Assembly: GCF_034314045.1 (NCBI RefSeq)
Contig: NZ_JAVIWL010000001.1
Span: 806,001-870,000, forward strand
Origin: Glaciimonas sp. CA11.2
GTDB lineage: Bacteria; Pseudomonadota; Gammaproteobacteria; Burkholderiales; Burkholderiaceae_D
Reading direction: 5' to 3'
DNA: 64,000 bases
Shown here: positions 1-64,000 of the stretch, piece by piece
How the letters are laid out: every line of letters begins with the position of its first letter
Position numbering within the stretch: position 1 is the stretch's first letter
Translations under genes and position numbers: made by a program
Notes under the pieces: model-generated
Seen by the model: the letters and a program-made list of their open reading frames with translations, nothing else
The model's database searches: none
What the model was told of the DNA's origin: nothing

Positions 1-30
1 ACCCGTCCCAGCAACGGGCTTGCCAATCCT

Positions 31-102
31 GCCGACGCAGACAGTACGCCAGTACGGCAAGGAAAGCACAAAGCCGCTGGGGCGGGTTGACGTAGCTCCT
101 AC
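31..102 (+). repeat. Intergenic repeat, family A, copy 1
   Basis: About 72 bp that match, with few mismatches, the inner part and one arm of the element at 36107-36212 (read on the minus strand there), and partly the copy at 18391-18437. Shared blocks include GCCGACGCAGACAG and GGAAAGCACA. It sits just past the stop codon of the first short-chain dehydrogenase. The left arm of the full element is degraded here. Non-coding. Confidence 0.75.
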
Positions 103-105
103 AAA

Positions 106-861
106 CTATAGGGCGGCACCGCCGTCCATAGCTACTTCCGATCCGGTCATGTATGCGCTGTCATCAGACAAAAGAAACAACACCAATTTGGCAATTTCTT
201 CCTTGGTGCCAAGACGTTTCATTGGCACTTGCTGTACCCGACGAAGGTTTTCTTCGCGGCTACGGATGTTGAGCATATCGGTATCAATCGGCCCTGGATG
301 AACCGAGTTGACACGAATATTGCGATCCGCCAACTCTAGCGCGGCGGCCTTGGTCATACCGCGCACCGCCCATTTGCTGGCCGTGTAAGCAATTGAATTA
401 GGCGCGCTGCGCAAGGCCACAGTGGATGACATATTCACGATCGCGCCGCTGCCGGTTTCTTCGAAAGCTGCGACCACAGCGCGCATGCCAAGAAAAGTAC
501 CCAATTGATTGATGCGCATATGCCGTTCGAACTGGGCGGTGTCGGTATCGACTAGCGCTTGCGGGGTGTACACGCCAGCATTGTTGACCAAACCGTGTAA
601 TTTTCCCATGCTGCGGGCAACGGCAACGGCTGCATCCCACTGCGCTTCGGAGGTGACATCCAACGGCTGAAAAATACACGCGTCGCCTAATTCTTGCGCC
701 AGTTGCTGGCCTTCTTCGATCAGGACATCGGCAATCACAACCTTCGCGCCTTCGGCCACCAGAAAACGGGCTTGCGCAGTACCGAGGCCACGTGCGCCGC
801 CGGAAATCAAAAATACTTTGTTAGTAAAACGCGTCTGTTCGTGATTCATATTGGCATTCAT
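106..861 (-). CDS. Short-chain dehydrogenase/reductase
   Basis: A 251-residue classical SDR, an NAD(P)-dependent cytosolic oxidoreductase for alcohol/ketone pairs. A glycine-rich cofactor motif SGGARGLG lies near residues 20-27, NNAG near 93-96, and the catalytic Ser146, Tyr159 and Lys163 are in place. The C-terminus ends in the usual MDGG segment. The start at 861 is chosen over 849 without a clear ribosome binding site for either, so it could shift by four residues. It is the last gene of a minus-strand set with the Baeyer-Villiger monooxygenase 99 bp upstream. By context it may make the ketone that the monooxygenase uses. The substrate cannot be read from sequence; resemblance to hydroxysteroid dehydrogenases is general. 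Confidence 0.9.
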   Translation of the reverse strand: MNANMNHEQTRFTNKVFLISGGARGLGTAQARFLVAEGAKVVIADVLIEEGQQLAQELGDACIFQPLDVTSEAQWDAAVAVARSMGKLHGLVNNAGVYTPQALVDTDTAQFERHMRINQLGTFLGMRAVVAAFEETGSGAIVNMSSTVALRSAPNSIAYTASKWAVRGMTKAAALELADRNIRVNSVHPGPIDTDMLNIRSREENLRRVQQVPMKRLGTKEEIAKLVLFLLSDDSAYMTGSEVAMDGGAAL

Positions 862-960
862 AATAAGGTTTGAAAGGCTCTGCACCTGATGCAAAATTGG
901 TCCGTTGATCGCACGGGCTGTTATAGCCACATCAGGTGTTTGGATCGGTCCAGCGCAACG

Positions 961-2592
961 TCAGGCAGATGTAAATGCAAAGCCACGATAGTCATCGGCG
1001 ACTACTTCTTCGCAAATCACGCTGTAATTTCCGAAGCCGCCCACGTAAGGCAAAAAGACTTGCGGTTTCCCCGGAATATTTGCGCCCATAAACCAGGACT
1101 TCGTACTTGGAAAGAGTGTCTTTGAGGCGACTTCATTCACGTGGGCTACCCAATCGTTCTCGGCACTCAGATCCGCCTCGGCCACGCCACGCTCGTTTTT
1201 TTGCATGGAAGCAAGACAATTGGCAATCCAGTTCACATGCTGCTCGATGGCCACGACGACATTGGTCAAAATCGATGGACTGCCAGGACCCGTAATGAAG
1301 AAGAGATTAGGGAAACCAGCTGTCATCAATCCCAGATAAGTCCGCGGCCCATCAGTCCACTTATCTTTTAGTGCGAGACCTCCGGTTCCACGAATATCAA
1401 TGCGATCAAGCGCGCCGGTCACCGCGTCGTAACCGGTGGCAAACACGATACAGTCCAAATCATATGTAGCAGCAGCGGTACGCATTCCTTCCGGTACGAT
1501 TTCTACAATCGGTGCAGTGCGCAAATCGACCAGACTGACGTGCGGTTGATTAAATGTCTGGTAATAATCGGTGTCGACGCAAATACGTTTGGTGCCGATG
1601 GCGTGGTCGTTCGGTGCTAGCAATGCCGCGATATCGGGATCATTGACCGTGGTGTGAATTTTATTTCGCACGAATTGTGCAGCGCTGTCGTTCGAGCTGC
1701 GGTTGGTATAAATATCGTTGAACGCATGCGTGTAGTTGGCTCCGCCACGCTGCCAGCGGCGCTCGTATTCCGCCTCGCGCTCAGCTTCCGGCACGTCGGT
1801 GGTGGCGCGCGTGCTGTATTCATACAAGATACCGGAACGGGTGTGTCGCGCTTTTTCGCGGTTCGCGGCGTAGTCAGCCTTCCAACTTTGTTGGTCTTCG
1901 TCCGATAGTGGACGATTCCAGGCAGGAATGCTGAAGTTAGGTGTGCGCTGAAACACCACTAATTCGCTGGCCTGACGCGCAATCACCGGTATGGTCTGGA
2001 CCCCGGACGAGCCAGTGCCAATAACCCCGACACGCTTGCCGGTGAAGTCGACCGGCTCATGCGGCCAGTTTCCGGTGTGATAGAACTGTCCTTTAAAACT
2101 ATCCAGTCCGGCCAGATCCGGCATGCGCGCTGCCGACAGACAACCTGCGGCAGTGATCAGGAAACGCGCTGACATGGTGTCGCCATGCTCTGTAAGAACA
2201 GTCCAGCGCTGACTTTCAGCATCATAGATGGCGCTGCTAATTCTGGTTTCGAATGCGATGTCGGAACGCAATTCAAAACGGTCGGCGACGTGGTTGATGT
2301 AACGCAAAATCTCGTCCTGCTTCGGGTAACGCTCAGTCCATTGCCACTCCTGCTGTAACTCCTCGGAGAATGAATAGGAATATTGCATGCTTTCTACGTC
2401 GCAACGGGCGCCAGGATAACGGTTCCAATACCAGGTGCCGCCCACGCCCTTTCCCGCCTCGCACACTTGGGTTTTCAAGCCGAGCTGGCGCAAGCGATGC
2501 AACATATATAAACCGGCAAAGCCAGCCCCAACGACAACGACGTCGACATCGCTTGCAAGGGCGGAGTGAGTGGGTGAGGAAGTGCGAATCAT
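961..2592 (-). CDS. Baeyer-Villiger monooxygenase (class B flavoprotein)
   Basis: A 543-residue FAD- and NADPH-dependent monooxygenase of the cyclohexanone/phenylacetone monooxygenase type, which inserts oxygen next to a ketone to give an ester or lactone. The FAD site GAGFAG is at residues 22-27. The family fingerprint FxGxxxHxxxWP is present as FKGQFYHTGNWP (166-177), and the NADPH site GTGSSG (192-197) follows directly. Length is normal. It lies 12 bp downstream of an HSL-type esterase gene, a common partner that hydrolyses the ester product, and upstream of an SDR. These three genes make a coherent ketone-cleavage operon. The true substrate (cyclic, linear, aryl or terpenoid ketone) is unknown. 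Confidence 0.93.
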   Translation of the reverse strand: MIRTSSPTHSALASDVDVVVVGAGFAGLYMLHRLRQLGLKTQVCEAGKGVGGTWYWNRYPGARCDVESMQYSYSFSEELQQEWQWTERYPKQDEILRYINHVADRFELRSDIAFETRISSAIYDAESQRWTVLTEHGDTMSARFLITAAGCLSAARMPDLAGLDSFKGQFYHTGNWPHEPVDFTGKRVGVIGTGSSGVQTIPVIARQASELVVFQRTPNFSIPAWNRPLSDEDQQSWKADYAANREKARHTRSGILYEYSTRATTDVPEAEREAEYERRWQRGGANYTHAFNDIYTNRSSNDSAAQFVRNKIHTTVNDPDIAALLAPNDHAIGTKRICVDTDYYQTFNQPHVSLVDLRTAPIVEIVPEGMRTAAATYDLDCIVFATGYDAVTGALDRIDIRGTGGLALKDKWTDGPRTYLGLMTAGFPNLFFITGPGSPSILTNVVVAIEQHVNWIANCLASMQKNERGVAEADLSAENDWVAHVNEVASKTLFPSTKSWFMGANIPGKPQVFLPYVGGFGNYSVICEEVVADDYRGFAFTSA

Positions 2593-2604
2593 GGGTGTGT
2601 CTTT

Positions 2605-3567
2605 CTAATCTGTTGCGGTAAGGGAATACAAAGCGGCACCGAGCGTGGCGCCGATATAATCGACAACGATATTGCTGGTAGACAAAAATTGTCCCATCAT
2701 CAGCATGCCGTGAATCTGGTCCGACAAGTGCAACGAGGTGACGCGCACGCCCTCCTCCTCCAGCCGACGGGCGTATGCTAACCCTTCGTCACACAACGGA
2801 TCGTTGCTGACCGTCACGACCAGTGCAGGCGGTGTTCCGGCCAGACTCGAAGCCTTGATCGGAGAAGCGTGCCAGTCAAGCCTGTCCTTCACCTCAGGCG
2901 TGTAATGATCAATGAAATAGTGCATGGTGGCGGCGGTCAGCGGGATGCCAGCAGTCATGGTCTGATAGGAATTGCTGGCGGCAGTCAAATCTACGGCAGG
3001 ATAAATCAGCGCCTGAAACGCCAGCGGAGGCACAGTACCATCGCGTGCCATCAATGCCAGTACTGCGGCGAGGTTGCCGCCTGCACTGTCGCCACCGACA
3101 GCAATGCGGTCCGGCACGATCGACATCTCGACGGCATTATCCACGACCCATCGCAATGCAGTCGCTGCGTCGTCCAGCGCCGCTGGAAAGCGATGCTCCG
3201 GTGCTAACCGATAATCAACCGCCACCACGCACACGCGCGCTGCATTGGCTAAGCGACGACATAACCGGTCGTGGCTTTCCAGATTGCCGATCACCCATCC
3301 GCCGCCATGCAAAAAGACCAGACAAGGAAGTTGCTCGTCCAGAAGAGTGCCCATCGGACGATACAGCCGCAGGCACAAGGATCCACCCAATCCGGGAATA
3401 TAAATATCACGCACCGATGCAACTTCCACTGATGGTGCTTGCATGACATCCTTCGAAGCAGCGTAGGCAACGCGGGCAGCGTCGGGCGTCATTGCTTCAA
3501 ACGGGACGCGCCCCGCTGCACGGCCTAGCGCGAGCAAATGTTCGACTTCAGGGTCTAATGTTGGCAT
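2605..3567 (-). CDS. Alpha/beta hydrolase, hormone-sensitive-lipase family esterase
   Basis: A 320-residue serine esterase. The oxyanion-hole motif HGGGW is at residues 87-91, the nucleophile Ser161 sits in GDSAG, the acid is probably Asp256 in NDPLCDEG, and the base is His286 in IHGM. No signal peptide is seen, so it acts in the cytoplasm. It is the first gene of the minus-strand set hydrolase-BVMO-SDR, 12 bp from the monooxygenase, and would open the ester or lactone made by that enzyme. Its upstream region is shared with the divergent cupin gene and contains the paired TTTCGAAA palindromes about 165-190 bp away. Confidence 0.92.
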   Translation of the reverse strand: MPTLDPEVEHLLALGRAAGRVPFEAMTPDAARVAYAASKDVMQAPSVEVASVRDIYIPGLGGSLCLRLYRPMGTLLDEQLPCLVFLHGGGWVIGNLESHDRLCRRLANAARVCVVAVDYRLAPEHRFPAALDDAATALRWVVDNAVEMSIVPDRIAVGGDSAGGNLAAVLALMARDGTVPPLAFQALIYPAVDLTAASNSYQTMTAGIPLTAATMHYFIDHYTPEVKDRLDWHASPIKASSLAGTPPALVVTVSNDPLCDEGLAYARRLEEEGVRVTSLHLSDQIHGMLMMGQFLSTSNIVVDYIGATLGAALYSLTATD

Positions 3568-3730
3568 GTGATTACTCGAGTGGGTTGATAGAGACGTGGC
3601 GTCTTAAGGTCAAAAATCCGACGCGACATTTTGTTATGACAACTATATCGTTTTTTTTGCGTCGTTGCACCGCCTGTTCGTGCACAATTGACTCATGGTT
3701 GACGCGGCGATTGCAGATAACTATACTTTA

Positions 3731-3760
3731 ATTTCGAAAAAGTTTTCGCTATTTCGAAAT
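3731..3760. promoter_or_regulatory. Paired TTTCGAAA palindromes (operator-like), site 1
   Basis: ATTTCGAAAA (3731-3740) and ATTTCGAAAT (3751-3760) are two palindromic sites exactly 20 bp centre to centre, two helical turns. They lie about 45-70 bp upstream of the cupin start, in the region shared with the divergent hydrolase operon. The same pair with the same spacing occurs upstream of the Bug-type gene (6861-6890). The binding protein is unknown; neither pair adjoins a regulator gene. Confidence 0.6.
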
Positions 3761-3801
3761 TTAATTGAGACTCATGAAGTTAATTCAAAGAGGAATTTAT
3801 T

Positions 3802-4578
3802 TTGATTGTCATGCAAACATTAGAAAAAGCGCGAACAATAGAAACCGGTTGTCGTGCGCGCAATAGTCCACAGTTCGTTGGACATATTACCGATTTGATC
3901 GAGCCGGATAGCAAAGCAATTACCACCAACGGCGTAGCAAGAGCGCAAGCCTATCTGGTCGAGCAAAAAGCGAATTGGACGCTGCCGACACATTTTCATA
4001 CTCAGCATCAATTTCAGGTATTTGTCGCCGGCGACGGATTTCTTGGAAAGCATGGCATCCGACATTTAGAGGTGCATTATGCGTCTCGCTATTCTGCCTA
4101 TGGGCCGCTGATGTCTGGTGAAGGGGGCGTCTCTTATCTGACTTTGCGCCTGCTTGGCGATACTGGCGCATGGTATCTGCCGGAATCACGACCACATTTA
4201 CCGCTACGCATTAAGAAACAGCAAATGCATGCGGCACCCAGTGCCACAGTGATGGCGCAAGCATTGTCTGGTTTGGAATCAGTAGTTGAAGAAGTGCTGA
4301 TCGCGCCGGAAGAAAGCGGGCTTGCCGCATGGATCGTCCGTGTGCCACCCCACCACAAAGTAGCTGCTCCTGAATGCGGGGAGAATAACGGTGGGCGTTT
4401 TTATGTAGTGACAGACGGTGCGCTGTGTGTCGACAAAACAGATTTAACTGCCTTGGCAACACTCTTTATCCCGCACGATAATGTGCTGGAACTTCAAGCT
4501 GGGGCGACAGGTGTTGAAGTGCTCATATTGCAGTTTCCCGCCAGCGCCCTGATTGACGCCAGCGTTGTTCCTGCTTAA
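3802..4578 (+). CDS. Cupin-fold protein of unknown substrate
   Basis: A 258-residue protein with a cupin motif near residues 61-75 (HFHTQHQFQVFVAG), where the histidines would bind a metal, and a likely second, degenerate cupin repeat in the C-terminal half. Such proteins are metal-dependent dioxygenases, isomerases or binding proteins; nothing here picks one. The TTG start at 3802 is preferred because AAAGAGGA ends 7-8 nt before it; the ATG at 3811 would have too long a spacing. It is the only plus-strand gene among the BVMO and Bug sets and converges on the flavoprotein gene with 12 bp between stops. The paired TTTCGAAA palindromes upstream suggest it is regulated with the Bug gene. Confidence 0.75.
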   Translation: MIVMQTLEKARTIETGCRARNSPQFVGHITDLIEPDSKAITTNGVARAQAYLVEQKANWTLPTHFHTQHQFQVFVAGDGFLGKHGIRHLEVHYASRYSAYGPLMSGEGGVSYLTLRLLGDTGAWYLPESRPHLPLRIKKQQMHAAPSATVMAQALSGLESVVEEVLIAPEESGLAAWIVRVPPHHKVAAPECGENNGGRFYVVTDGALCVDKTDLTALATLFIPHDNVLELQAGATGVEVLILQFPASALIDASVVPA

Positions 4579-4590
4579 ACCTGCGGTAGC

Positions 4591-5721
4591 TTAAGCGTCT
4601 GAGGGCGACAACTGATGTAGTCGCTCCATGGTCTCGATATACTCAAGCTGTAGTCGGTACATGACATCCCGCACTGAACTTTCTTCATTGAGCATGCCGA
4701 CGACCTGACCGACAGGGAAAGAGTACAAATCCTTGCGCTTGGCGCGCACTACGCGTGCATGCGCTTCGTTGTAGAGAATACCTTGTAGCGGAGTCGGTAA
4801 GTAAGCGGGCGCACCCGGTTGCTCCCATGCCTCCGACAGTAAGCTCTTAATCATGCGTACCGGCTTGCCGGTCCGGGCACGACGCCGCACTGCATCCTCA
4901 GTCTTAGTCTCGAATAAGACTTCTTTCTCAAATGGGTCTAACTCACTCTCACGTGTGCCGAGCCAAAGACTGCCGCACCAGACCCCTTGTGCTCCTAATG
5001 CCAGCGCCGCTGCAATCTGACTACCTTTGGCAATGCCGCCCGCCGCTAACACGGCGACGTCATCACCGCACGCTTCAACGACCTGCGGCACCAACACCAT
5101 CGTGGCGATATCACCGGTATGTCCGCCTGCCTCAGTGCCTTGCGCAACGATGAGCTGGACACCGGCAGCGCGATGACGCGCAGCATGCTCGCCTTTGCCG
5201 CACATGGCACCGATCATGACACCACGTTCGCGCAATTCTGCCACTATATCCGGTGGCGGCGATCCCAGCGCGCTGACGACCAGCTTGACTTGGGGATGCG
5301 TCAACGCCACGCGTAGCAAGCGGCGTGCACCATCGGGTGTCATGTTGCCGCGACCATGCACAATCGAAGCGTGGATGCGCTCACGTTCGTCTTCGGGAAG
5401 GGGCGGAACGCCAGCGTCATCCAATATTTTATCCAGGAAAGCGCGATGCTCATCCGGAATTAACTTTTCCAGATCTTGCGTGCTGCTTTCTGATTGTTTG
5501 TCGTACTTCGTCGGAATAATGACATCTACTCCATACGGGCGACCGCCCACATGTTCATCGATCCAGCATAATTCGGTTTCTAGTTGCTCAGGCGAAAAAG
5601 TCGAGGCACCTAGCACGCCGAAGCCGCCCGCCTTGGTCACTTCCACCACGACGTCGCGGCAGTGAGAGAAAGCGAAGATCGGTAAATCACAACCGAGTTT
5701 TTCACAAATAGGGGTACGCAT
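4591..5721 (-). CDS. Nitronate monooxygenase-like FMN oxidoreductase
   Basis: A 376-residue TIM-barrel flavoprotein of the 2-nitropropane dioxygenase/nitronate monooxygenase family. Family traits are the phosphate-binding glycines near GTEAGGHTG and AAGGIAKG and the start PICEKLGCDLPIFAF. Members oxidise nitronates, but many in catabolic clusters have other or unknown roles, for example enoyl-reductase-like activity. It lies 50 bp downstream of the Bug-type binding protein gene and is likely co-transcribed with it. The region after residue 80 contains a long stretch before the usual HTG core, so it belongs to a longer subgroup. Exact function is not assignable. Confidence 0.85.
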   Translation of the reverse strand: MRTPICEKLGCDLPIFAFSHCRDVVVEVTKAGGFGVLGASTFSPEQLETELCWIDEHVGGRPYGVDVIIPTKYDKQSESSTQDLEKLIPDEHRAFLDKILDDAGVPPLPEDERERIHASIVHGRGNMTPDGARRLLRVALTHPQVKLVVSALGSPPPDIVAELRERGVMIGAMCGKGEHAARHRAAGVQLIVAQGTEAGGHTGDIATMVLVPQVVEACGDDVAVLAAGGIAKGSQIAAALALGAQGVWCGSLWLGTRESELDPFEKEVLFETKTEDAVRRRARTGKPVRMIKSLLSEAWEQPGAPAYLPTPLQGILYNEAHARVVRAKRKDLYSFPVGQVVGMLNEESSVRDVMYRLQLEYIETMERLHQLSPSDA

Positions 5722-5771
5722 AGTTCTATTCCTTAGCGAAGCGAGTGCGAGATAGTAAATTTAAATAAGAG

Positions 5772-6773
5772 TTACAGCGCAATACCAAGCTTTTTCACCA
5801 GCGGTGTCCAGCGTGCAACTTCAGCAGCGACAAAAGCTTGCGCTTGGGCAGGGCTAGATTTCAGTACAGGTTCAATTCCCAGTTGGGTCAACTGTGCCTG
5901 TATGGCAGGACGCGCCATCGTACGATTTACGGCCAGCGAAATCGGGTCAGTTACATCACGCGGTGTGCCTAATGGTGCCGCAAGCAGGTTAGCAGTTCCC
6001 GCGATCAAATCGTATCCAGCCTCCCGTGAGGTTGGCACATCCGGCAGATTTCTTTCTCGCGCTTCCGCCATCGTGGTAATGATGCGCAATTTGCCGGATT
6101 TTTGATATGGCATGAGCGTGCCGGAGGTCTCGATAACCATTTGCACTTCACCGGCTAGGGAAGCCACAATCGCGCCCGCACTACCTTTGTACGCAATATC
6201 GGCTACATCAATCCCTGCAATCGATTTAAATAGCTCGCCTGCCAGATGGACCGTTGTACCAAGTCCGGCATGTCCATAAGATAATTTATTGGGATGTGCT
6301 TTGGCGTAAGCGACGAGGCCCTTGAGGTCCGTAAAGGGAAGGTTTGGGTTGACCGCGATCACGAATGGGGCGTTGCTCAGCAGCGCTATCCATTGGAAAT
6401 CGGTCACTGGATTGTAAGGCGGATTAGCATGCGAAATGGGGGCGGACACGGCAGTGGAACCGGTTGCCATCATCAATTGACTACCATCCTTGGGGCCGTG
6501 CAAAAATGTCAGAGCGACGGTCAAACCACCGGCACCAGGCTTATTTTCAATAATAATCGGATTGCCTAACTCTTCCCGTAATGCGTTCGCAAAAATGCGC
6601 GCAAACGTATCGCCGGAACCGCCGGGCGGAAAGCCGACCATGATTTTTACAACCCCATCAGTAAAGCGGGCGGCGGCGGCAGGATTAATACCAAACGCCA
6701 AACTTGATAGGGCTACGGCCGCGCTCTGAATGATGTGGCGACGCTGGGGCGAAGCGGGTGATCGGATTGTCAT
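5772..6773 (-). CDS. Bug-family (TctC-like) periplasmic solute-binding protein
   Basis: A 333-residue periplasmic binding protein of the tripartite tricarboxylate transporter/Bug family, abundant in Burkholderiales. An N-terminal signal peptide of about 34 residues ends near AAAA. The diagnostic FPPGGSGDTFARIF follows near residues 48-61, and the IIENKPGAGG motif near 77-86. No TctA or TctB membrane genes are in the window, which is typical of orphan Bug proteins; they may deliver ligand to a distant permease or act as sensors. The ligand is probably a carboxylate. The upstream region has the second TTTCGAAA pair. Confidence 0.92.
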   Translation of the reverse strand: MTIRSPASPQRRHIIQSAAVALSSLAFGINPAAAARFTDGVVKIMVGFPPGGSGDTFARIFANALREELGNPIIIENKPGAGGLTVALTFLHGPKDGSQLMMATGSTAVSAPISHANPPYNPVTDFQWIALLSNAPFVIAVNPNLPFTDLKGLVAYAKAHPNKLSYGHAGLGTTVHLAGELFKSIAGIDVADIAYKGSAGAIVASLAGEVQMVIETSGTLMPYQKSGKLRIITTMAEARERNLPDVPTSREAGYDLIAGTANLLAAPLGTPRDVTDPISLAVNRTMARPAIQAQLTQLGIEPVLKSSPAQAQAFVAAEVARWTPLVKKLGIAL

Positions 6774-6860
6774 TGCTGTTCTACCTAGGGCGATGGTAAG
6801 CGAATTGGATGCGGAAAATGATGCTCGATCAGCATCAGAACGCTGCGTCTCTTTATCGAA

Positions 6861-6890
6861 ATTTCGAATTATTATTCTTTATTTCGAAAA
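6861..6890. promoter_or_regulatory. Paired TTTCGAAA palindromes (operator-like), site 2
   Basis: ATTTCGAATT (6861-6870) and ATTTCGAAAA (6881-6890) are 20 bp apart centre to centre, as in 3731-3760, and lie about 88-117 bp upstream of the Bug-type gene. A further half-like ATCGAA precedes them at 6855. The rest of the 376-bp gap to the CzcE-like gene holds only the terminator at 7101-7132. Confidence 0.6.
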
Positions 6891-7100
6891 TGATACCACG
6901 CGAGCCTTGGATAACTTATTTTAATTAGTAGAACCGCATTCACACTTTGATACGAAGCGAGGACAGAATGGTGTTATTTTAAAGTGTGATAAATCAATGA
7001 CTAGCCATCAAAAGTGAGGCCAATAAAATCTGCTCTTTGACTGAAGGGTCGGGGAAAATGATGCCGAGGGAGCGCAATGCGGCGATGGACTGTTGAGGTT

Positions 7101-7132
7101 AAAACAAACAGCCGCGGGCTCGTTGCCGCGGC
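7101..7132 (-). terminator. Intrinsic terminator of the CzcE-like gene
   Basis: Read on the minus strand, a perfect 7-bp GCCGCGG/CCGCGGC stem with an 8-nt loop is followed by TGTTTGTTTT. It begins 18 bp past the stop codon. Confidence 0.75.
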
Positions 7133-7149
7133 ATGTCTGCTACGCAATA

Positions 7150-7509
7150 CTAAATCGACGTAACGTCTTGCGCGACATAAACCTTAATCGGTTGCGTAAG
7201 GATATTAGCCGGTGCGACCCGATTCAAGTCAAACGTTGAAACATTGGTACCGACGTCAAAGTACCAGGCGAACGATTTGTCGCCAACAACAAACTTGACC
7301 GTTTGACCGCCGGTCACATTGACATACTTGGTATCAGGTTTGATGTTGATGGTTTGCGTCGCGGTTCCTGTCGTACCGGGATCACCCAAAAACTTCAGTG
7401 GCAATTCTGCTGCAAATGAGGAAGAGCATGCTATGGCGAGTATTGAAGCCAAAAGCGAAGTGCGCAGTGTGCCAGCGGCAGTAAGGGCGGAGATAGAATT
7501 ATTGGACAT
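7150..7509 (-). CDS. CzcE-like small periplasmic metal-related protein
   Basis: A 119-residue protein with a signal peptide of about 33 residues (cleavage after SSFAA). The mature part reads like the CzcE family of Cupriavidus: a TATQTINIKPDTKYVNV stretch, GQTVKFVVGDKSFAW and a closing IKVYV strand. CzcE is a copper-binding periplasmic protein of a cobalt-zinc-cadmium resistance locus. No efflux genes of that type adjoin this copy, so it is a stand-alone member. It has its own terminator and shares a 200-bp upstream region with the divergent MarR gene, which could regulate it. Metal binding by this copy is inference. Confidence 0.75.
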   Translation of the reverse strand: MSNNSISALTAAGTLRTSLLASILAIACSSSFAAELPLKFLGDPGTTGTATQTINIKPDTKYVNVTGGQTVKFVVGDKSFAWYFDVGTNVSTFDLNRVAPANILTQPIKVYVAQDVTSI

Positions 7510-7709
7510 GATGTACTCCTTTGTGTTGGTTGTTAAAATTACAATACTTCTAATACTTTTTCTTTACTTCTGAAATAACGAATAAGCCAATCTGTGGCTT
7601 CAACTCGATTGCCTTACAACTTGCATTGATTGTTGTCCGACAAAACTAATTATACGCCTTTTACTTTGCATGTTAATATTTAGTATGAAAACCAAAAAAG
7701 AGACAAACT

Positions 7710-8183
7710 ATGCCTGACACACTTCAACAACATGACCGTGACCTAATGCATTTGACAATGTCACTCGGCCAGATAACACGCGCCTATAAGGTTGCCGCCG
7801 ATCAAAGCGTATCGAATTTAGGCTTGTCGCAAGCTACCGCATGGCCACTGGTTATGATTGGCCGCCTCGGTAGCGGCGTGCGCCCGGGCAGCGTCGCTGA
7901 TGCATTGGGATTGGATCCTGCCTCTGTGGTGCGCGTGATTGATCATTTGATTGCCGCAAAATTGGTCGAACGGCGCGAAGATCCTACCGACCGCAGGGCG
8001 AAGCTGTTATATCTTACTGAAGAGGGAAGTTGTCGCGTGCTGAAACTGGAAGCGGCACTGTTACCCTTCCGACGGCAGTTGTTTACCGATATCGATACCG
8101 CGGATATTCATGCGTGCTTACGCGTTTTCGACGCTTTAAGCGGTGCGCTGGCTTCGTGCCCGACGCGCAGTGACACACTTTAA
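7710..8183 (+). CDS. MarR-family transcriptional regulator
   Basis: A 157-residue winged-helix regulator. The DNA-binding core runs over residues 50-110, with a recognition helix around LDPASVVRVIDHLI and the wing DRRAKLLYLTEEG, which contains the conserved DxR. MarR proteins are usually repressors released by phenolic or other small ligands. It is transcribed away from the CzcE-like gene and converges with cfa. The 200-bp intergenic region upstream is the likely operator region. A role in the neighbouring catabolic genes is possible but unsupported. Confidence 0.9.
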   Translation: MPDTLQQHDRDLMHLTMSLGQITRAYKVAADQSVSNLGLSQATAWPLVMIGRLGSGVRPGSVADALGLDPASVVRVIDHLIAAKLVERREDPTDRRAKLLYLTEEGSCRVLKLEAALLPFRRQLFTDIDTADIHACLRVFDALSGALASCPTRSDTL

Positions 8184-8208
8184 TGGGCAGTCTGATAGAT
8201 GCGGGGAA

Positions 8209-8286
8209 AACCAGCGTTGCAATGCTGGTTCTCTGGTGTGTAAATTATTACATTGCAACATTTCCCTGTAAGTGAGCAAGGGAAAT
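8209..8286. terminator. Two hairpins between convergent marR-like and cfa genes
   Basis: AACCAGC/GCTGGTT (8209-8215 with 8224-8230) is followed on the minus strand by TTTTCCCC, as expected for termination of cfa. ATTTCCCT/AGGGAAAT (8260-8267 with 8279-8286) is a second perfect 8-bp stem without a T-run. Either could end transcripts from both sides. Confidence 0.5.
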
Positions 8287-8305
8287 AAAACATGCATGCT
8301 AAATA

Positions 8306-9505
8306 TTACCCTTGGTTCCTTTCAATTGCTGGGGACCCACGCACGGAACGATAAGTAACCGGCCGACCGCGTTTGCTCAAAACGATTTGCCAAAGCTGGC
8401 CTTGACCTGAGCGAAAAAAACCAGCAGAAGAAAGTAAGAAGTATTTCCACATTCGATAGAAACGCTCGCCGTATTTATCCTTCAATGTGGGCCATGCTTT
8501 ATCGAAATTATCCCACCATGCCATCAGCGTTCGGTCATAATCGCGGCCGAAGTTGTGCCAGTCATCAATCAAAAACCGTCCTTCAAGGGCGCTGGAAATT
8601 TGTTTCGCCGAGGGCAAATGACCATTCGGGAAAATATATTTATCCAGCCACATATCCCTTCTCGTCTCAGTCACATGGTTACCAATGGTATGCAATAGAA
8701 AAAGACCATCTGCCTTTAACAACTTGCCGACAACATCAAAGTAAGTAGCGTAATTTTTTGCTCCGACGTGCTCAAACATACCCACCGATACAATCTTATC
8801 GAACTCACCGGTAAGTTCTCGGTAGTCGGTTAACAAAATGGTGACGGGCAATCCTGCGCACTTTTCTTGCGCCAGCTTTTGTTGCTCTTTTGAAATAGTA
8901 ATTCCGACGACTTCGACCTGATATTTTTCTGCAGCGTAGCGTGCTAAACCGCCCCAACCACATCCGATATCTAGTAACCGTTCACCCGGCTTTAATTCAA
9001 GCTTACGACAAATCAATTCAAGCTTATGCAGTTGCGCCTCTTCCAGATTTTTTGCGTGCTCCCAATAGCCGCATGAGTACATCAAATTTGAATCGAGCAT
9101 GCTTTCGAATAGATCATTACCGATGTCATAGTGCTGCTCGCCCACCCGAAAGGCACGATTTTCAGTTTGAAGATTGAAGAATTTTTGACGTAAAATTTCC
9201 AGCGCAAATCTGAACTTGGCGGGACCTACGACTGTTTGCTCGAGGTCATGACTGGTGATTTTGAAAAAAAATTCATCAAGCTGCTGACTGTCCCAATCTC
9301 CGTCCATGTATGACTCGCCGATCCCCAGTTCCCATTTTGTAAACATTTTCCGAAAAAAAGCATTATCGTAAATTTGCATGTCCCATGGCGCGTCTCCGTT
9401 CAACTTGACACCCGCATGTTCAAACAACTGGTTGATGATTTTCGGACCATTCGCTTTCATATTGAGCGTTGTCGGTGTCAATCCACTACTGTGCGAAGTT
9501 GTCAT
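8306..9505 (-). CDS. cfa: Cyclopropane-fatty-acyl-phospholipid synthase
   Basis: A 399-residue SAM-dependent enzyme that converts cis double bonds of membrane phospholipid acyl chains to cyclopropanes, usually at entry to stationary phase or under acid stress. It aligns along its length with E. coli Cfa: GESYMDGDW near the N-terminus, EQHYDIGNDLFESMLD, the SAM site LDIGCGWGGLARY, and VSVGMFEHVGAKNY. The start at 9505 is chosen because upstream in-frame sequence does not resemble the family. It is a single gene converging with the MarR gene. The upstream region has a dyad at 9574-9619. Confidence 0.95.
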   Translation of the reverse strand: MTTSHSSGLTPTTLNMKANGPKIINQLFEHAGVKLNGDAPWDMQIYDNAFFRKMFTKWELGIGESYMDGDWDSQQLDEFFFKITSHDLEQTVVGPAKFRFALEILRQKFFNLQTENRAFRVGEQHYDIGNDLFESMLDSNLMYSCGYWEHAKNLEEAQLHKLELICRKLELKPGERLLDIGCGWGGLARYAAEKYQVEVVGITISKEQQKLAQEKCAGLPVTILLTDYRELTGEFDKIVSVGMFEHVGAKNYATYFDVVGKLLKADGLFLLHTIGNHVTETRRDMWLDKYIFPNGHLPSAKQISSALEGRFLIDDWHNFGRDYDRTLMAWWDNFDKAWPTLKDKYGERFYRMWKYFLLSSAGFFRSGQGQLWQIVLSKRGRPVTYRSVRGSPAIERNQG

Positions 9506-9994
9506 GTTATGTCTACCCGAGTATGAAATTTCTGATGCTCTTTGCGAAATAATAATCAGTCTCACGTCTTCTATTAATAACTCGGAATATCAACTTTTAT
9601 TAATTATGCGAGTTACTAATCATAATAGATAAATATCAGGCGTAAAATTTTTTTAGGCGGGACATGAAATAACTCTTTTCCTCCATCACAATTGTGTTTG
9701 CGCACAGAAGTAAAGCCCGATTTGTTTCATCGCGATTGGCAGATACTAACCAGTGGTGATTCGCCAGAATGGTCTAGTGTAAATTTAAATGATGCGAGAT
9801 GGCGATGATTAATTTTGCATGACTTGAATGCGTGCAATAATTTGATGCTGGATGAGTATATTCACAGTGAATAAAAATGTAAACAGGCAGCCAACCAAGC
9901 GCTGCCTTCGCCATCTTCACATAGTTTGCATTGCAATCGCATCGACGATTGCTGAATCGGTCACACGTTTAAAAGCGAAACAAGTGGGTGAGAA
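9506..9994. other. Non-coding gap upstream of cfa
   Basis: No convincing gene in 489 bp. The one notable element is an imperfect inverted repeat, TTAATAACTCG (9574-9584) with CGAGTTACTAA (9609-9619), 24 bp apart and about 70 bp upstream of the cfa start. It could be an operator or a stem in the leader. The rest is AT-rich. Confidence 0.4.
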
Positions 9995-10393
9995 TTATGA
10001 GTGCGCGGTCGGAAGCCACTCTTCCAGAGTCACCTCGAAGGTCATACAAATTGGGTTCGCACCGGCGACAAAGGGGCCACCATAAACGTTACCCTCCGGG
10101 TCGGCAACGACGCCAGTGAGTGATGCAATGAGAGAACCATCATCCTTTGAGCGAACCTCTCCCGCAAGGCTGACAATCTCAACCGCTGGCCCTTTAATCT
10201 GGACATATTTGCCATCCAGCGTTCCCAAACACGCATCCACCAGACTACCCAGCGCCCCCCGCACGAAGGCGTTCTTGAAGCCCTCTGCGATACACAGTTT
10301 CTCGACCCCTAAAACCAGATCTTCGTTAGGTGCGATACGTGCATAAGCAACGCGTCCCATAGTGCCGGTTTCAACGATCGTTGTATCATTCAT
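9995..10393 (-). CDS. PPC-domain (DUF296) protein lacking the family histidines
   Basis: A 132-residue single-domain protein with the plant and prokaryote conserved (PPC/DUF296) fold, recognisable from LVLGVEKLCIAEGF, ALGSLVDACLGTLD, VEIVSLAGEV and the closing FEVTLEEW. The usual HxH and GGH metal ligands are replaced: residues 91-93 read SLT and the GG at 105-106 is followed by Pro. Its start overlaps the preceding PPC gene by 8 nt, so the two are translationally coupled and likely partners. PPC proteins form trimers; bacterial roles are poorly known, and DNA binding is not implied without an AT-hook, which is absent. A cofactor-binding or scaffold role with the acyl-CoA enzymes upstream is inference. 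Confidence 0.8.
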   Translation of the reverse strand: MNDTTIVETGTMGRVAYARIAPNEDLVLGVEKLCIAEGFKNAFVRGALGSLVDACLGTLDGKYVQIKGPAVEIVSLAGEVRSKDDGSLIASLTGVVADPEGNVYGGPFVAGANPICMTFEVTLEEWLPTAHS

Positions 10394-10958
10394 TCGGACT
10401 CTCCGCTTGCGGTTGTATTAAGGGAATATTCGTTTCTGGATCGAAAGTCACGCGTAGTTCAAAGCCATCCAACGAGGTAACCAGCACCGAAATTGGGGTC
10501 GATCCAACAATACAGGTATCAGTAATGATGTGACCGCCCTTCACTGTCCCATTCTCTGTGCGAATAGCCGCATGACAATGCACGATGGGACGACCATGCT
10601 GATTTTTACCCAGCGTAGCATTGCCAAAAATCATGTATGCGCGCCCAGCCTGAATCGGTTTCGAATAAGCGATCATGGCTTGATGAGATGGATCGGGCGG
10701 CGCGACGCAGTATTCGAGATGATCGAAATAACCACCGAGTATCGTGGTCGAGGCGTTCTTGATACCGATCTCGATCAATGGCTTCACAATAGCTTCAAAG
10801 AGACTTAAGCCTGGCACCAGCGTCAAACGGACATGTCTGCCACTGGCGGAATGCCGACTTTGAATACGGACCGGATTAAACGGTCCGGGATGCAGCATCA
10901 TGCGTGGCCGATGCGCCTGTGGCGAGGCATTCGTATGTGACGCGTTCCTGGTGTTCAT
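10386..10958 (-). CDS. PPC-domain (DUF296) protein with intact histidine motif
   Basis: A 190-residue protein. About 35 leading residues are low in structure and rich in His, Arg and Pro; the PPC domain follows. The expected metal ligands are present, His127 and His129 in HCHAAI and His143 in GGHI. The ATG at 10958 is chosen because a GGGGA ends 9 nt before it and it forms an ATGA overlap with the acyl-CoA synthetase stop; a GTG at 10967 would sit on the ribosome binding site. It is the middle gene of a tightly coupled three-gene unit, synthetase, PPC, PPC. Function is unknown, but the coupling argues for work on the same CoA-linked substrate. Confidence 0.82.
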   Translation of the reverse strand: MNTRNASHTNASPQAHRPRMMLHPGPFNPVRIQSRHSASGRHVRLTLVPGLSLFEAIVKPLIEIGIKNASTTILGGYFDHLEYCVAPPDPSHQAMIAYSKPIQAGRAYMIFGNATLGKNQHGRPIVHCHAAIRTENGTVKGGHIITDTCIVGSTPISVLVTSLDGFELRVTFDPETNIPLIQPQAESPNE

Positions 10959-12538
10959 AGATGACACTCCCCTTCTGCCTCCAATAACGCTTTAACCTCT
11001 TTCTTTACAATCTTTCCGTAAGCGGATTTCGGCATTGTTTCCCAAAACACAAACCGACGCGGCCACTTATATTTGGCGATGCGTTCCTCCAAATGTGCCT
11101 GTAACTGTCCGCACTCCACAGTCAAATTGTCTTTGGTAACGATCACCGCAATACCGCTTTCACCCCATTTCGGGTCCGGCAAACCCAGTACCGCGACTTC
11201 CGACACTGCCGGATGGGTCAATAATGCTTCTTCAATTTCGCGCGGGTACACATTAGAACCACCTGAAATATACATATCAGAGGAACGACCGGTGATATAA
11301 AGAAATCCTTCACGATCAACGTGGCCTATGTCGCCGGTATGAAACCAGTCGTCCTTAAATGCCTTGGCATTGGCATCCGGATTGTTGTGATAACCCATGA
11401 ATACGGCGAGGCCGCGTACGCATATTTCGCCGGTCTCGAATGCCGTCAACTTTTGTCCGCTATCATTGAGAATGGCAATCTCCATTCCCGTGCGGGGAAT
11501 GCCGCACGTGCCGACCCGCGCATGCGGATCGTTGTCATCGTCGGTATGCATATAAGTCGGCAAAAATGTAATGTTGCCGGTAACTTCGCCGAGCCCGTAA
11601 TACTGCACCAACACCTTACCGAGCTTCTGTAGCGCGTAACGCTGGTCGGCACGATACATCGGCGCGCCAGCGTAGATGACGTGCTGAAGCGAGCTGTGAT
11701 CGTAACGGTCTACCGATGGATCTTCGGTCAATATTTTGACGATGGTCGGGACAGTAAACATATTATCGATACGATGTTTCTCTACCAGTTGCCAGGCTTC
11801 CTCCGGCACTAATCTTTCGGTCGCAAGCAATACGCTGGCAGCACCGCGGGCCGTATTGACAATCGCGTGTATTCCAGCGCCGTGCGAGAGTGGAGCAACT
11901 ACCAAGGAACGCGAGCGATGCGATAGTCCTGGTAGCAAATCAGCCAGATGGTTGGTCACCACAAACGCCATTTGTCCGTGCGATAACATTCCTGCTTTTG
12001 GATGGCCGGTCGTACCTGATGTATAGAAGAACCAGAGCGGATCTTCATACTCTACCTCGACCTCGTCAAACGGCACTGCACCGCTTGTCGGCGCTGCTGC
12101 AAGAGTCCCATAGTCCATTTCTCCGTCACGCGCATCGGAGAGGGCAATCACATGTGTCAGCGCAGGAGAAACAGCTTTAATAGCATCGACGTAATGTGCC
12201 AAACCACGGTCATACAACATCACCGTCGCACCGCTGGATTGCCCCAGATAAGCGGCTTCCGGTGGCGTAATACGCACGTTGGTAGGAACCCATACCAAGC
12301 CGAGTTTGAATGCGATCCAGGCGCTCTCAAAGATTTGCAAATTGTTGCGAGAATGCACCAAAAACCTGTCACCCTTTTTGACGCCTAATTGATGCAAAGC
12401 ATGCGCTACCGCATCGACGCGGTCATTAATATCTTTCCAGGTAGCGACGTCATCGCCAATAATGATGCCCGCGTCATCGGGAAAACGGCGCGCGACATCC
12501 GATAACAGCCGCCCCAGATTCATGACTTTTTTTAACAT
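10955..12538 (-). CDS. AMP-forming acyl-CoA synthetase
   Basis: A 527-residue member of the ANL superfamily that activates a carboxylic acid with ATP and joins it to CoA. The P-loop-like motif FFYTSGTTGHPKAGM is near residues 165-180, the YYGLGEVT motif in the middle, GEICVRG and the TGDIG hinge-proximal motif follow, and the C-terminal PKSAYGKIVKKE supplies the catalytic lysine. The start at 12538 (MLKKVMNLG) has a GAGCGAGA ahead of it. Medium-chain or aryl acids are likely but unproven. It begins an operon with two PPC-domain genes and follows the thiolase gene after a repeat-filled gap. Confidence 0.93.
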   Translation of the reverse strand: MLKKVMNLGRLLSDVARRFPDDAGIIIGDDVATWKDINDRVDAVAHALHQLGVKKGDRFLVHSRNNLQIFESAWIAFKLGLVWVPTNVRITPPEAAYLGQSSGATVMLYDRGLAHYVDAIKAVSPALTHVIALSDARDGEMDYGTLAAAPTSGAVPFDEVEVEYEDPLWFFYTSGTTGHPKAGMLSHGQMAFVVTNHLADLLPGLSHRSRSLVVAPLSHGAGIHAIVNTARGAASVLLATERLVPEEAWQLVEKHRIDNMFTVPTIVKILTEDPSVDRYDHSSLQHVIYAGAPMYRADQRYALQKLGKVLVQYYGLGEVTGNITFLPTYMHTDDDNDPHARVGTCGIPRTGMEIAILNDSGQKLTAFETGEICVRGLAVFMGYHNNPDANAKAFKDDWFHTGDIGHVDREGFLYITGRSSDMYISGGSNVYPREIEEALLTHPAVSEVAVLGLPDPKWGESGIAVIVTKDNLTVECGQLQAHLEERIAKYKWPRRFVFWETMPKSAYGKIVKKEVKALLEAEGECHL

Positions 12539-12663
12539 GGTCTCGCTCTTATTTCGGTTGGGCTTATTAATTGTTGTTGCATGTGAGCTGTGCGGAGACA
12601 AGACAAACATCAAGAATTCAAGATTGATTTGCTCTGGTTTGCTTTGCTTTTACACCGCCTCAT

Positions 12664-12815
12664 CAGGTGCCTCAAAAAACCTGTTGCACGAGCTAGGGTC
12701 GCATTGAGAAGCAGAGCCGTACGGAGGTACGGTGAGCATCGGAAATGCGAGATTGGTTTGCGCAGCAGGTTTTTTGAGGTACCTGTTTGGGCAGCAGGTT
12801 TTTCGAGGTACCTAC
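12664..12815. repeat. Composite intergenic repeat with nested hairpins, family B
   Basis: Three copies of a 24-25 bp unit around GCAGCAGGTTTTTTGAGG: one inverted (12664-12687) and two direct (12762-12785, 12791-12815). Inverted and direct copies match 22 of 24. Between them lies a nested hairpin: TCGCATT (12699-12705) with AATGCGA (12744-12750), and inside it CCGTAC-GGAG-GTACGG (12717-12732). The last unit ends at the thiolase stop codon. It has the look of a dispersed structured repeat and may also end thiolase transcripts. Confidence 0.7.
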
Positions 12816-14002
12816 CTGACGCGCTCTAAAATGCTGACATAATTTGCTACTGCGGCACCGCCCATATTGAATACGCCGACATATCTGGCATCCGCTATTT
12901 GCATTTCGCCCGCATCGTGGCAAGCCTGCATCGCTGCCATGACATGCATTGAAACACCGGTGGCGCCAATTGGATGACCTTTCGATTTCAGTCCGCCAGA
13001 AGGATTAATCGGTAAACGGCCTTCTTTGGTGGTGACGCCGTCGAGAATCGCGTGCGCGCCTCGTCCTGGCTCAGCCAAACCCATTGCTTCATATTCCAGC
13101 AATTCCGCGATAGTAAAGCAGTCGTGGGTTTCTACTAGCGACAGATCTGTAAGCGTCAACTTTGCCTGCGCCAGCGCCCTCTTCCACGCCAGACTGCCGC
13201 CCTCGAAGGACGTTGGGTCACGCCGACTGAGCGGCAGAAAATCATTGACGTGCACTGCCGAGCGAAACTGCACCGCACGCGGCATACTTTTAGCGACATC
13301 AGCGGCGCTGATGATCATTGCCACTGCACCGTCTGAAATCAAGGAACAATCGGTACGTTTCAGCGGGCCGGCGACGAATGGATTCTTTTCAGATACATGA
13401 CGGCAAAAGTCAAAGCCCAGATCTTTGCGCATATGCGCATAAGGATTGGCCGCGCCATTTTTATGGTTCTTTGCTGCGATTGCTGCCAAAGCATCCGACT
13501 GATCGCCGTAACGATCAAAATAGGCTTGGGCAATATTGCCGAACACACCTGCGAAACCGCCAGCAATGGCCGCTTCTTCTTTAACGTAGGAACATTTGAG
13601 CAAGACATCGCCAACTGCCGCTGTAGCCAGTTCGCTCATTTTTTCGTAGCCAATGACTAGCGCATGGCGCGACTGACCGGATAAAATTGCCTGTAATCCT
13701 GAATGAATTGCTGCTGAGCCGGTGGCGCAAGCGTTTTCGACCCGGACTGCTGGCGTGAATCGCATTTCCGGAATGCTATTAAAAATGAGTGAAGAAGGAA
13801 AATCCTGCTGCAGAAAGCCGCCATTAAAGGTGCCGATGTGAATAGAACTGATATCGGCCGGTGTCAGACCCGCGTGCGCTATCGCCGCCTGCGCTACTTC
13901 GGCAATCAATATTTCAGGATCGAGGGCATCAAGTTTACCAAACTTAGAATGGTTCCAGCCGGTAATGCATGGGGCGGAAGTCGATGGAGAGGAAGTCGTC
14001 AT
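12812..14002 (-). CDS. Thiolase, SCP-x/lipid-transfer-protein type
   Basis: A 396-residue thiolase-fold enzyme that cleaves (or forms) beta-ketoacyl-CoA. The nucleophilic cysteine lies in VENACATGSAA (residues 88-98), and the C-terminal NPSGGLKSKGHPIGATG and FNMGGAA carry the remaining active-site residues. The wording matches thiolases of the SCP-x type, which commonly need a DUF35/OB-fold zinc-ribbon partner; none is encoded nearby, while two PPC-domain genes are. It is minus strand and upstream of the synthetase operon, separated by repeat DNA. It probably performs the last step of a CoA-dependent side-chain or ring-fission route. Confidence 0.9.
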   Translation of the reverse strand: MTTSSPSTSAPCITGWNHSKFGKLDALDPEILIAEVAQAAIAHAGLTPADISSIHIGTFNGGFLQQDFPSSLIFNSIPEMRFTPAVRVENACATGSAAIHSGLQAILSGQSRHALVIGYEKMSELATAAVGDVLLKCSYVKEEAAIAGGFAGVFGNIAQAYFDRYGDQSDALAAIAAKNHKNGAANPYAHMRKDLGFDFCRHVSEKNPFVAGPLKRTDCSLISDGAVAMIISAADVAKSMPRAVQFRSAVHVNDFLPLSRRDPTSFEGGSLAWKRALAQAKLTLTDLSLVETHDCFTIAELLEYEAMGLAEPGRGAHAILDGVTTKEGRLPINPSGGLKSKGHPIGATGVSMHVMAAMQACHDAGEMQIADARYVGVFNMGGAAVANYVSILERVR

Positions 14003-14282
14003 TTGGATTCCTAAAAAGAGTTTTCAGAATAATGCTATGCAAAAATAATGCCAAGGTTATGACACGAACGGCAACTATAGGTAACTGTCGCCAAGAACTA
14101 TCAAATGGTCATTCTCAATGTAGATCAAGGCGAAAAATGAAGTAGAAGCGAATGAAAGCGTATGGCGTCAATATTATCCTTTTGCGCAGCGGCGTGGCGT
14201 ATGGACCGATTTTTGGGGCGGCGATTGCATAGCAACTGGCGTGCAGCGTGAGATAAAGAATTTTGCTGCACCGCAGTAACGA

Positions 14283-14328
14283 CAGGTGTTTATTTTATGC
14301 GACAGGTGTCGCACAAAATAAACACCTG
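14283..14328. repeat. Long near-perfect hairpin in the thiolase-dctP gap
   Basis: Arms 14283-14303 and 14308-14328 are 21 bp each with one mismatch and a 4-nt AGGT loop. Each arm starts or ends with CAGGTGT/ACACCTG. There is no T-run, so it is not a classical terminator. It lies in a 558-bp divergent gap and 139 bp before the sigma-54 promoter. The rest of 14003-14460 holds no gene that I can support. Confidence 0.7.
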
Positions 14329-14466
14329 ACATCCTTTGTCGAAATTGCATTTTTAGACGAGAATATCAGCACTGGGCTGAGGATAGCTGCCAGAGCAAGA
14401 GACGAGGAGGAAGAGAAGCACGACAATATAGCCAATCGGAATAACCGCCGATAGCAAAACTGGGCC

Positions 14467-14483
14467 TTGGCACTTAAATTGCT
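14467..14483 (+). promoter_or_regulatory. Sigma-54 (-24/-12) promoter of the TRAP operon
   Basis: TTGGCAC at 14467-14473 and TTGCT at 14479-14483 give the invariant GG and GC separated by exactly 10 bp, matching the consensus TGGCAC-N5-TTGC. Transcription would start near 14494, about 67 bp before dctP. A sigma-54 activator gene lies about 6 kb downstream (20516). Confidence 0.8.
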
Positions 14484-14560
14484 CTATCCAATCTTACGCA
14501 GCGTAGCTACCAGGTTCCAGAGATCATTTTTTATATAACTAAAATCCAGGAGACAAACAG

Positions 14561-15604
14561 ATGGGTAATCGCGTTGGTATCATTTCACGCCGCAATTTTT
14601 TGAAAACAATTTCTGCCACATCGGCAATCGCCGCCAGTGGCTTAAGTATGGTTTCGACACAAGCTTTTGCCGCTGCCGAGTTCACCTTAAAATTCGCCAA
14701 TAATCTGCCAGTCACACATCCGATGAATGTGCGGGCAAAAGAAATGGCGGCAAAAATTGCGACCGACTCAAAAGGTCGCATTGATATGCAAGTCTATCCA
14801 AATAGCCAGCTCGGTACTGATACCGACATGCTGTCGCAAATTCGTGCTGGCGCTATTGATTACTTTTTGCTTTCACCGTTGATTCTTGGAACACTAGTCT
14901 CGGATGCACAAATCAGCGGAATTGGTTTTGCATTTAAAGATTACAACCAAGTGTGGGCAGCGATGGATGGCGATCTTGGCGCCCACGTGCGCAAACAGAT
15001 TTCGGCGAAATCGACACTGTTCGCGTTCGACAAAATTTGGGATAACGGCTATCGCCAAATCACCAACAGCAGTCGCCCGATTAATAAGCCGGAAGACTTG
15101 AAAGGTATGAAATTACGCGTTCCACCAAGTCCACTCTGGACCTCAATGTTCCGCGCATTTGATGCTGCGCCAACCAGCATTAACTTTGCCGAAGTCTATT
15201 CAGCGCTGCAAACAAAAATCGTCGAAGGCCAGGAAAATCCACTAGCGATCATCTCGACTGCCAAACTGTACGAAGTGCAGAAATATTGTTCGATGACGAA
15301 TCATATGTGGGATGGTTTTTGGTGTCTGGCGAATAAAACCTCTTTCGAAAAGCTGCCGAAGGATCTTCAGGATATCGTCACGCGTAATATCAACGAAGCC
15401 GGTCTGAAGCAACGCGTTGACACCAAGGCACTTAACGATTCACTAGTCGCCGAAATGAAAACCAAAGGCCTGCAATTCAACGATACCAACAACGACGCTT
15501 TTCGCACCAAGCTACGTAGTGCTGGATTTTACGAGCAATGGCACAAAAAATTTGGGGATGAGGCTTGGGCCATCCTTGAGAAATACACCGGAAAATTGGC
15601 CTGA
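14561..15604 (+). CDS. TRAP transporter solute-binding protein DctP
   Basis: A 347-residue periplasmic binding protein of the TRAP family, which captures carboxylates for sodium-driven uptake. The signal peptide has a twin-arginine motif SRRNFLK (residues 9-15), so export is probably by Tat. The DctP core follows from AEFTLKFANNLP, with LKGMKLRVP near residues 183-191 and EVYSALQTKIVEGQENP near 213-229. AGGAG precedes the ATG. The stop overlaps the start of the fused permease gene (TGATG). A sigma-54 promoter lies about 80 bp upstream. The ligand is probably the acid or keto-acid substrate of the surrounding catabolic genes, by inference. Confidence 0.94.
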   Translation: MGNRVGIISRRNFLKTISATSAIAASGLSMVSTQAFAAAEFTLKFANNLPVTHPMNVRAKEMAAKIATDSKGRIDMQVYPNSQLGTDTDMLSQIRAGAIDYFLLSPLILGTLVSDAQISGIGFAFKDYNQVWAAMDGDLGAHVRKQISAKSTLFAFDKIWDNGYRQITNSSRPINKPEDLKGMKLRVPPSPLWTSMFRAFDAAPTSINFAEVYSALQTKIVEGQENPLAIISTAKLYEVQKYCSMTNHMWDGFWCLANKTSFEKLPKDLQDIVTRNINEAGLKQRVDTKALNDSLVAEMKTKGLQFNDTNNDAFRTKLRSAGFYEQWHKKFGDEAWAILEKYTGKLA

Positions 15605-17490
15605 TGGACGCCGCTACGACCTATACCACACCAGTGCAAAGCCATTTTCTGGCGCGGCTTCTGGCGACGGTCAACCGCGGCGTGATGCACGTTGTCGCTG
15701 CGGTGGCGGCAACGCTGGTGATTGTTGAGACGTTGATATTGCTGATCGGCGTGACCTATCGCTATGCGTTGCACGATCCGCTGATCTGGTCGGACGAACT
15801 GGCCTCAACACTATTCATCTGGCTATCGATGCTGGGTGCGGTGCTGGCGCTTGACCGTGGTGAACATATGCGGCTAACGGCGATTGTTAATAAACTTTCC
15901 GAAAAATGGCGCATCTGGTTCGAGACTGTGGCAGCGCTGATTGTCTGCATCTTTGTTCTGATGATCATTCACCCGGCCGTCACCCATGCGACCGACCAAA
16001 TGGCGATCACCACGCCCGCTCTGGAAATTCCGGACGGCCTGCGTGCGGCGGCTTTGCCAGTCGGTGCCATTTTGATGTTGCTGGCTGCGGTTGCCCGTAT
16101 GGCTAGCCATGCGACCTTTAAACAAGTCACCTCAGCAATCGGTGTGGTGGGCGTTATCGCTCTGGCTTTGTGGCTAGGCAAACCATTGCTGCTCGCCATG
16201 GGCAACTACAATCTGATCATATTTTTCGTCGTGCTGATTGGTGCGTGCGTGGCTGGCGGTATTCCAATTGCGTTTGCATTCGGTACTGCCACCATGGCTT
16301 ATCTGGCGTTAGCCACGAATGCGCCAATGATGATCGTGGTGAGCCGCATGGACGAAGGTATGTCCAGTCTGATTTTACTCTCGGTACCGTTATTTGTTTT
16401 GCTCGGCGCACTGCTGGAAATCAGCGGTCTGGCGCGTACGCTGATCGATTTCATGGCCGCGTTGCTTGGACACGTACGCGGCGGCTTGCAATACGTCCTC
16501 CTTGGCGCGATGTTTCTGGTATCGGGTATATCCGGCTCTAAAGCAGCCGATATGGCGGCCATTGCACCGGCTCTGTTCCCTGAGATGAAGAAACGCGGCG
16601 CCAAGCCGGAGGAATTGGTGGCGCTATTGTCAGGAAGCGGTGCCATGACCGAAACGATTCCGCCAAGTCTGGTGCTGATCACGATCGGTGCGGTGTGTAG
16701 CGTATCCATTACGTCATTGTTCATCGGTGGCTTGATGCCAGCGGTAATTGCGACTATCGCTATTGGGTCAGTCTGCTGGCTTCGGGCCCGTCGGGAGCCG
16801 ATCACCAACATCAAACGTGCTTCATTTGCAGTCATTGGTAAAACACTGATCATCGCCATACCCGCTCTGGCACTCCCGATACTGATCCGCGTGGCAGTCA
16901 TCGAAGGTGTCGCGACAGCGACCGAAGTGGCGACTATCGGCGTGGCTTATACCATCGTGGTAGGACTGGTAATGCATCTGTTTATGCGTCACCTCGACTT
17001 CAAACGTATTTATCCAATGCTGGTTGAAGCCGCAACCTTGTCAGGCGCGATTCTGCTGATCATCGGTATGGCGACATCAATGGCGTGGGCACTGACACAA
17101 TCCGGTTTCTCGGCCAAGCTGGTGACGCTGATGCAAGGTGTTCCAGGCGGTGGTATCGGTTTCTTGCTGATTTCAGTGGTTATCTTCATCGTGCTGGGCA
17201 GCATATTGGAAGGAATTCCAGCGATTGTATTGTTTGGCCCGTTACTATTTCCAGTGGCGCGTTCATTAGGCGTGCACGACGTGCACTATGCCATGGTGGT
17301 AATCCTGTCAATGGGAATTGGCTTGTTCGCACCGCCGTTCGGAGTCGGTTTCTATGCAGCATGCGCCATCGGCAAAGTATCGCCGGATAAAGTGTTCAAT
17401 CGGGTCTGGGGATATCTCGCTGCGCTGGTTATAGCATTGCTGATCGTCGTTGCTATTCCTTGGATTTCAATCGGATTCCTCGATAAATAA
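15604..17490 (+). CDS. Fused TRAP transporter permease DctQ-DctM
   Basis: A 628-residue inner-membrane protein. Residues 1-190 form the small DctQ subunit (four membrane segments, with a charged loop LDRGEHMRLT typical of it), and 195-628 form the large DctM subunit with about twelve segments (start LIIFFVVLIGACVAGGIPIAFAFG in part). Fused QM permeases are a known TRAP variant. The gene begins on the last base of the dctP stop codon, which implies translational coupling. A stem-loop follows it before the next SDR gene, likely within one transcript. Confidence 0.93.
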   Translation: MDAATTYTTPVQSHFLARLLATVNRGVMHVVAAVAATLVIVETLILLIGVTYRYALHDPLIWSDELASTLFIWLSMLGAVLALDRGEHMRLTAIVNKLSEKWRIWFETVAALIVCIFVLMIIHPAVTHATDQMAITTPALEIPDGLRAAALPVGAILMLLAAVARMASHATFKQVTSAIGVVGVIALALWLGKPLLLAMGNYNLIIFFVVLIGACVAGGIPIAFAFGTATMAYLALATNAPMMIVVSRMDEGMSSLILLSVPLFVLLGALLEISGLARTLIDFMAALLGHVRGGLQYVLLGAMFLVSGISGSKAADMAAIAPALFPEMKKRGAKPEELVALLSGSGAMTETIPPSLVLITIGAVCSVSITSLFIGGLMPAVIATIAIGSVCWLRARREPITNIKRASFAVIGKTLIIAIPALALPILIRVAVIEGVATATEVATIGVAYTIVVGLVMHLFMRHLDFKRIYPMLVEAATLSGAILLIIGMATSMAWALTQSGFSAKLVTLMQGVPGGGIGFLLISVVIFIVLGSILEGIPAIVLFGPLLFPVARSLGVHDVHYAMVVILSMGIGLFAPPFGVGFYAACAIGKVSPDKVFNRVWGYLAALVIALLIVVAIPWISIGFLDK

Positions 17491-17520
17491 TCGACCTAAA
17501 AACCATTCGACTTCAAAACC

Positions 17521-17561
17521 GGCGGTCTGCAAGAGATAGCTAACTAGCTAAACAGACCGCC
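17521..17561 (+). other. Intercistronic stem-loop after dctQM
   Basis: GGCGGTCTG (17521-17529) pairs perfectly with CAGACCGCC (17553-17561), with an inner TAGCT/AGCTA stem. There is no T-run, and the SDR gene starts 18 bp later with its own GGAG. It probably protects or partly terminates the upstream mRNA. Confidence 0.6.
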
Positions 17562-17578
17562 AACCTAACGGAGATAAA

Positions 17579-18352
17579 ATGTCCCAACATGATAACCGCG
17601 CACCTCGGGTGGCGCTGGTGACGGGCGGAGCCATGGGTATCGGTGCTGCCATTTCGGCACGTCTGGCGGCAGATGGATTGCACGTATTGGTCGCCGACAT
17701 CAACCTCGACGCAGCCACCGTAACGGCAAACAAAATAAACGACTCGGGCGGCTCAGCTACGCCAATTTGCATGGACGTCAGCAATCCTGAAACGATCGCA
17801 CAAGTATTCGCCGCTATCGCGCTGGATTATGGTCGCTGCGACGTGCTGATCAATAACGCTGGCATCGCAAAAACCTATGCATTTCTGGACTTGCCACTGG
17901 ATGCCTGGCAAAAAACCGTCACCACCAATCTCACCAGCGTGTTGCTATGCGGTCAGCATGCGGCACGTCTGATGCTGCGACACAAATGGGGTCGCATTGT
18001 GAATATATCGTCTGTCTCGGGCTTACGGGCCAGCGCTGGACGCACTGCTTACGGCACGTCAAAAGCTGCGGTCATCGGCTTGACGCGCCAGATGGCAATC
18101 GAGTTGGCAGAACACGGCATAACGGTCAATAGCGTTGCGCCCGGCCCGATCGATACGGCAATGACGCAGACTTTGCATTCTGCTGAAACACGCCTCAGTT
18201 TTACCAACGGTATTCCGATGAAACGCTACGGAACACCCGATGAAATCGCCGCCGCTGTGGCGTTTTTGGCCGGAGCCGATGCCGCCTACATCAGCGGTCA
18301 TGTTGTGCCGGTTGATGGTGGCTTTATTGCCGCTGGCGTACTCAGTATCTAA
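17579..18352 (+). CDS. Short-chain dehydrogenase/reductase
   Basis: A 257-residue classical SDR. The cofactor motif TGGAMGIG is at residues 15-22, NNAG near 92-95, and the catalytic triad is Ser145, Tyr158 and Lys162. It has the typical C-terminal VPVDGGF. GGAG six bases before the ATG supports the start. It follows the TRAP permease gene on the same strand and probably shares its sigma-54 promoter, so it may oxidise or reduce the imported compound. It resembles 3-oxoacyl-ACP reductase-like SDRs in general, which says little about substrate. Confidence 0.92.
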   Translation: MSQHDNRAPRVALVTGGAMGIGAAISARLAADGLHVLVADINLDAATVTANKINDSGGSATPICMDVSNPETIAQVFAAIALDYGRCDVLINNAGIAKTYAFLDLPLDAWQKTVTTNLTSVLLCGQHAARLMLRHKWGRIVNISSVSGLRASAGRTAYGTSKAAVIGLTRQMAIELAEHGITVNSVAPGPIDTAMTQTLHSAETRLSFTNGIPMKRYGTPDEIAAAVAFLAGADAAYISGHVVPVDGGFIAAGVLSI

Positions 18353-18390
18353 TTTGGAATATTGAATATCTATTTGCCTATCTATTGACC

Positions 18391-18437
18391 GGCCAGGAAA
18401 GCACAACGCCGCTGGAGTGGTTTTGCCTAAGTCCTAC
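18391..18437 (+). repeat. Intergenic repeat, family A, partial copy 2
   Basis: About 47 bp, from GGCCAGGAAAGCACAACGCC to AAGTCCTAC, align with the inner end and one arm of the repeat at 31-102 and 36107-36212. It fills most of the 101-bp gap between two SDR genes and stops just before the ribosome binding site of the second. Confidence 0.65.
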
Positions 18438-18453
18438 TTACAAGGAATAATTT

Positions 18454-19251
18454 ATGTTGCGCACTATGGAAAATAAGATTGTCATCGTCACGGGTGCCGG
18501 TTCGGTTGGGCCTGGCTGGGGTAATGGCAAGGCCGCTGCTGCTTTATATGCACGCGAAGGCGCAACGATTCTTGCGGTGGATCGCCACTTGCAAGCGGCA
18601 GAAGAAACCCGCGATTTGATCCGCGCGGAAGGCGGCGTGTGTGAGGCTATTTCCGCCGACGTTTCGAAAAGCGACGATGTTCAAGCGATGATACAAGCGG
18701 CGCTCGACCATTTCGATCGGATTGATGTATTGCATAACAATGTCGGGATTGCCGAAGTTGGCGGTCCGGTTGAAACGAGCGAAGAAAGCTGGGATCGTCT
18801 GGTAGCAGTCAATCAAAGCAGCGTGTTTCTGACGTGCAAATATGTGTTGCCGGTGATGGAGCGCCAGAAGAAAGGTGTCATCATTAATATTTCCTCAGTC
18901 GCTGCATTGCGTTGGATCGGCTTTCCTTATGTTGCGTACAGCGCGACCAAGGCAGCCATGCTGGCGGTGACCAAAAACATCGCTATACAATACGCATCCT
19001 CCGGAATTCGGGCGAATTGTATTTTACCCGGCCTGATGGATACACCGATGATACGCGAGCCACTCAAAGCATCGTATGGCGGCGATATCGAAGAAATGCG
19101 TCGCAAGCGTCACGAGCAATGTCCGATGGGATTTATGGGCGATGCCTGGGATGTTGCACACGCGGCTTTGTTTTTGGCGTCGGATGCAGCGCGGTATATT
19201 ACCGGCGTAGATTTAATTGTGGATGGTGGACTGACGCTCAAGTGTATTTGA
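18454..19251 (+). CDS. Short-chain dehydrogenase/reductase with variant cofactor loop
   Basis: A 265-residue SDR. The cofactor loop is unusual, TGAGSVGPGWGNG (residues 13-25), longer than the classic TGxxxGxG, and NNAG is replaced by NNVG. Tyr162 and Lys166 (YSATK) and serines 147-148 are in place. AAGGA 7 nt ahead of the ATG at 18454 decides this start over the ATG at 18466. The C-terminal DLIVDGGLTLK is usual. It is the last gene in the direction of the TRAP operon; the repeat in front of it could separate its expression. Substrate unknown. Confidence 0.9.
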   Translation: MLRTMENKIVIVTGAGSVGPGWGNGKAAAALYAREGATILAVDRHLQAAEETRDLIRAEGGVCEAISADVSKSDDVQAMIQAALDHFDRIDVLHNNVGIAEVGGPVETSEESWDRLVAVNQSSVFLTCKYVLPVMERQKKGVIINISSVAALRWIGFPYVAYSATKAAMLAVTKNIAIQYASSGIRANCILPGLMDTPMIREPLKASYGGDIEEMRRKRHEQCPMGFMGDAWDVAHAALFLASDAARYITGVDLIVDGGLTLKCI

Positions 19252-19363
19252 ACCAGCTATATTTTTCCTCATATTTACACGCCAATCGATCAGAAAAGAA
19301 TGCCGATACAGCGCTTGTTAAGGCCTCTTCTTTGATCTACTTAATGGTGTCCGAGTGACATAG

Positions 19364-20266
19364 TTAATCCGATGTTTGTCTAAAACTCTTCCACGCTTCC
19401 TCTGCGGTTTCGACAAATGTGCGGGCGCACGGATTCCGATTTTCTTTGTTCCAGATCACAGCCACCTCAACCACCGGCGCGTCCGTCATCTGCCTGAACA
19501 CCGTTGTTTCCAGATGCATGGCTTGCATTGAGCGCGGGACCATCGCCACACCCAACCCTTCGCCGACTAAATTGACAATGGTTTGCTGCAAATTGGCGGC
19601 TAATTTGATGCGTGGGTGAAAGCCGTTAGCCTGGCAATAGCTGACTATCATGTCATAGACGACTGGCGCAATCGTGCGCGGAATGCTAATAAAAGATTCA
19701 CTTGCCAGATCGTTCGGCGAGATCGTTTCATGACTTGCCAACCGATGATGTTTTGGTAGTACCAGGACCAATGGCTCGCTAAAAATAGTGCGACTATCAA
19801 GACCGGTGCAGTCTTCAGGCCGGTACATAATACCGACGTCAACTTTGCTTTCCTTGATATCGCCGACCAGCAAATTAGGCACGTATTCGATCAGTTGCAT
19901 ATCGACGTCAGGATAGGTCACCGAATAATGGCGCGTTACCGATGGCAAGATGTTATACGCCGACGACATCATAAAGCCGACCATTAACCGACCGATTTTG
20001 CCTGCACTGGTAGAGACGGCATTCCGTTTTGCACGCTCCAACGCACTAAATATCTCCGCCGTGTCTTTGTAAAAATTGTGCCCTGCCTTTGTCAGTTGCA
20101 CATTGCGCTTGCTACGGTCAAACAGCAACACGCCTAATTCACGCTCTAAGGCCGCAATTTGTCGTGTTAATGGCGGTTGCGAGATATGCAACAATCCAGC
20201 CGCACGTCCAAAATGCAGGGTTTCCGCGACCGTTCTGAAATAAGTCAAATGGCGAAATTCGATCAT
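19364..20266 (-). CDS. LysR-family transcriptional regulator
   Basis: A 300-residue LysR-type activator. The N-terminal winged helix-turn-helix spans residues 1-60 (FRTVAETLHFGRAAGLLHIS, then LTRQIAALERELGVLLFDR), followed by the periplasmic-binding-like inducer domain. It converges on the TRAP-SDR genes and diverges from the sigma-54 activator gene, with a 12-bp-arm dyad in the shared 249-bp gap. Regulators of this kind often respond to a catabolic intermediate. Whether it controls the activator, the SDR genes or both is not shown. Confidence 0.92.
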   Translation of the reverse strand: MIEFRHLTYFRTVAETLHFGRAAGLLHISQPPLTRQIAALERELGVLLFDRSKRNVQLTKAGHNFYKDTAEIFSALERAKRNAVSTSAGKIGRLMVGFMMSSAYNILPSVTRHYSVTYPDVDMQLIEYVPNLLVGDIKESKVDVGIMYRPEDCTGLDSRTIFSEPLVLVLPKHHRLASHETISPNDLASESFISIPRTIAPVVYDMIVSYCQANGFHPRIKLAANLQQTIVNLVGEGLGVAMVPRSMQAMHLETTVFRQMTDAPVVEVAVIWNKENRNPCARTFVETAEEAWKSFRQTSD

Positions 20267-20402
20267 CTGATACCTTCAAGGTATTAATGGGGTGACTATA
20301 TTGTATTGGAAGTAATCAATCAAGCTAGCTATTCTTAGGCACAGCGAGTGCAGCTTCACCAAATCAGTTTGATTCAGATGTTAGTGCACACTCTGAAAAA
20401 GT

Positions 20403-20433
20403 TTCAATATTCACCAGCGTTGTGAATATTGAA
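20403..20433. promoter_or_regulatory. Perfect 12-bp dyad between lysR-type gene and sigma-54 activator
   Basis: TTCAATATTCAC (20403-20414) and GTGAATATTGAA (20422-20433) are perfect inverted copies 7 bp apart, 83 bp before the activator start and 137 bp before the LysR start. Size and position suit a regulator operator, probably for the LysR protein. Confidence 0.6.
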
Positions 20434-20515
20434 TAGTTCTAAAGGCGTCTCAGGTCACAAGCCAGACAATGCCACTCATAAAAATCAGTTCACAATGTAG
20501 AACTAGGAGACAAGC

Positions 20516-21649
20516 ATGCCGACACAAACGGTCACCGTATCTAGCAATACCGGCCTTTCAAAAACCACTTCGTATCGCTCATTGGATGAACTATGTGGTG
20601 GCGATCCCCAGATGCAAGAATTGATCATGCGCGGTAAATTACTGATCGATAAAGGTATTCCCATTTTAATTTTGGGTGAAACCGGAACCGGTAAGGAATA
20701 TCTGTCACGCGCACTTCACGCATATAGTGCGCGGCGCAAAGGCAACCTGATTGCCGTCAATTGCGCATCAATCCCGGAAAGTCTGGCTGAGAGTGAATTA
20801 TTTGGCTACTGCAAAGGCGCATTTTCTGGTGCTTTGCCCGGTGGCATGAAGGGCAAAGTCCAACAAGCCGATGGCGGCACATTATTTTTGGATGAAATCG
20901 GCGACATGCCGTTTTCTCTACAAACCCGATTGTTGAGAGTGCTGTCGGAACACGAAGTCATTCCACTGGGTGCGGCGCATCCTGTCAGCGTCGATATCCA
21001 CTTGATTTGTGCAACGCATCAGGATTTAAAAACGTTAATTGCGCAAGGCCGCTTCCGCGAAGATTTGTATTATCGCATTGCGGGTGGCGTGTTGCGCTTG
21101 CCAACACTGCGCGCACGTGCAGATAAAAAACAATTAATCATGCAAATGATAGCTGATGAATTATCTCTCGATCAAATCGATCAAATGAGCCCAATCAACT
21201 CTTCTGGCTATCTGAGTTGCAAGGCTGAACGGATTATGTCACCAGTAGCTCTGCAACAAATGATGGCCTATTCGTGGCCCGGCAATCTACGGCAAATGCA
21301 CGCGGTGGTCCGCTATTGCTGCGCGGTGATGAGCAACAATCGGATCGAAGCAAGCGATCTTCCCGAGGATTTAATGCAGCTTCAGGATCTGCCGGTCAGT
21401 CATTCAGTTAATCACTCGAATACCGTCCATCAGGCTTTCCCACCAAGCCGATTATCTCCATCGCGCACGTTTAACGTTCCGCTTAGAGACGAGCGCTCGC
21501 GGGTGATCGATGCTTTAGTTGGTAGTCGCTGGAATATTTCTGCAGCATCAAGACAATTGGGAATGTGCCGTGCGTCGCTATATCGAAAGTTACGCGAACT
21601 AGAAATTCCCCATGTGCGTGATCAGGCCATGCCCGCTTATGCAACCTAG
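20516..21649 (+). CDS. Sigma-54-dependent activator without sensor domain (AcoR-like core)
   Basis: A 377-residue enhancer-binding protein. The AAA+ domain starts near residue 24, with Walker A GETGTGKE (54-61), the sigma-54 contact loop GAFSGA (101-106, Ser for the usual Thr) and Walker B GTLFLDEIGD (121-130). A Fis-type helix-turn-helix is at the C-terminus (WNISAASRQLGMCRASLYRK). Family members normally have a GAF, PAS or receiver domain of 150 or more residues in front; this one has only about 23 residues. Activity may therefore be set by its own transcription. It is the obvious candidate to act at the sigma-54 promoter at 14467-14483. Confidence 0.92.
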   Translation: MPTQTVTVSSNTGLSKTTSYRSLDELCGGDPQMQELIMRGKLLIDKGIPILILGETGTGKEYLSRALHAYSARRKGNLIAVNCASIPESLAESELFGYCKGAFSGALPGGMKGKVQQADGGTLFLDEIGDMPFSLQTRLLRVLSEHEVIPLGAAHPVSVDIHLICATHQDLKTLIAQGRFREDLYYRIAGGVLRLPTLRARADKKQLIMQMIADELSLDQIDQMSPINSSGYLSCKAERIMSPVALQQMMAYSWPGNLRQMHAVVRYCCAVMSNNRIEASDLPEDLMQLQDLPVSHSVNHSNTVHQAFPPSRLSPSRTFNVPLRDERSRVIDALVGSRWNISAASRQLGMCRASLYRKLRELEIPHVRDQAMPAYAT

Positions 21650-21712
21650 TTGCGGCGTAGTTAAATCGTAGTTAAATCGTAGATTACGCACCGTACCGTG
21701 AAGTACAGCAGA

Positions 21713-21745
21713 GGTTTAAGCCAAAGCTGTTTAATGGCTTAAACC
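21713..21745. terminator. Hairpin between convergent activator and GGDEF-EAL genes
   Basis: GGTTTAAGCC (21713-21722) pairs perfectly with GGCTTAAACC (21736-21745). There is no T-run on either side, so it is a weak or bidirectional terminator at best. A tandem TAGTTAAATCG repeat precedes it near 21658-21680. Confidence 0.45.
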
Positions 21746-21805
21746 GAACTAACTCCTGTTTCGACAAAATCTGGTTACACCGAAAAGCGCTAATATATTA
21801 TTTAC

Positions 21806-24040
21806 TTAGCGTATTTTTTTAAGTTCAAAATTCTGCTCAAACTGATCCGGTGGAAGTGGTAGGCCTATATAAAATCCTTGCACCTCGTCGCAACCTTTTG
21901 TTCGCAAAAACGTCATTTGCTCCTCAGTTTCCACGCCCTCGGCGATGGTCCCCAACCCGAGACTCTTGGCGATACCAATAATGGCAGTAATAATGGCGCG
22001 ATTTTCCGTGCTTTCACTAATATCCCGCACGAAAGATTGGTCTATCTTTAGCTTGCAAATCTTAAATCGGCGTAAATAACTGAGGGATGAATAGCCCGTT
22101 CCGAAGTCATCGATAGATAACCGAATGCCATGTGCCAACAGTCTGTCGATAATGATGATGGCTTCATGAGGATTATCCATGGCCGCACTTTCGGTCAACT
22201 CCAGTTCCAGATAATGCGAAGGTAAATCTTCTTCCGTCAATATCTGCATCACCAACTCAGGCAAACGTGGATCACGAAACTGCACGGCAGAAAGGTTGAC
22301 CGCTATCCGTGTCCGCGGCAATCCTTTGTCGAGCCACGCTTTGCATTGCCGAATTGCCTGGCGTAACACCCATTCGCCAATTTGCAAAATTTGACCGCTA
22401 TCCTCTGCAATCGGGATGAAATCAGAGGGTTCCAGGTGTCCGAGTTCAGGATGTTCCCAACGTAGCAAGACTTCTGCACCAACCATACCGCCGTCGCTTA
22501 ATCGTATCTGGGGTTGATAATGCAGCTGAAATTGTTTTTGCTCCAGTGCGTGACGAAGAGCATTTTCGATGACCATGACTCGCGCCGAATTGGCCTGCAT
22601 TTCGGACGTAAAAAAACGATACCCGTTTCGCCCTGCTTGTTTGGCACGATACATCGCCACGTCGGCGCTGCGAGACAGCGTTTCAAAATCAGTGCCGTCA
22701 CCAGGAAATATGGCAATGCCGATGGATGGCGTCACCACCAACTCATATTGCTCAATCTGATAAGGTTTCTTCGCCAACTCAAGTATCTTTTCAACCAAAT
22801 GCGCCGCACCTATTGCATCTGTATCCGGAAATACCAGAATAAATTCATCGCCACCGAGTCGCGAAATGGTGTCTTGTCCGCGCACCGCCTGGATCAGGCG
22901 ATTCGACCATGCGACCAATAACTGGTCACCTACTTGGTGCCCGAGCGAATCGTTCACATTTTTAAAATGATCCAGATCAAGGAACATCAGTGTCAGCGCA
23001 CTCTGGTTGCGCTGTGCGATAGCGAGATCGTGGAGAATACGGTTTTTTAATAGCGCACGGTTCGGTAATCCGGTGAGAGCATCGAAATGCGCCATCCGAT
23101 GGATATGCGCTTGCGCTTCTTTGTGCTCAGTAATATCACTGAAAATCACGATATAGTTAGAGGGATTGCTGTCTGCATCAAGCACACGACTTATCAAAAA
23201 CCATCCCATATATAGACGGCCATCGTTACGACGGCATGACATCTCGCCCTGCCAATGCCCTTCCATATCGACGGTGGTCCACACTTTTTGATAAAAATCC
23301 TGACCGTGATGGTCGGTTTGCAACATGTTTTGATTCTTGCCGATCGTCTCGGCTTCGCTATAACCGGTGATCGTCGTAAACGCGTGGTTGACCATGATGA
23401 TCGCACGGTTGACATCCGTCACCATGATGGCTTCGCCGCTCTGCTCAAAAACCTTAGCGATCAAATGCAGCTTGGCTTCTGCCTGTTTGCGGACGTGGAT
23501 GTCCGTAAGAGTCACCCGCACTACCTGTGTCGGATTCATCGGCCCATCAGCGTCTATACGCAAAGAATCGAGCTGCACTTCAAATGGCAAGCCAGCGTTA
23601 CTCAACATCGTTAGTTCACATTGCTGCTGTTGCGTCTGTCGCAATACGCCAATGAAATATCGATGCCAGCGATCTTTATCTTCCACCGTGACAAAACGTG
23701 CAAAACGACGCTGTAGTAATTTCGACCGATCTATCCCCAACAACGTTGCGGCGGTAAGATTGACCTCAATAATCAAACCCTCGGAAGTCAACGTGAGGTA
23801 ACCGACCGGCGCAAAATCGTAGAGGTCGACGTAGCGATCACGGGTCTCTTCCAGAATAATTTGCGTCCGCCGCAACTCTTCGTTCTGCATCTCCAGCTCG
23901 ACCTGATGCACGCGTAGTTCGTGCAGAATTTCGTCCGTGGAGCGGTTTGCGAACTCCGATACCGTTGTCACCGTCGAATGGGCGAGTTTAGTTTCAGCCT
24001 CTGATCGTTGCCGATCTGCGTTGTTGGACTTATCGTTCAT
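21806..24040 (-). CDS. PAS-PAS-GGDEF-EAL cyclic-di-GMP protein
   Basis: A 744-residue cytosolic signalling protein. An N-terminal coiled region (residues 20-75) is followed by two PAS domains (about 75-195 and 200-310), a GGDEF diguanylate cyclase domain with intact GGDEF at 396-400 and the inhibitory RxxD site at 387-390, and an EAL phosphodiesterase domain. EAL reads EVL (523-525), a common active variant, and DDFGTGYSSL and KIDQSFV are intact. It can in principle make and break c-di-GMP. Its ATG overlaps the stop of the upstream CheB-CheR-type gene (ATGA), so the two belong together in one pathway. Confidence 0.93.
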   Translation of the reverse strand: MNDKSNNADRQRSEAETKLAHSTVTTVSEFANRSTDEILHELRVHQVELEMQNEELRRTQIILEETRDRYVDLYDFAPVGYLTLTSEGLIIEVNLTAATLLGIDRSKLLQRRFARFVTVEDKDRWHRYFIGVLRQTQQQQCELTMLSNAGLPFEVQLDSLRIDADGPMNPTQVVRVTLTDIHVRKQAEAKLHLIAKVFEQSGEAIMVTDVNRAIIMVNHAFTTITGYSEAETIGKNQNMLQTDHHGQDFYQKVWTTVDMEGHWQGEMSCRRNDGRLYMGWFLISRVLDADSNPSNYIVIFSDITEHKEAQAHIHRMAHFDALTGLPNRALLKNRILHDLAIAQRNQSALTLMFLDLDHFKNVNDSLGHQVGDQLLVAWSNRLIQAVRGQDTISRLGGDEFILVFPDTDAIGAAHLVEKILELAKKPYQIEQYELVVTPSIGIAIFPGDGTDFETLSRSADVAMYRAKQAGRNGYRFFTSEMQANSARVMVIENALRHALEQKQFQLHYQPQIRLSDGGMVGAEVLLRWEHPELGHLEPSDFIPIAEDSGQILQIGEWVLRQAIRQCKAWLDKGLPRTRIAVNLSAVQFRDPRLPELVMQILTEEDLPSHYLELELTESAAMDNPHEAIIIIDRLLAHGIRLSIDDFGTGYSSLSYLRRFKICKLKIDQSFVRDISESTENRAIITAIIGIAKSLGLGTIAEGVETEEQMTFLRTKGCDEVQGFYIGLPLPPDQFEQNFELKKIR

Positions 24041-26974
24041 GTGACCGCCGCCAGAGCAAGTAATATCAAATTCGATTCGCCGGTTTTACTGACAATACGA
24101 CGCGCATTGAGCAGCATTTTGCGGCGACCAATAATCGGAAAGTCCTGCTCTACCGGGTAGTCTTCAAAAGTCTCATTGTGTTGTCGGACACTTTCCAGCA
24201 ACTGGCGCAGTGCCAGAATATCCCATTGACGGCTACCTAAATCGTAAATCAAATTACCCACTGTATCTTGCGGTTGAACCTTAAACTCCCGATAGAACGA
24301 CTGGCTCGCAGATATCACTCTGAAGGAACTATCCAGTACCAGTAATGGCTCACGCACAGTATTGATAATGCCCTCGGCCAGATGCTGGGCCTCGCGTGCC
24401 TCAATCGCTTTGATGTGTTCAGTAATGTCGGTAAAGGTCAGGACGACACCATCAATCACATTGTCGAGAGTGCGATAAGGCTGAATGCGGGCCAAATACC
24501 AGTCGCCGTTGGCGGTGCTGACTTCGCGCTCAAGCGGAATCAACGTTTCCAGAACTTCTTTGGCCTCGCTTAACAGGTCGTCGCCAGTGAGGTCCGATTT
24601 AATGTCGCCCAGGGCACGCCCCATATCTGACTGTGCCAACCGATAAATCCGCACAGCATCCCGGGTGAACCTGCGCACATGCATATTTTGATCAAGGAAA
24701 ATCGTGCCGACGTGAATATTTTCCAGCAAATTTTTCATGTCATTTTGCATATCGGCCAATTGTTCTATCTTGGCCTCTAATTCTGCGTTGACGGTCACCA
24801 GTTCTTCATTGACCGATTGCAGCTCTTCTTTAGATGTCTCCAACTCCTCATTAGTCGATTGCAGTTCTTCGTTAGTCGATTGCATCTCCTCATTAACGCA
24901 TTTGAGTTCCTCGTTAAAATTCTGCTGTTCCTCGATGGTCGAATGGAGACTCTCTTTAATATAAGCTAGCTCGCGTTGCAACTCTTCAATCTGACGCAAC
25001 TCCTCAGAACTGGCGGGATGTGCGTCCGCAGCGGGAACTCCTGCCGGTGGTTGTGCCACTTCCCTAAAACTGATTAGCAATAATCCCTTTTTCGTGTCTG
25101 GCTCAGATTGCGGTCTGACACTAATGCTCACTATTTGAGTAGCGTCATCCGTTTTGAGAGTGACTTCCTGATCCAGTGTCGAGGTCCCGAGGTTAGCGCC
25201 AGCATAAATGGCAACACGAAGCTCCGATTGCAATCCTTCACGCGCCATCTCGATGACATTCAGCGTGGCCTGCCCGGGAGCTGGACGCAGGTATTTGCCA
25301 GTATCGCCATGCACATATAAAATGTCACCCTTCAAATCGGTGATGACTGAGGCAGGCGCAAAGGCGCGAATTAACGCGCGTTTTGTGATCTCGGCGAAGC
25401 TATTTGCGTTAGTTTTTTTGATAACTTCCTCGGGGACTTTCTTACGTATTTCCGCTGTCCATGATAAGTCCCGCGCATGCACAAGTCGTGTCGGCGTGGA
25501 GGACGGTACAGACCGGAATAATTTCCATTTCCGATTAATGGGGGCAAACAGGTCTGTATGCGAACCTACGCCTTCAGAAGGCGATAATAGCAGTGTTCCG
25601 TTTTGCTTAAGCGCGTAATGAAAAGAAGGAATCAGACGGTTTTGCAATTCCGGCTCAAGATAGATCATTACGTTGCGACAACTGAGTAAATCCAGTTTGG
25701 TGAAAAGTGGGTCTTTCAAAATGTTATGGACCGCAAACACGATCATCTCGCGGATTTCTTTTTTTACACGATAGCCAGTATCTTCTTTGATGAAAAATCG
25801 ATGAAGCCGCTCTGGCGTGACGTCCTCGCTGATGCCCGATACGTAAAATCCGGCACGGGCGATAGCAATTGCTTCATCATCGAGATCAGTACTATACAAC
25901 TGCACTTTGCACTCTCGTCCGCACTCATTCATCAATTCACGCAGAATGATGGCAATCGAATAAGCTTCCTCGCCGGTGGCGCAACCTGCCACCCACACCC
26001 GCAGTACATATTGATCCGATATATCGGCTAAGAGCGCTGCAAGAATATCCTGCTTCAAAATGACAAAAGTCTCTGGATCACGAAAAAAACGTGTGACGTT
26101 AATCAACAATTCCTTAAATAAGATTTGCACCTCGGCCGGATGCTCACTGAGATATCGCGCGTACATTTCCATATCGCGAATGTTATGAGTCGACATGCGT
26201 CGTTCAATACGACGACAAATGGTATTTGTTTTATAAAGCGAAAAGTCGTGTCCTGCGCCGCTTTTTAATAACTGCAATATCTTGGCGACGCTACCAGACG
26301 TATCCTTCACACTCGGTAAATGTTCTTTCGATGGCATTGGCTTTAGAGTGTTATCTAACAAATATGCCGCCATTTGATCTGCAGGGAATGTAAAACGGGC
26401 GCACCCGGCGTTGATCGCACTGCGAGGCATGCCGTCGTATTTAGCGGTAGTCGGATCTTGGACAATAGAGGTTCCACCCGCCGCAAGGATGGCACTCAAG
26501 CCAACAGTACCGTCCGTGCCGGTACCTGACAAAACAACACCAATCGCCCTTGATCCCTGATCTTTAGCTAAAGACCCCCATAAATACGTCGATCGCCATC
26601 CGTTGCCCCCGCGGAACTTTGGGAACGCTGAGGCGTAGCGCGCCGCGACTGATTGTCATATCCCGATTGGGGGGAATAACATAGACGCAATTGACTTCTA
26701 CTTTTTGCTCGTCCCTAGCCTCACATACTTGCATCGTGGTTGTGCGTTGCAATATTTCTGTTAGCAGACTGACATGATCTGGGTCGAGATGAGAAATGAG
26801 TATGAAGGCCATCCCGCAATCGGCTGGAACAGGGCGGAAAAATTGCTCGAACGCTTCCAACCCTCCGGCCGAAGCGCCAATACCTACGATGGGAAAGCGT
26901 TCATCGCCTTCCTGTTTTTTGGGACTCATGCCGGCCTTCTCGCCAGCGGCGATATTAACTACTTTAGCCACCAT
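24037..26974 (-). pseudogene. CheB-CheR-PAS fusion protein with frameshift
   Basis: The reading frame is split. Residues 1-136 (26974-26564) carry the CheB methylesterase start, with GIGASAGGLEAF and ISHLDPDH. The rest (831 residues, ending at 24037) carries the CheB end (SGTGTDG), the CheR methyltransferase (FRDPETF, WVAGCATGEEAYSIA), a coiled coil with repeated NEELQSTNEEL, and two PAS domains. Removing one C from the C5 tract at 26575-26579 joins the frames as MGSLAKDQGSRAIG, the family sequence. So the gene is either a recent pseudogene, a sequencing error or slippage-controlled. The intact protein is of the kind that links chemotaxis-like methylation to PAS signalling. It is coupled to the GGDEF-EAL gene downstream. 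Confidence 0.88.
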
Positions 26975-27398
26975 GGCAATTTCCTTTTACCAAGGGTCTT
27001 CGTATAAAAATAGTGATATAAATAACAGAATCGGAGAAGATACAAATCGATAAATTAGTACGCATTTTTTTCGATTTAATAACACAACATATTAAAAATT
27101 TCGCACGTGTGCTTAGTCTTTCTTTGCTTTAACTAAAGCATAGCGATGTGGTAACTATAAGTCTACTAAATTCACAAGAGGCTGAATGGCGTGATTAAAC
27201 GGCGCAACACAATCAATCTTAACCAATCTGAATGAAGGCAAAAAGGAATGAAAAATGACAGGGTTATCTATTAAGCGGTTATTTTAATCTTGAACAAAAT
27301 CGTCGGGTAAGCTAAAAACGAGGGCAACGTCAAACACAAACAGTATTAAAAAAGTTACGCATCATAAACTACTGGGACCACCGACAGGGAGCGACTCC
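26975..27398. other. Non-coding gap upstream of the cheB-cheR gene
   Basis: No gene supported in 424 bp. TGCTTTA-AC-TAAAGCA (27125-27140) is a 7-bp-arm palindrome about 150 bp upstream of the CheB-type start and could be an operator. The sequence is AT-rich. Confidence 0.4.
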
Positions 27399-27539
27399 AT
27401 GAAAACAGCGTTCATCATTTCCGTACTATGTTCAATACTAACTGGCTGCGTTTCACCCGACAATTTTAGTTGCGAAAAACCTGACATCCGTCCGATTTGG
27501 TGCAACGGCCGACTGCCTAGTGAAACAGGTCACACGTGA
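27399..27539 (+). CDS. Small Cys-rich lipoprotein
   Basis: A 46-residue protein. A short positively charged start (MKTAF) and hydrophobic stretch lead to a lipobox LTGC, so Cys17 would be lipidated. The mature part has three or so more acids and two further cysteines (SCEKPDIRPIWCNGRLP). AGGGAG lies 7 nt before the ATG, which supports translation. I do not recognise the family. It stands alone on the plus strand, followed by a hairpin region shared with an oppositely transcribed lipoprotein gene. Confidence 0.6.
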   Translation: MKTAFIISVLCSILTGCVSPDNFSCEKPDIRPIWCNGRLPSETGHT

Positions 27540-27570
27540 TAGCTAAGCGTTGATTCCATGAGCTGATGGA

Positions 27571-27614
27571 AACAGGAAAAGGAACGTCATGCGCCTTGTC
27601 GGCGCAATCGTTCC
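27571..27614 (-). terminator. Hairpin terminator between two small lipoprotein genes
   Basis: GGAACG (27581-27586) pairs with CGTTCC (27609-27614), with an inner GCGCC/GGCGC stem (27591-27605). On the minus strand TTTTCCTGTTTCC follows. It lies 23 bp past the minus-strand lipoprotein stop and may work in both directions. Confidence 0.6.
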
Positions 27615-27636
27615 ATTTGGCGGGGAGGTTTTAATA

Positions 27637-27816
27637 CTATCGAGATTGCATGGTAACGCCAGTGTCGATGGTGCCGTACATTTGCACCACTGGACCTCTA
27701 CCCGGTTCGGCCGGATGGCTTGCGCAACCCACTGTGACTAAGACAGTTAATAAGACAGTTATTGAGACAGTTAACAAACTTACTACACGTAATGTGACCA
27801 TCAACATATTTTTCAT
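27637..27816 (-). CDS. Small lipoprotein with repeat-encoded signal peptide
   Basis: A 59-residue protein. The hydrophobic segment LLTVSITVLLTVLVTV leads to a lipobox VTVGC, with Cys31 as lipidation site. The mature part is about 29 residues and ends VVQMYGTIDTGVTMQSR, which recalls the first strand of porins but is too short to be one. The signal region is encoded by an imperfect 12-bp tandem repeat around AATAAGACAGTT (27737-27775). Its ATG overlaps the stop of a small upstream frame (ATGA). No strong ribosome binding site is seen, consistent with coupling. Function unknown. Confidence 0.5.
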   Translation of the reverse strand: MKNMLMVTLRVVSLLTVSITVLLTVLVTVGCASHPAEPGRGPVVQMYGTIDTGVTMQSR

Positions 27817-27941
27817 GGTTGAGTACCCAAGTTGATAGCTTGCTTACTATAATTTTTTTTTGTTGTTATATTTATCTTTTTTATCGTAGTCAGTACCTGA
27901 TTCATCGTATTTTTTATACTAGTCAATATGCTGTCTATCAT
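27813..27941 (-). CDS. Possible small protein coupled to the lipoprotein
   Basis: A 42-residue frame, Lys/Ile/Thr-rich, start MIDSILTSIKNTMNQ. AAGGAAA precedes the ATG at 27941; the frame is open further up to a GTG at 28013, but without better support. The stop overlaps the lipoprotein ATG. No recognisable domain. It could be a leader peptide for the lipoprotein or chance in AT-rich DNA. Confidence 0.3.
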   Translation of the reverse strand: MIDSILTSIKNTMNQVLTTIKKINITTKKNYSKQAINLGTQP

Positions 27942-28128
27942 GAGGTCGGTTTCCTTATTTGTATAGAGCAGCTTTGACACTGCAAAATAAGAACCGTTCG
28001 CCAGAATCAACACAACGCTACCGCTTTGTCTGCACCCTAATGTAGAGGTTAATTGATAACATCACATCAACCCGCAACGACGCAACCAAATGTCGTCGGC
28101 ACGCCTCAATACGATCTTCCATTTCAGT

Positions 28129-28425
28129 TCAGGTATCACAAACACTGCAATTAAACCCTTTGCAATTATGTAAGACACTGCTGCGTGCGGCACCTGCATG
28201 TGCACCCGGACCACCAGCGCCCATACCCGCCAATTGCTCGGCACCGTTCCGAGGTTTCCAACTGTGCGTCGTCTTTAACGCGACATGGCCGCCGCTTAAT
28301 AATGGGGTTGCATTGGTCTGTTGCTGGCAATAAGGACAGCCAATATCGTTGCCCAAAGCCTGCAAACGCAGCAACTTCTCAAATATGCCATCGCAATGGA
28401 TACAGCGAATATCGTAAAGCGGCAT
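28129..28425 (-). CDS. fmdB: FmdB-like zinc-ribbon protein
   Basis: A 98-residue protein. The N-terminal zinc ribbon starts MPLYDIRC, with cysteine pairs C8/C11 and CPYC near residues 31-34, typical of the FmdB regulatory protein family named after the Methylophilus formamidase cluster. A Gly/Ala-rich linker and a C-terminal Cys cluster (HNCKGFNCSVC) follow. It is the last gene of the amide operon, 90 bp after fmdA with a strong stem-loop between. In Methylophilus, FmdB is a proposed regulator of amidase expression; its molecular action is not settled. Confidence 0.88.
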   Translation of the reverse strand: MPLYDIRCIHCDGIFEKLLRLQALGNDIGCPYCQQQTNATPLLSGGHVALKTTHSWKPRNGAEQLAGMGAGGPGAHAGAARSSVLHNCKGFNCSVCDT

Positions 28426-28466
28426 TGTATTTTCCCGTCATGTCAGGTCTGTTATCTCACCGAATA

Positions 28467-28492
28467 GCGCCGCATCAACGGAGATGCGGCGC
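28467..28492 (-). other. Strong stem-loop between fmdA and fmdB
   Basis: GCGCCGCATC (28467-28476) pairs perfectly with GATGCGGCGC (28483-28492) around a 6-nt loop. No T-run follows on the minus strand, so it looks like an mRNA-stabilising or attenuating stem that lowers fmdB relative to fmdA. Confidence 0.65.
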
Positions 28493-28515
28493 TCGGTGTC
28501 AATCAATCAAAGCGA

Positions 28516-29688
28516 CTATCTTCCCCAATAAGCTTTGTCGTTCAACATGCCTTTTGGCGTGATGTCCTGGTCAAAAATGGAGGTCGGTAGCGACACCGTG
28601 CACGCGCAGTTAGGAATATCGACGATTCCGCCGATCCGCCCTTCTACCGGCGCTGCGGTGAGCAACATATAAGCCTGGCTACCGGTATAGCCAAAGTGTG
28701 TCAGATAGTCGATTGCCTTGAGACAGGCCTGACGATAAGCGACCGTCGCATCAAGATAATAGTTGACGCCGTTCTCCACACTGATACCTTCAAAAGTCAG
28801 CCATTGCTCGTAATGCGGCTTGACAATACTCGGCATAAAAATCGGTGACGAAATATTATATTTCGCCATACCGCCTTTGATAAGATCGAAACCGACGTGA
28901 CTGACGCCATCCATTTCAATGGCGCCACAAAAACCGATCTCGCCATCACCTTGCGAGAAATGTAAATCGCCCATCGAGAAACCAGCGCCCTTAACATACA
29001 CGGGGAAGAAAATACGCGTGCCAGCCGATAAATCCTTGATGTCGGTGTTGCCGCCATGCTCGCGCGGCGGCACGGTGCGCGCTGCTTCTCGTGCCATTGC
29101 ATCGAACTTTGCACCACTCAAACCACGCAAAACAGCAGTGCTAGGATCAGGCGGCTTTGCCAGCCCTTTGGCAGCAAGTGGCGCTTCGCGCCGGTTCCAT
29201 TCGGCCAGCAAATCGTGCGACGGCAAACAACCCATCAAGCCAGGATGCGTCAGGCCCGCTATCCGAACGCCGGGAATATGGCGCGAGGTCGCATACAACC
29301 CTTTCAAATCCCAGATCGCTTTGTCGGCATTGGGGAACATATCGGCCAGAAATCCACCGCCATTCTCTTTTGCAAACACACCTGAAAAACCTACCGGCGT
29401 AATTGGCTTAATGTCGAGTAAGTCAATCACCAAGAGATCGCCTGGCTCTGCTCCTTCAACATAAAAGGGGCCTGTTAATGGATGCGCGCGCGTCAGGTCA
29501 ACGTTCTGTACATCCGACACGTCATCATTATCTTTAATCTGCGCATCGAGAAAATCGAGTGATTCGATCATGATCGATTCACCGGGTTTTACCGAGGACA
29601 AAAAGGGAATATCCGGATGCCAGCGGTTATGCCCAAGTTCCGCTTGTTCTGCCAGCGGCACGCCAGGTTTAATTTTGAAATGTTGCAT
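28516..29688 (-). CDS. fmdA: Formamidase/acetamidase (FmdA/AmdA family)
   Basis: A 390-residue cytosolic amidase that hydrolyses short amides such as formamide to acid and ammonia. It follows Methylophilus FmdA along its length: HNRWHPDIP near residues 20-28, EGAEPGDLLVIDLLDI near 78-93, FSQGDGEIGFCGAIE in the middle and VDIPNCACTVSLP near the end. It lies downstream of amiE in the same direction as the urea/amide ABC genes. Two unrelated amidases in one operon suggest a range of amide substrates or a two-step nitrogen release. Confidence 0.93.
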   Translation of the reverse strand: MQHFKIKPGVPLAEQAELGHNRWHPDIPFLSSVKPGESIMIESLDFLDAQIKDNDDVSDVQNVDLTRAHPLTGPFYVEGAEPGDLLVIDLLDIKPITPVGFSGVFAKENGGGFLADMFPNADKAIWDLKGLYATSRHIPGVRIAGLTHPGLMGCLPSHDLLAEWNRREAPLAAKGLAKPPDPSTAVLRGLSGAKFDAMAREAARTVPPREHGGNTDIKDLSAGTRIFFPVYVKGAGFSMGDLHFSQGDGEIGFCGAIEMDGVSHVGFDLIKGGMAKYNISSPIFMPSIVKPHYEQWLTFEGISVENGVNYYLDATVAYRQACLKAIDYLTHFGYTGSQAYMLLTAAPVEGRIGGIVDIPNCACTVSLPTSIFDQDITPKGMLNDKAYWGR

Positions 29689-29772
29689 ACGTATCTCCTT
29701 ATCGGGTGACAGACGAAAATGTTAAATAGAGAAAAAAGTAGGAATGGCGCGTATTACCCGAAGCCCAAAAAA

Positions 29773-30795
29773 CTAGCTATTCGGAATACCTTCAATCGGA
29801 CACTCTGCAGTTCCGGCAGTGGTACGCGTGAGTGCTTCTGCCTGGCGCCGTGCGGCCTGCGGATCATTGACCCAGGTTTTATAGAAATCGAACGGACAAT
29901 CGGCAACGCCTTCAGGCGCTTCGCCGGAATTGATTTTTCCGGTATAACCACGGTGTAAAAGTTTGTACAAATGGTTTTGCGATTGCCAGTTCCGCCGTGC
30001 ATCGCGAATCTGGCTGACTGATAATTCGGCGTATTGAATCCCCATTTCTTCGGTGCCGCATTCGCCTAATGTGCGTCCGTCAAACCCGACAATGGCAGAG
30101 TGACCGAAATACGAATACACGCCATCGAAGCCCGTCGCGTTGGCGACGGCCACGTAGATGTTATTCATCCACGCCATACATTTGGATACCATTACTTGCT
30201 GCTCTTTCGCTGGATACATGTAACCCTGGCAGCGCACGACTAACTCAGCACCTTTCATCGCGCAATCACGCCAGATTTCCGGATAATTACCGTCATCGCA
30301 AATAATCAGGCTAATTTGCAAACCCTTTGGGCCTTCTGAAACATACGTTTGCTCGCCCGGATACCAGCCTTCAATCGGTGTCCAAGGCATGATCTTGCGA
30401 TATTTTTGTACGATTTCACCGTGATTGTTCATCAAAATCAAGGTGTTGTACGGGACCTTATTCGGATGTTCTTCATGCCGCTCACCTGTCAGTGAAAACA
30501 CACCCCAGACATTCGCAGTGCGGCAAGCCTGTGCAAAAATATCGGTCTCTTCCCCGGGAATGGTGGAAGCGGTCTCCATCATTTCGGTCGGGTCGTACAT
30601 GATGCCGTGACTGGAATACTCAGGAAAAATGACCAGATCTATCCCTGGTAATCCCTGCTTCATACCCACCACCATCGCCGCAATATTGCGCACGTTATCC
30701 AACACTTCTGCTTTTGTATGTAACCGCGGCATTTTGTAATTCACCACTGCGACGCCAACCGCATCTTTGCTTCCTGAAATATCGCCGTGTCTCAT
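29773..30795 (-). CDS. amiE: Aliphatic amidase
   Basis: A 340-residue nitrilase-superfamily enzyme that hydrolyses short aliphatic amides to acid plus ammonia. It aligns nearly without gaps with Pseudomonas aeruginosa AmiE from MRHGDIS onward, and the catalytic triad is at the same positions, Glu59, Lys134 and Cys166 (in [11 protein letters not shown]). Only the last dozen residues differ in length. It lies 83 bp downstream of urtE and 84 bp upstream of fmdA, so it is part of the amide uptake and use operon. In P. aeruginosa, AmiC/AmiR control it; here those genes are absent and the permease-kinase system upstream is the likely control. Confidence 0.96.
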
Positions 30796-30878
30796 CGTGC
30801 GCTTTCGTTGATTGAAGGTAATGAAAAAAATAAATGACTTCGTTAGTCTGCCTGGCGACTAGCAAATTAGTTAGGGAC

Positions 30879-31574
30879 TTAAACCGATAAATAACGACTG
30901 ATCGTGGCTGCATCCACTCGATCCCTAGCGTCTTCGTACACCAGATTTCCCTTGTCGATGACGAGAAAACGATCAGCAATCTCCATCGTGAAACTCAGCA
31001 CTTGCTCTGAAACAATGATGGTCAGTTCACGGATTTTTCGAATCTCTTTGAGACTACGTGCGATATCTTTGATAATCGATGGCTGGATACCTTCGGTTGG
31101 CTCATCCAGCAACAACACTCTTGGATTAGTTGCCAGCGCGCGGGCAATCGCCAGTTGCTGTTGCTGACCGCCAGACAGATTTCCGCCCTTGCGGCTGCGC
31201 ATATCGAAAAGCACCGGAAACAACGCATACAACTCTTCCGGGACCCTTCCCTGCGCAGCGGCTGGCAACCCGGTCTGGATGTTTTCCAATACTGTCATCC
31301 CAGGAAAAATCATGCGCCCTTGCGGAACGTAAGCCACGCCGCTGGCAACGCGCTGATGGCTTTCCATTTTGGATAACTCCACGCCATCGATCTGGATGCT
31401 GCCGCCACGTGTCGGCAGAATTCCCATGAGCGTTTTGAAGAGTGTGGTCTTGCCCATACCGTTGCGGCCCATGACTGCCACTATTTCCTGTTTGGCGACA
31501 CGCAAGTTGATGTCATGAATGACCTGGCTTTGGCCATAACCGGAAGCGAGATGCGCAACATTAAACATAGTCAA
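30879..31574 (-). CDS. urtE: Urea/amide ABC transporter ATP-binding protein UrtE
   Basis: A 231-residue cytoplasmic ATPase, the LivF-like subunit. Walker A is GRNGMGKTT (residues 35-43), the signature LSGGQQQQLAIARAL and Walker B VLLLDEPTEG follow. The order in this operon (A, B, C, D, E) and length match urea-type Urt transporters. It lies 15 bp downstream of urtD. With amidase genes following it, the system may carry short amides as well as urea, as FmdDEF does in Methylophilus. Confidence 0.93.
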   Translation of the reverse strand: MTMFNVAHLASGYGQSQVIHDINLRVAKQEIVAVMGRNGMGKTTLFKTLMGILPTRGGSIQIDGVELSKMESHQRVASGVAYVPQGRMIFPGMTVLENIQTGLPAAAQGRVPEELYALFPVLFDMRSRKGGNLSGGQQQQLAIARALATNPRVLLLDEPTEGIQPSIIKDIARSLKEIRKIRELTIIVSEQVLSFTMEIADRFLVIDKGNLVYEDARDRVDAATISRYLSV

Positions 31575-31589
31575 TCCTTTGGTAAGAAA

Positions 31590-32354
31590 TCAGTGGCCCA
31601 GATACACTTCGATCACTTTGGGATCGGCCTGGACCGACTCCATGCTGCCTTCGGCAAGGATTTTTCCCTGATGCAGGACGGTCACTTTATGGGCGATACT
31701 TTTAACGAATTCCATGTCATGCTCGATGACAAGCACAGAACGTCCCTTGCTGATGCGACCCAACAACTCTGCGGTCTTTTCACGTTCTGATACGCTCATC
31801 CCGGCGACTGGTTCGTCGAGCATCAACAATTCCGGTTCTTGCATCAGCAGCATGCCGATTTCCAGCCATTGCTTCTGTCCGTGCGATAAAAGGTCAGCTT
31901 GCATGCTTAAATACTCTTCGAGAAAAATATCGATGGCAACCGCCTCAACGCGCTCAATGACATCAGCGCTACGCTTGAACACCAATGCGCCAAAGACTTT
32001 TCGACCGCGAGGAAACGAGAGTTCCAGATTTTCAAATACGGTGAGATTTTCATAGATCGATGGCGTCTGAAATTTGCGTCCAACGCCAGCTTGCACAATC
32101 TCGTGTTCGCGCATTTTTGTCAGTTCACGATTCTTGAACTGAATGCTTCCAGAAGTCGCTTGCGTTTTGCCACAAATTAAATCCAGCACGGTAGTCTTTC
32201 CTGCACCGTTCGGTCCGATGACGACCCGTACTTCATTGCGCTGCACGTACAGATTTAACTTATCGACTGCGGTGAAACCGTCAAATGAGACGGTCAAATC
32301 TTCAATGGCGAGGACCGGATGTTCGGTGGATTCAAATCCTATCGGGTTACTCAT
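31590..32354 (-). CDS. urtD: Urea/amide ABC transporter ATP-binding protein UrtD
   Basis: A 254-residue ATPase, LivG-like. Walker A is GPNGAGKTT (residues 48-56). The signature motif is LSHGQKQWLEIGMLL, with His in place of the second Gly-side residue as is usual in UrtD, and Walker B is LLMLDEPVAGMS. Its ATG overlaps the urtC stop by four bases (ATGA). It pairs with UrtE as the ATPase heterodimer under the UrtB/UrtC permease. Confidence 0.94.
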   Translation of the reverse strand: MSNPIGFESTEHPVLAIEDLTVSFDGFTAVDKLNLYVQRNEVRVVIGPNGAGKTTVLDLICGKTQATSGSIQFKNRELTKMREHEIVQAGVGRKFQTPSIYENLTVFENLELSFPRGRKVFGALVFKRSADVIERVEAVAIDIFLEEYLSMQADLLSHGQKQWLEIGMLLMQEPELLMLDEPVAGMSVSEREKTAELLGRISKGRSVLVIEHDMEFVKSIAHKVTVLHQGKILAEGSMESVQADPKVIEVYLGH

Positions 32355-33565
32355 TTCAACACCTCCAGATTGCCACCGTCAGAATTGGCTAGCGTGCGAT
32401 CAGATGTCGGTATGACAGAGTTTTTCTTCACTGGCACAACTACTGGCGTTGGGAGTAACGATTCTTTTACGGAACGGCGCGGCATCAGTTTTAATAGCCA
32501 TTTTTTACCGTGACTGTCATATAGACCAGCAAGACCATTTGGAAAATACATCACAACAACGATGAACAGTCCACCCATCAGGAACAACCATAATTCAGGA
32601 AACGTTTCAGAAAAGAAGGTCTTCCCAAAGTTGACCAGCAAGGTGCCATACACTGCGCCCAGCAATGACATACGACCGCCCACTGCTGCATAGATCACCA
32701 TTTCGATCGATGGCACAATACCGACAAAGGATGGCGACATAAAGCCAACCTGCAGCGTGAACATTGCGCCACCAATCGCGGAAAAGAGTGCAGCGACACA
32801 ATATACAAATATTTTAAAACTGGCGACGTCGTAGCCGGAGAAACGCACCCGCTCTTCTTTGTCACGCATCGCCATTAACAAACGGCCCAATTTGGACGTC
32901 AGGATAATGCGACCAAACACCACGCAACTCAGCAATAGTCCAGCATTGACGAAATACAACATTAACTTTGCCGAGTCGGTGCGAATATCCCATCCCAGCA
33001 TCGTCTTCAAATCCGTGATGCCGTTAACGCCGCCGGTCAGGCCTTGCTGTCCGATAATCAGAATAGACAGAATGGCGGCTATTGCCTGCGTCACGATGGA
33101 GAAATAGACGTCTCCAACGCGTCGCTTGAACATGGCGATACCGATTATCAACGCCAGTAATGTTGGCACGATCAACACTGCCAAAATAGTAAAACTGAGG
33201 CTATGGAATGGCTTCCACATCATTGGCAATTGGGTGATCTGGTTCCAGTCCATAAAATCTGGAATGCCGGGTGTCGACTGGATTTTTGTGCTGATGGGAT
33301 CAGATGCTTCAAGTTTCAGAAACATCGCCATGCAATAGCCACCCAAACCGAAGAATACGCCCTGCCCCAAACTCAGGATGCCACCATAACCCCAGCACAG
33401 CACTAAGCCCACGGCGACGAAAGCATAAGTCAGATATTTGCCGACCAAATTCAGACGAAAACTATCAAACAAGAGGGGAAACACCACTAACAACAGTACA
33501 CCGAGTATCAGCAGTCCGATAGCACCGGATCGACCGCCCAACAATTTTTCGTATACCGTATTCAT
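32351..33565 (-). CDS. urtC: Urea/amide ABC transporter permease UrtC
   Basis: A 404-residue inner-membrane permease of the LivM type with about ten membrane segments. The family core CWGYGGILSLGQGVFFGLGG is near residues 58-77, and the cytoplasmic coupling segment AMRDKEERVRFSGYDVASFK lies near 231-250. A C-terminal cytoplasmic tail of about 50 residues is charged and Pro/Val-rich. It lies 31 bp after urtB and overlaps urtD. Confidence 0.94.
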   Translation of the reverse strand: MNTVYEKLLGGRSGAIGLLILGVLLLVVFPLLFDSFRLNLVGKYLTYAFVAVGLVLCWGYGGILSLGQGVFFGLGGYCMAMFLKLEASDPISTKIQSTPGIPDFMDWNQITQLPMMWKPFHSLSFTILAVLIVPTLLALIIGIAMFKRRVGDVYFSIVTQAIAAILSILIIGQQGLTGGVNGITDLKTMLGWDIRTDSAKLMLYFVNAGLLLSCVVFGRIILTSKLGRLLMAMRDKEERVRFSGYDVASFKIFVYCVAALFSAIGGAMFTLQVGFMSPSFVGIVPSIEMVIYAAVGGRMSLLGAVYGTLLVNFGKTFFSETFPELWLFLMGGLFIVVVMYFPNGLAGLYDSHGKKWLLKLMPRRSVKESLLPTPVVVPVKKNSVIPTSDRTLANSDGGNLEVLK

Positions 33566-33596
33566 ATTGCGCCTTTGTACGATTGGAAGGGCACGC

Positions 33597-34514
33597 TTAT
33601 TTGCGCAGCCGGGCAGAAAACAGACCTTGTGGACGCAACATCAGGATCAGGATCACGGCCGATAAGGTCAACACCTTGGCCATCGAACCGGTCAGGAAAA
33701 ACTCGGCTGTGGATTGGGTCTGGGCAATCGTGAAAGCCGAAGCGATGGTACCAATGAGACTTTGCGCGCCGCCAAAAACCACTACCAGAAAGGTGTCCAC
33801 GATATACAAGGAGCCACTAGTCGGGCCAGTTGAACCAATCGTCGTGAATGCGGCGCCAGCGATACCGGCTACGCCACAACCAAGAGCAAAGGTGCTGCGA
33901 TCAACCTTGCGCGTATTGATGCCGACAGCACCACTCATCACACGGTTCTGGACCGTAGCGCGTACTTGCAAACCCCAGCGCGAACGGAATAACAGCAGAA
34001 AGATACCACCGGTGAGCAACAGGGTTAATCCCATGATGAACACACCGTTGATAGGAATATCGATATTCGAGGTCAGCTTGAAAGAACCCATTAGCCATTC
34101 CGGCAGCGTGGCGCTGACTTCCTTCGCGCCGAACACTGAACGAAACGTTTGCTGCATCGCCAGACTTAATCCCCACGTTGCCAGCAAGGTATCGAGCGGA
34201 CGTTTGTAGAGTCGACTGATCATCAGCCATTCGGCCAGATAACCAACCGCATAGGCCACAACAAACGATAAAACAATCGCGCCGAAGAAATAGTACGGTT
34301 GAAGGCTGGGTGCGTATTGGGTGGTTAATTGGGACAGCAAATAAGTGACGTAAGCGCCAATGGTAAGGAACTCTCCGTGCGCCATATTGATGACGCCCAT
34401 CTGCCCGAAAATGATTGCGAGACCAAGTGCCATCAGCAGTAGCACGCAAAAAACCGATAGGCCGTTAAAGCCCTGCATGACAAAGACGGCACCGAATTCG
34501 GATAGTGAGACCAT
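33597..34514 (-). CDS. urtB: Urea/amide ABC transporter permease UrtB
   Basis: A 305-residue inner-membrane permease of the LivH type with about eight membrane segments. Typical stretches are FGQMGVINMAHGEFLTIGAY (residues 31-50) and the coupling region RATVQNRVMSGAVGINTRKVD, which is UrtB-like rather than LivH-like. It follows urtA after 181 bp that contain a strong stem-loop, a common way to keep the binding protein more abundant than the membrane parts. Confidence 0.94.
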   Translation of the reverse strand: MVSLSEFGAVFVMQGFNGLSVFCVLLLMALGLAIIFGQMGVINMAHGEFLTIGAYVTYLLSQLTTQYAPSLQPYYFFGAIVLSFVVAYAVGYLAEWLMISRLYKRPLDTLLATWGLSLAMQQTFRSVFGAKEVSATLPEWLMGSFKLTSNIDIPINGVFIMGLTLLLTGGIFLLLFRSRWGLQVRATVQNRVMSGAVGINTRKVDRSTFALGCGVAGIAGAAFTTIGSTGPTSGSLYIVDTFLVVVFGGAQSLIGTIASAFTIAQTQSTAEFFLTGSMAKVLTLSAVILILMLRPQGLFSARLRK

Positions 34515-34637
34515 GGTGACTCCACGTGAATAAAAATTTTTCGTAACCTGTTTCCGCTTGCTGAGGCTTGCTACGGTTGTGAAAAAAGTCTAATGACAAA
34601 ATCGGGTACGGAATATTCAAGTTTCAGATCTTGATTG

Positions 34638-34661
34638 CCCGGTGCGCAATCCTGCACCGGG
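34638..34661 (-). other. Stem-loop between urtA and urtB
   Basis: CCCGGTGC (34638-34645) pairs perfectly with GCACCGGG (34654-34661) around 8 nt, and outer TTGAT/ATCAA bases extend it. On the minus strand no T-run follows. It probably protects the 3' end of urtA mRNA. Confidence 0.65.
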
Positions 34662-34695
34662 TAATCGATATCAAGAAAAATAAACTATGCGTGGA

Positions 34696-35964
34696 TTATT
34701 GATAGCCTTTTGGGAAAGGATTTGGCTCAATCAGATCAGACGTATAGACCACTTTGAACTGACCATCTTTTTGCGCTTCGCCGATCAGCGTTTTGCTCCA
34801 CAGATGATGATTCGGATGAATTTTTACGGTGCCTTCAGGTGAGGCTTTCAGCTCTATTCCAGGCGAAGCGGCAACCACTTTATCGACATCAAAACTACCC
34901 GCTTTTTCGACTGCCGCTTTCCACAACCAAGGGCCCAGATAGGCTGCTTGGGTGACATCGCCGATAACCGCATTCGGACCGTATTTTGCTTTGAATTCGG
35001 CGACGAATTTTTTGTTCGCCGGATTGTCGAGGCTTTGGAAATACTTCATCGAAGCGTAAAAGCCTTCAACGTTTTCACCACCAATGCCGAGCATTTCGTC
35101 TTCTGTGACTGAAATGGTTAGCAGGTTTTGAGTCTTGGCGATGACGCCAGCGGCCTTCAACTGCTTGTAAAACGCCACGTTACTTCCGCCGACCACGTCA
35201 GCGAAGATGACATCCGGCTTTTTCAGTTTGATTTTGTTAATCAAAGAGCCGAACTGCGTATTTCCCAGTGGATAATATTCTTCGCCAACGACTGAGCCTT
35301 TGAGCACGTTTTCGATATGTTTACGCGCAATTTTGTTCGACGTGCGTGGCCAGATATAGTCAGAACCAACGAGGAAGAAGGTTTTTGCTTTCTTCTCTTT
35401 AGCTACCCAATTCAGGCCAGCAAGTACTTGTTGCGTGGCTTCCTGCCCGGTATAAAACACATTCTTCGATTGCTCAAGGCCTTCATAGAAAGTCGGGTAG
35501 TACAACAGACCGTTTTCTTTTTCAAAGATCGGTAATACGGCTTTGCGTGAGGCGGAAGTCCAGCAACCGAATACCGCGGCAACGTGATCGTTTTGCAGTA
35601 ATTTTTTGGCTTTCTCAGCAAAGGTCGGCCAGTCGCTGGCGCCGTCTTCCTGGATGATCTTGATCTTACGTCCCAGAATTCCACCAGCGGCGTTGATCTG
35701 ATCAATCGCCAGACGTTCGGCCTGAATCGAACCAGTTTCGCTGATCGCCATGGTGCCGGTGGCCGAATGTAACTGACCGACGGTAACTTCAGTGTCGGTA
35801 ATCGCTAGCTTGGTCGTGTTGATTTTGGCCGTTGGAAATTGTTGCGCAAAAACGGTCAACGGCAGCGCCATCGCGGCACTGGCAGCCAATCCCAATAACA
35901 TCTTGCGACGTTGAGAAGAAGCGACGGTTGAGGATGAACGACGCGAGGATGGGCTATGCGGCAT
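34696..35964 (-). CDS. urtA: Urea/short-chain-amide ABC transporter substrate-binding protein
   Basis: A 422-residue periplasmic binding protein. The long N-terminal signal carries a twin-arginine-like SQRRKMLLGL, with cleavage near VFAQQ around residue 41. The mature part has the UrtA/FmdD features VGQLHSATGTMAISE and GCWTSASRKAVLPIFE. It is the first gene of the minus-strand operon urtABCDE-amiE-fmdA-fmdB. AAGGAG overlaps the start region correctly (ACAAGGAGCACCGCATG). The protein could bind urea, formamide or acetamide; sequence does not separate these. About 600 bp separate it from the divergent permease-kinase gene. Confidence 0.93.
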   Translation of the reverse strand: MPHSPSSRRSSSTVASSQRRKMLLGLAASAAMALPLTVFAQQFPTAKINTTKLAITDTEVTVGQLHSATGTMAISETGSIQAERLAIDQINAAGGILGRKIKIIQEDGASDWPTFAEKAKKLLQNDHVAAVFGCWTSASRKAVLPIFEKENGLLYYPTFYEGLEQSKNVFYTGQEATQQVLAGLNWVAKEKKAKTFFLVGSDYIWPRTSNKIARKHIENVLKGSVVGEEYYPLGNTQFGSLINKIKLKKPDVIFADVVGGSNVAFYKQLKAAGVIAKTQNLLTISVTEDEMLGIGGENVEGFYASMKYFQSLDNPANKKFVAEFKAKYGPNAVIGDVTQAAYLGPWLWKAAVEKAGSFDVDKVVAASPGIELKASPEGTVKIHPNHHLWSKTLIGEAQKDGQFKVVYTSDLIEPNPFPKGYQ

Positions 35965-36106
35965 GCGGTGCTCCTTGTTAGACGGTTAGGGGGCAAGAGC
36001 TATTTTCTGGCTTTGAGCTTTGGCTTTTGGGCTTGTTCGGAATGGCTCGTTGCGAAATGAAGAGTAAGTTTTATACTGCATCGCAACAATAAGTCATTTA
36101 ACTTAG

Positions 36107-36212
36107 GCGGGAGTTACGTAAACACGCCCCAGCGGCGTTGTGCTTTCCTTGCCGCACTCGCGTGCTGTCTGCGTCGGCACGCCTTGCTGGAGCGAGTTTG
36201 CGTAACTCCCGC
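36107..36212 (-). repeat. MITE-like intergenic repeat, family A, complete copy
   Basis: A 106-bp element with 27-bp imperfect terminal inverted repeats (36107-36133 and 36186-36212, 24 of 27 paired, ends GCGGGAGTTACG). Its inside matches the copies at 31-102 and 18391-18437. A further weak resemblance (GCGGCATTGCTTTCCTA) follows at 36246-36262. It lies between the divergent urtA and permease-kinase genes. No target duplication was evident and no protein is encoded. Confidence 0.75.
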
Positions 36213-36462
36213 GGTCTATTTGTGAGATTTATAAAAGCTCGCCTGCGGCATTGCTTTCCTACACGATGACTGGAATTAGTGAGGGCAAGTTTTACAACGG
36301 GTGTACGTCGCCCGTCAGCGATTTTTATTACAAAAATCTCCACTCCCGCACTGAAACAGTGCACAGCTCGTTCGACAAGAAGGCGCTGCGCACTAAGTCC
36401 CTTAAAAAAACATACAAAACCGCTCATCTCTACGTCAAATGACGTATAAATCCTGGCGGTGT

Positions 36463-36479
36463 CTGGTGTGGAAATTGCT
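36463..36479 (+). promoter_or_regulatory. Possible sigma-54 promoter of the permease-kinase gene
   Basis: CTGGTGTGGAAATTGCT has GG and GC 10 bp apart and a good TTGCT -12 box, but TGGTGTG is a poor -24 box. It lies about 90 bp before the GTG start. Nitrogen control by sigma-54 would suit an amide/urea module. Confidence 0.4.
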
Positions 36480-36569
36480 TATGGTTATTGACAAATTTAT
36501 CCCTTGGCAGCGATTGGTCGGCTTTAGTCTGAAAACTGTCGCTAACGCATAAGAAGAGAAGCACACGAC

Positions 36570-39500
36570 GTGAAAGCTCCTGCATCACAGCGCATCGTTA
36601 AAGTCCGGCGCGATTACAACACTTGGGTCGCTAACGAGACGTTGGAAGATTACGCGTTGCGATTTACGCCTCGGTCATTTCGCAAATGGTCGGAATTTCG
36701 GCTGGCAAATACTGCTTTGGGTGCGGTGTCATTTCTGGCGCTTGAGGCTATCAGCGGGTCGATCACGCTGAATTATGGATTCACGAATGCGTTTTGGGCC
36801 ATCATTTGCGTGACCATTCTGTTTTTTCTGACTGGTTTGCCGATCAGTTATTACGCTGCAAAGTACGGCGTCGATATGGACTTGCTGACGCGTGGCGCAG
36901 GATTCGGTTATATCGGCTCGACCATCACGTCACTGATTTACGCTTCGTTTACGTTTATATTTTTTGCACTGGAAGCGTCGATCATGGCGCAGGCGGTCGA
37001 GCTCTATTTCGGACTCCCTGTGGTGCTGGGTTACATCGTCTGTTCGTTGATTATCATTCCGATGGTGACCTATGGCATTACGCTGATCAATCGTCTGCAA
37101 ATGTGGACGCAGCCAGTCTGGATCACGCTGTTAGTGTTGCCGTATATCGCCGTACTGCATAAAGAACCGGATGCGATTTCAAATTTGATGTCCTTTGCCG
37201 GTCGTGCTGAAGACGGTACGGGATTCAATGTCATGTTGTTCGGTTCAGCCGCCACCGTGGCGTTTTCGCTCATTGCGCAAATCGGTGAACAGGTCGACTT
37301 TTTGCGGTTTCTGCCAGAAAAGACTCCCGCCAATCGCGTACGCTGGTGGATCGCTTTGTTACTTGCTGGTCCCGGCTGGATCTTGATCGGTGCAGCCAAG
37401 ATGTTGGGTGGCGCGCTGTTGGCCTTTCTGGCGATTCAACATGAAGTGCCGATGGATCGGGCAATTGAACCAACCCAAATGTACCTGATTGCGTATCGCT
37501 ATGTATTTTCTGATCCTGCGTGGGGATTAGCCGCGGTCGCGGCGTTTGTGGTGGTGTCACAAATCAAGATCAATGTGACGAATGCGTATGCCGGTTCGCT
37601 GGCGTGGTCGAATTTTTTCGCCCGCCTGACGCACAGTCATCCGGGGCGTGTCGTGTGGTTAGTATTCAATGTTCTGATCGCGGTGTTGTTGATGGAACTT
37701 GGCGTCTTCAAGGCGCTGGAGCATGTATTAGGTTTGTATTCATTGGTGGCGATTTCGTGGATCGGTGCGGTCGTGGCAGATCTGGTGATTAACAAACCGT
37801 TGGGGCTGAGTCCGCCGCATATTGAGTTCAAACGCGCGCATTTGTATGACATCAATCCGGTCGGCGTCGGTGCGATGCTGTTGGCGTCGATATTGGCTGG
37901 CATTGCAATGGCAGGCGTATTTGGGCCTGTGGCTAAAGCGCTTTCGCCGTTCATCGCATTGTGCAGCGCGATGCTGATTGCGCCGGTGATCGCATGGTTA
38001 ACCAAAGGGCACTATTACATTGCACGACCTAATATCTTGTCCGACTTACCAACCAATGCATTGACCGAAAACGCCCCCGAGCAACGCGAATGCGTCATTT
38101 GCGAAAAACAATTCGAAACCCCTGACATGGCGCACTGCCCGGCCTATCAGGGCGCGATTTGCTCGTTATGCTGTTCGCTGGATGCCCGTTGCAATGATCG
38201 CTGCAAGACCGAATCGCGGATGCCGGATCAGATTCTACATGCGATGCGCGCCGTATTACCGATGCGCTTCACCAGCAAATTGAATACCCGGATTGGGCAT
38301 TATCTGATTGTTTTCGGTCTGCTATCGGCTGGGCTGGCGTTGATTTTGTGGACGCTGTATTACCAGCAACTATCCAGCCTGACAGCCCCGCTCAACGTTG
38401 CAATGACGGCATCAACTGGCACGCCCGATTCTATGGCGAGCGTTTTTATCAAGTTGTTTTCGGTATTAATTGTTGTGACTGGCGTCGGCACGTGGTGGCT
38501 GATTCTGACCAACGAAAGCCGCAAGGTGGCGCATGAGGAGTCGGAGCGCCAGACTAATCTGTTATTGCAGGAAATCGAAGCCCATAAGCACACTGATGCC
38601 GAATTGCAGCGCGCCAAAGAGGCGGCGGAGGCAGCAAATCTGGCGAAGAGCCGCTTCGTCACCGGCATGAGCCACGAACTGCGCACGCCGCTTAACAGCA
38701 TTCTCGGCTATGCGCAGATTCTGCAAATGGACGCTGCGCTGCCAGCGGGGCGTCGGGATGCGGTGAGTGTGATTCGTAGCAGCGGCGAACATCTGTTAAG
38801 TTTGATTGACGGGCTGCTCGATATCGCCCGGATCGAAGCTGGCAAAATGCGCTTAGCTTCCGATGAAGTGCCGCTGAGCGAATTTTTAGATCAAATTGTC
38901 GACATGATCGCACCGCAAGCCGCACAGAAAGGCTTGCAGTTTCAGTTTGATAAAGCGGAACGGTTGCCAGAAGTCGTTCATGCCGATCAGAAAAGGCTAC
39001 GTCAAATTTTGATTAACCTGCTCGGTAATGCGGTGAAGTTTACGGATAGTGGTGGCGTCGTTTTACGCGTGCGTTATGTCAGGGAAATGGCTTATTTCGA
39101 GATTATCGATACTGGTATCGGAATTGGCGCTGATGATCTGACGCGCATCTTTCTGCCGTTTGAACGCAGCAATGCGGCCAATCTGCGGGATGATATCGGC
39201 ACTGGTCTGGGTCTCGCGATCAGCAGCATGTTGACGCACATCATGGGCGGTCAACTCACTGTTAACAGCGAACCTGGTCGCGGCAGCACGTTTCAATTAA
39301 AAATCTATCTGCCGAGGGTGAATGTGCCGCGTCCACGCTTAAAGTTGGAAGATCAAATGTCTGGTTATCGCGGAGCCAGAAAACGTATACTCATCATCGA
39401 CGATCATGCTTCGCAACGCGCCGTGCTGCATGCGATGCTGTCACCGCTGGGTTTTATCATCGCGCAAGCGGACAGCGGCGCAGCGGGATTGGCGGCCATT

Positions 39501-40088
39501 GCCGTGGCGGCGAGTGCCGAGGCGGCGGGTGTCGGGCAACTGCCCGATTTGATCTTGCTTGATATTTCGATGCCGACGATGGATGGCTGGGCGGTATGTC
39601 AGACGATTCGTGCACGCGGACATGCCGACTTGCCAGTCATTATGGTGTCGGCCAGCGCCATTGACAGCGGACCGGGACGTCAGGAAGCAATGCTGCACAC
39701 CGACTTTGTGGTAAAGCCGGTGTCGTTCAATGAACTACTCTATAAAATCCGCCTACATCTTAAACTGGACTGGATCGCGGAGGAACCGAAAATACCAGAA
39801 CAAAGTACGCAAGAATCAACACCGCAAGTTCAGGATAAAGTTAAGCCTGAAGTACCAGCCAAGGTGATGTTTCTGACGCCATCGCAAGAAAAACTTGAAA
39901 CCTTGCTGGCGCTGGGCGAGATCGGTTACGTCAAAGGTATTCTGCGACGACTAGATGAAATCGCGCAGCAGGATGCGTTGTATTTGCCATTCACCAGCGA
40001 CATGCGTCGGCTGGTAAAACGGTTTCGGCTCAATGACTTTAACAACCGTATTAAGGAGATGATGCGTGAGGATGTCGACAAGGTTTGA
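36570..40088 (+). CDS. NCS1 permease-histidine kinase-receiver fusion sensor
   Basis: A 1172-residue membrane protein. Residues 1-490 form a full NCS1 permease (cytosine/purine/allantoin type) with about twelve membrane segments. A Cys-rich segment with CxxC pairs spans Cys508-Cys545. Two more membrane segments follow (about 575-655), then a coiled linker, the HisKA domain with His702 in MSHELRTPLN, the ATPase with Asn816 and DTGIGIG and GTGLGLA, a receiver with Asp998 in LLDISMP, and a short helical tail. Like CbrA (SLC5 permease-kinase), it probably reads out transport or binding of a nitrogen compound. It starts at GTG with AGAAGAGAA ahead, overlaps the response regulator by 23 bp and faces the urtABCDE-amiE operon, its likely target. 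Confidence 0.9.
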   Translation: MKAPASQRIVKVRRDYNTWVANETLEDYALRFTPRSFRKWSEFRLANTALGAVSFLALEAISGSITLNYGFTNAFWAIICVTILFFLTGLPISYYAAKYGVDMDLLTRGAGFGYIGSTITSLIYASFTFIFFALEASIMAQAVELYFGLPVVLGYIVCSLIIIPMVTYGITLINRLQMWTQPVWITLLVLPYIAVLHKEPDAISNLMSFAGRAEDGTGFNVMLFGSAATVAFSLIAQIGEQVDFLRFLPEKTPANRVRWWIALLLAGPGWILIGAAKMLGGALLAFLAIQHEVPMDRAIEPTQMYLIAYRYVFSDPAWGLAAVAAFVVVSQIKINVTNAYAGSLAWSNFFARLTHSHPGRVVWLVFNVLIAVLLMELGVFKALEHVLGLYSLVAISWIGAVVADLVINKPLGLSPPHIEFKRAHLYDINPVGVGAMLLASILAGIAMAGVFGPVAKALSPFIALCSAMLIAPVIAWLTKGHYYIARPNILSDLPTNALTENAPEQRECVICEKQFETPDMAHCPAYQGAICSLCCSLDARCNDRCKTESRMPDQILHAMRAVLPMRFTSKLNTRIGHYLIVFGLLSAGLALILWTLYYQQLSSLTAPLNVAMTASTGTPDSMASVFIKLFSVLIVVTGVGTWWLILTNESRKVAHEESERQTNLLLQEIEAHKHTDAELQRAKEAAEAANLAKSRFVTGMSHELRTPLNSILGYAQILQMDAALPAGRRDAVSVIRSSGEHLLSLIDGLLDIARIEAGKMRLASDEVPLSEFLDQIVDMIAPQAAQKGLQFQFDKAERLPEVVHADQKRLRQILINLLGNAVKFTDSGGVVLRVRYVREMAYFEIIDTGIGIGADDLTRIFLPFERSNAANLRDDIGTGLGLAISSMLTHIMGGQLTVNSEPGRGSTFQLKIYLPRVNVPRPRLKLEDQMSGYRGARKRILIIDDHASQRAVLHAMLSPLGFIIAQADSGAAGLAAIAVAASAEAAGVGQLPDLILLDISMPTMDGWAVCQTIRARGHADLPVIMVSASAIDSGPGRQEAMLHTDFVVKPVSFNELLYKIRLHLKLDWIAEEPKIPEQSTQESTPQVQDKVKPEVPAKVMFLTPSQEKLETLLALGEIGYVKGILRRLDEIAQQDALYLPFTSDMRRLVKRFRLNDFNNRIKEMMREDVDKV

Positions 40089-41079
40089 CCGGCACGTGGT
40101 GTTGATCGTCGACGATGTGCCAGACAATCTGGCACTGTTGTCGGATGCATTGGACGACAGCGGCCATATCGTTCTGGTTGCCACCGATGGTGCCAGCGCG
40201 TTAGAGCGCCTGCAACGCATTACGCCAGATCTGATTCTGCTGGATGCGGTGATGCCGGGCATGGATGGCTTTGAAACGTGCCGGCGCATCAAGCTGTTGA
40301 AGCATGTTGAGCACGTGCCTGTAGTGTTCATGACTGGCCTGACGGAGACCGAACATGTGATCAAAGGGTTTGAGGTTGGTGGCATTGATTACGTCACCAA
40401 GCCGATCCGACCGCAGGAAATCGTCGCTCGCATCGGCGCGCATATTAAAATGGCGCGCATGATGTCCCAAACAAGGGGCGCAATTGATGCGGCCGCTAAT
40501 GCGGTGATCGTGCTTGACGCCAATGGGGCGCCGCTGTGGCAATCGAGCAAGGCGTCACATTGGCTGGAAAAATACTTTTCAGTCGCCGCCGATCACACAC
40601 GGGTTTCCAGACTGCCGTCTCAAATGCAATTCTGGCTCAATGAAAACCTTGTATTGGAACGACAAAACGGACCAGCCACGTTGCCGTCAATGCCTTTTCA
40701 GCCGTTAGTATTGAAGCGTGACGAAGAGGAATTGCACATCCGCCTGGAGAGAAATGCGCGCACCGGAGAATTGACCCTTTTGCTGGAAGAAAAGAGCGTC
40801 GTGCCCGCAGATAACGCCCGTATTCCAAGCCTGCTGGAACTCACCGGAATAGGCGGAGTCAACGCAGCGCAGCGAGAGCAATATCGTTTGACGCCGCGCG
40901 AGACGGATGTTCTTAACTGGCTGGCAAAAGGCAAAACCAACCGCGACATAGCGGAAATTCTGGGGATGAGTCCACGTACAGTGAACAAGCATCTTGAACA
41001 CATTTTTATCAAGTTAGGGGTAGAAACACGCTCTGCCGCAGTCGGTATGGCAATCAATCATCAATGTCTCAGCCATTGA
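40066..41079 (+). CDS. Response regulator with LuxR-type HTH
   Basis: A 337-residue transcription factor. The receiver has the acidic pair Asp16-Asp17, phosphoacceptor Asp60 in LLDAVMP and Lys112. A central PAS-like segment (about 150-200, AANAVIVLDANGAPLWQ) precedes the LuxR/NarL helix-turn-helix at about 270-330 (LTPRETDVLNWLAKGKTNRDI, in part). The 23-bp overlap with the permease-kinase gene makes it the cognate output. It likely controls the divergent amide/urea operon. The PAS-like insert is unusual for NarL-type regulators and could bind a ligand. Confidence 0.92.
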   Translation: MRMSTRFDRHVVLIVDDVPDNLALLSDALDDSGHIVLVATDGASALERLQRITPDLILLDAVMPGMDGFETCRRIKLLKHVEHVPVVFMTGLTETEHVIKGFEVGGIDYVTKPIRPQEIVARIGAHIKMARMMSQTRGAIDAAANAVIVLDANGAPLWQSSKASHWLEKYFSVAADHTRVSRLPSQMQFWLNENLVLERQNGPATLPSMPFQPLVLKRDEEELHIRLERNARTGELTLLLEEKSVVPADNARIPSLLELTGIGGVNAAQREQYRLTPRETDVLNWLAKGKTNRDIAEILGMSPRTVNKHLEHIFIKLGVETRSAAVGMAINHQCLSH

Positions 41080-41254
41080 TCGTTAGATTGCAGACTTACT
41101 ACTTACTAACTTGCTAATTCACTGAATGAACGTTCGGGGGCGGCGGTTTTAGTCATTGTGTTAGCGGTTCATCTTTATCAGTTATTTGACAAGCATTTAG
41201 CAATCCACATTGCCGTCTATAATTGGTCATTGCTATCCTTATTCAGTGTCCACC

Positions 41255-42202
41255 ATGCCCGTCTCGCTCGCCAAACTACTCGTCGTCGGTATTTCCTCCC
41301 GTGCACTGTTTGATCTGGAGGCGGAAGAAGCGATTTTTCGTACGCAGGGATTGGCGGCTTATCAACAGCATCAACTGCTGAACGAAAATCAGATACTCAA
41401 ACCCGGCGCTGCATTTGCGCTGGTTCGCGCATTACTTAAGTTGAACCGGTTGACACCCGATCAGCGCTTGGTGGAAGTGGTGATCATGTCGCGCAATTCG
41501 ACTGAAACCTCCATGCGCATTTTTAACGCGATCAAACATTATGAGCTGGATATTACGCGCGCAGTATTGTCTGGCGGCGCATCATTGGCACCTTATCTGC
41601 ACGCATTTAATGTGAGTCTTTTTCTGTCATTGCACGAGGACGATGTGCAGGCGGCGATCAACTCGGATACCGCTGCGGCGTTGTTGTATCAAATGCCGAC
41701 GCAACAGAATGGTCAGCGGGATAGCGAGGAACTGGATCAAATCCGCATCGCCTTTGATGGCGATGCCGTGATTTTTTCGGATGAATCGGAACGTATTTTT
41801 CAAACCAAAGGCATTGAAGCTTTTGAACGCCATGAACGTGAAAACGCTTTGAAGCCTTTGCCAGAAGGCCCGTTTGCGCGGTTGCTGATGGCGCTCTCTT
41901 TTATTCAGAGTAATTTTAAAAATCCCGATGGACGCGCCGGTCCGATTCGCACGGCATTGGTAACAGCCCGTTCCTCTCCCGCACACGAACGCGTGATACG
42001 CACGTTACGCGCCTGGAACGTGACGATTGATGAAACGTTTTTCATGGGTGGCGTCGCCAAATCGGACGTGTTGGCAGCATTCAGGCCGCATATGTTTTTT
42101 GATGATCAGCCAGGTCATTGCGACCATGCTTCTAGGCATGTGCAGACCGGCCGCGTACCTATCAAGCGGCAAAAAAAGAAAGATGACGGCGGCGAAATCT
42201 AA
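41255..42202 (+). CDS. Cytosolic 5'-nucleotidase (cN-I family)
   Basis: A 315-residue protein of the 5'-nucleotidase family PF06189, which dephosphorylates nucleoside monophosphates. Family features are LVVGISSRALFDLEAEEAIF at the start, VVIMSRNSTETSMRIF, IAFDGDAVIFSDESE and FFMGGVAKSDVLAAFRPHMFFDDQ. ATG 41255 is chosen because an upstream TTG-started extension adds residues unlike the family. It is 175 bp downstream of the response regulator and could be co-transcribed, which would fit a nucleobase or nucleotide theme with the NCS1 sensor domain, but this is inference. Confidence 0.88.
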   Translation: MPVSLAKLLVVGISSRALFDLEAEEAIFRTQGLAAYQQHQLLNENQILKPGAAFALVRALLKLNRLTPDQRLVEVVIMSRNSTETSMRIFNAIKHYELDITRAVLSGGASLAPYLHAFNVSLFLSLHEDDVQAAINSDTAAALLYQMPTQQNGQRDSEELDQIRIAFDGDAVIFSDESERIFQTKGIEAFERHERENALKPLPEGPFARLLMALSFIQSNFKNPDGRAGPIRTALVTARSSPAHERVIRTLRAWNVTIDETFFMGGVAKSDVLAAFRPHMFFDDQPGHCDHASRHVQTGRVPIKRQKKKDDGGEI

Positions 42203-42316
42203 ACGCCAGCATCACAGCGTCAGGGATTTTTTTTCGGTGCGTTGAATAGGCTGGCTCAATCCGAAGATCGGTCTATCGCTAGTCTTTGCCAAAAGCCAGC
42301 AACCTATATTTTCGAT

Positions 42317-42362
42317 AAAAAAAAGCCTCGATATTCGGTCCCCAAAGGATCGCATATCGAGG
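42317..42362 (-). terminator. Intrinsic terminator of maeB
   Basis: CCTCGATAT (42326-42334) pairs perfectly with ATATCGAGG (42354-42362); on the minus strand CTTTTTTTT follows. It begins 24 bp after the maeB stop. Confidence 0.85.
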
Positions 42363-42385
42363 TCGCTTCCTGTTTTTTCTGGCTA

Positions 42386-44704
42386 TTAAGGCTTACGTAC
42401 CGAAATCGCATCCACCACGCACAATGCCGTCATATTGACGATGCGACGTACTGTCGCCGATGGCGTCAAAATGTGAACCGGCTTAGCGCAACCCAACAGA
42501 ATCGGACCGACTGCAACGCCATTACCTGAAGTTGTTTTGAGCAGATTATAGGCAATATTGGCAGCGTCGATATTCGGCATCACAACCAGGTTGGCATCTG
42601 CTGTCAGCGGTGAATCATGCATCACTTTTCGGAGCTGGCCGGCGTTCAATGCTGTATCGCCGTGCATTTCACCGTCGATCTCCAAGTCTGGCGCACGCTC
42701 GCGGACGATCGCTAACGTCTTGCGCATTTTCTGTGCAGACAGGCTATTGCTGGTGCCGAAGTTGGAGTGCGACAGCAATGCAACATGCGGCTTGATACCG
42801 AAACGTTGCATTTCTTCTGCAGCCAAAATAGTAATTTCCGCCAACTCTTCAGCGGTAGGATTTTCGTTGACGTGCGTATCGACCAATACCAATTGGCGAT
42901 TCGACAGAATCAACGCGTTCATCGCTGCATAAACGTTGACGCCTTCACGACGGCCCAACACCATGTTGATGTAGGTCAAGTGTAAATCATGCGTTCCATA
43001 CGTGCCGCAAATCATGCCATCTGCATGGCCTTTATGAATCGCCATTGATCCGATCAACGTGTGACGACGACGCATTTCAAGTTTGGCATATTGCTCAGTG
43101 ACGCCCTGGCGCTTGGTCATTGCCAGGAATGTCTGCCAGTAATCGCGATAGCGGTTGTCAAACTCTGGATTAATGACCTCAAAATCGACATCGACTTTCA
43201 GGCGCAAGCCGAAGCGTTCAATACGCTGTTGCAATACTGCCGGGCGACCAATGAGAATCGGTTTTGCCAGATTTTCATCCACAACAATTTGGACTGCACG
43301 CAAAACGCGCTCTTCTTCGCCTTCTGCGAAGACAATCCGTTTTTCCCCCGCCGGTGCTTTCTTGGCGATCTGGAAAAGTGGACGCATGAAAGTGCCGCTG
43401 TGATAGACGAACTGCTGCAAACGCTCAATATAGGCTTCCATATCCTGAATCGGACGTGCAGCCACTCCGGACGCTTCAGCAGCTCTTGCTACCGCGGGTG
43501 CAATCTTGATCATCAGACGCGGATCGAAAGGCTTCGGAATAATATATTCCGGACCGAACGACATATTGGCGATGCCATAGGTAGCGGCAACGACGTCGGA
43601 CTGCTCAGCCTGCGCTAGTTCCGCGATCGCATGGACCACCGCGATTTCCATCTCGCGGGTGATCGTGGTGGCACCACAATCCAGCGCGCCACGGAAAATG
43701 TAGGGGAAGCACAAGACGTTGTTAACCTGATTCGGATAGTCCGAACGGCCGGTTGCCATGATCACGTCATCACGCACTTCTTTGACGTCTTCCGGCAAAA
43801 TTTCAGGATTCGGATTTGCCAAAGCCAAGACTATTGGACGCGGTCCCATGACCTTTACCATGTCTTGCTTTAGCACGCCACCGGCAGACAAGCCGAGGAA
43901 TATATCGGCACCGGGCATTAAATCTGCCAACTTGCGTGCTTCTGTTTTGCGGGCAAAGCGCAGTTTGTCCGGGTCCATCAGCTCAACACGGCCTTCGTAG
44001 ACCACACCAGCTAAATCGGTGACAAAGATATTTTCAATCGGGAATCCAAGATCAACGATCAGGTCGAGACAGGCCAGCGCCGCAGCGCCCGCGCCGGATA
44101 CGACCAGCTTGCAGTTTTTTATATCTTTACCGACCACTTTAAGGCCGTTCAAAATAGCCGCACCGACGATAATCGCGGTACCGTGCTGGTCGTCATGGAA
44201 GACTGGAATCTTCATACGATCGCGCAATTTACGTTCAATTTCAAAGCATTCTGGCGCTTTGATGTCTTCGAGGTTAATACCGCCGAAAGTTGGTTCTAAT
44301 GATGCAATGATGTCGCACAGTTTGTCCGGGTCGGTTTCGTTGACTTCGATGTCGAAGACATCAATGCCTGCAAATTTTTTGAACAGAACGCCCTTGCCTT
44401 CCATTACCGGCTTGGAAGCCAGCGGACCGATATTGCCAAGGCCCAGCACGGCTGTCCCGTTAGTGATCACTGCAACCAGATTGCCACGCGCCGTGTAACG
44501 GAAAGCATTAGCGGGGTCGGCGACGATTTCTTCACATGCCGCAGCAACACCCGGAGAATACGCCAGCGCCAGATCGCGCTGGGTGGTTAATGATTTAGTC
44601 GCAGTAACACTAATTTTGCCAGGAGTTGGAAACTCGTGATATTCGAGTGCAGCCTGACGCAACTGCTGGCGAAGTTCTTCTTTTTTGTCGATCATCGAAT
44701 CCAT
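42386..44704 (-). CDS. maeB: NADP-dependent malic enzyme with phosphotransacetylase-like domain
   Basis: A 772-residue cytosolic enzyme that oxidatively decarboxylates malate to pyruvate with NADP reduction. The malic enzyme part (1 to about 430) includes [33 protein letters not shown] in part, and [10 protein letters not shown]. The C-terminal part (about 435-772) is the phosphotransacetylase-like domain of MaeB, without known acetyltransferase activity in this fusion, probably regulatory by acetyl-CoA. Length is standard. It is a single gene with its own terminator. An expected housekeeping gene in Burkholderiales. Confidence 0.96.
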
Positions 44705-45152
44705 ACGCTGCCGTCCCCAAAGTTCTAGTGTAAAGAAAGTAATTTTAGCAGACTGGGCGCTGTCACTTATGCGTATTTGTTATGAACAACTTGTACCAGA
44801 AGTACTTTCTGGGCGAGAATACCTTGGGCTATTTACCCAAATCGATGCAGCGCTACCATCAGTTGCCACTTAAGAAACAATACTATCCCGGAGCCAATCC
44901 GCTTCCGCTTCTGGTGAATGGAGCTTACTGATCAAGCCACTTTTTGACAGTTTTGGGGAATTTACATTATCAGGCAGTCAATTTTCATAAAAATAAATTA
45001 TTAAATTATTAAATTATTAATTTATTTCAAGGCATCCGTCTTTAATACGCATCTACACTTCGGCCAGATCAGTATCCACAATAATTAGTTTCTAGCCGCT
45101 GCAAGCAATCCGCATTATCATCACGGCCAATCGATCTCTTCAGAAACTCATC
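44705..45152. other. Non-coding gap between maeB and the rubredoxin reductase gene
   Basis: No gene supported in 448 bp. It must hold both divergent promoters. A very AT-rich tract with repeated TTAAATTAT lies at about 44993-45025. Confidence 0.4.
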
Positions 45153-46334
45153 ATGAATCCCATCATCATTATTGGCGCAGGCACTGCCGCTTACACTTTG
45201 GCCCGCGAATTGCGCAAATTGGACAAAGCCACTCCGCTGCTCATCCTCACCGGTGACGATGGCGGGTCTTATTCAAAACCAATGTTGTCAATTGCCTTTG
45301 CCCAAAAGAAATTAGCGGCGCAGTTGATCACACAGACTTCAGCGCAAATGGCCGAGCAACTGCAAGCCGACATCATGACCAGCGTTCAGGTAAATAACAT
45401 CGACCCCATGGCCAAGACACTGGATACCAGCGCAGGCTTGTTTGAATATGAAAAGTTGATATTGGCAGTGGGCGCGCAACCCATTCGACTCAATATTGAT
45501 GGAGACGCCAGCGACACCGTACTATCGGTCAATCACATCGGCGATTACGCGACATTCCGCGCCCAACTGCTACCGGATCAACGCGCATCTGCCCGCGTCG
45601 CGATACTTGGCGCTGGTCTAATCGGCTGCGAATTCGCCGATGATCTTGCCGCGCACGGCCACGCAGTGACGTTGATTGATCCGAACGCATTACCGTTAGC
45701 AGCCCTCGCCGCACCGGCACTGTCCCAAGGTCTGCAAAAAGCGCTCACATCCCGCGGCATCACACTGCATTTAAGCACCACCGCCAGTCGTATCGACCAT
45801 GCCGACGGCGCCCTACAAATAACGTTGGCAAATGGTGAAATTCTCAATGCAGATTTAGTATTATCTGCGGTCGGATTACGCCCAGACTTGCGCCTGGCAC
45901 AAGCCGCGCAATTAAAAACCGAACGTGGCATTCTGGTCGATACCCACGGTTGCACCAGCAACGCAGATATCTATGCGCTGGGCGACTGCGCCGAATATCT
46001 ATTGGACAAAGAAGGCCGCACCGGCCCACTACCTTACATCGCCCCAATAATGAGCGCCGCCCGCGCCATCGCCAAAACGCTCACAGGCGAGCACACACCA
46101 ATTGAGCTAAAAGAATCCCCGGTAATCGTCAAAACCCCAAGCTACCCGCTAGCACTCGTCCCACCACCACGCCACGCTATAGAAGGCGGCCGTTGGGAGA
46201 CAGAGCAAGACGGCGAAAGAACCATCTGCCGATTCATCGACGCCCAAGGTGTAATGGTCGGCTTCGGCGTAGCACCTCAAGAAATGAAAGTGCGACAAGC
46301 ATTATTAGCAGCGCTGGGAACCGTGATCGCGTAA
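45153..46334 (+). CDS. Rubredoxin-NAD(+) reductase-like flavoprotein
   Basis: A 393-residue FAD- and NADH-dependent reductase. The FAD site GAGTAAYTLARE is at residues 8-19, the second nucleotide site GAGLIGCEFADDL near 151-163, and ADIYALGDCAEY near 270-281. The wording, including SYSKPMLSIAFAQKK, matches RubB/AlkT-type rubredoxin reductases, which pass electrons to rubredoxin for alkane hydroxylases or oxidative stress. No rubredoxin gene lies in the window, so the partner is elsewhere. Confidence 0.9.
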   Translation: MNPIIIIGAGTAAYTLARELRKLDKATPLLILTGDDGGSYSKPMLSIAFAQKKLAAQLITQTSAQMAEQLQADIMTSVQVNNIDPMAKTLDTSAGLFEYEKLILAVGAQPIRLNIDGDASDTVLSVNHIGDYATFRAQLLPDQRASARVAILGAGLIGCEFADDLAAHGHAVTLIDPNALPLAALAAPALSQGLQKALTSRGITLHLSTTASRIDHADGALQITLANGEILNADLVLSAVGLRPDLRLAQAAQLKTERGILVDTHGCTSNADIYALGDCAEYLLDKEGRTGPLPYIAPIMSAARAIAKTLTGEHTPIELKESPVIVKTPSYPLALVPPPRHAIEGGRWETEQDGERTICRFIDAQGVMVGFGVAPQEMKVRQALLAALGTVIA

Positions 46335-46390
46335 CTCAAGGCAAGTTGTCGCTAATACGCCAAACACGTCAAAAGTGACACTCTGGGTTG

Positions 46391-46420
46391 CAGTTGCAGT
46401 TGCAGTTGAAGTTGAAGTTG
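46391..46420 (+). repeat. Hexanucleotide tandem repeat
   Basis: Three CAGTTG units followed by two AAGTTG units, just after the rubredoxin reductase gene. Non-coding as far as seen. Confidence 0.7.
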
Positions 46421-46421
46421 A

Positions 46422-46690
46422 GCTACCCCGTCATCGGCGCTGCCAAGTTTTTCGGGTGTTAGGCGGGAATTGTTGGAAAACATGTTTGAGCGTAGCGAGT
46501 TGGTCTTTCAACCCGACTGACAGTCGAAAAATTTGGGGACCCGCCTACGGCGGGCAGCGGCTCTGCGGTCGCCTTTTCTTTGGTTACTCTTCTTTTGGTG
46601 GGGGCGCCGAGCCGAGGCAAAAGAAAGTGACTAGCCTCCGGTCTACCACCGGCAAGCACCCACGGTGCACAGACCGCGTCATCTATCGAA
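46422..46690. repeat. Dispersed intergenic repeat common in Burkholderiales
   Basis: About 270 bp with several internal inverted stretches such as CCCGCCTACGGCGGGC (46540-46555). I recognise this sequence type (AAAAGGCGACC, GAAGAGTAACC, GGGGGCGCC on the minus strand) from intergenic regions of many beta- and some gamma-proteobacteria. It gives spurious short frames on both strands. The recognition is from memory, not from a search. Confidence 0.6.
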
Positions 46691-46749
46691 AGCCGAAATG
46701 GTGTTGATCACGGAGTTGCACCGAGAAATAAAAAACCTCAAATTAAACG

Positions 46750-48570
46750 CTACCCAATCGCCGCAATCAACTCCACAATCTCCGCCCCATAAGTCTCCAA
46801 CTTCTTCTCCCCCACGCCACTAACGCCCCGCAAATCATCCAACGATCCGGGCCGCGCCTTAGCGATCTCACGCATAGTCGCATCATGAAAAATCACATAC
46901 GCCGGAACGTTGTGTTTCCGCGCCGTCTCCACCCGCCACCAGCGCAATTTATCAAAAATCATCTGCTCATCGCTCGACAAATCTGACTCAACATAACCCT
47001 TCGGCTTGCTGCTGGCACGCTTCTGTTTGATCGGCTTTTGATACTCCCGCAACTGCACCTGAAGCGCTCCACGTAACACCGGCTTAGCCGCATCCGTCAA
47101 CTTCAACGCACTATAAGCCTCGTGATCAACGCTCACTAAACCCAGCGCAATCGATTGTCGCAAAATCGCCCGCCATTCCTGTTCGCTACGGTCACTTCCG
47201 ATACCGTATGTCGAAAGCTCGTCATGCCGCCATTGCTTGATCTTGTCGGAATCAATGCCGCGTAAGACATCCAACACATGCATTGCACCAAAGCGTTGGT
47301 CGACGCGATAAATAGTAGAAAGCAATTTCTGCACAACCACGGTCGCATCGAACGACACTGGCGGTGACATACAGGTATCGCAATTGCCGCAGCGCGTCGA
47401 CTCCTCACCGAAGTAATCCAGCAATCGTACGCGACGGCAAAACAGCGTTTCACAAAGGCCAAGCATCGCATCCAGCTTGACACCCTGAACGCGCTTAAAC
47501 GTTTCACCGGCCTCGGATTCATCGATCATGCGGCGCTGTTGCACCACGTCCTGCAAACCGTATGCCATCCAGGCATTGGCCGGGCCGCCATCACGTCCGG
47601 CGCGGCCGGTTTCCTGATAGTAACCCTCGATACTTTTAGGCAAATCGAGATGCGCGACAAAACGGACATCCGGCTTGTCAATTCCCATGCCGAAGGCAAT
47701 CGTCGCGACCATGACAATGCCCTCTTCACGCAAAAACCGCCCTTGGTTTTTGCTGCGTATCGAATATTCCATACCGGCGTGATAAGGCAGCGCAGATATA
47801 CCTTGCTGATTCAAAAATTCAGCTGTTTCTTCTACTTTTTTACGCGACAGGCAATAGACGATACCGGCATCACCTACATGCTCGGCCTGAATAAAGTCGA
47901 GCAACTGCTTACGACCATTCGCCTTTTCGACAATCTGGTAACGAATGTTTGGACGGTCAAATGATGAGACAAATTTTGCGCCGTCCTGCAATTGCAAACG
48001 CAGGGCGATTTCTTCGCGCGTCTGGTGATCGGCGGTCGCCGTGAGGGCGATGCGCGGCACATTGGGAAACCGCTCATGCAGTATCGACAGCTTGATATAT
48101 TCCGGTCGAAAATCATGGCCCCATTGAGAGACGCAATGCGCCTCGTCAATCGCAAACAACGCAATTTTGGAGGCTTCCAGCAAGTCGAGACAGCGTGGTG
48201 TCAGCAAGCGTTCGGGCGCTACATAGACCAGATCCAGATCACCGCTACGCACGCGGCGCTCGATTTGTGACGCTTCTTCATAGGTTTGGGTAGAGTTCAG
48301 AAATGCGGCTCGGACACCGACTTCAGCCAACGCATCAACCTGATCTTGCATCAATGCAATCAGAGGCGACACCACCACGCCGACGCCTTCACGCAGCATT
48401 GCAGGGATTTGATAGCACAACGACTTGCCGCCGCCGGTTGGCATTAATACCAGTGCGTCGCCACCAGCGGCTACGTGACCGACAATCTCTCCTTGCTGTC
48501 CACGAAACGACGGATAGCCGAAAATGGTTTGCAGAATATGTAGCGCTTGCGAATTATTTTGGTCAGGCAT
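46750..48570 (-). CDS. recQ: ATP-dependent DNA helicase RecQ
   Basis: A 606-residue 3'-5' helicase of recombination and replication-fork repair. Walker A is [13 protein letters not shown] near residues 45-57, and the Walker B variant is DEAHC near 140-144, with the RecQ-specific [13 protein letters not shown] after it. The zinc-binding cysteines are in the RQC domain (CGNCDTC) and an HRDC domain fills the C-terminal 75 residues ([17 protein letters not shown]). Length is normal. Single gene; the repeat block lies downstream. Confidence 0.97.
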
Positions 48571-48847
48571 TAATAGGGACTGAGTAGAACTTAACGAGGA
48601 ACAAGTTAGGCATCATGGTGCATGATTAAAGTCAAAATCAAAGACTAAACCAGCACCTGACACGGCGAGCGAGCAATGATCAACTGTTCCTCAAAAAAAA
48701 CCGGCGAACGGACTTTCCGCCCGCAGCCAAGGTCGTATTGAAGAACAATTAAAAACTAAATAAAAGCACATAAAAACAAATAGGGATTGCCGTACGATCA
48801 ATATCGAAAACACGACATGAGTTGGTACTGATCGTTTTTGGGGTTAC

Positions 48848-49732
48848 TTAATGAAGGAAGCCGTTCCCTACCGCCACCAGCAAAAATATGCCCAACGCTG
48901 CACGGTAAATAATAAACGGCCAGGTGGAGAATTTTTCGAGAAATTTCATCAAGCCCCAGATTGCGCAGAATGCCGAAATACTCGCTACCACCAAGCCGAA
49001 TAGCAGCAACAACCACGCATCCATCGGCATATGCGCATGGAACAAATGCCACAGTTCTTTAAAGCCAGCCAATGCAATTGCCGGCAAACCAAGCAGGAAC
49101 GAAAAGCGTGCCGCTTCTTCCCGTTTGAAGTTCAAAAATAACGCGGCTGTCAACGTAGAACCCGAGCGTGAAACACCGGGAATCAGCGCGCCAACTTGTG
49201 CTAATCCGACAATTACGGCATCCCGCATGCGCATTTCGCCGACTGTGCGACGATGCTTGGCAGTCAACTCGGCTAAGGCCAGCAAAACCGCCAGGCCAAT
49301 ACAGGCATAACCAATCACTGTCAGACTTCGCAACGGTGAATTACAGGCATTCAGCACCGGTGCCAACGCTAGTCCGACGATACCAATTGGTATGGTGGCA
49401 ACCAAAATGGCGATTCCCAGCCGCAATGACGGATTGCGATAGTCACGCTCGCGCAACGCGGTAATACTACCAACTGTGACCTGCCGCACATCGCGCCAGA
49501 AATAACTCACCACTGCCACCAGTGCGGCAAGTTGCATTGCCGCAGAAAAGGCTGAACCGGGATCGTGCCAACCCAATACAGCAGGGACAATCCGCATGTG
49601 CGCGGTAGATGAAATTGGCAATAATTCAGAGATCCCCTGAATGATGCCTAGAATACCAATTTGCAGGTAATCCAGCGAAGCGAAGCCGATATCCAAACCG
49701 GCGGAACATACATTTGCCACACTACTCTCCAT
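48848..49732 (-). CDS. Undecaprenyl-diphosphatase paralogue (UppP-like)
   Basis: A 294-residue integral membrane phosphatase that recycles undecaprenyl pyrophosphate for cell wall and glycan synthesis. The two catalytic motifs are present but diverged: QGISELLPISSTAHM (usual [15 protein letters not shown]) and PGVSRSGST. About eight membrane segments. The start at 49732 drops 19 residues unlike the family. It lies downstream of a second, more canonical uppP in the same direction, 145 bp away. The divergence suggests a specialised role or a lipid substrate other than the standard one. Confidence 0.88.
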   Translation of the reverse strand: MESSVANVCSAGLDIGFASLDYLQIGILGIIQGISELLPISSTAHMRIVPAVLGWHDPGSAFSAAMQLAALVAVVSYFWRDVRQVTVGSITALRERDYRNPSLRLGIAILVATIPIGIVGLALAPVLNACNSPLRSLTVIGYACIGLAVLLALAELTAKHRRTVGEMRMRDAVIVGLAQVGALIPGVSRSGSTLTAALFLNFKREEAARFSFLLGLPAIALAGFKELWHLFHAHMPMDAWLLLLFGLVVASISAFCAIWGLMKFLEKFSTWPFIIYRAALGIFLLVAVGNGFLH

Positions 49733-49877
49733 TCGCGTATTGACGCGTACCAGTTTATAAAAAATATTTCTGACAAAATTTACGCACAATTTTTAGCGAA
49801 AAATGAAGATTTCACTCGTGACTTGGTGTGGCTTAGTGCGACTCAATGTTACTGAATGCTATTAGTGCTTAGCAAAA

Positions 49878-50732
49878 TCAATGCTCCCAAGCCACCGCGC
49901 CTGTGAAACCAGTGATCAATATGATCAGACCGAAAACAATGCGATACCAGGCAAATAGCGTGAAGTCATGCGTAGCGATATAGCGTAATAACCAGCGCAC
50001 GCAAAAGAATGCCGAAATGAATGCTGCCACCGTACCGAGTGAAAATAGCGGTACATCAGCGGCACTCAGCAATGCACGATCTTTGTACAGTGAGTAAAAA
50101 GTGGCGGCGAACAGCGTCGGAATTGCCAGAAAAAATGAAAACTCTGTGGCTGCTTTGCGTGACAAGCCAAACATCATGCCGCCGATAATCGTCGCGCCAG
50201 AACGGCTAGTACCAGGAATAAGCGCAAAGGCTTGCGCAAAACCAATCTTCAATGCATCCAGCGCGGTCATGTCTTCAACGGTTTCAACGCGGCTAAGTTC
50301 TTGATTGTTTTGGGGATTTTTATTACGACGCTCGACCCATAAGATAATCAAACCACCCACCACGAGCGCAATCGCAACAGGAATAGGTGCAAACAATTTT
50401 TCTTTAATCATTTTGCTAAACAACAAGCCCATGATTGCGGCAGGTATAAAAGCAATAATCAGATTTCGGACTAATTTTTGCGCTTGAGGCTCGGTCGTCA
50501 ATCCGCGTAATACGGCAGCGATACGCACGCGGTATTCCCAGCAGACCGCAAAAATTGCACCGGCTTGAATCGCGATATCGAATACTTCAGCTTTACCACG
50601 ACCAATGTCAGCGGAAAAATTCAGCAAACTTCCAGCCAGAATTAAATGACCAGTCGAGGAAACAGGGAGAAATTCGGTCAATCCTTCGACCACACCCATG
50701 ATGATGACTTTTAGCGCGAGAAGAATATCCAT
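49878..50732 (-). CDS. uppP: Undecaprenyl-diphosphatase (BacA)
   Basis: A 284-residue membrane enzyme that dephosphorylates undecaprenyl pyrophosphate. The canonical motifs are [15 protein letters not shown] at residues 15-29 and [10 protein letters not shown] near 173-182. Eight membrane segments, with a charged loop [17 protein letters not shown] in the middle. Overproduction of this family gives bacitracin resistance. It is adjacent to a second, diverged paralogue downstream. Confidence 0.95.
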
Positions 50733-50900
50733 GCCTAGTCTAAGTTATGTTGCATTATGTGGGAATCGAGGGGCAACTTCGAAGAGATGGCGACAAACCG
50801 GGCAGTGGGAACTGCGTAGCAATGACCATTCAACATAAACCGACCGGCATCAACGAGAGTATTTGAGCAGCTACGCAGTGGCCATCGCGTTGACCAACCC

Positions 50901-51452
50901 TCATTTTTGCGGCTCAAAGGTAACGACGAGGCGGTCCGCCTTTGTGACAATTTTGGTTGGTACAAACGTCACGCCAACATAGCGCAAATCTTCTGGCTTA
51001 AAGCTATACAGCGGAACACTCTGCATTAATTCCCGCGCCAGTAAACCACCTATTTGGGTTGCTTGCTCACTGTAAGCGCCATCAAGATTGGCAAGCGTAA
51101 TTTTATCCAGCTGTGGATCATTCAATATCACGGCGTTATGCGCCGCGTCCAAAGTGACCACGCCTGACATTGCCAGTTTTCCGCTCCAGGACTTACGCGC
51201 CAATGGCAGCGCCATAGTCACGTCCATATCGACATGCAAACGTCCCAGATCGGCATCCAGAGCCAACTGGGCGTTGCTGGCGGTTACGTCAATAAGTCCT
51301 AAATAGCGTTTCGTGAAAGGCAAGCGCTTATTCAATGATTGTTGCAAACTAATTAATGAAAAATCAACATCACGCGTGCCAATCAACATCGCGCATGAAC
51401 TCAATAAAAATACGCTAATAAGAGCGAATATCGCCATCCATCTTAATTTCAT
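50901..51452 (-). CDS. DUF1439 lipoprotein
   Basis: A 183-residue lipoprotein. The signal segment MAIFALISVFLLSSC ends in a lipobox with Cys20, so it is probably anchored to the outer membrane facing the periplasm. The mature part begins with the DUF1439 pattern VDFSLISLQQSLNKRLPF and continues in beta-strands, related to the YceB lipoproteins. The start at 51452 is supported by AAGGA 8 nt upstream. Function of the family is unknown. It stands 75 bp from the YkgJ-type gene in the same direction. Confidence 0.85.
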   Translation of the reverse strand: MKLRWMAIFALISVFLLSSCAMLIGTRDVDFSLISLQQSLNKRLPFTKRYLGLIDVTASNAQLALDADLGRLHVDMDVTMALPLARKSWSGKLAMSGVVTLDAAHNAVILNDPQLDKITLANLDGAYSEQATQIGGLLARELMQSVPLYSFKPEDLRYVGVTFVPTKIVTKADRLVVTFEPQK

Positions 51453-51527
51453 CACCATCCTTAATAGTGTGTTCAGAAGCTGTCGCTTTGCCCAAATGTG
51501 CGTATCCGAGGGCAAGAGACTGTATTT

Positions 51528-51881
51528 TCAGATGGTCGCCGCCGTCAATCGTTCAAGCTCATTGAGAAAAAGCATCGCGTGCACCTGCGAATCGCCGCAC
51601 ATTTCCACCGACGGCTGCAAACTTCCGCATACTGCGGGCCGCTCCGGCGCACCGAAAATCAGGCATTTATTTGTATCGTCGAGTTGAATGCACCGGACAC
51701 CAGCAGGTTTACCATTGGGCATGCCTGGAATCGTCGAGGAAATAGACGGCGCAGTACAGCAGGCACCACAGCCCAGACGGCAGGCCAAGGGCGCAACCTC
51801 TACTACTGTCACCGCTGCGAACAGCATCGGCGAGGAGGTTGATAGGGACGATGGTACTTTGGCATTTACTCCCTCAATCAT
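51528..51881 (-). CDS. YkgJ-family cysteine cluster protein
   Basis: A 117-residue protein with a putative zinc- or iron-sulfur-binding Cys cluster: CRLGCGACC near residues 34-42, later single cysteines in GVRCIQLD and [15 protein letters not shown], and a final EMC. This is the YkgJ/UPF0153 pattern. The first 30 residues are poorly supported and the true start may be further in; no clear ribosome binding site was found. Function is unknown. Confidence 0.78.
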
Positions 51882-52133
51882 TTACGCAGTCGCTCACTAC
51901 ATCAAAGCCGCATTTTAACCGTAAATGGTCATTATTAGCCTTATATGGCTAATCTCCTGACGCTATAGACTTGGCACAAAGTGAATATTCGGATTAAAAA
52001 TTCTGGCCAAAGTCGGTCGCACCTTGCAAAGGTGACGATATACGGCAAGAAGGCGCAAAAATAACCCGTACAGTAGGTTTTTAAGGTCGTCCTTGATAGA
52101 ATAACGTCTTTATCCCGTTATTGACCCTTCGCC

Positions 52134-52799
52134 ATGAATATCGAACAAGCACGTTTCAATATGATCGAACAGCAAATCCGTCCCTGGAATGTGCTGGAGC
52201 TGGACATTCTCGACCTGTTGACGGTCGTGCGGCGCGAAGAATTCGTACAAGCGGCATATAAAAGCCTGGCTTTCAGCGATACTGAAATTCCTTTGCCGGG
52301 CGATAGCGGGGAATGCATGCTGTCACCGAAGGTCGAAGCGCGCCTGCTTCAGGAAGCTGCCGTCAAAAAACACGAGAGCGTTTTGGAAATCGGTACTGGA
52401 TCAGGCTACATGGCGGCATTGCTGGCCCATAAAGCACGCCATGTTGTCACTGTAGAAATAGATGCGGAGCTGAAAGCTTTCGCCGAAAAGAATTTGAGTG
52501 CCTATGGCGTGCGTAACGTCGAGGTAGTAGAAGGGAACGGCGCGCAGGGATGGCTCGAAGGCAAAGAGACAACTTACGACGTCATCGTGATTTCAGGTTC
52601 CCTGCCGTCGCTACCGGTCGCTTTTCTTGAGCAACTAAAGGTTGCCGGTCGCATCATCGCGATCATTGGTGAAGCGCCAGTAATGACTGCGCAGGTGATT
52701 ACCCGTATTTCAGACACCGCTTACGATACCCGCAATTTGTTTGAGACAAATGTTCGGTCTCTACGCGATGCAGCACCGCACTCTCATTTTAAATTCTGA
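52134..52799 (+). CDS. pcm: Protein-L-isoaspartate O-methyltransferase-like protein
   Basis: A 221-residue SAM-dependent methyltransferase that would methylate isoaspartyl residues of damaged proteins. The SAM motif is VLEIGTGSGYMAALLA near residues 82-97, followed by VEIDAEL and DVIVISGSLP. It begins a plus-strand set with a rhodanese and a TolC gene, an arrangement seen in other beta-proteobacteria. The C-terminal part is shorter than in E. coli Pcm-type enzymes elsewhere, so activity on isoaspartate is likely but not certain. Confidence 0.88.
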   Translation: MNIEQARFNMIEQQIRPWNVLELDILDLLTVVRREEFVQAAYKSLAFSDTEIPLPGDSGECMLSPKVEARLLQEAAVKKHESVLEIGTGSGYMAALLAHKARHVVTVEIDAELKAFAEKNLSAYGVRNVEVVEGNGAQGWLEGKETTYDVIVISGSLPSLPVAFLEQLKVAGRIIAIIGEAPVMTAQVITRISDTAYDTRNLFETNVRSLRDAAPHSHFKF

Positions 52800-52935
52800 T
52801 TTTTACAGTGTGATCCTCAGTTAAATTAACTTCAATTAAATTAATTGAGATTTTGATTTCAAACCCTCATTTCAGCTTCTGACTTTCCATCCCGATGTTA
52901 AGTTCTGACCCAGCAAACTCACCGACGAGCATACG

Positions 52936-53259
52936 ATGCAACATCTTACCGCCCCTGAATTAGCTGCCTGGATCGCCGATCCGGACCGTCCAACGCCTTT
53001 GTTACTAGATGTTCGTGAACCGTGGGAATATGAGACTTGTCATATTGCCGATTCACAATTAATGCCAATGCAAACCATTCCAGCTCGCCTCAATGAACTG
53101 GAAGAAGATCAGCAGGTCGTTTGTATTTGCCATCATGGCGCGCGCAGTATGTCCGTAGCGGCATTTTTGGAGCGCAATCACTTCACCAATGTCATTAACC
53201 TAACGGGCGGGATGCATGCATGGGCGCAACAGGTCGACAGCACTATGCCGGTCTATTGA
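52936..53259 (+). CDS. Single-domain rhodanese
   Basis: A 107-residue sulfurtransferase. The active-site loop CHHGARS holds the catalytic cysteine near residue 58, DVREPWEYE is near 26-34, and NLTGGMHAW is near the C-terminus. Similar to GlpE/PspE-type rhodaneses without signal peptide, so cytosolic. It lies between pcm and tolC, 136 bp after pcm and 77 bp before the chosen tolC start. Confidence 0.92.
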   Translation: MQHLTAPELAAWIADPDRPTPLLLDVREPWEYETCHIADSQLMPMQTIPARLNELEEDQQVVCICHHGARSMSVAAFLERNHFTNVINLTGGMHAWAQQVDSTMPVY

Positions 53260-53336
53260 AAGCGCGCAATCTTTTTGCATCAGCGGCCCCGCTTGCCTCA
53301 GGCGCACTCCGGCTACCGAAATCGAAAGCAAAGTTG

Positions 53337-54653
53337 ATGCGTCAGCGCCATGGCAATTTGCTAGGCGGACTGATGCTAGTGGTCGGCGCTTTATCGTCTT
53401 TTAATTCACAGGCACTTGATCTGGTGCAAACCTATCATCAAGCGCTTGCTAATGATGCAATTTATACAAGTGCCCGTTATGCATTAACGGCTGGCCGGGA
53501 AACCAGTGTTCAGGGTCGTGCAGGTCTGTTGCCGCAAATTGGACTAAGTGGGGCTTACAATCGATCAGGGGATAACTGGAATAAGAGCACCAACGAATAT
53601 GCTCTGCAATTAATTCAGCCGCTTTATCGTCCTGCGAATTGGGAGCAATATGAACAAGCAAAACTCTCCGTTGCTGGCAGCGAAGTTACATTTTTTCAGG
53701 CCGAGCAAGATTTGATATTGCGCGTCGGACAAGCTTACTTTGATGTATTGGCAGCGCAAGACGTGCTGACCTTTCTAAAAGCGCAAGAAAGCGCCATCGC
53801 AGAGCAATTAGCCTCCGCTAAACGCAATTTTGAAATTGGCAGCGCGACTATTACCGATACCAACGAAGCGCAAGCCAGCTTTGATCTGGTACTAGCACAA
53901 GAAATCGCGGCAAATAACAATCTGGAAGTTGCACGCAGCACGTTACAACAAATCAGCGGTCAAGCACCCGCGCCGCTGGCGACATTGCGTCCTAGCGTCA
54001 AGCTCAGTGCCCCGGAACCTGCGCAAATTACGCCTTGGGTTGGCATTGCAGAACAACAAAATTACAGCGTTTTGGGCCAGCAAATTTCGCTTGAAGCGGC
54101 AAAACGCCAAATCAAGTTAAAGCGCGCCGGACATTTACCTACTGTTGATCTGGTCGCAAGCCGTAATTTCTCTAATATTAATGGCAACAATAACCAATTT
54201 TCGAATGGTTCAGGCACATCTAATGCGATAGGCGTGCAATGGACGATTCCGCTGTACTCAGGCGGATCGGTTAACAGCGAAGTAAAACAGGCAGTCGCAC
54301 TGGAAGACAAAGCACGATCCGATCTTGAGTATGCCCGCAGGACGGCAGCGTTGAACGCGCGCCAGGCCTATTTAGGAGTAAGTAACGGATTGGCGCAGAT
54401 AAAAGCATTGGAAGCGGCAGAAATTTCCAGCCAGTCCTCGCTGGACTCGAATAAGCTAGGCTATCAGGTCGGGGTACGTATCAATATTGACGTATTGAAT
54501 GCGGAGCAACAGTTGTTTTCCACCCGCCGTGATTTGGCTAAGGTACGTTACGATACGTTGATGAATGGCCTAAAACTGAAAGCTGCAACCGGCGCTCTGA
54601 AAGAAAACGACCTGGTACAGGTTAATACATTGTTGGTCCCCGTTTATTATTAG
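53337..54653 (+). CDS. tolC: TolC-family outer membrane channel
   Basis: A 438-residue outer membrane protein that forms the exit duct of type I secretion and efflux systems. The signal peptide ends near SSFNSQA, and the mature protein starts LDLVQTYHQALANDAIY. Two TolC repeats with long helices follow, with the second half entry VGVRINIDVLNAEQQLF. The frame is open 39 codons further up into the rhodanese gene; the ATG at 53337 is chosen because the signal peptide follows it directly. Its neighbours are housekeeping; the RND operon has its own outer membrane gene. Confidence 0.92.
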   Translation: MRQRHGNLLGGLMLVVGALSSFNSQALDLVQTYHQALANDAIYTSARYALTAGRETSVQGRAGLLPQIGLSGAYNRSGDNWNKSTNEYALQLIQPLYRPANWEQYEQAKLSVAGSEVTFFQAEQDLILRVGQAYFDVLAAQDVLTFLKAQESAIAEQLASAKRNFEIGSATITDTNEAQASFDLVLAQEIAANNNLEVARSTLQQISGQAPAPLATLRPSVKLSAPEPAQITPWVGIAEQQNYSVLGQQISLEAAKRQIKLKRAGHLPTVDLVASRNFSNINGNNNQFSNGSGTSNAIGVQWTIPLYSGGSVNSEVKQAVALEDKARSDLEYARRTAALNARQAYLGVSNGLAQIKALEAAEISSQSSLDSNKLGYQVGVRINIDVLNAEQQLFSTRRDLAKVRYDTLMNGLKLKAATGALKENDLVQVNTLLVPVYY

Positions 54654-54894
54654 ACATAGCACTTGGGCCTTATAAACGCGTCACGAAGCTGATCGCAGTA
54701 CCAGTCGCAGAAAGATCACTGACATTCAGCAGTGCATCATTTCATTGGCGCTCGCAGCTTTAAATATCCAGAAATATAGGTCACTGCTGTCGCAGATAAG
54801 CGTTGCAAACCTTTTCGACCTTCATGCCAACTTTATCTGATTCAGAACTCCACGATTAATCTAGAGTAATGAATTATTTACATCATGAAGCGAC

Positions 54895-54939
54895 TTTGAT
54901 TGAAGCAAATCCTCGGATCTGCTTCAGATCAAATTTTTT
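54895..54939 (+). terminator. Plus-strand intrinsic terminator facing the tetR-type gene
   Basis: An interrupted hairpin, TTTGAT/ATCAAA, GAAGCA/TGCTTC and ATCC/GGAT over 54895-54933, is followed by TTTTTT (54934-54939). It overlaps the 3' end of the minus-strand tetR-type gene and would end transcripts coming from tolC. Confidence 0.6.
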
Positions 54940-55564
54940 CCAAAGTGGGTGCAGTTTTTAAGGCGTGGATACAAAGATCAACAATGTTGACTGCTTGCTC
55001 ACCCAAATCAAAGCTATCTGGGCTGAACAACCAATTATCCAGTACCCCTGACAACAGCGCCTGCACCGTAATCGCGGCCAAGGTGGTATCAAGATTGCGC
55101 GGCAATTGCCCTTTTGCCACTGCAAATCGCAAAATACGTTGAATATTGATGCGCCCCTCCAGAAAGCATTCTTGCTGGCGCATATAGATAGGATCCATTG
55201 GATCGACAAATTCGCACTTATGCAAAATCGTGGCAAAAATCTTACGCGTCTGTACGTTGTTGACACCCTCGCCCAATGCAAATAAGCACCAGCTTCGGAA
55301 TTGTCCGAGTGGGTCAATTGAACTCTCTTCAGCACTGTTACGAATCAGCGCTTCCATCGGCAGATGGACGCGCTCACACATCGTATTGAATAAATCACTT
55401 TTATTGGTGAAGTGCCAATAAATTGCACCACGAGAAACACCGGCGGCATTGGCTACGTCGGCAAGGGAAGTATGCGCTACACCTTGCGCATAAAATACGT
55501 CTACCGCTGCATCCAAAATGCGTGAGCGCGTTTCCAGCGCTTCTTCTTTTGTACATCTTGCCAT
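54929..55564 (-). CDS. TetR-family repressor of the RND efflux operon (AcrR-like)
   Basis: A 211-residue TetR/AcrR regulator. The N-terminal helix-turn-helix is at residues 33-52 (SLADVANAAGVSRGAIYWHF), and the C-terminal ligand domain follows the AcrR/TtgR pattern. It is divergent from the adaptor gene, and a perfect 22-bp palindrome that matches the E. coli AcrR operator half-sites lies in the shared gap at 55623-55644. Drugs or bile-like hydrophobics would release it. Confidence 0.93.
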   Translation of the reverse strand: MARCTKEEALETRSRILDAAVDVFYAQGVAHTSLADVANAAGVSRGAIYWHFTNKSDLFNTMCERVHLPMEALIRNSAEESSIDPLGQFRSWCLFALGEGVNNVQTRKIFATILHKCEFVDPMDPIYMRQQECFLEGRINIQRILRFAVAKGQLPRNLDTTLAAITVQALLSGVLDNWLFSPDSFDLGEQAVNIVDLCIHALKTAPTLEKI

Positions 55565-55622
55565 TTTTATTTATCTCCGAACCGATGTAGTGTGCAGGTG
55601 CAACATTTTTGCCACGAACAAC

Positions 55623-55649
55623 ACATACATTCATGAATGTATGTATAAT
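55623..55649 (+). promoter_or_regulatory. AcrR-type operator overlapping an RND promoter -10 box
   Basis: A perfect palindrome (55623-55644), half-sites ACATACATTC/GAATGTATGT, with the same ACATACATT arms as the known E. coli acrAB operator. TATAAT at 55644-55649 directly abuts it and is a perfect -10 box, so a bound repressor would block RNA polymerase. Confidence 0.85.
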
Positions 55650-55833
55650 AGCACATCCGCGGCGTCTTGCCGACTAACTTGAAGCGTCAGGACCATATAG
55701 TAGCCCGGCGCTTTACATTCCGTATTTTGGTCAACGTCAACTCCGCACCACCCTCAGCATGACCGGTACTTATTTAACGTACTTTTGCCGTACTTATTCA
55801 CGATACTTATTCACTTTTTGTGCGAGAAATTTT

Positions 55834-57084
55834 ATGAATTCAGTCAACTCACTATATCGTTTTACGCGGATAGCGTTAGCCATAGCAGTATTGTCAGCGG
55901 TTGCCGCTTGCGGTAAGAAACCAGATGCGCCAGGCGCACCGCCGCCTGCGGAAGTATCGATTATTAGTATCGCGCCTGAACGCCTCGCGCTGTCCTCAGA
56001 GTTGCCAGGCCGCCTGGAAGCGACCCGCATTGCAGAAGTGCGTGCGCGCGCCGCCGGCATTATTCTCAAGCGTAACTTTGTCGAAGGAAGCGACGTGAAA
56101 GCCGGTCAAATTTTGTTCCGCATTGACCCTGCGCAGTTACAGGCAACCTTTGAGAGCACGCAAGCAGCATTGGCAAAAGCAGACGCCAATCTGACTCAGG
56201 CAACCCTCAAAGCGCAACGTTATAAACCGTTGGTAGAAGCCAATGCGGTGAGCAAGCAAGATTATGACGACGCGGTAGCGTTACAAAAACAAGCCGCGGC
56301 TGATGTTGCTTCTGCCAAGGCCGCACGCCAGACTGCTAGCCTCAACCTTGGTTATGCCACGGTCAATTCGCCGATTTCCGGCCGTATCGGTCGCGCGCTG
56401 GTAACCGAAGGGGCGTTGGTTGGGCAAGGCGAAGTTACCCAGTTGGCAACCGTACAGCAGATCGACCCTATTTACGTCAATTTGACGCAATCCAGCACTG
56501 ACATATTGAAACTGCAGCAAGCGTTGAAAAACGGTCAATTGCAAAGCGTCGGCAAAGGACAGGCGAAAGTCACACTGGTCACGGAAGACGGTAGCACTTA
56601 CCCACAAAGCGGCAAATTACTATTTTCGGATCTGACGGTTGACCCGACTACCGGCTCGGTCAGCATCCGTGCTGAATTCCCTAATCCTGACCATAGTTTG
56701 TTGCCCGGCATGTACGTACGCGCCAAACTGGAACAAGCCGTCAACGATCAGGCGATCACAGTACCGCAACAAGCGGTCACACGGGATATGACAGGCGCGA
56801 CAGTCTTTGTCGTAGATGCTGACAACAAGGTGGTTGCGCGAACTATCAAAGCAGACAATGCCCAAGGTGATAAATGGGTCGTCACGGAAGGCCTGAAGAC
56901 CGGCGACAGAGTCATCGTGGAAGGTTTGCAAAAAATCAAACCGGGTGTCGTCGTTAAGCCAGTCCCATGGAAAAATCCAGCAGTCGCAGAGACCGCTACA
57001 ACAACGACCATGCCAACACCAGCGGCCGCACCGGCAGCGGCAGCAAGCGCAGCCGCCGCCTCGGCAACCTCTACCGCTAAATAA
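55834..57084 (+). CDS. RND efflux periplasmic adaptor (AcrA/MexA type)
   Basis: A 416-residue membrane-fusion lipoprotein linking the inner membrane pump to the outer membrane channel. The lipobox VAAC places the lipidated Cys at residue 26. Family traits are ELPGRLEATRIAEVRARAAG, the helical hairpin with SKQDYDDAVALQKQAAADVAS, and the beta-barrel VDPTTGSVSIRAEFPNP. The tail is Ala/Thr-rich. The start at 55834 leaves out 25 residues unlike a signal. It is first in the operon, 11 bp before the pump gene. Confidence 0.95.
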   Translation: MNSVNSLYRFTRIALAIAVLSAVAACGKKPDAPGAPPPAEVSIISIAPERLALSSELPGRLEATRIAEVRARAAGIILKRNFVEGSDVKAGQILFRIDPAQLQATFESTQAALAKADANLTQATLKAQRYKPLVEANAVSKQDYDDAVALQKQAAADVASAKAARQTASLNLGYATVNSPISGRIGRALVTEGALVGQGEVTQLATVQQIDPIYVNLTQSSTDILKLQQALKNGQLQSVGKGQAKVTLVTEDGSTYPQSGKLLFSDLTVDPTTGSVSIRAEFPNPDHSLLPGMYVRAKLEQAVNDQAITVPQQAVTRDMTGATVFVVDADNKVVARTIKADNAQGDKWVVTEGLKTGDRVIVEGLQKIKPGVVVKPVPWKNPAVAETATTTTMPTPAAAPAAAASAAAASATSTAK

Positions 57085-57095
57085 GGAGCACCCAG

Positions 57096-60000
57096 ATGGG
57101 AAAGTTTTTCATTGATCGCCCGGTTTTTGCTTGGGTGCTCGCTATTTTCATCCTGCTCGGGGGTGCTTTAGCCATTACGCAATTACCCGTTGCACAATAT
57201 CCGTCCATCGCGCCGCCTACGATCGTCATCAGCGCCAACTATCCAGGTGCGAAAGCACAAACTCTGGATGATAGTGTGACTAGTCTGATTGAACAGGAAA
57301 TGAACGGTGCGGACGGTTTGCAATACATTGAATCACAAAGCCAGGCAAACGGCGCCGTGCAAATCACGGTGACATTTTCGCCTGATACCAATGCCGATCT
57401 GGCAGCGGTAGACGTTCAAAACCGCTTGAAACGGGTCGAAGCCCGACTGCCAGCAGCAGTTACCCAACAGGGTGTACAGGTCACAAAGTCGCGTAGTAAC
57501 TTCTTGATGTTCATCGGCTTATCTTCTACCGATGGCAAACTTGATCCAGTCGCGCTGGGCGACTATTTGTCGCGCAATGTGCTCAATGAAATCAAACGCG
57601 TTCCTGGCGTTGGTCAAGCGCAGTTATTTGGTACAGAACGCGCGATGCGTATCTGGATTGATCCTGCTAAATTGGTCGGTCTGAATCTTACACCGGGTGA
57701 TGTTACCAGTGCCATTCAGGCGCAAAATGCCTTGGTCGCTGGCGGTACTATCGGTGATTTGCCAAGTCCGGGCACGCAGCAAATCTCTGCCACTGTCGTT
57801 GTTACCGGTCAACTGAATACAGTTGAGCAATTCGGCAATATTCAACTACGCGCTAACAAAGACGGCTCAATCGTCCGTCTGCGTGACGTCGCGCGTATTG
57901 AAATCGGCGGCCAATCGTATGCCACCTCGGGTCGTCTGGATGGTAAGCCAACGTCATTCGTCGGTGTTCAGTTGTCCCCAACGGCAAACGCGTTAGGCAC
58001 CGCTAAAGCAGTGCATGCCAAAATGGAAGAGTTGTCTAAATACTTCCCGGCTGGCGTCAAATATACCGTTCCATACGACACCTCAACTTTCGTCAAAATA
58101 TCGATCGAAGAAGTGGTCAAAACACTGATTGAAGCGATCATCCTGGTGTTCCTGGTGATGTATCTGTTCTTGCAGAATATTCGCTACACATTGATTCCGA
58201 CCATTGTGGTGCCGGTGGCGTTGATGGGTACTTTTGCTACGCTGCTATTGTTCGGCTTCTCGATCAACGTACTGACCATGTTCGGTATGGTGCTGGCAAT
58301 CGGTATTTTGGTCGATGATGCAATTGTGGTGGTCGAAAACGTTGAGCGCATCATGAGCGAAGAAGGTTTGTCGCCGCGCGACGCAACACGTAAGGCAATG
58401 GGACAAATTACCGGTGCGTTGATCGGTATCACGCTCGTGTTGATCGCAGTATTCATCCCGATGGCTTTCTTCAGCGGCGCGGTTGGTGCGATTTATCGCC
58501 AATTCTCGTTGTCGATGGTCGCGTCGATGTTCTTCTCTGTATTGATGGCATTTACGCTGACACCAGCATTGTGCGCCACAATCCTGAAGCCAGTGGAAGC
58601 GGGACATCATCACGAGAAAAAAGGCTTCTTCGGTTGGTTCAATCGTCGCTTTAACGCCACCACTACCAGCTATCAAGGAATTATCGCAAAGATGCTCACC
58701 AAAACCGGCCGTTACATGCTGGTCTATGGTGCGATCGTCGTCTGCGTTGGCTTACTTTATGCGCGTTTGCCAGCGTCATTTCTGCCAAGTGAAGATCAGG
58801 GTTATATCGTCACCAACGTGCAATTGCCCGCTGGTGCAAGCCAGAATCGTACTTTGGAGGTGATCAAGACAATCGAAGCGTATTACGCCAAGTTACCTGC
58901 CGTTGCGCACGTGGTTGCGATTACCGGCTTCAGCTTCTCTGGTAATGGGCAAAATGCTGGCCTGGTTTTCGTTCCGCTAAAAGACTGGAGTCAGCGTGGC
59001 CCGAGTGAATCTGCCGATGCGATAGCTGGCGCAGCATTTGGTGCTTTTTCTAAAATCAAAGATGCAATTATCTTTCCATTGAATCCACCACCGATCCCGG
59101 AATTGGGTAACGCAACGGGCTTCACTTTCCGCTTACAAGACCGCGCTGGTTTAGGGCACGCCGCGTTGATCGCGGCCCGTAATCAATTGCTGGGTATGGC
59201 TGGGAAAAGTAAAATTCTGGCTGGTATTCGCCCTGAAGGTTTGGAAGATGCGCCACAGTTACAACTTGATATTGACCGCGACAAAGCGAATGCGCTGGGC
59301 GTGACATTCGATGCCATTAACAGCACGCTATCGGTGGCGCTAGGTTCGGCCTACGTGAACGACTTCCCAAATCAGGGACGCCAACAACGTGTGATCGTAC
59401 AAGCTGATGCACCGCAACGTCTGCACCCCGAAGATCTGGCTAAACTGTACGTCAAAAATACAACTGGATCGATGGTGCCAATGTCAGCCTTTACCACCTC
59501 GCATTGGATCAGTGGACCGGTGCAACTGACGCGCTATAACGGCTATCCTGCAATGAAAATTTCGGGCGGCGCAGCACCAGGCCATAGTACTGGTGAAGCA
59601 ATGGACGAAATGGAAGCGCTGACGGCCAAATTGCCCCCGGGCTTTGGCTTTGAGTGGACCGGGCAATCGTTGGAAGAAAAAACCTCCGGATCACAAGCGC
59701 CGATGCTGTATCTGTTGTCCCTGATTGCGGTATTCCTGGTATTGGCTGCGTTGTACGAAAGCACGTCTATTCCATTCGCCGTGATGTTAGTGGTGCCGTT
59801 GGGTATTTTGGGCGCATTGCTGGGTGTGACGTTGCGCGGCATGCCGAACGATGTGTACTTTAAAGTCGGGATGATTACCGTCATCGGTTTGTCTGCGAAA
59901 AATGCGATTCTGATTATTGAGTTTGCAAAAGACTTGCAGGCACAAGGCAAGGGATTGATCGAAGCAACACTCGAAGCAGTACATTTGCGGTTCCGACCGA

Positions 60001-60248
60001 TTTTGATGACATCCATGGCGTTTATCCTCGGTGTATTGCCGTTAGCCATCAAGACCGGCGCGGGTTCAGGCAGTCAGCGTGCGATTGGTACCGGCGTGAT
60101 GGGCGGGATGATTACGGCGACCGTTTTGGCGGTATTCCTGGTGCCAGTCTTCTTCGTTGTGGTCCGTAAATTCTTCAAGGGCAGCGAGCGTCAGAACAAA
60201 ATGTATGCGGCCAACAAAAAAATTGATGTGGAGGACCAGCATGTTTAA
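57096..60248 (+). CDS. RND multidrug efflux pump (AcrB/MexB, HAE1 family)
   Basis: A 1050-residue proton-driven inner-membrane pump that expels drugs, dyes and detergents from membrane and periplasm. It opens MGKFFIDRPVFAWVLAIFI and has the proton-relay pair in GILVDDAIVVVENVERI (aspartates near residues 408-409), twelve membrane segments and two large periplasmic loops. Length is standard. It overlaps the outer membrane gene by 8 bp, forming a complete tripartite operon under the divergent TetR repressor. Confidence 0.97.
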   Translation: MGKFFIDRPVFAWVLAIFILLGGALAITQLPVAQYPSIAPPTIVISANYPGAKAQTLDDSVTSLIEQEMNGADGLQYIESQSQANGAVQITVTFSPDTNADLAAVDVQNRLKRVEARLPAAVTQQGVQVTKSRSNFLMFIGLSSTDGKLDPVALGDYLSRNVLNEIKRVPGVGQAQLFGTERAMRIWIDPAKLVGLNLTPGDVTSAIQAQNALVAGGTIGDLPSPGTQQISATVVVTGQLNTVEQFGNIQLRANKDGSIVRLRDVARIEIGGQSYATSGRLDGKPTSFVGVQLSPTANALGTAKAVHAKMEELSKYFPAGVKYTVPYDTSTFVKISIEEVVKTLIEAIILVFLVMYLFLQNIRYTLIPTIVVPVALMGTFATLLLFGFSINVLTMFGMVLAIGILVDDAIVVVENVERIMSEEGLSPRDATRKAMGQITGALIGITLVLIAVFIPMAFFSGAVGAIYRQFSLSMVASMFFSVLMAFTLTPALCATILKPVEAGHHHEKKGFFGWFNRRFNATTTSYQGIIAKMLTKTGRYMLVYGAIVVCVGLLYARLPASFLPSEDQGYIVTNVQLPAGASQNRTLEVIKTIEAYYAKLPAVAHVVAITGFSFSGNGQNAGLVFVPLKDWSQRGPSESADAIAGAAFGAFSKIKDAIIFPLNPPPIPELGNATGFTFRLQDRAGLGHAALIAARNQLLGMAGKSKILAGIRPEGLEDAPQLQLDIDRDKANALGVTFDAINSTLSVALGSAYVNDFPNQGRQQRVIVQADAPQRLHPEDLAKLYVKNTTGSMVPMSAFTTSHWISGPVQLTRYNGYPAMKISGGAAPGHSTGEAMDEMEALTAKLPPGFGFEWTGQSLEEKTSGSQAPMLYLLSLIAVFLVLAALYESTSIPFAVMLVVPLGILGALLGVTLRGMPNDVYFKVGMITVIGLSAKNAILIIEFAKDLQAQGKGLIEATLEAVHLRFRPILMTSMAFILGVLPLAIKTGAGSGSQRAIGTGVMGGMITATVLAVFLVPVFFVVVRKFFKGSERQNKMYAANKKIDVEDQHV

Positions 60249-61701
60249 TTCTTTACCAAAACACCTGACCAGCGTTCTGCTGCTGGCAGGCGTGCTATCG
60301 GGTTGCAGCATGGCCCCAACTTACGAGCGACCAACAGCGCCAGTGGCGGGGACTTTCCCTGCCGAGGAGTTTGCAACAACGCAATCAAACGCTGATGCGG
60401 TTGCACTGGGCTGGCGTCAGTTCTTCCCCGACCAGCGCCTTCAAACGCTGATTGCGGCAGCACTCGTCAACAACCGTGATTTGCGAACGGCAGCGCTGAA
60501 TATCGAAGCGGCAAGTGCGCAGTACAACATTACCGCTGCTGATGCATTGCCAAATTTTGAGGGCAATCTCAGCAAGACCCGCAGTCGCTCTGCCGCTAAT
60601 CAATTGCTTCCCGGTCAAGCGCCGGTCGGCAATGCTTATTCAGTCGGATTAAATATGACTGCGTTTGAGCTGGATTTTTTTGGGCGTGTACGTAGCCTGA
60701 AAGATGCGGCACTGGCAAGTTATCTATCTACTGAAGAAGCGCGCCGATCAGTACAAATTACCCTCGTTGCGCAAGTCGCTCAAGCGTATCTGGCGGAACG
60801 GTCCTATGCGGAACAGCAAGAACTGGCGCAACAAACGTTGAACAGCCGATTGCAGGACTATAAGCTAGCAAAAATGCGATTTGAAGTAGGCGCATCATCA
60901 GCACTCGACTTACGCGTATCCGAAACACTAGTGCAGTCTGCTCGTGTTTCATTTGCCACATTGGCCCGTCAACGCGGTCAGGCAACCAACGCGCTGACAT
61001 TATTGGTAGGCAAACCAATGACTGATCTTCCAGCGCCACAAACGCTGGAGTCTCAGCAAATCGTGACGGATATTCCTGCCGGTTTGCCGTCCGACTTACT
61101 GATCCGGCGTCCTGATATTCGCTCTGCCGAACAACAACTGCGTGCTGCCAACGCAAACATCGGCGCTGCCCGCGCTGCGTTCTTCCCACAAATATCTCTG
61201 ACTGCTGGGATCGGTAATGCCAGTTCGTCACTCGGTAGTCTGTTTGAAGCGGGTAGTCGTACCTGGTCATTTATCCCGCAACTGACGCTGCCGATTTTTG
61301 AGGGCGGACGTAATCGCGCTAATCTGACGTTGTCGGAAGTACGTAAAAACATTGCCGTCGCCAACTACGAAAAAACCATCCAGACCGCGTTCAGTGAAGT
61401 CGCTGATGCCTTGGTTGCACGTGGTGCACTTGATGAGCAATTGGATGCACAACAAGCCTTTTTAGTCGCGCAGCAAGAGCGCGTTAAATTGACCGACCTG
61501 CGCTTTAAGAACGGCATTGCCAGCTCTAATGAAATGTTGGACGCAGACCGCGATCTGTTTTCTGCTCAGCAAGCATTGATCCAGACGCGTCAATTGCGCT
61601 TGAACAACGCGATTGACTTGTATCGATCATTGGGTGGCGGCTTGAACGAAACGACACAAGCGCCCATAGCGGTGGTCACGTCGAAGCAGACAGTAAAATA
61701 A
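60241..61701 (+). CDS. RND efflux outer membrane lipoprotein (OprM/NodT family)
   Basis: A 486-residue outer membrane channel. The lipobox LSGC (Cys20) and the mature start SMAPTYERPTAPV are typical of NodT/OprM lipoproteins. Two OEP repeats follow. GGAGG lies a few bases before the ATG at 60241, within the 3' end of the pump gene. It ends the RND operon, with an intrinsic terminator 47 bp past the stop. Confidence 0.95.
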   Translation: MFNSLPKHLTSVLLLAGVLSGCSMAPTYERPTAPVAGTFPAEEFATTQSNADAVALGWRQFFPDQRLQTLIAAALVNNRDLRTAALNIEAASAQYNITAADALPNFEGNLSKTRSRSAANQLLPGQAPVGNAYSVGLNMTAFELDFFGRVRSLKDAALASYLSTEEARRSVQITLVAQVAQAYLAERSYAEQQELAQQTLNSRLQDYKLAKMRFEVGASSALDLRVSETLVQSARVSFATLARQRGQATNALTLLVGKPMTDLPAPQTLESQQIVTDIPAGLPSDLLIRRPDIRSAEQQLRAANANIGAARAAFFPQISLTAGIGNASSSLGSLFEAGSRTWSFIPQLTLPIFEGGRNRANLTLSEVRKNIAVANYEKTIQTAFSEVADALVARGALDEQLDAQQAFLVAQQERVKLTDLRFKNGIASSNEMLDADRDLFSAQQALIQTRQLRLNNAIDLYRSLGGGLNETTQAPIAVVTSKQTVK

Positions 61702-61747
61702 AATCGTAAAGATATACATCTGTAAAGGGAAGAAATTCACTTAGAAC

Positions 61748-61783
61748 AAAGCCCGCAACGGATTAATCCTTGCGGGCTTTTTT
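61748..61783 (+). terminator. Intrinsic terminator of the RND operon
   Basis: AAAGCCCGCAA (61748-61758) pairs perfectly with TTGCGGGCTTT (61770-61780), followed by TTT. It can work in both directions because an A-run precedes it, so it may also serve the convergent ydcF-type gene. Confidence 0.9.
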
Positions 61784-61819
61784 AATGACTCTATGGAATA
61801 TCACTCGCGATAGATGACA

Positions 61820-62581
61820 TCAATAGCGTAACCTGTACCACACGATACCGATCCATTCATGCAACGCATAATAACTGCGGCGAAGCCCTTCTCCGGTCGG
61901 CATAAAATCCAACAATGACTGTTGGCTACGACTAAAAAATACCGTCGGCGCAGGTATTCCGTCCAAACCACTTTGCTTGAAAATCATCCGCGCACGTGGC
62001 ATATGAATCGCATCCGTCACTAACAAAATATGCTTCACTTTGTCCCGAGAGAGAATTGCGTAGGACAGAGAAGCATTTTGCGCCGTGTTATCGGAAGCGT
62101 CCTCGATCCATTTCACTGGCGTACCAAAATCCTGCTCCAGAGAGCGCGCCATCACCGCCGCCTCCGACTCTCCACCACCTTCTGGTTGTCCGCCAGTGAC
62201 TAATATTGGCAAGCCAGTTTCTCGATGCAGTTTGGCCGCATAGCGCAGTCGGGCTAACGTCACGTAACTGGGACTATCAACATCGCCATATTCCGGAGAA
62301 TTGGCTAACCGACCGCCACCAAGAACGACGATAGCTTGCGCGTCCCCGATTGATTTCATATTGAGAACAGGCGCCTGATTTTCTAACGGCGCGACAAACA
62401 ATAAAGAACCTGCTTTAGTGCTGATCACTAGCAAAATAATCAGTGCACCAACACTGAGCGATAACCCGCAACGAGAGTAGCGGCGACGTAAAGCCAAGCC
62501 CAGAAAACAGACCAACATCAAACTCGTAGGTGGAAGCAAAAATGTACTGACAAGATTATTGATAATAAGAGCAATGTGCAT
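61820..62581 (-). CDS. YdcF/ElyC-family DUF218 protein
   Basis: A 253-residue inner-membrane protein. Two membrane segments in the first 60 residues are followed by a periplasmic DUF218 domain with AIVVLGGGRL near residues 85-94, GLPILVTGG and HILLVTDAIHMPRA. ElyC of E. coli, of the same type, supports peptidoglycan precursor metabolism. The start at 62581 drops 17 residues not seen in the family. It is downstream of waaA in the same direction, 125 bp away. Confidence 0.87.
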   Translation of the reverse strand: MHIALIINNLVSTFLLPPTSLMLVCFLGLALRRRYSRCGLSLSVGALIILLVISTKAGSLLFVAPLENQAPVLNMKSIGDAQAIVVLGGGRLANSPEYGDVDSPSYVTLARLRYAAKLHRETGLPILVTGGQPEGGGESEAAVMARSLEQDFGTPVKWIEDASDNTAQNASLSYAILSRDKVKHILLVTDAIHMPRARMIFKQSGLDGIPAPTVFFSRSQQSLLDFMPTGEGLRRSYYALHEWIGIVWYRLRY

Positions 62582-62706
62582 TTTGTATTCTTCAATTCGC
62601 TCGAGATAGTTATGGCTTGCATGGATGCGCAAATGTGCGAGTTTGCGGGAAAGTCATTCGTGACTATTTCCCGAATCTGGCGAAAACCGACTAGTGCAGA
62701 TTCTAT

Positions 62707-64000
62707 CTATTGTAGCGACGACAGTAACAAAGCCAACAGCGCCAAAGTCCTGGCCGTCGCGCCACGATGCAGTCGCGCGAACTCGCTGCCGTGCCGCCCC
62801 ATCGTCTCACGCTCTTGATCAGCGAGCAATAATCGACTCGCTACATCGAGCATGTCGCCCGCATCCGTTACCCGCACAGTCGCACCGGCAGCGATCGCTT
62901 GCTCCGTCACTGCGGCAAAATTAAAAGTATGAGGACCAATCAGGACGGGCCTACCAACCGCACATGCTTCGATCAAATTTTGTCCGCCTAACGGCATCAG
63001 ACTTCCACCAATAAATGCGATATCCGAGGCGCCATAATATGCAAACATTTCCCCCATCGAGTCGCCGAGCAGCACCTTGATTTCCGGCTTAAGTTGGTCG
63101 TTTCCCAAGGCTGATCGTCTTGCCATTAGTAATTTATTCGCCGTGATCAAATTGGCAACCTCATCGAATCGCTGTGGATGACGTGGAACGATGATCAGCA
63201 ACAGGTTTTCGATCGAAAGCGCCCTCTCCGCTTTGCACAACTCCGCAAGGATGAGTGCTTCCTCGCCCTCCCGCGTGCTAGCGCACAACAGCACTGGGCG
63301 TAACCCTATTTGATGACGCAGAGCAATACCGATGCGTACTAAATCCTCTGACGGTTCGACATCAAATTTAAGATTACCGGTAATCGTCACGCTGCTGGCA
63401 CCGAGTTGCTGCAACCGCTGCGCATCTTCTTTCGTTTGCGCACCAACGCAAGAAATTCCATGCGCGGCTTCAGTCATCAGCGTCTCAAATTTTTTCCCGC
63501 GTCGCAATGACCGCTCCGATAACCGCGCATTGACCAACGCTACCGGAACCTTATAACGGGCGCATTGTGCAATCATGTTCGGCCAGACTTCGGTTTCCAT
63601 CAGGACGCACAAGCGCGGCGAAAAATGACGTAAAAATCGACCCACCATCCAACCCGTGTCATAAGGCAGAAAACTTTGTACTACACGCGCTGAGGTACCA
63701 AACAGCGCCTGTCCGGTTGCACGACCGGTCGCGGTCATGTGCGTCAACAAGATCGTGTGTTGCGGGTAATCGGCGAGTAGCATATTCACCAGTGGTTCAG
63801 CCGCCCGTGTTTCTCCGACGGATACCGCATGCACCCATATATAGGAGGGCGTCGGGTATACAGCACCATTATTTAGCTTCGGATAAAATCCCAGGCGTTC
63901 CGGAATATACTGCCGATATCCCGGCTCCTTGCGACCACGCCACCAAAGGCGACACAGCGCCAGCGGAATGATTAACCACCACACAAAAGAATAAAGCAGG
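62707..64000 (-). CDS. waaA: 3-deoxy-D-manno-octulosonic acid transferase (start outside window)
   Basis: At least 430 residues of the Kdo transferase that adds Kdo to lipid A precursor at the inner membrane. The frame stays open to the window edge, and the upstream residues (LLYSFVWWLIIP) are still family sequence, so the true start lies beyond base 64000. Key parts are HAVSVGETRAAEPL with the catalytic Glu, LMETEVWPNMI, NARLSERS, LKFDVEPS, IVPRHPQRF, FIGGSLMPLGGQN and GPHTFNF. Two or more Kdo units cannot be told apart here. Confidence 0.95.
   Translation of the reverse strand, partial: LLYSFVWWLIIPLALCRLWWRGRKEPGYRQYIPERLGFYPKLNNGAVYPTPSYIWVHAVSVGETRAAEPLVNMLLADYPQHTILLTHMTATGRATGQALFGTSARVVQSFLPYDTGWMVGRFLRHFSPRLCVLMETEVWPNMIAQCARYKVPVALVNARLSERSLRRGKKFETLMTEAAHGISCVGAQTKEDAQRLQQLGASSVTITGNLKFDVEPSEDLVRIGIALRHQIGLRPVLLCASTREGEEALILAELCKAERALSIENLLLIIVPRHPQRFDEVANLITANKLLMARRSALGNDQLKPEIKVLLGDSMGEMFAYYGASDIAFIGGSLMPLGGQNLIEACAVGRPVLIGPHTFNFAAVTEQAIAAGATVRVTDAGDMLDVASRLLLADQERETMGRHGSEFARLHRGATARTLALLALLLSSLQ

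Follow-up and report, generated by a model that had tools for sequence, protein, structure and literature searches.

Among the published passages found, the bacterial transporter-kinase fusions described are of the SLC5 and Amt types. The passage available from one study states that the LuxR-type regulator CrbR requires an inverted repeat of imperfect symmetry, such as TACTACCATCGTCGAAT or TACGACTAAAGTCTAAA (PMC5715377), and a passage from another reports that the fmdCABDEF genes of Methylophilus methylotrophus are induced by formamide and urea (PMC10781810). A literature search of open-licence PMC papers found no study of an NCS1-type permease kinase.

Here we analysed a window of 64,000 nucleotides from Glaciimonas sp. 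CA11.2, which encodes a hybrid sensor kinase with an NCS1-like permease domain. Comparative genomics places kinases of this class, in many proteobacteria, next to genes for urea and formamide import and breakdown, which they probably switch on.

Anatomy of the permease kinase

The kinase gene (36570..40088, plus strand, as are all its segments) begins with GTG and encodes 1172 residues. Pfam, profiles and the predicted fold bear out the earlier note's reading of one protein with a permease, a Cys-rich segment, two helices, HisKA, ATPase and receiver. The permease domain (36687..38039, about residues 40-490) is followed by an eight-cysteine segment (38091..38204; C508, C511, C523, C531, C534, C535, C541 and C545) and by two further helices (38289..38519; about residues 574-609 and the start of 620-720 in the AF2 secondary structure); the second of these continues into the kinase coiled coil, and the end of the membrane part is an estimate. 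HisKA with His702 (38643..38843), HATPase_c (38985..39311) and a receiver with Asp998 (39387..39749) were all assigned by Pfam, as expected of a hybrid histidine kinase. The last histidine of the kinase lies at or before residue 1063, and the C-terminal helical tail (39885..40079, residues 1106-1170, from AF2 secondary structure and sequence) has none and is thus not an HPt.

The Pfam NCS1 model, PF02133, has no match in the whole genome and none in kinase residues 1-522 even at E<=10; the 1172-residue kinase is consequently not filed as a PF02133 member, and NCS1 identity was judged by profile and fold comparison instead. Profile comparison with hhalign gave a probability of 96.6 for NCS1 (E 5.6e-10, 401 columns), against 3.2 for SSF (SLC5) and 0.4 for APC among the other LeuT-fold families. 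In a second look with VIA-align, the closest PDB folds of the permease domain were CodB and Mhp1, with SLC5/CHT1 and other LeuT-fold families lower in the same list. The matches listed by Foldseek for the kinase model were all kinase structures, and searching PDB sequences with the permease profile (hmmsearch) returned no transporter, only two chance zinc-finger matches to the Cys segment. PF02133 is present in 5 of 120 kinase-less relatives among the matches listed, and the remote relative L141 matches it at 36.4 bits. By profile and fold, then, the transporter part is NCS1-like, and by profile it is not SLC5; the "full NCS1 permease" of the earlier note holds at this level, while PF02133 does not recognise the domain. 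Across 246 kinase and 120 kinase-less rows R108, F112, G113, G116, E135, Q237, E240, Q241, D243, N335 and N338 are invariant, and the invariant permease positions in these 366 rows number 47, several of them polar.

All eight cysteines are invariant in 51 kinases and in 27 more diverse ones. Among the matches listed, the full pattern occurs in 120 of 120 kinases and in none of the best 120 kinase-less proteins. As a kinase-specific feature the module was nevertheless rejected, because the kinase-less copies L063 and L296, each beside a kinase, carry all eight. At the STAC position after the transporter there is no Pfam match, and the model places a Cys-rich module there with low to middling confidence.

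Gene neighbourhood and a shared palindrome

The response regulator gene (40066..41079, plus strand) encodes a REC domain with Asp60, a middle region and a GerE/LuxR HTH (Pfam), and open reading frames and Pfam confirm that it overlaps the kinase gene by 23 bp. Divergent from the kinase, on the minus strand, family models place urtA (34696..35964; urea/short-amide ABC binding protein, TIGR03407), urtB (33597..34514), urtC (32351..33565), urtD (31590..32354) and urtE (30879..31574), all five above NCBIfam cut-offs, then amiE for an aliphatic amidase (29773..30795; NF009802, 706 bits) and fmdA for formamidase (28516..29688; NF045496, 559 bits). The last gene, for an fmdB-type small protein (28129..28425), has no NCBIfam match and keeps the label of the earlier note, whose description of the divergent operon was otherwise confirmed. 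Amidases of PF01425 occur at three places in the genome.

The architecture is not unique to Glaciimonas: 7,999 relatives were scored. Genomes overlap between several of the searches. Loci were counted apart in two sets, genomes (set 1) and named contigs (set 2), between which species may overlap. Set 1 kept 127 of 135 fetched loci, leaving out two kinase-less ones (L060, L075), the weak standalone matches L140-L144 and the split gene L145; among its 129 genes are L063, a copy lacking the kinase part, and a pair of kinases in L066, and the 81 genes of set 2 include two in L278. Where at least 8 kb of sequence is present on each side of the kinase, 96 of 104 loci (set 1) and 50 of 59 (set 2) have Urt, FmdA, AmiE or urease genes, and 8 and 9 lack them; over all loci the counts are 111/129 and 71/81. 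Such neighbours occur in 36 of the 47 families sampled and in none of the loci of the other 11. The flank on the other side in the window, with 5'-nucleotidase and malic enzyme, served as internal control and recurs in 1/104 and 0/59. A regulator follows the kinase on its 3' side in 120 of the 128 set 1 cases with room for one, and in 74 of 81 in set 2. Tabulating urt/amiE co-occurrence, as the earlier note had suggested, thus showed a conserved neighbourhood. The distribution is patchy, and the kinase is present in just one, G1061, of four further genomes from the same genus.

A separate function for loci without Urt, FmdA or AmiE (28 in set 1, 35 in set 2) was partly rejected, since urease genes lie in 10 and 25 of them (a family model confirmed the urease of L016 and L027, and tblastn identified the others). 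Further Urt genes were found in 3 loci of each set that lacked Urt, FmdA and AmiE at first count, and with urease and these Urt genes included, 18 (set 1) and 10 (set 2) loci are without any.

Between urtA and the kinase lies a perfect palindrome, TACGTCAAATGACGTA (36431..36446), a predicted regulator operator and the only site with at most one mismatch to the palindrome in the 5.5-Mb genome. A degenerate urtA-proximal copy, TAAGTCATTTAACTTA (36090..36105), has three mismatches with the symmetry kept, and the matching place in the same-genus relative L120 has one; this match comes from a local alignment of 36061-36105 (scoring 23, where 300 shuffles reached 13 at most), and a global alignment placed the copy elsewhere. 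With up to two mismatches, TACGTCA-NN-TGACGTA occurs in 71 of 96 kinase/urtA intergenics and in none of the Markov-resampled ones. More than 1.3 kb from the kinase it stands upstream of 16 of 33 urtA genes (Fisher 4e-21) and 13 of 94 fmdA genes (Fisher 5e-10), against 13 of 1416 other ORFs, these controls being mechanical ORFs of at least 200 aa, some of which will not be genes. Both the palindrome and its association with urtA and fmdA are new in this analysis, and we infer that the REC-LuxR regulator is the protein that binds it. Urease-type neighbourhoods mostly lack the site (at most two mismatches in 10 of 53 loci), the best site of the Acinetobacter baumannii pair L287 has three mismatches, and Methylosinus L295 has none even at three mismatches despite its kinase, regulator and urt genes.

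A sigma-54-like -24/-12 element facing the kinase (36464..36479, plus strand) is a weak lead, its pattern having been picked after the fact. Over the 96 intergenics a stricter core gave 4 kinase-facing sites (4.0 in shuffles) and 7 urtA-facing (3.7), and the looser pattern, chosen after viewing the window, gave 12 against 0.8 and 1 against 0.4, respectively.

Proposed signalling and its alternatives

Relatives lacking the kinase bear on the likely ligand. Seven of ten inspected lie in urease or formamidase operons (urease genes beside 4, fmdA beside 1, fmdA-amiE and a kinase beside 2), L063 and L296 forming permease-fmdA-amiE operons, while a Streptomyces copy is without urea or amide neighbours, so that other substrates are conceivable. 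Some "cytosine/allantoin permeases" beside urease genes, as in Klebsiella and Acinetobacter records, are perhaps urea or formamide permeases.

The conserved neighbourhood, the palindrome upstream of urtA and fmdA, and the operons of these kinase-less relatives support a urea/amide sensor controlling the divergent operon, as the earlier note had proposed. We consider it likely that kinase and regulator form a urea/short-amide transceptor system in which the regulator activates uptake and hydrolysis genes. For signal direction, phosphotransfer route and any transport by the permease domain, we infer the following. The permease domain would bind urea or short-chain amides, formamide for instance, the ligand class suggested by the neighbouring genes, and may still transport them. 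Its alternating-access movement would pass through the cysteine module and the two extra helices to HisKA, and His702 would phosphorylate Asp60 of the regulator directly, with the kinase's own receiver (Asp998) tuning or draining the signal. The phosphorylated regulator would then bind TACGTCA-NN-TGACGTA and turn on urtABCDE-amiE-fmdA-fmdB here, the permease-fmdA-amiE operons in L063 and L296, and perhaps urease in some lineages.

The same urea/amide function could be served by a different signal, namely membrane energy, pH, nitrogen state or UrtABCDE, with the permease fold mainly a membrane anchor. This would agree with CbrA, for which the passage available reports that transport by the SLC5 part did not suffice for growth and that the complete protein was needed (PMC13022988). 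General nitrogen control of the same promoters is also suggested by weak NtrC-like boxes, GCAC-N7-GTGC (36348..36362 in the window; 22 of the 96 intergenics have one, where shuffles gave about 2), together with the sigma-54-like element. An anchor, however, would not need the 47 invariant permease positions, and we hold this reading to be unlikely. It is very improbable that the kinase senses nucleobases, hydantoin or allantoin and that the urea/amide genes are induced as downstream purine catabolism: the NCS1 fold and the database names of the kinase-less relatives, cytosine or allantoin permease, would suit such a sensor, but the neighbours identified serve urea, amide, formamide and urease functions, with no nucleobase gene among them, and the annotated neighbourhoods inspected contain no purine-catabolic genes. 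Moreover, in a profile alignment at 17% identity, what we take to be the aromatic ring-stacking positions of Mhp1 map to Phe131/132 and Leu234 and appear unconserved, and its presumed TM3 Gln maps to the invariant Glu135. Of the earlier proposal of a transport-coupled sensor for amides, urea or nucleobases, the urea/amide part therefore stands, and nucleobases are an unlikely signal.

The route of phosphotransfer can be weighed separately. A hybrid kinase whose regulator has its own receiver would be compatible with a multi-step phosphorelay, His702 - Asp998 - HPt - Asp60, using a free-standing HPt encoded elsewhere. Against this, kinase and regulator contain no HPt domain by Pfam or sequence, none is named in the annotated neighbourhoods inspected, and the kinases of L115 and L119 (885 and 883 aa) may, from length alone, be without a receiver. 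Such a relay is improbable, and the earlier suggestion of one between the two receivers was not upheld; direct transfer from His702 to Asp60 is simpler.

Comparison with known systems

There is about an even chance that these proteins represent a large, undescribed class of nitrogen transceptors, in which NCS1-fold urea/formamide permeases, each ending in a cysteine module that probably binds metal, were fused to sensor kinases. These kinases would read the permease cycle as their urea/amide signal and would govern genes for uptake and hydrolysis by way of one conserved palindrome across Proteobacteria. If so, "cytosine or allantoin permease" would be a misnomer for this lineage, and a further transporter family would join the kinase fusions, one whose relatives number in the thousands and for which a ligand class and an operator are predicted, and whose kinase-less relatives share the conserved polar residues. 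The same fold with and without a kinase could also allow one to ask directly how a transport cycle becomes a phosphorylation signal.

Compared with the NCS1 transporters CodB and Mhp1, the permease here lacks a PF02133 match and appears to have Glu in place of the TM3 Gln and changed aromatic positions. AmiC/AmiR amide sensing also controls an aliphatic amidase, but the passage available describes an AmiC-AmiR complex and antitermination, with no kinase (PMC13209695). The fmdCABDEF genes likewise combine formamidase with short-amide/urea ABC uptake, and the passage on them describes their regulator as a putative activator and mentions no permease-kinase (PMC10781810). In the partial accounts of KsAmt5, a nitrogen-source transporter has similarly been turned into a kinase sensor, though with an Amt fold and another ligand (PMC5764959, PMC8534201).

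As in the SLC5/STAC kinases CbrA and CrbS (with CbrB and CrbR), a transporter domain is fused to a kinase, and CrbS, like the Glaciimonas protein, is a hybrid kinase paired with a regulator of LuxR type. Here, in contrast, the transporter is NCS1-like and not an SLC5 (SSF) domain by hhalign, between it and the kinase lie a cysteine module and two extra helices, and the ligand class would be urea/amide. A REC-GerE regulator and a palindrome, its predicted target, are present here, and the inverted-repeat layout in the CrbR passage resembles the TACGTC-N4-GACGTA of the palindrome described here (PMC5715377).

The kinase, its regulator and their neighbours

The kinase ORF (36570-40088, forward strand) encodes 1172 residues with HisKA, HATPase_c and receiver domains by Pfam, and the regulator ORF (40066-41079, forward strand; REC and GerE by Pfam) overlaps it by 23 bp, as the earlier note had described. 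The phospho-sites it named, His702 and Asp998 in the kinase and Asp60 in the regulator, all lie at those positions, and the divergent genes were identified as urtABCDE, an aliphatic amidase, a formamidase and a small fmdB-type gene. The proposed phosphorelay between the two receivers found no support: residues 1106-1170 of the kinase form a helical C-terminal tail that contains no histidine, and the tail is therefore not an HPt domain.

The conservation of this neighbourhood among kinase homologues was tabulated in 135 stretches of at most 20 kb each (eight removed before counting) and in 80 named contigs. Where there was room, the regulator lay downstream of the kinase in 120/128 cases (stretches) and 74/81 cases (contigs), and a divergent urtA started within 1 kb of the kinase in 65/123 and 33/78, respectively. 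The association with urt and ami genes pointed out in the earlier note proved to be conserved, with Urt, FmdA, AmiE or urease genes present at 96 of the 104 stretch loci and 50 of the 59 contig loci flanked by 8 kb or more on each side (111/129 and 71/81 over all loci regardless of flank). Loci without urtA, fmdA and amiE carried urease genes instead in 10/28 (stretches) and 25/35 (contigs); family models verified UreD, UreC, UreG and HupE/UreJ in one such stretch (L016) and UreC in another (L027). By family labels, one or more loci with a Urt, FmdA, AmiE or urease neighbour occurred in 36 of 47 families. The window's other flank (5'-nucleotidase, malic enzyme) was retained in only 1/104 and 0/59 loci, and the conservation of the neighbours is therefore not general synteny.

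The permease-kinase system is real, widespread and coherent. At least 7,999 relatives of kinase residues 1-670 exist, since all 7,999 scored candidates, those sharing most words with the query, passed an E value of 0.001. Relatives occurred in 50/300 (order), 17/321 (class), 53/398 (phylum) and 30/145 (family) genomes of species-level samples, which overlap, count the window's own genome and contain a few weak kinase-less matches. The distribution is patchy, with the kinase in one of four other genomes of the same genus (G1061). Several loci deserve separate mention. Two contigs labelled as cyanobacteria (L231, a Leptolyngbyaceae MAG, and L243, Phormidium) contain a relative of the permease, possibly through horizontal transfer or contamination. 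Shorter kinase-like ORFs of 885 and 883 residues, with fmdA about 5 kb away, were seen in L115 and L119; judged from their length, they perhaps lack the receiver. Beside a urt cluster in L145 (G1001:C1:984980-986946), a kinase relative breaks near residue 348 into two reading frames that overlap, probably a pseudogene or sequencing error. The Klebsiella pneumoniae IncFIB plasmid NZ_MH745929.1 (L294) carries the kinase, the regulator (detected by tblastn; missing from the record's gene table), urtABCDE-formamidase and a one-mismatch copy of the palindrome described below, and 340 Klebsiella plasmid records contain a permease relative.

A palindrome in the kinase/urtA intergenic region

Across 96 kinase/urtA intergenic regions, from 95 loci plus the window itself, word counts singled out one dominant palindrome, TACGTCA-NN-TGACGTA, present with at most one mismatch in 54/96 and at most two in 71/96, and in none of the Markov-resampled copies. 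The window contains a perfect copy at 36431-36446, the sole site with at most one mismatch across the 5.5 Mb genome; genome-wide sites with up to two mismatches were no commoner than in the control (15 versus 17 per strand). In a test independent of proximity, restricted to genes more than 1.3 kb from the kinase, a site lay within 350 bp upstream of 16/33 urtA genes (Fisher 4e-21) and 13/94 fmdA genes (Fisher 5e-10) versus 13/1416 other ORFs; the same test gave 0/120 for urtB and 0/52 for amiE. Against this association, only 10/53 urease-type loci had a site, and the Methylosinus locus L295 had none even at three mismatches. We infer that the palindrome is the target of the partner regulator.

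The same-genus locus L120 has two sites, one by urtA and one by the kinase. Local alignment with L120 (36061-36105; score 23, best of 300 shuffles 13) places a degenerate urtA-proximal counterpart, TAAGTCATTTAACTTA, at 36090-36105 in the window. Directly after it lies a 106-bp inverted-repeat element (36107-36212; 27-nt arms, 89% complementary), with similar copies at 30-99 and 18390-18434 of the window and no BLAST match within the L120 locus. Given the degenerate site and the adjoining element, regulation of urtA may differ in this strain. NtrC-like boxes occur in 22 of the 96 intergenic regions versus about two in the control. One such box (36348-36362) and a sigma-54-like element oriented to the kinase (36464-36479) are readable in both the window and L120; these patterns, partly picked after the fact, weakly suggest additional nitrogen control.

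Kinase-less relatives, cysteine module and ligand pocket

At least 5,111 of 7,996 scored candidates (E≤0.001; 120 viewed) are kinase-less proteins, mostly of 520-580 residues and about 45% identical to the kinase's permease. Urease, formamidase or amidase genes surround seven of ten copies inspected. Urease genes accompany four: L075, L286 (Acinetobacter ursingii), L288 (a Klebsiella pneumoniae record) and L297 (ureG, ureF). Moraxella osloensis L290 has a divergent fmdA, and L063 and L296 have the kinase and fmdA-amiE; in both of them the kinase and the permease flank a one-mismatch copy of the palindrome. Acinetobacter baumannii L287 has only kinase and regulator, with a three-mismatch site in a record unannotated there, while Streptomyces L289 and the 8-kb contig L060 have neither kinase/regulator nor urease/formamidase/amidase genes. 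The permease adjoins ureE or ureG inside the urease operon in L286, L288, L297 and L075; the database names for the L286 and L288 proteins, allantoin or cytosine permease, are possibly misannotations. A tree of 47 permease domains placed kinase (29) and kinase-less (16) forms on opposite sides of one branch (support 97/99); the two very long outgroup branches leave the position of its root uncertain, and no order of the two forms is read from it.

All 120 listed kinases carry the eight-cysteine pattern. Among the best-listed 120 kinase-less proteins, CxxC...CxxC was present in 119 and the eight-cysteine pattern in none, with cysteine at C523 in 41/120 and at C535, C541 and C545 in 0. The kinase-less copies beside a kinase in L063 and L296 have all eight (L287 has four), and the eight-cysteine form is therefore ruled out as a mark of fusion as such. 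A remote 538-residue permease with its own cysteine-rich tail (24-26% identity; L140 in G1061, 9464-11077, minus strand) has an alpha/beta hydrolase and a Rieske oxygenase in its vicinity; from this tail, the module may have arisen before the urea-type group.

When 246 kinase and 120 kinase-less rows were aligned jointly, 47 positions were invariant, including R108, E135, Q237, E240, Q241, D243, K333, N335 and N338. By profile alignment at 17% identity, E135 aligns with the TM3 Gln of the NCS1 set, and what we take to be the ring-stacking Trp positions of Mhp1 are Phe and Leu here. Judged from these residues, the pocket would be better suited to a ligand that is small and polar than to a flat ring, and the nucleobases that the earlier note had included as candidate ligands gain no support.

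Proposed mechanism and known systems

Most likely, urea or formamide would fill the permease domain, and the change of permease state would reach the kinase by way of the cysteine module and the two additional helices. Phosphoryl transfer from His702 to Asp60 would then allow the regulator, at the palindrome, to switch on the urt, fmd and ami operons, with Asp998 as a modulator. This agrees with the induction of Methylophilus fmd genes by formamide and urea, as given in a review (PMC10781810).

Similar gene arrangements appear as unstudied listings in two genome papers: a 1131-residue histidine kinase and a 308-residue receiver protein by UrtA in Dechloromonas aromatica (PMC2907700), and a hybrid kinase and LuxR regulator near urtABCDE in Ectopseudomonas (PMC13296017). 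A 2026 paper suggests formamide uptake by the transporter for an amiE-fmdA-fmdB-urtABCDE cluster and, in its accessible part, names no kinase (PMC13209695). No study of an NCS1-type kinase was found in the open-licence literature; as far as our searches go, the system is uncharacterised there and represents a novel variety of transporter-kinase fusion. Its palindrome is similar in layout to the CrbR ACTU repeat (PMC5715377).
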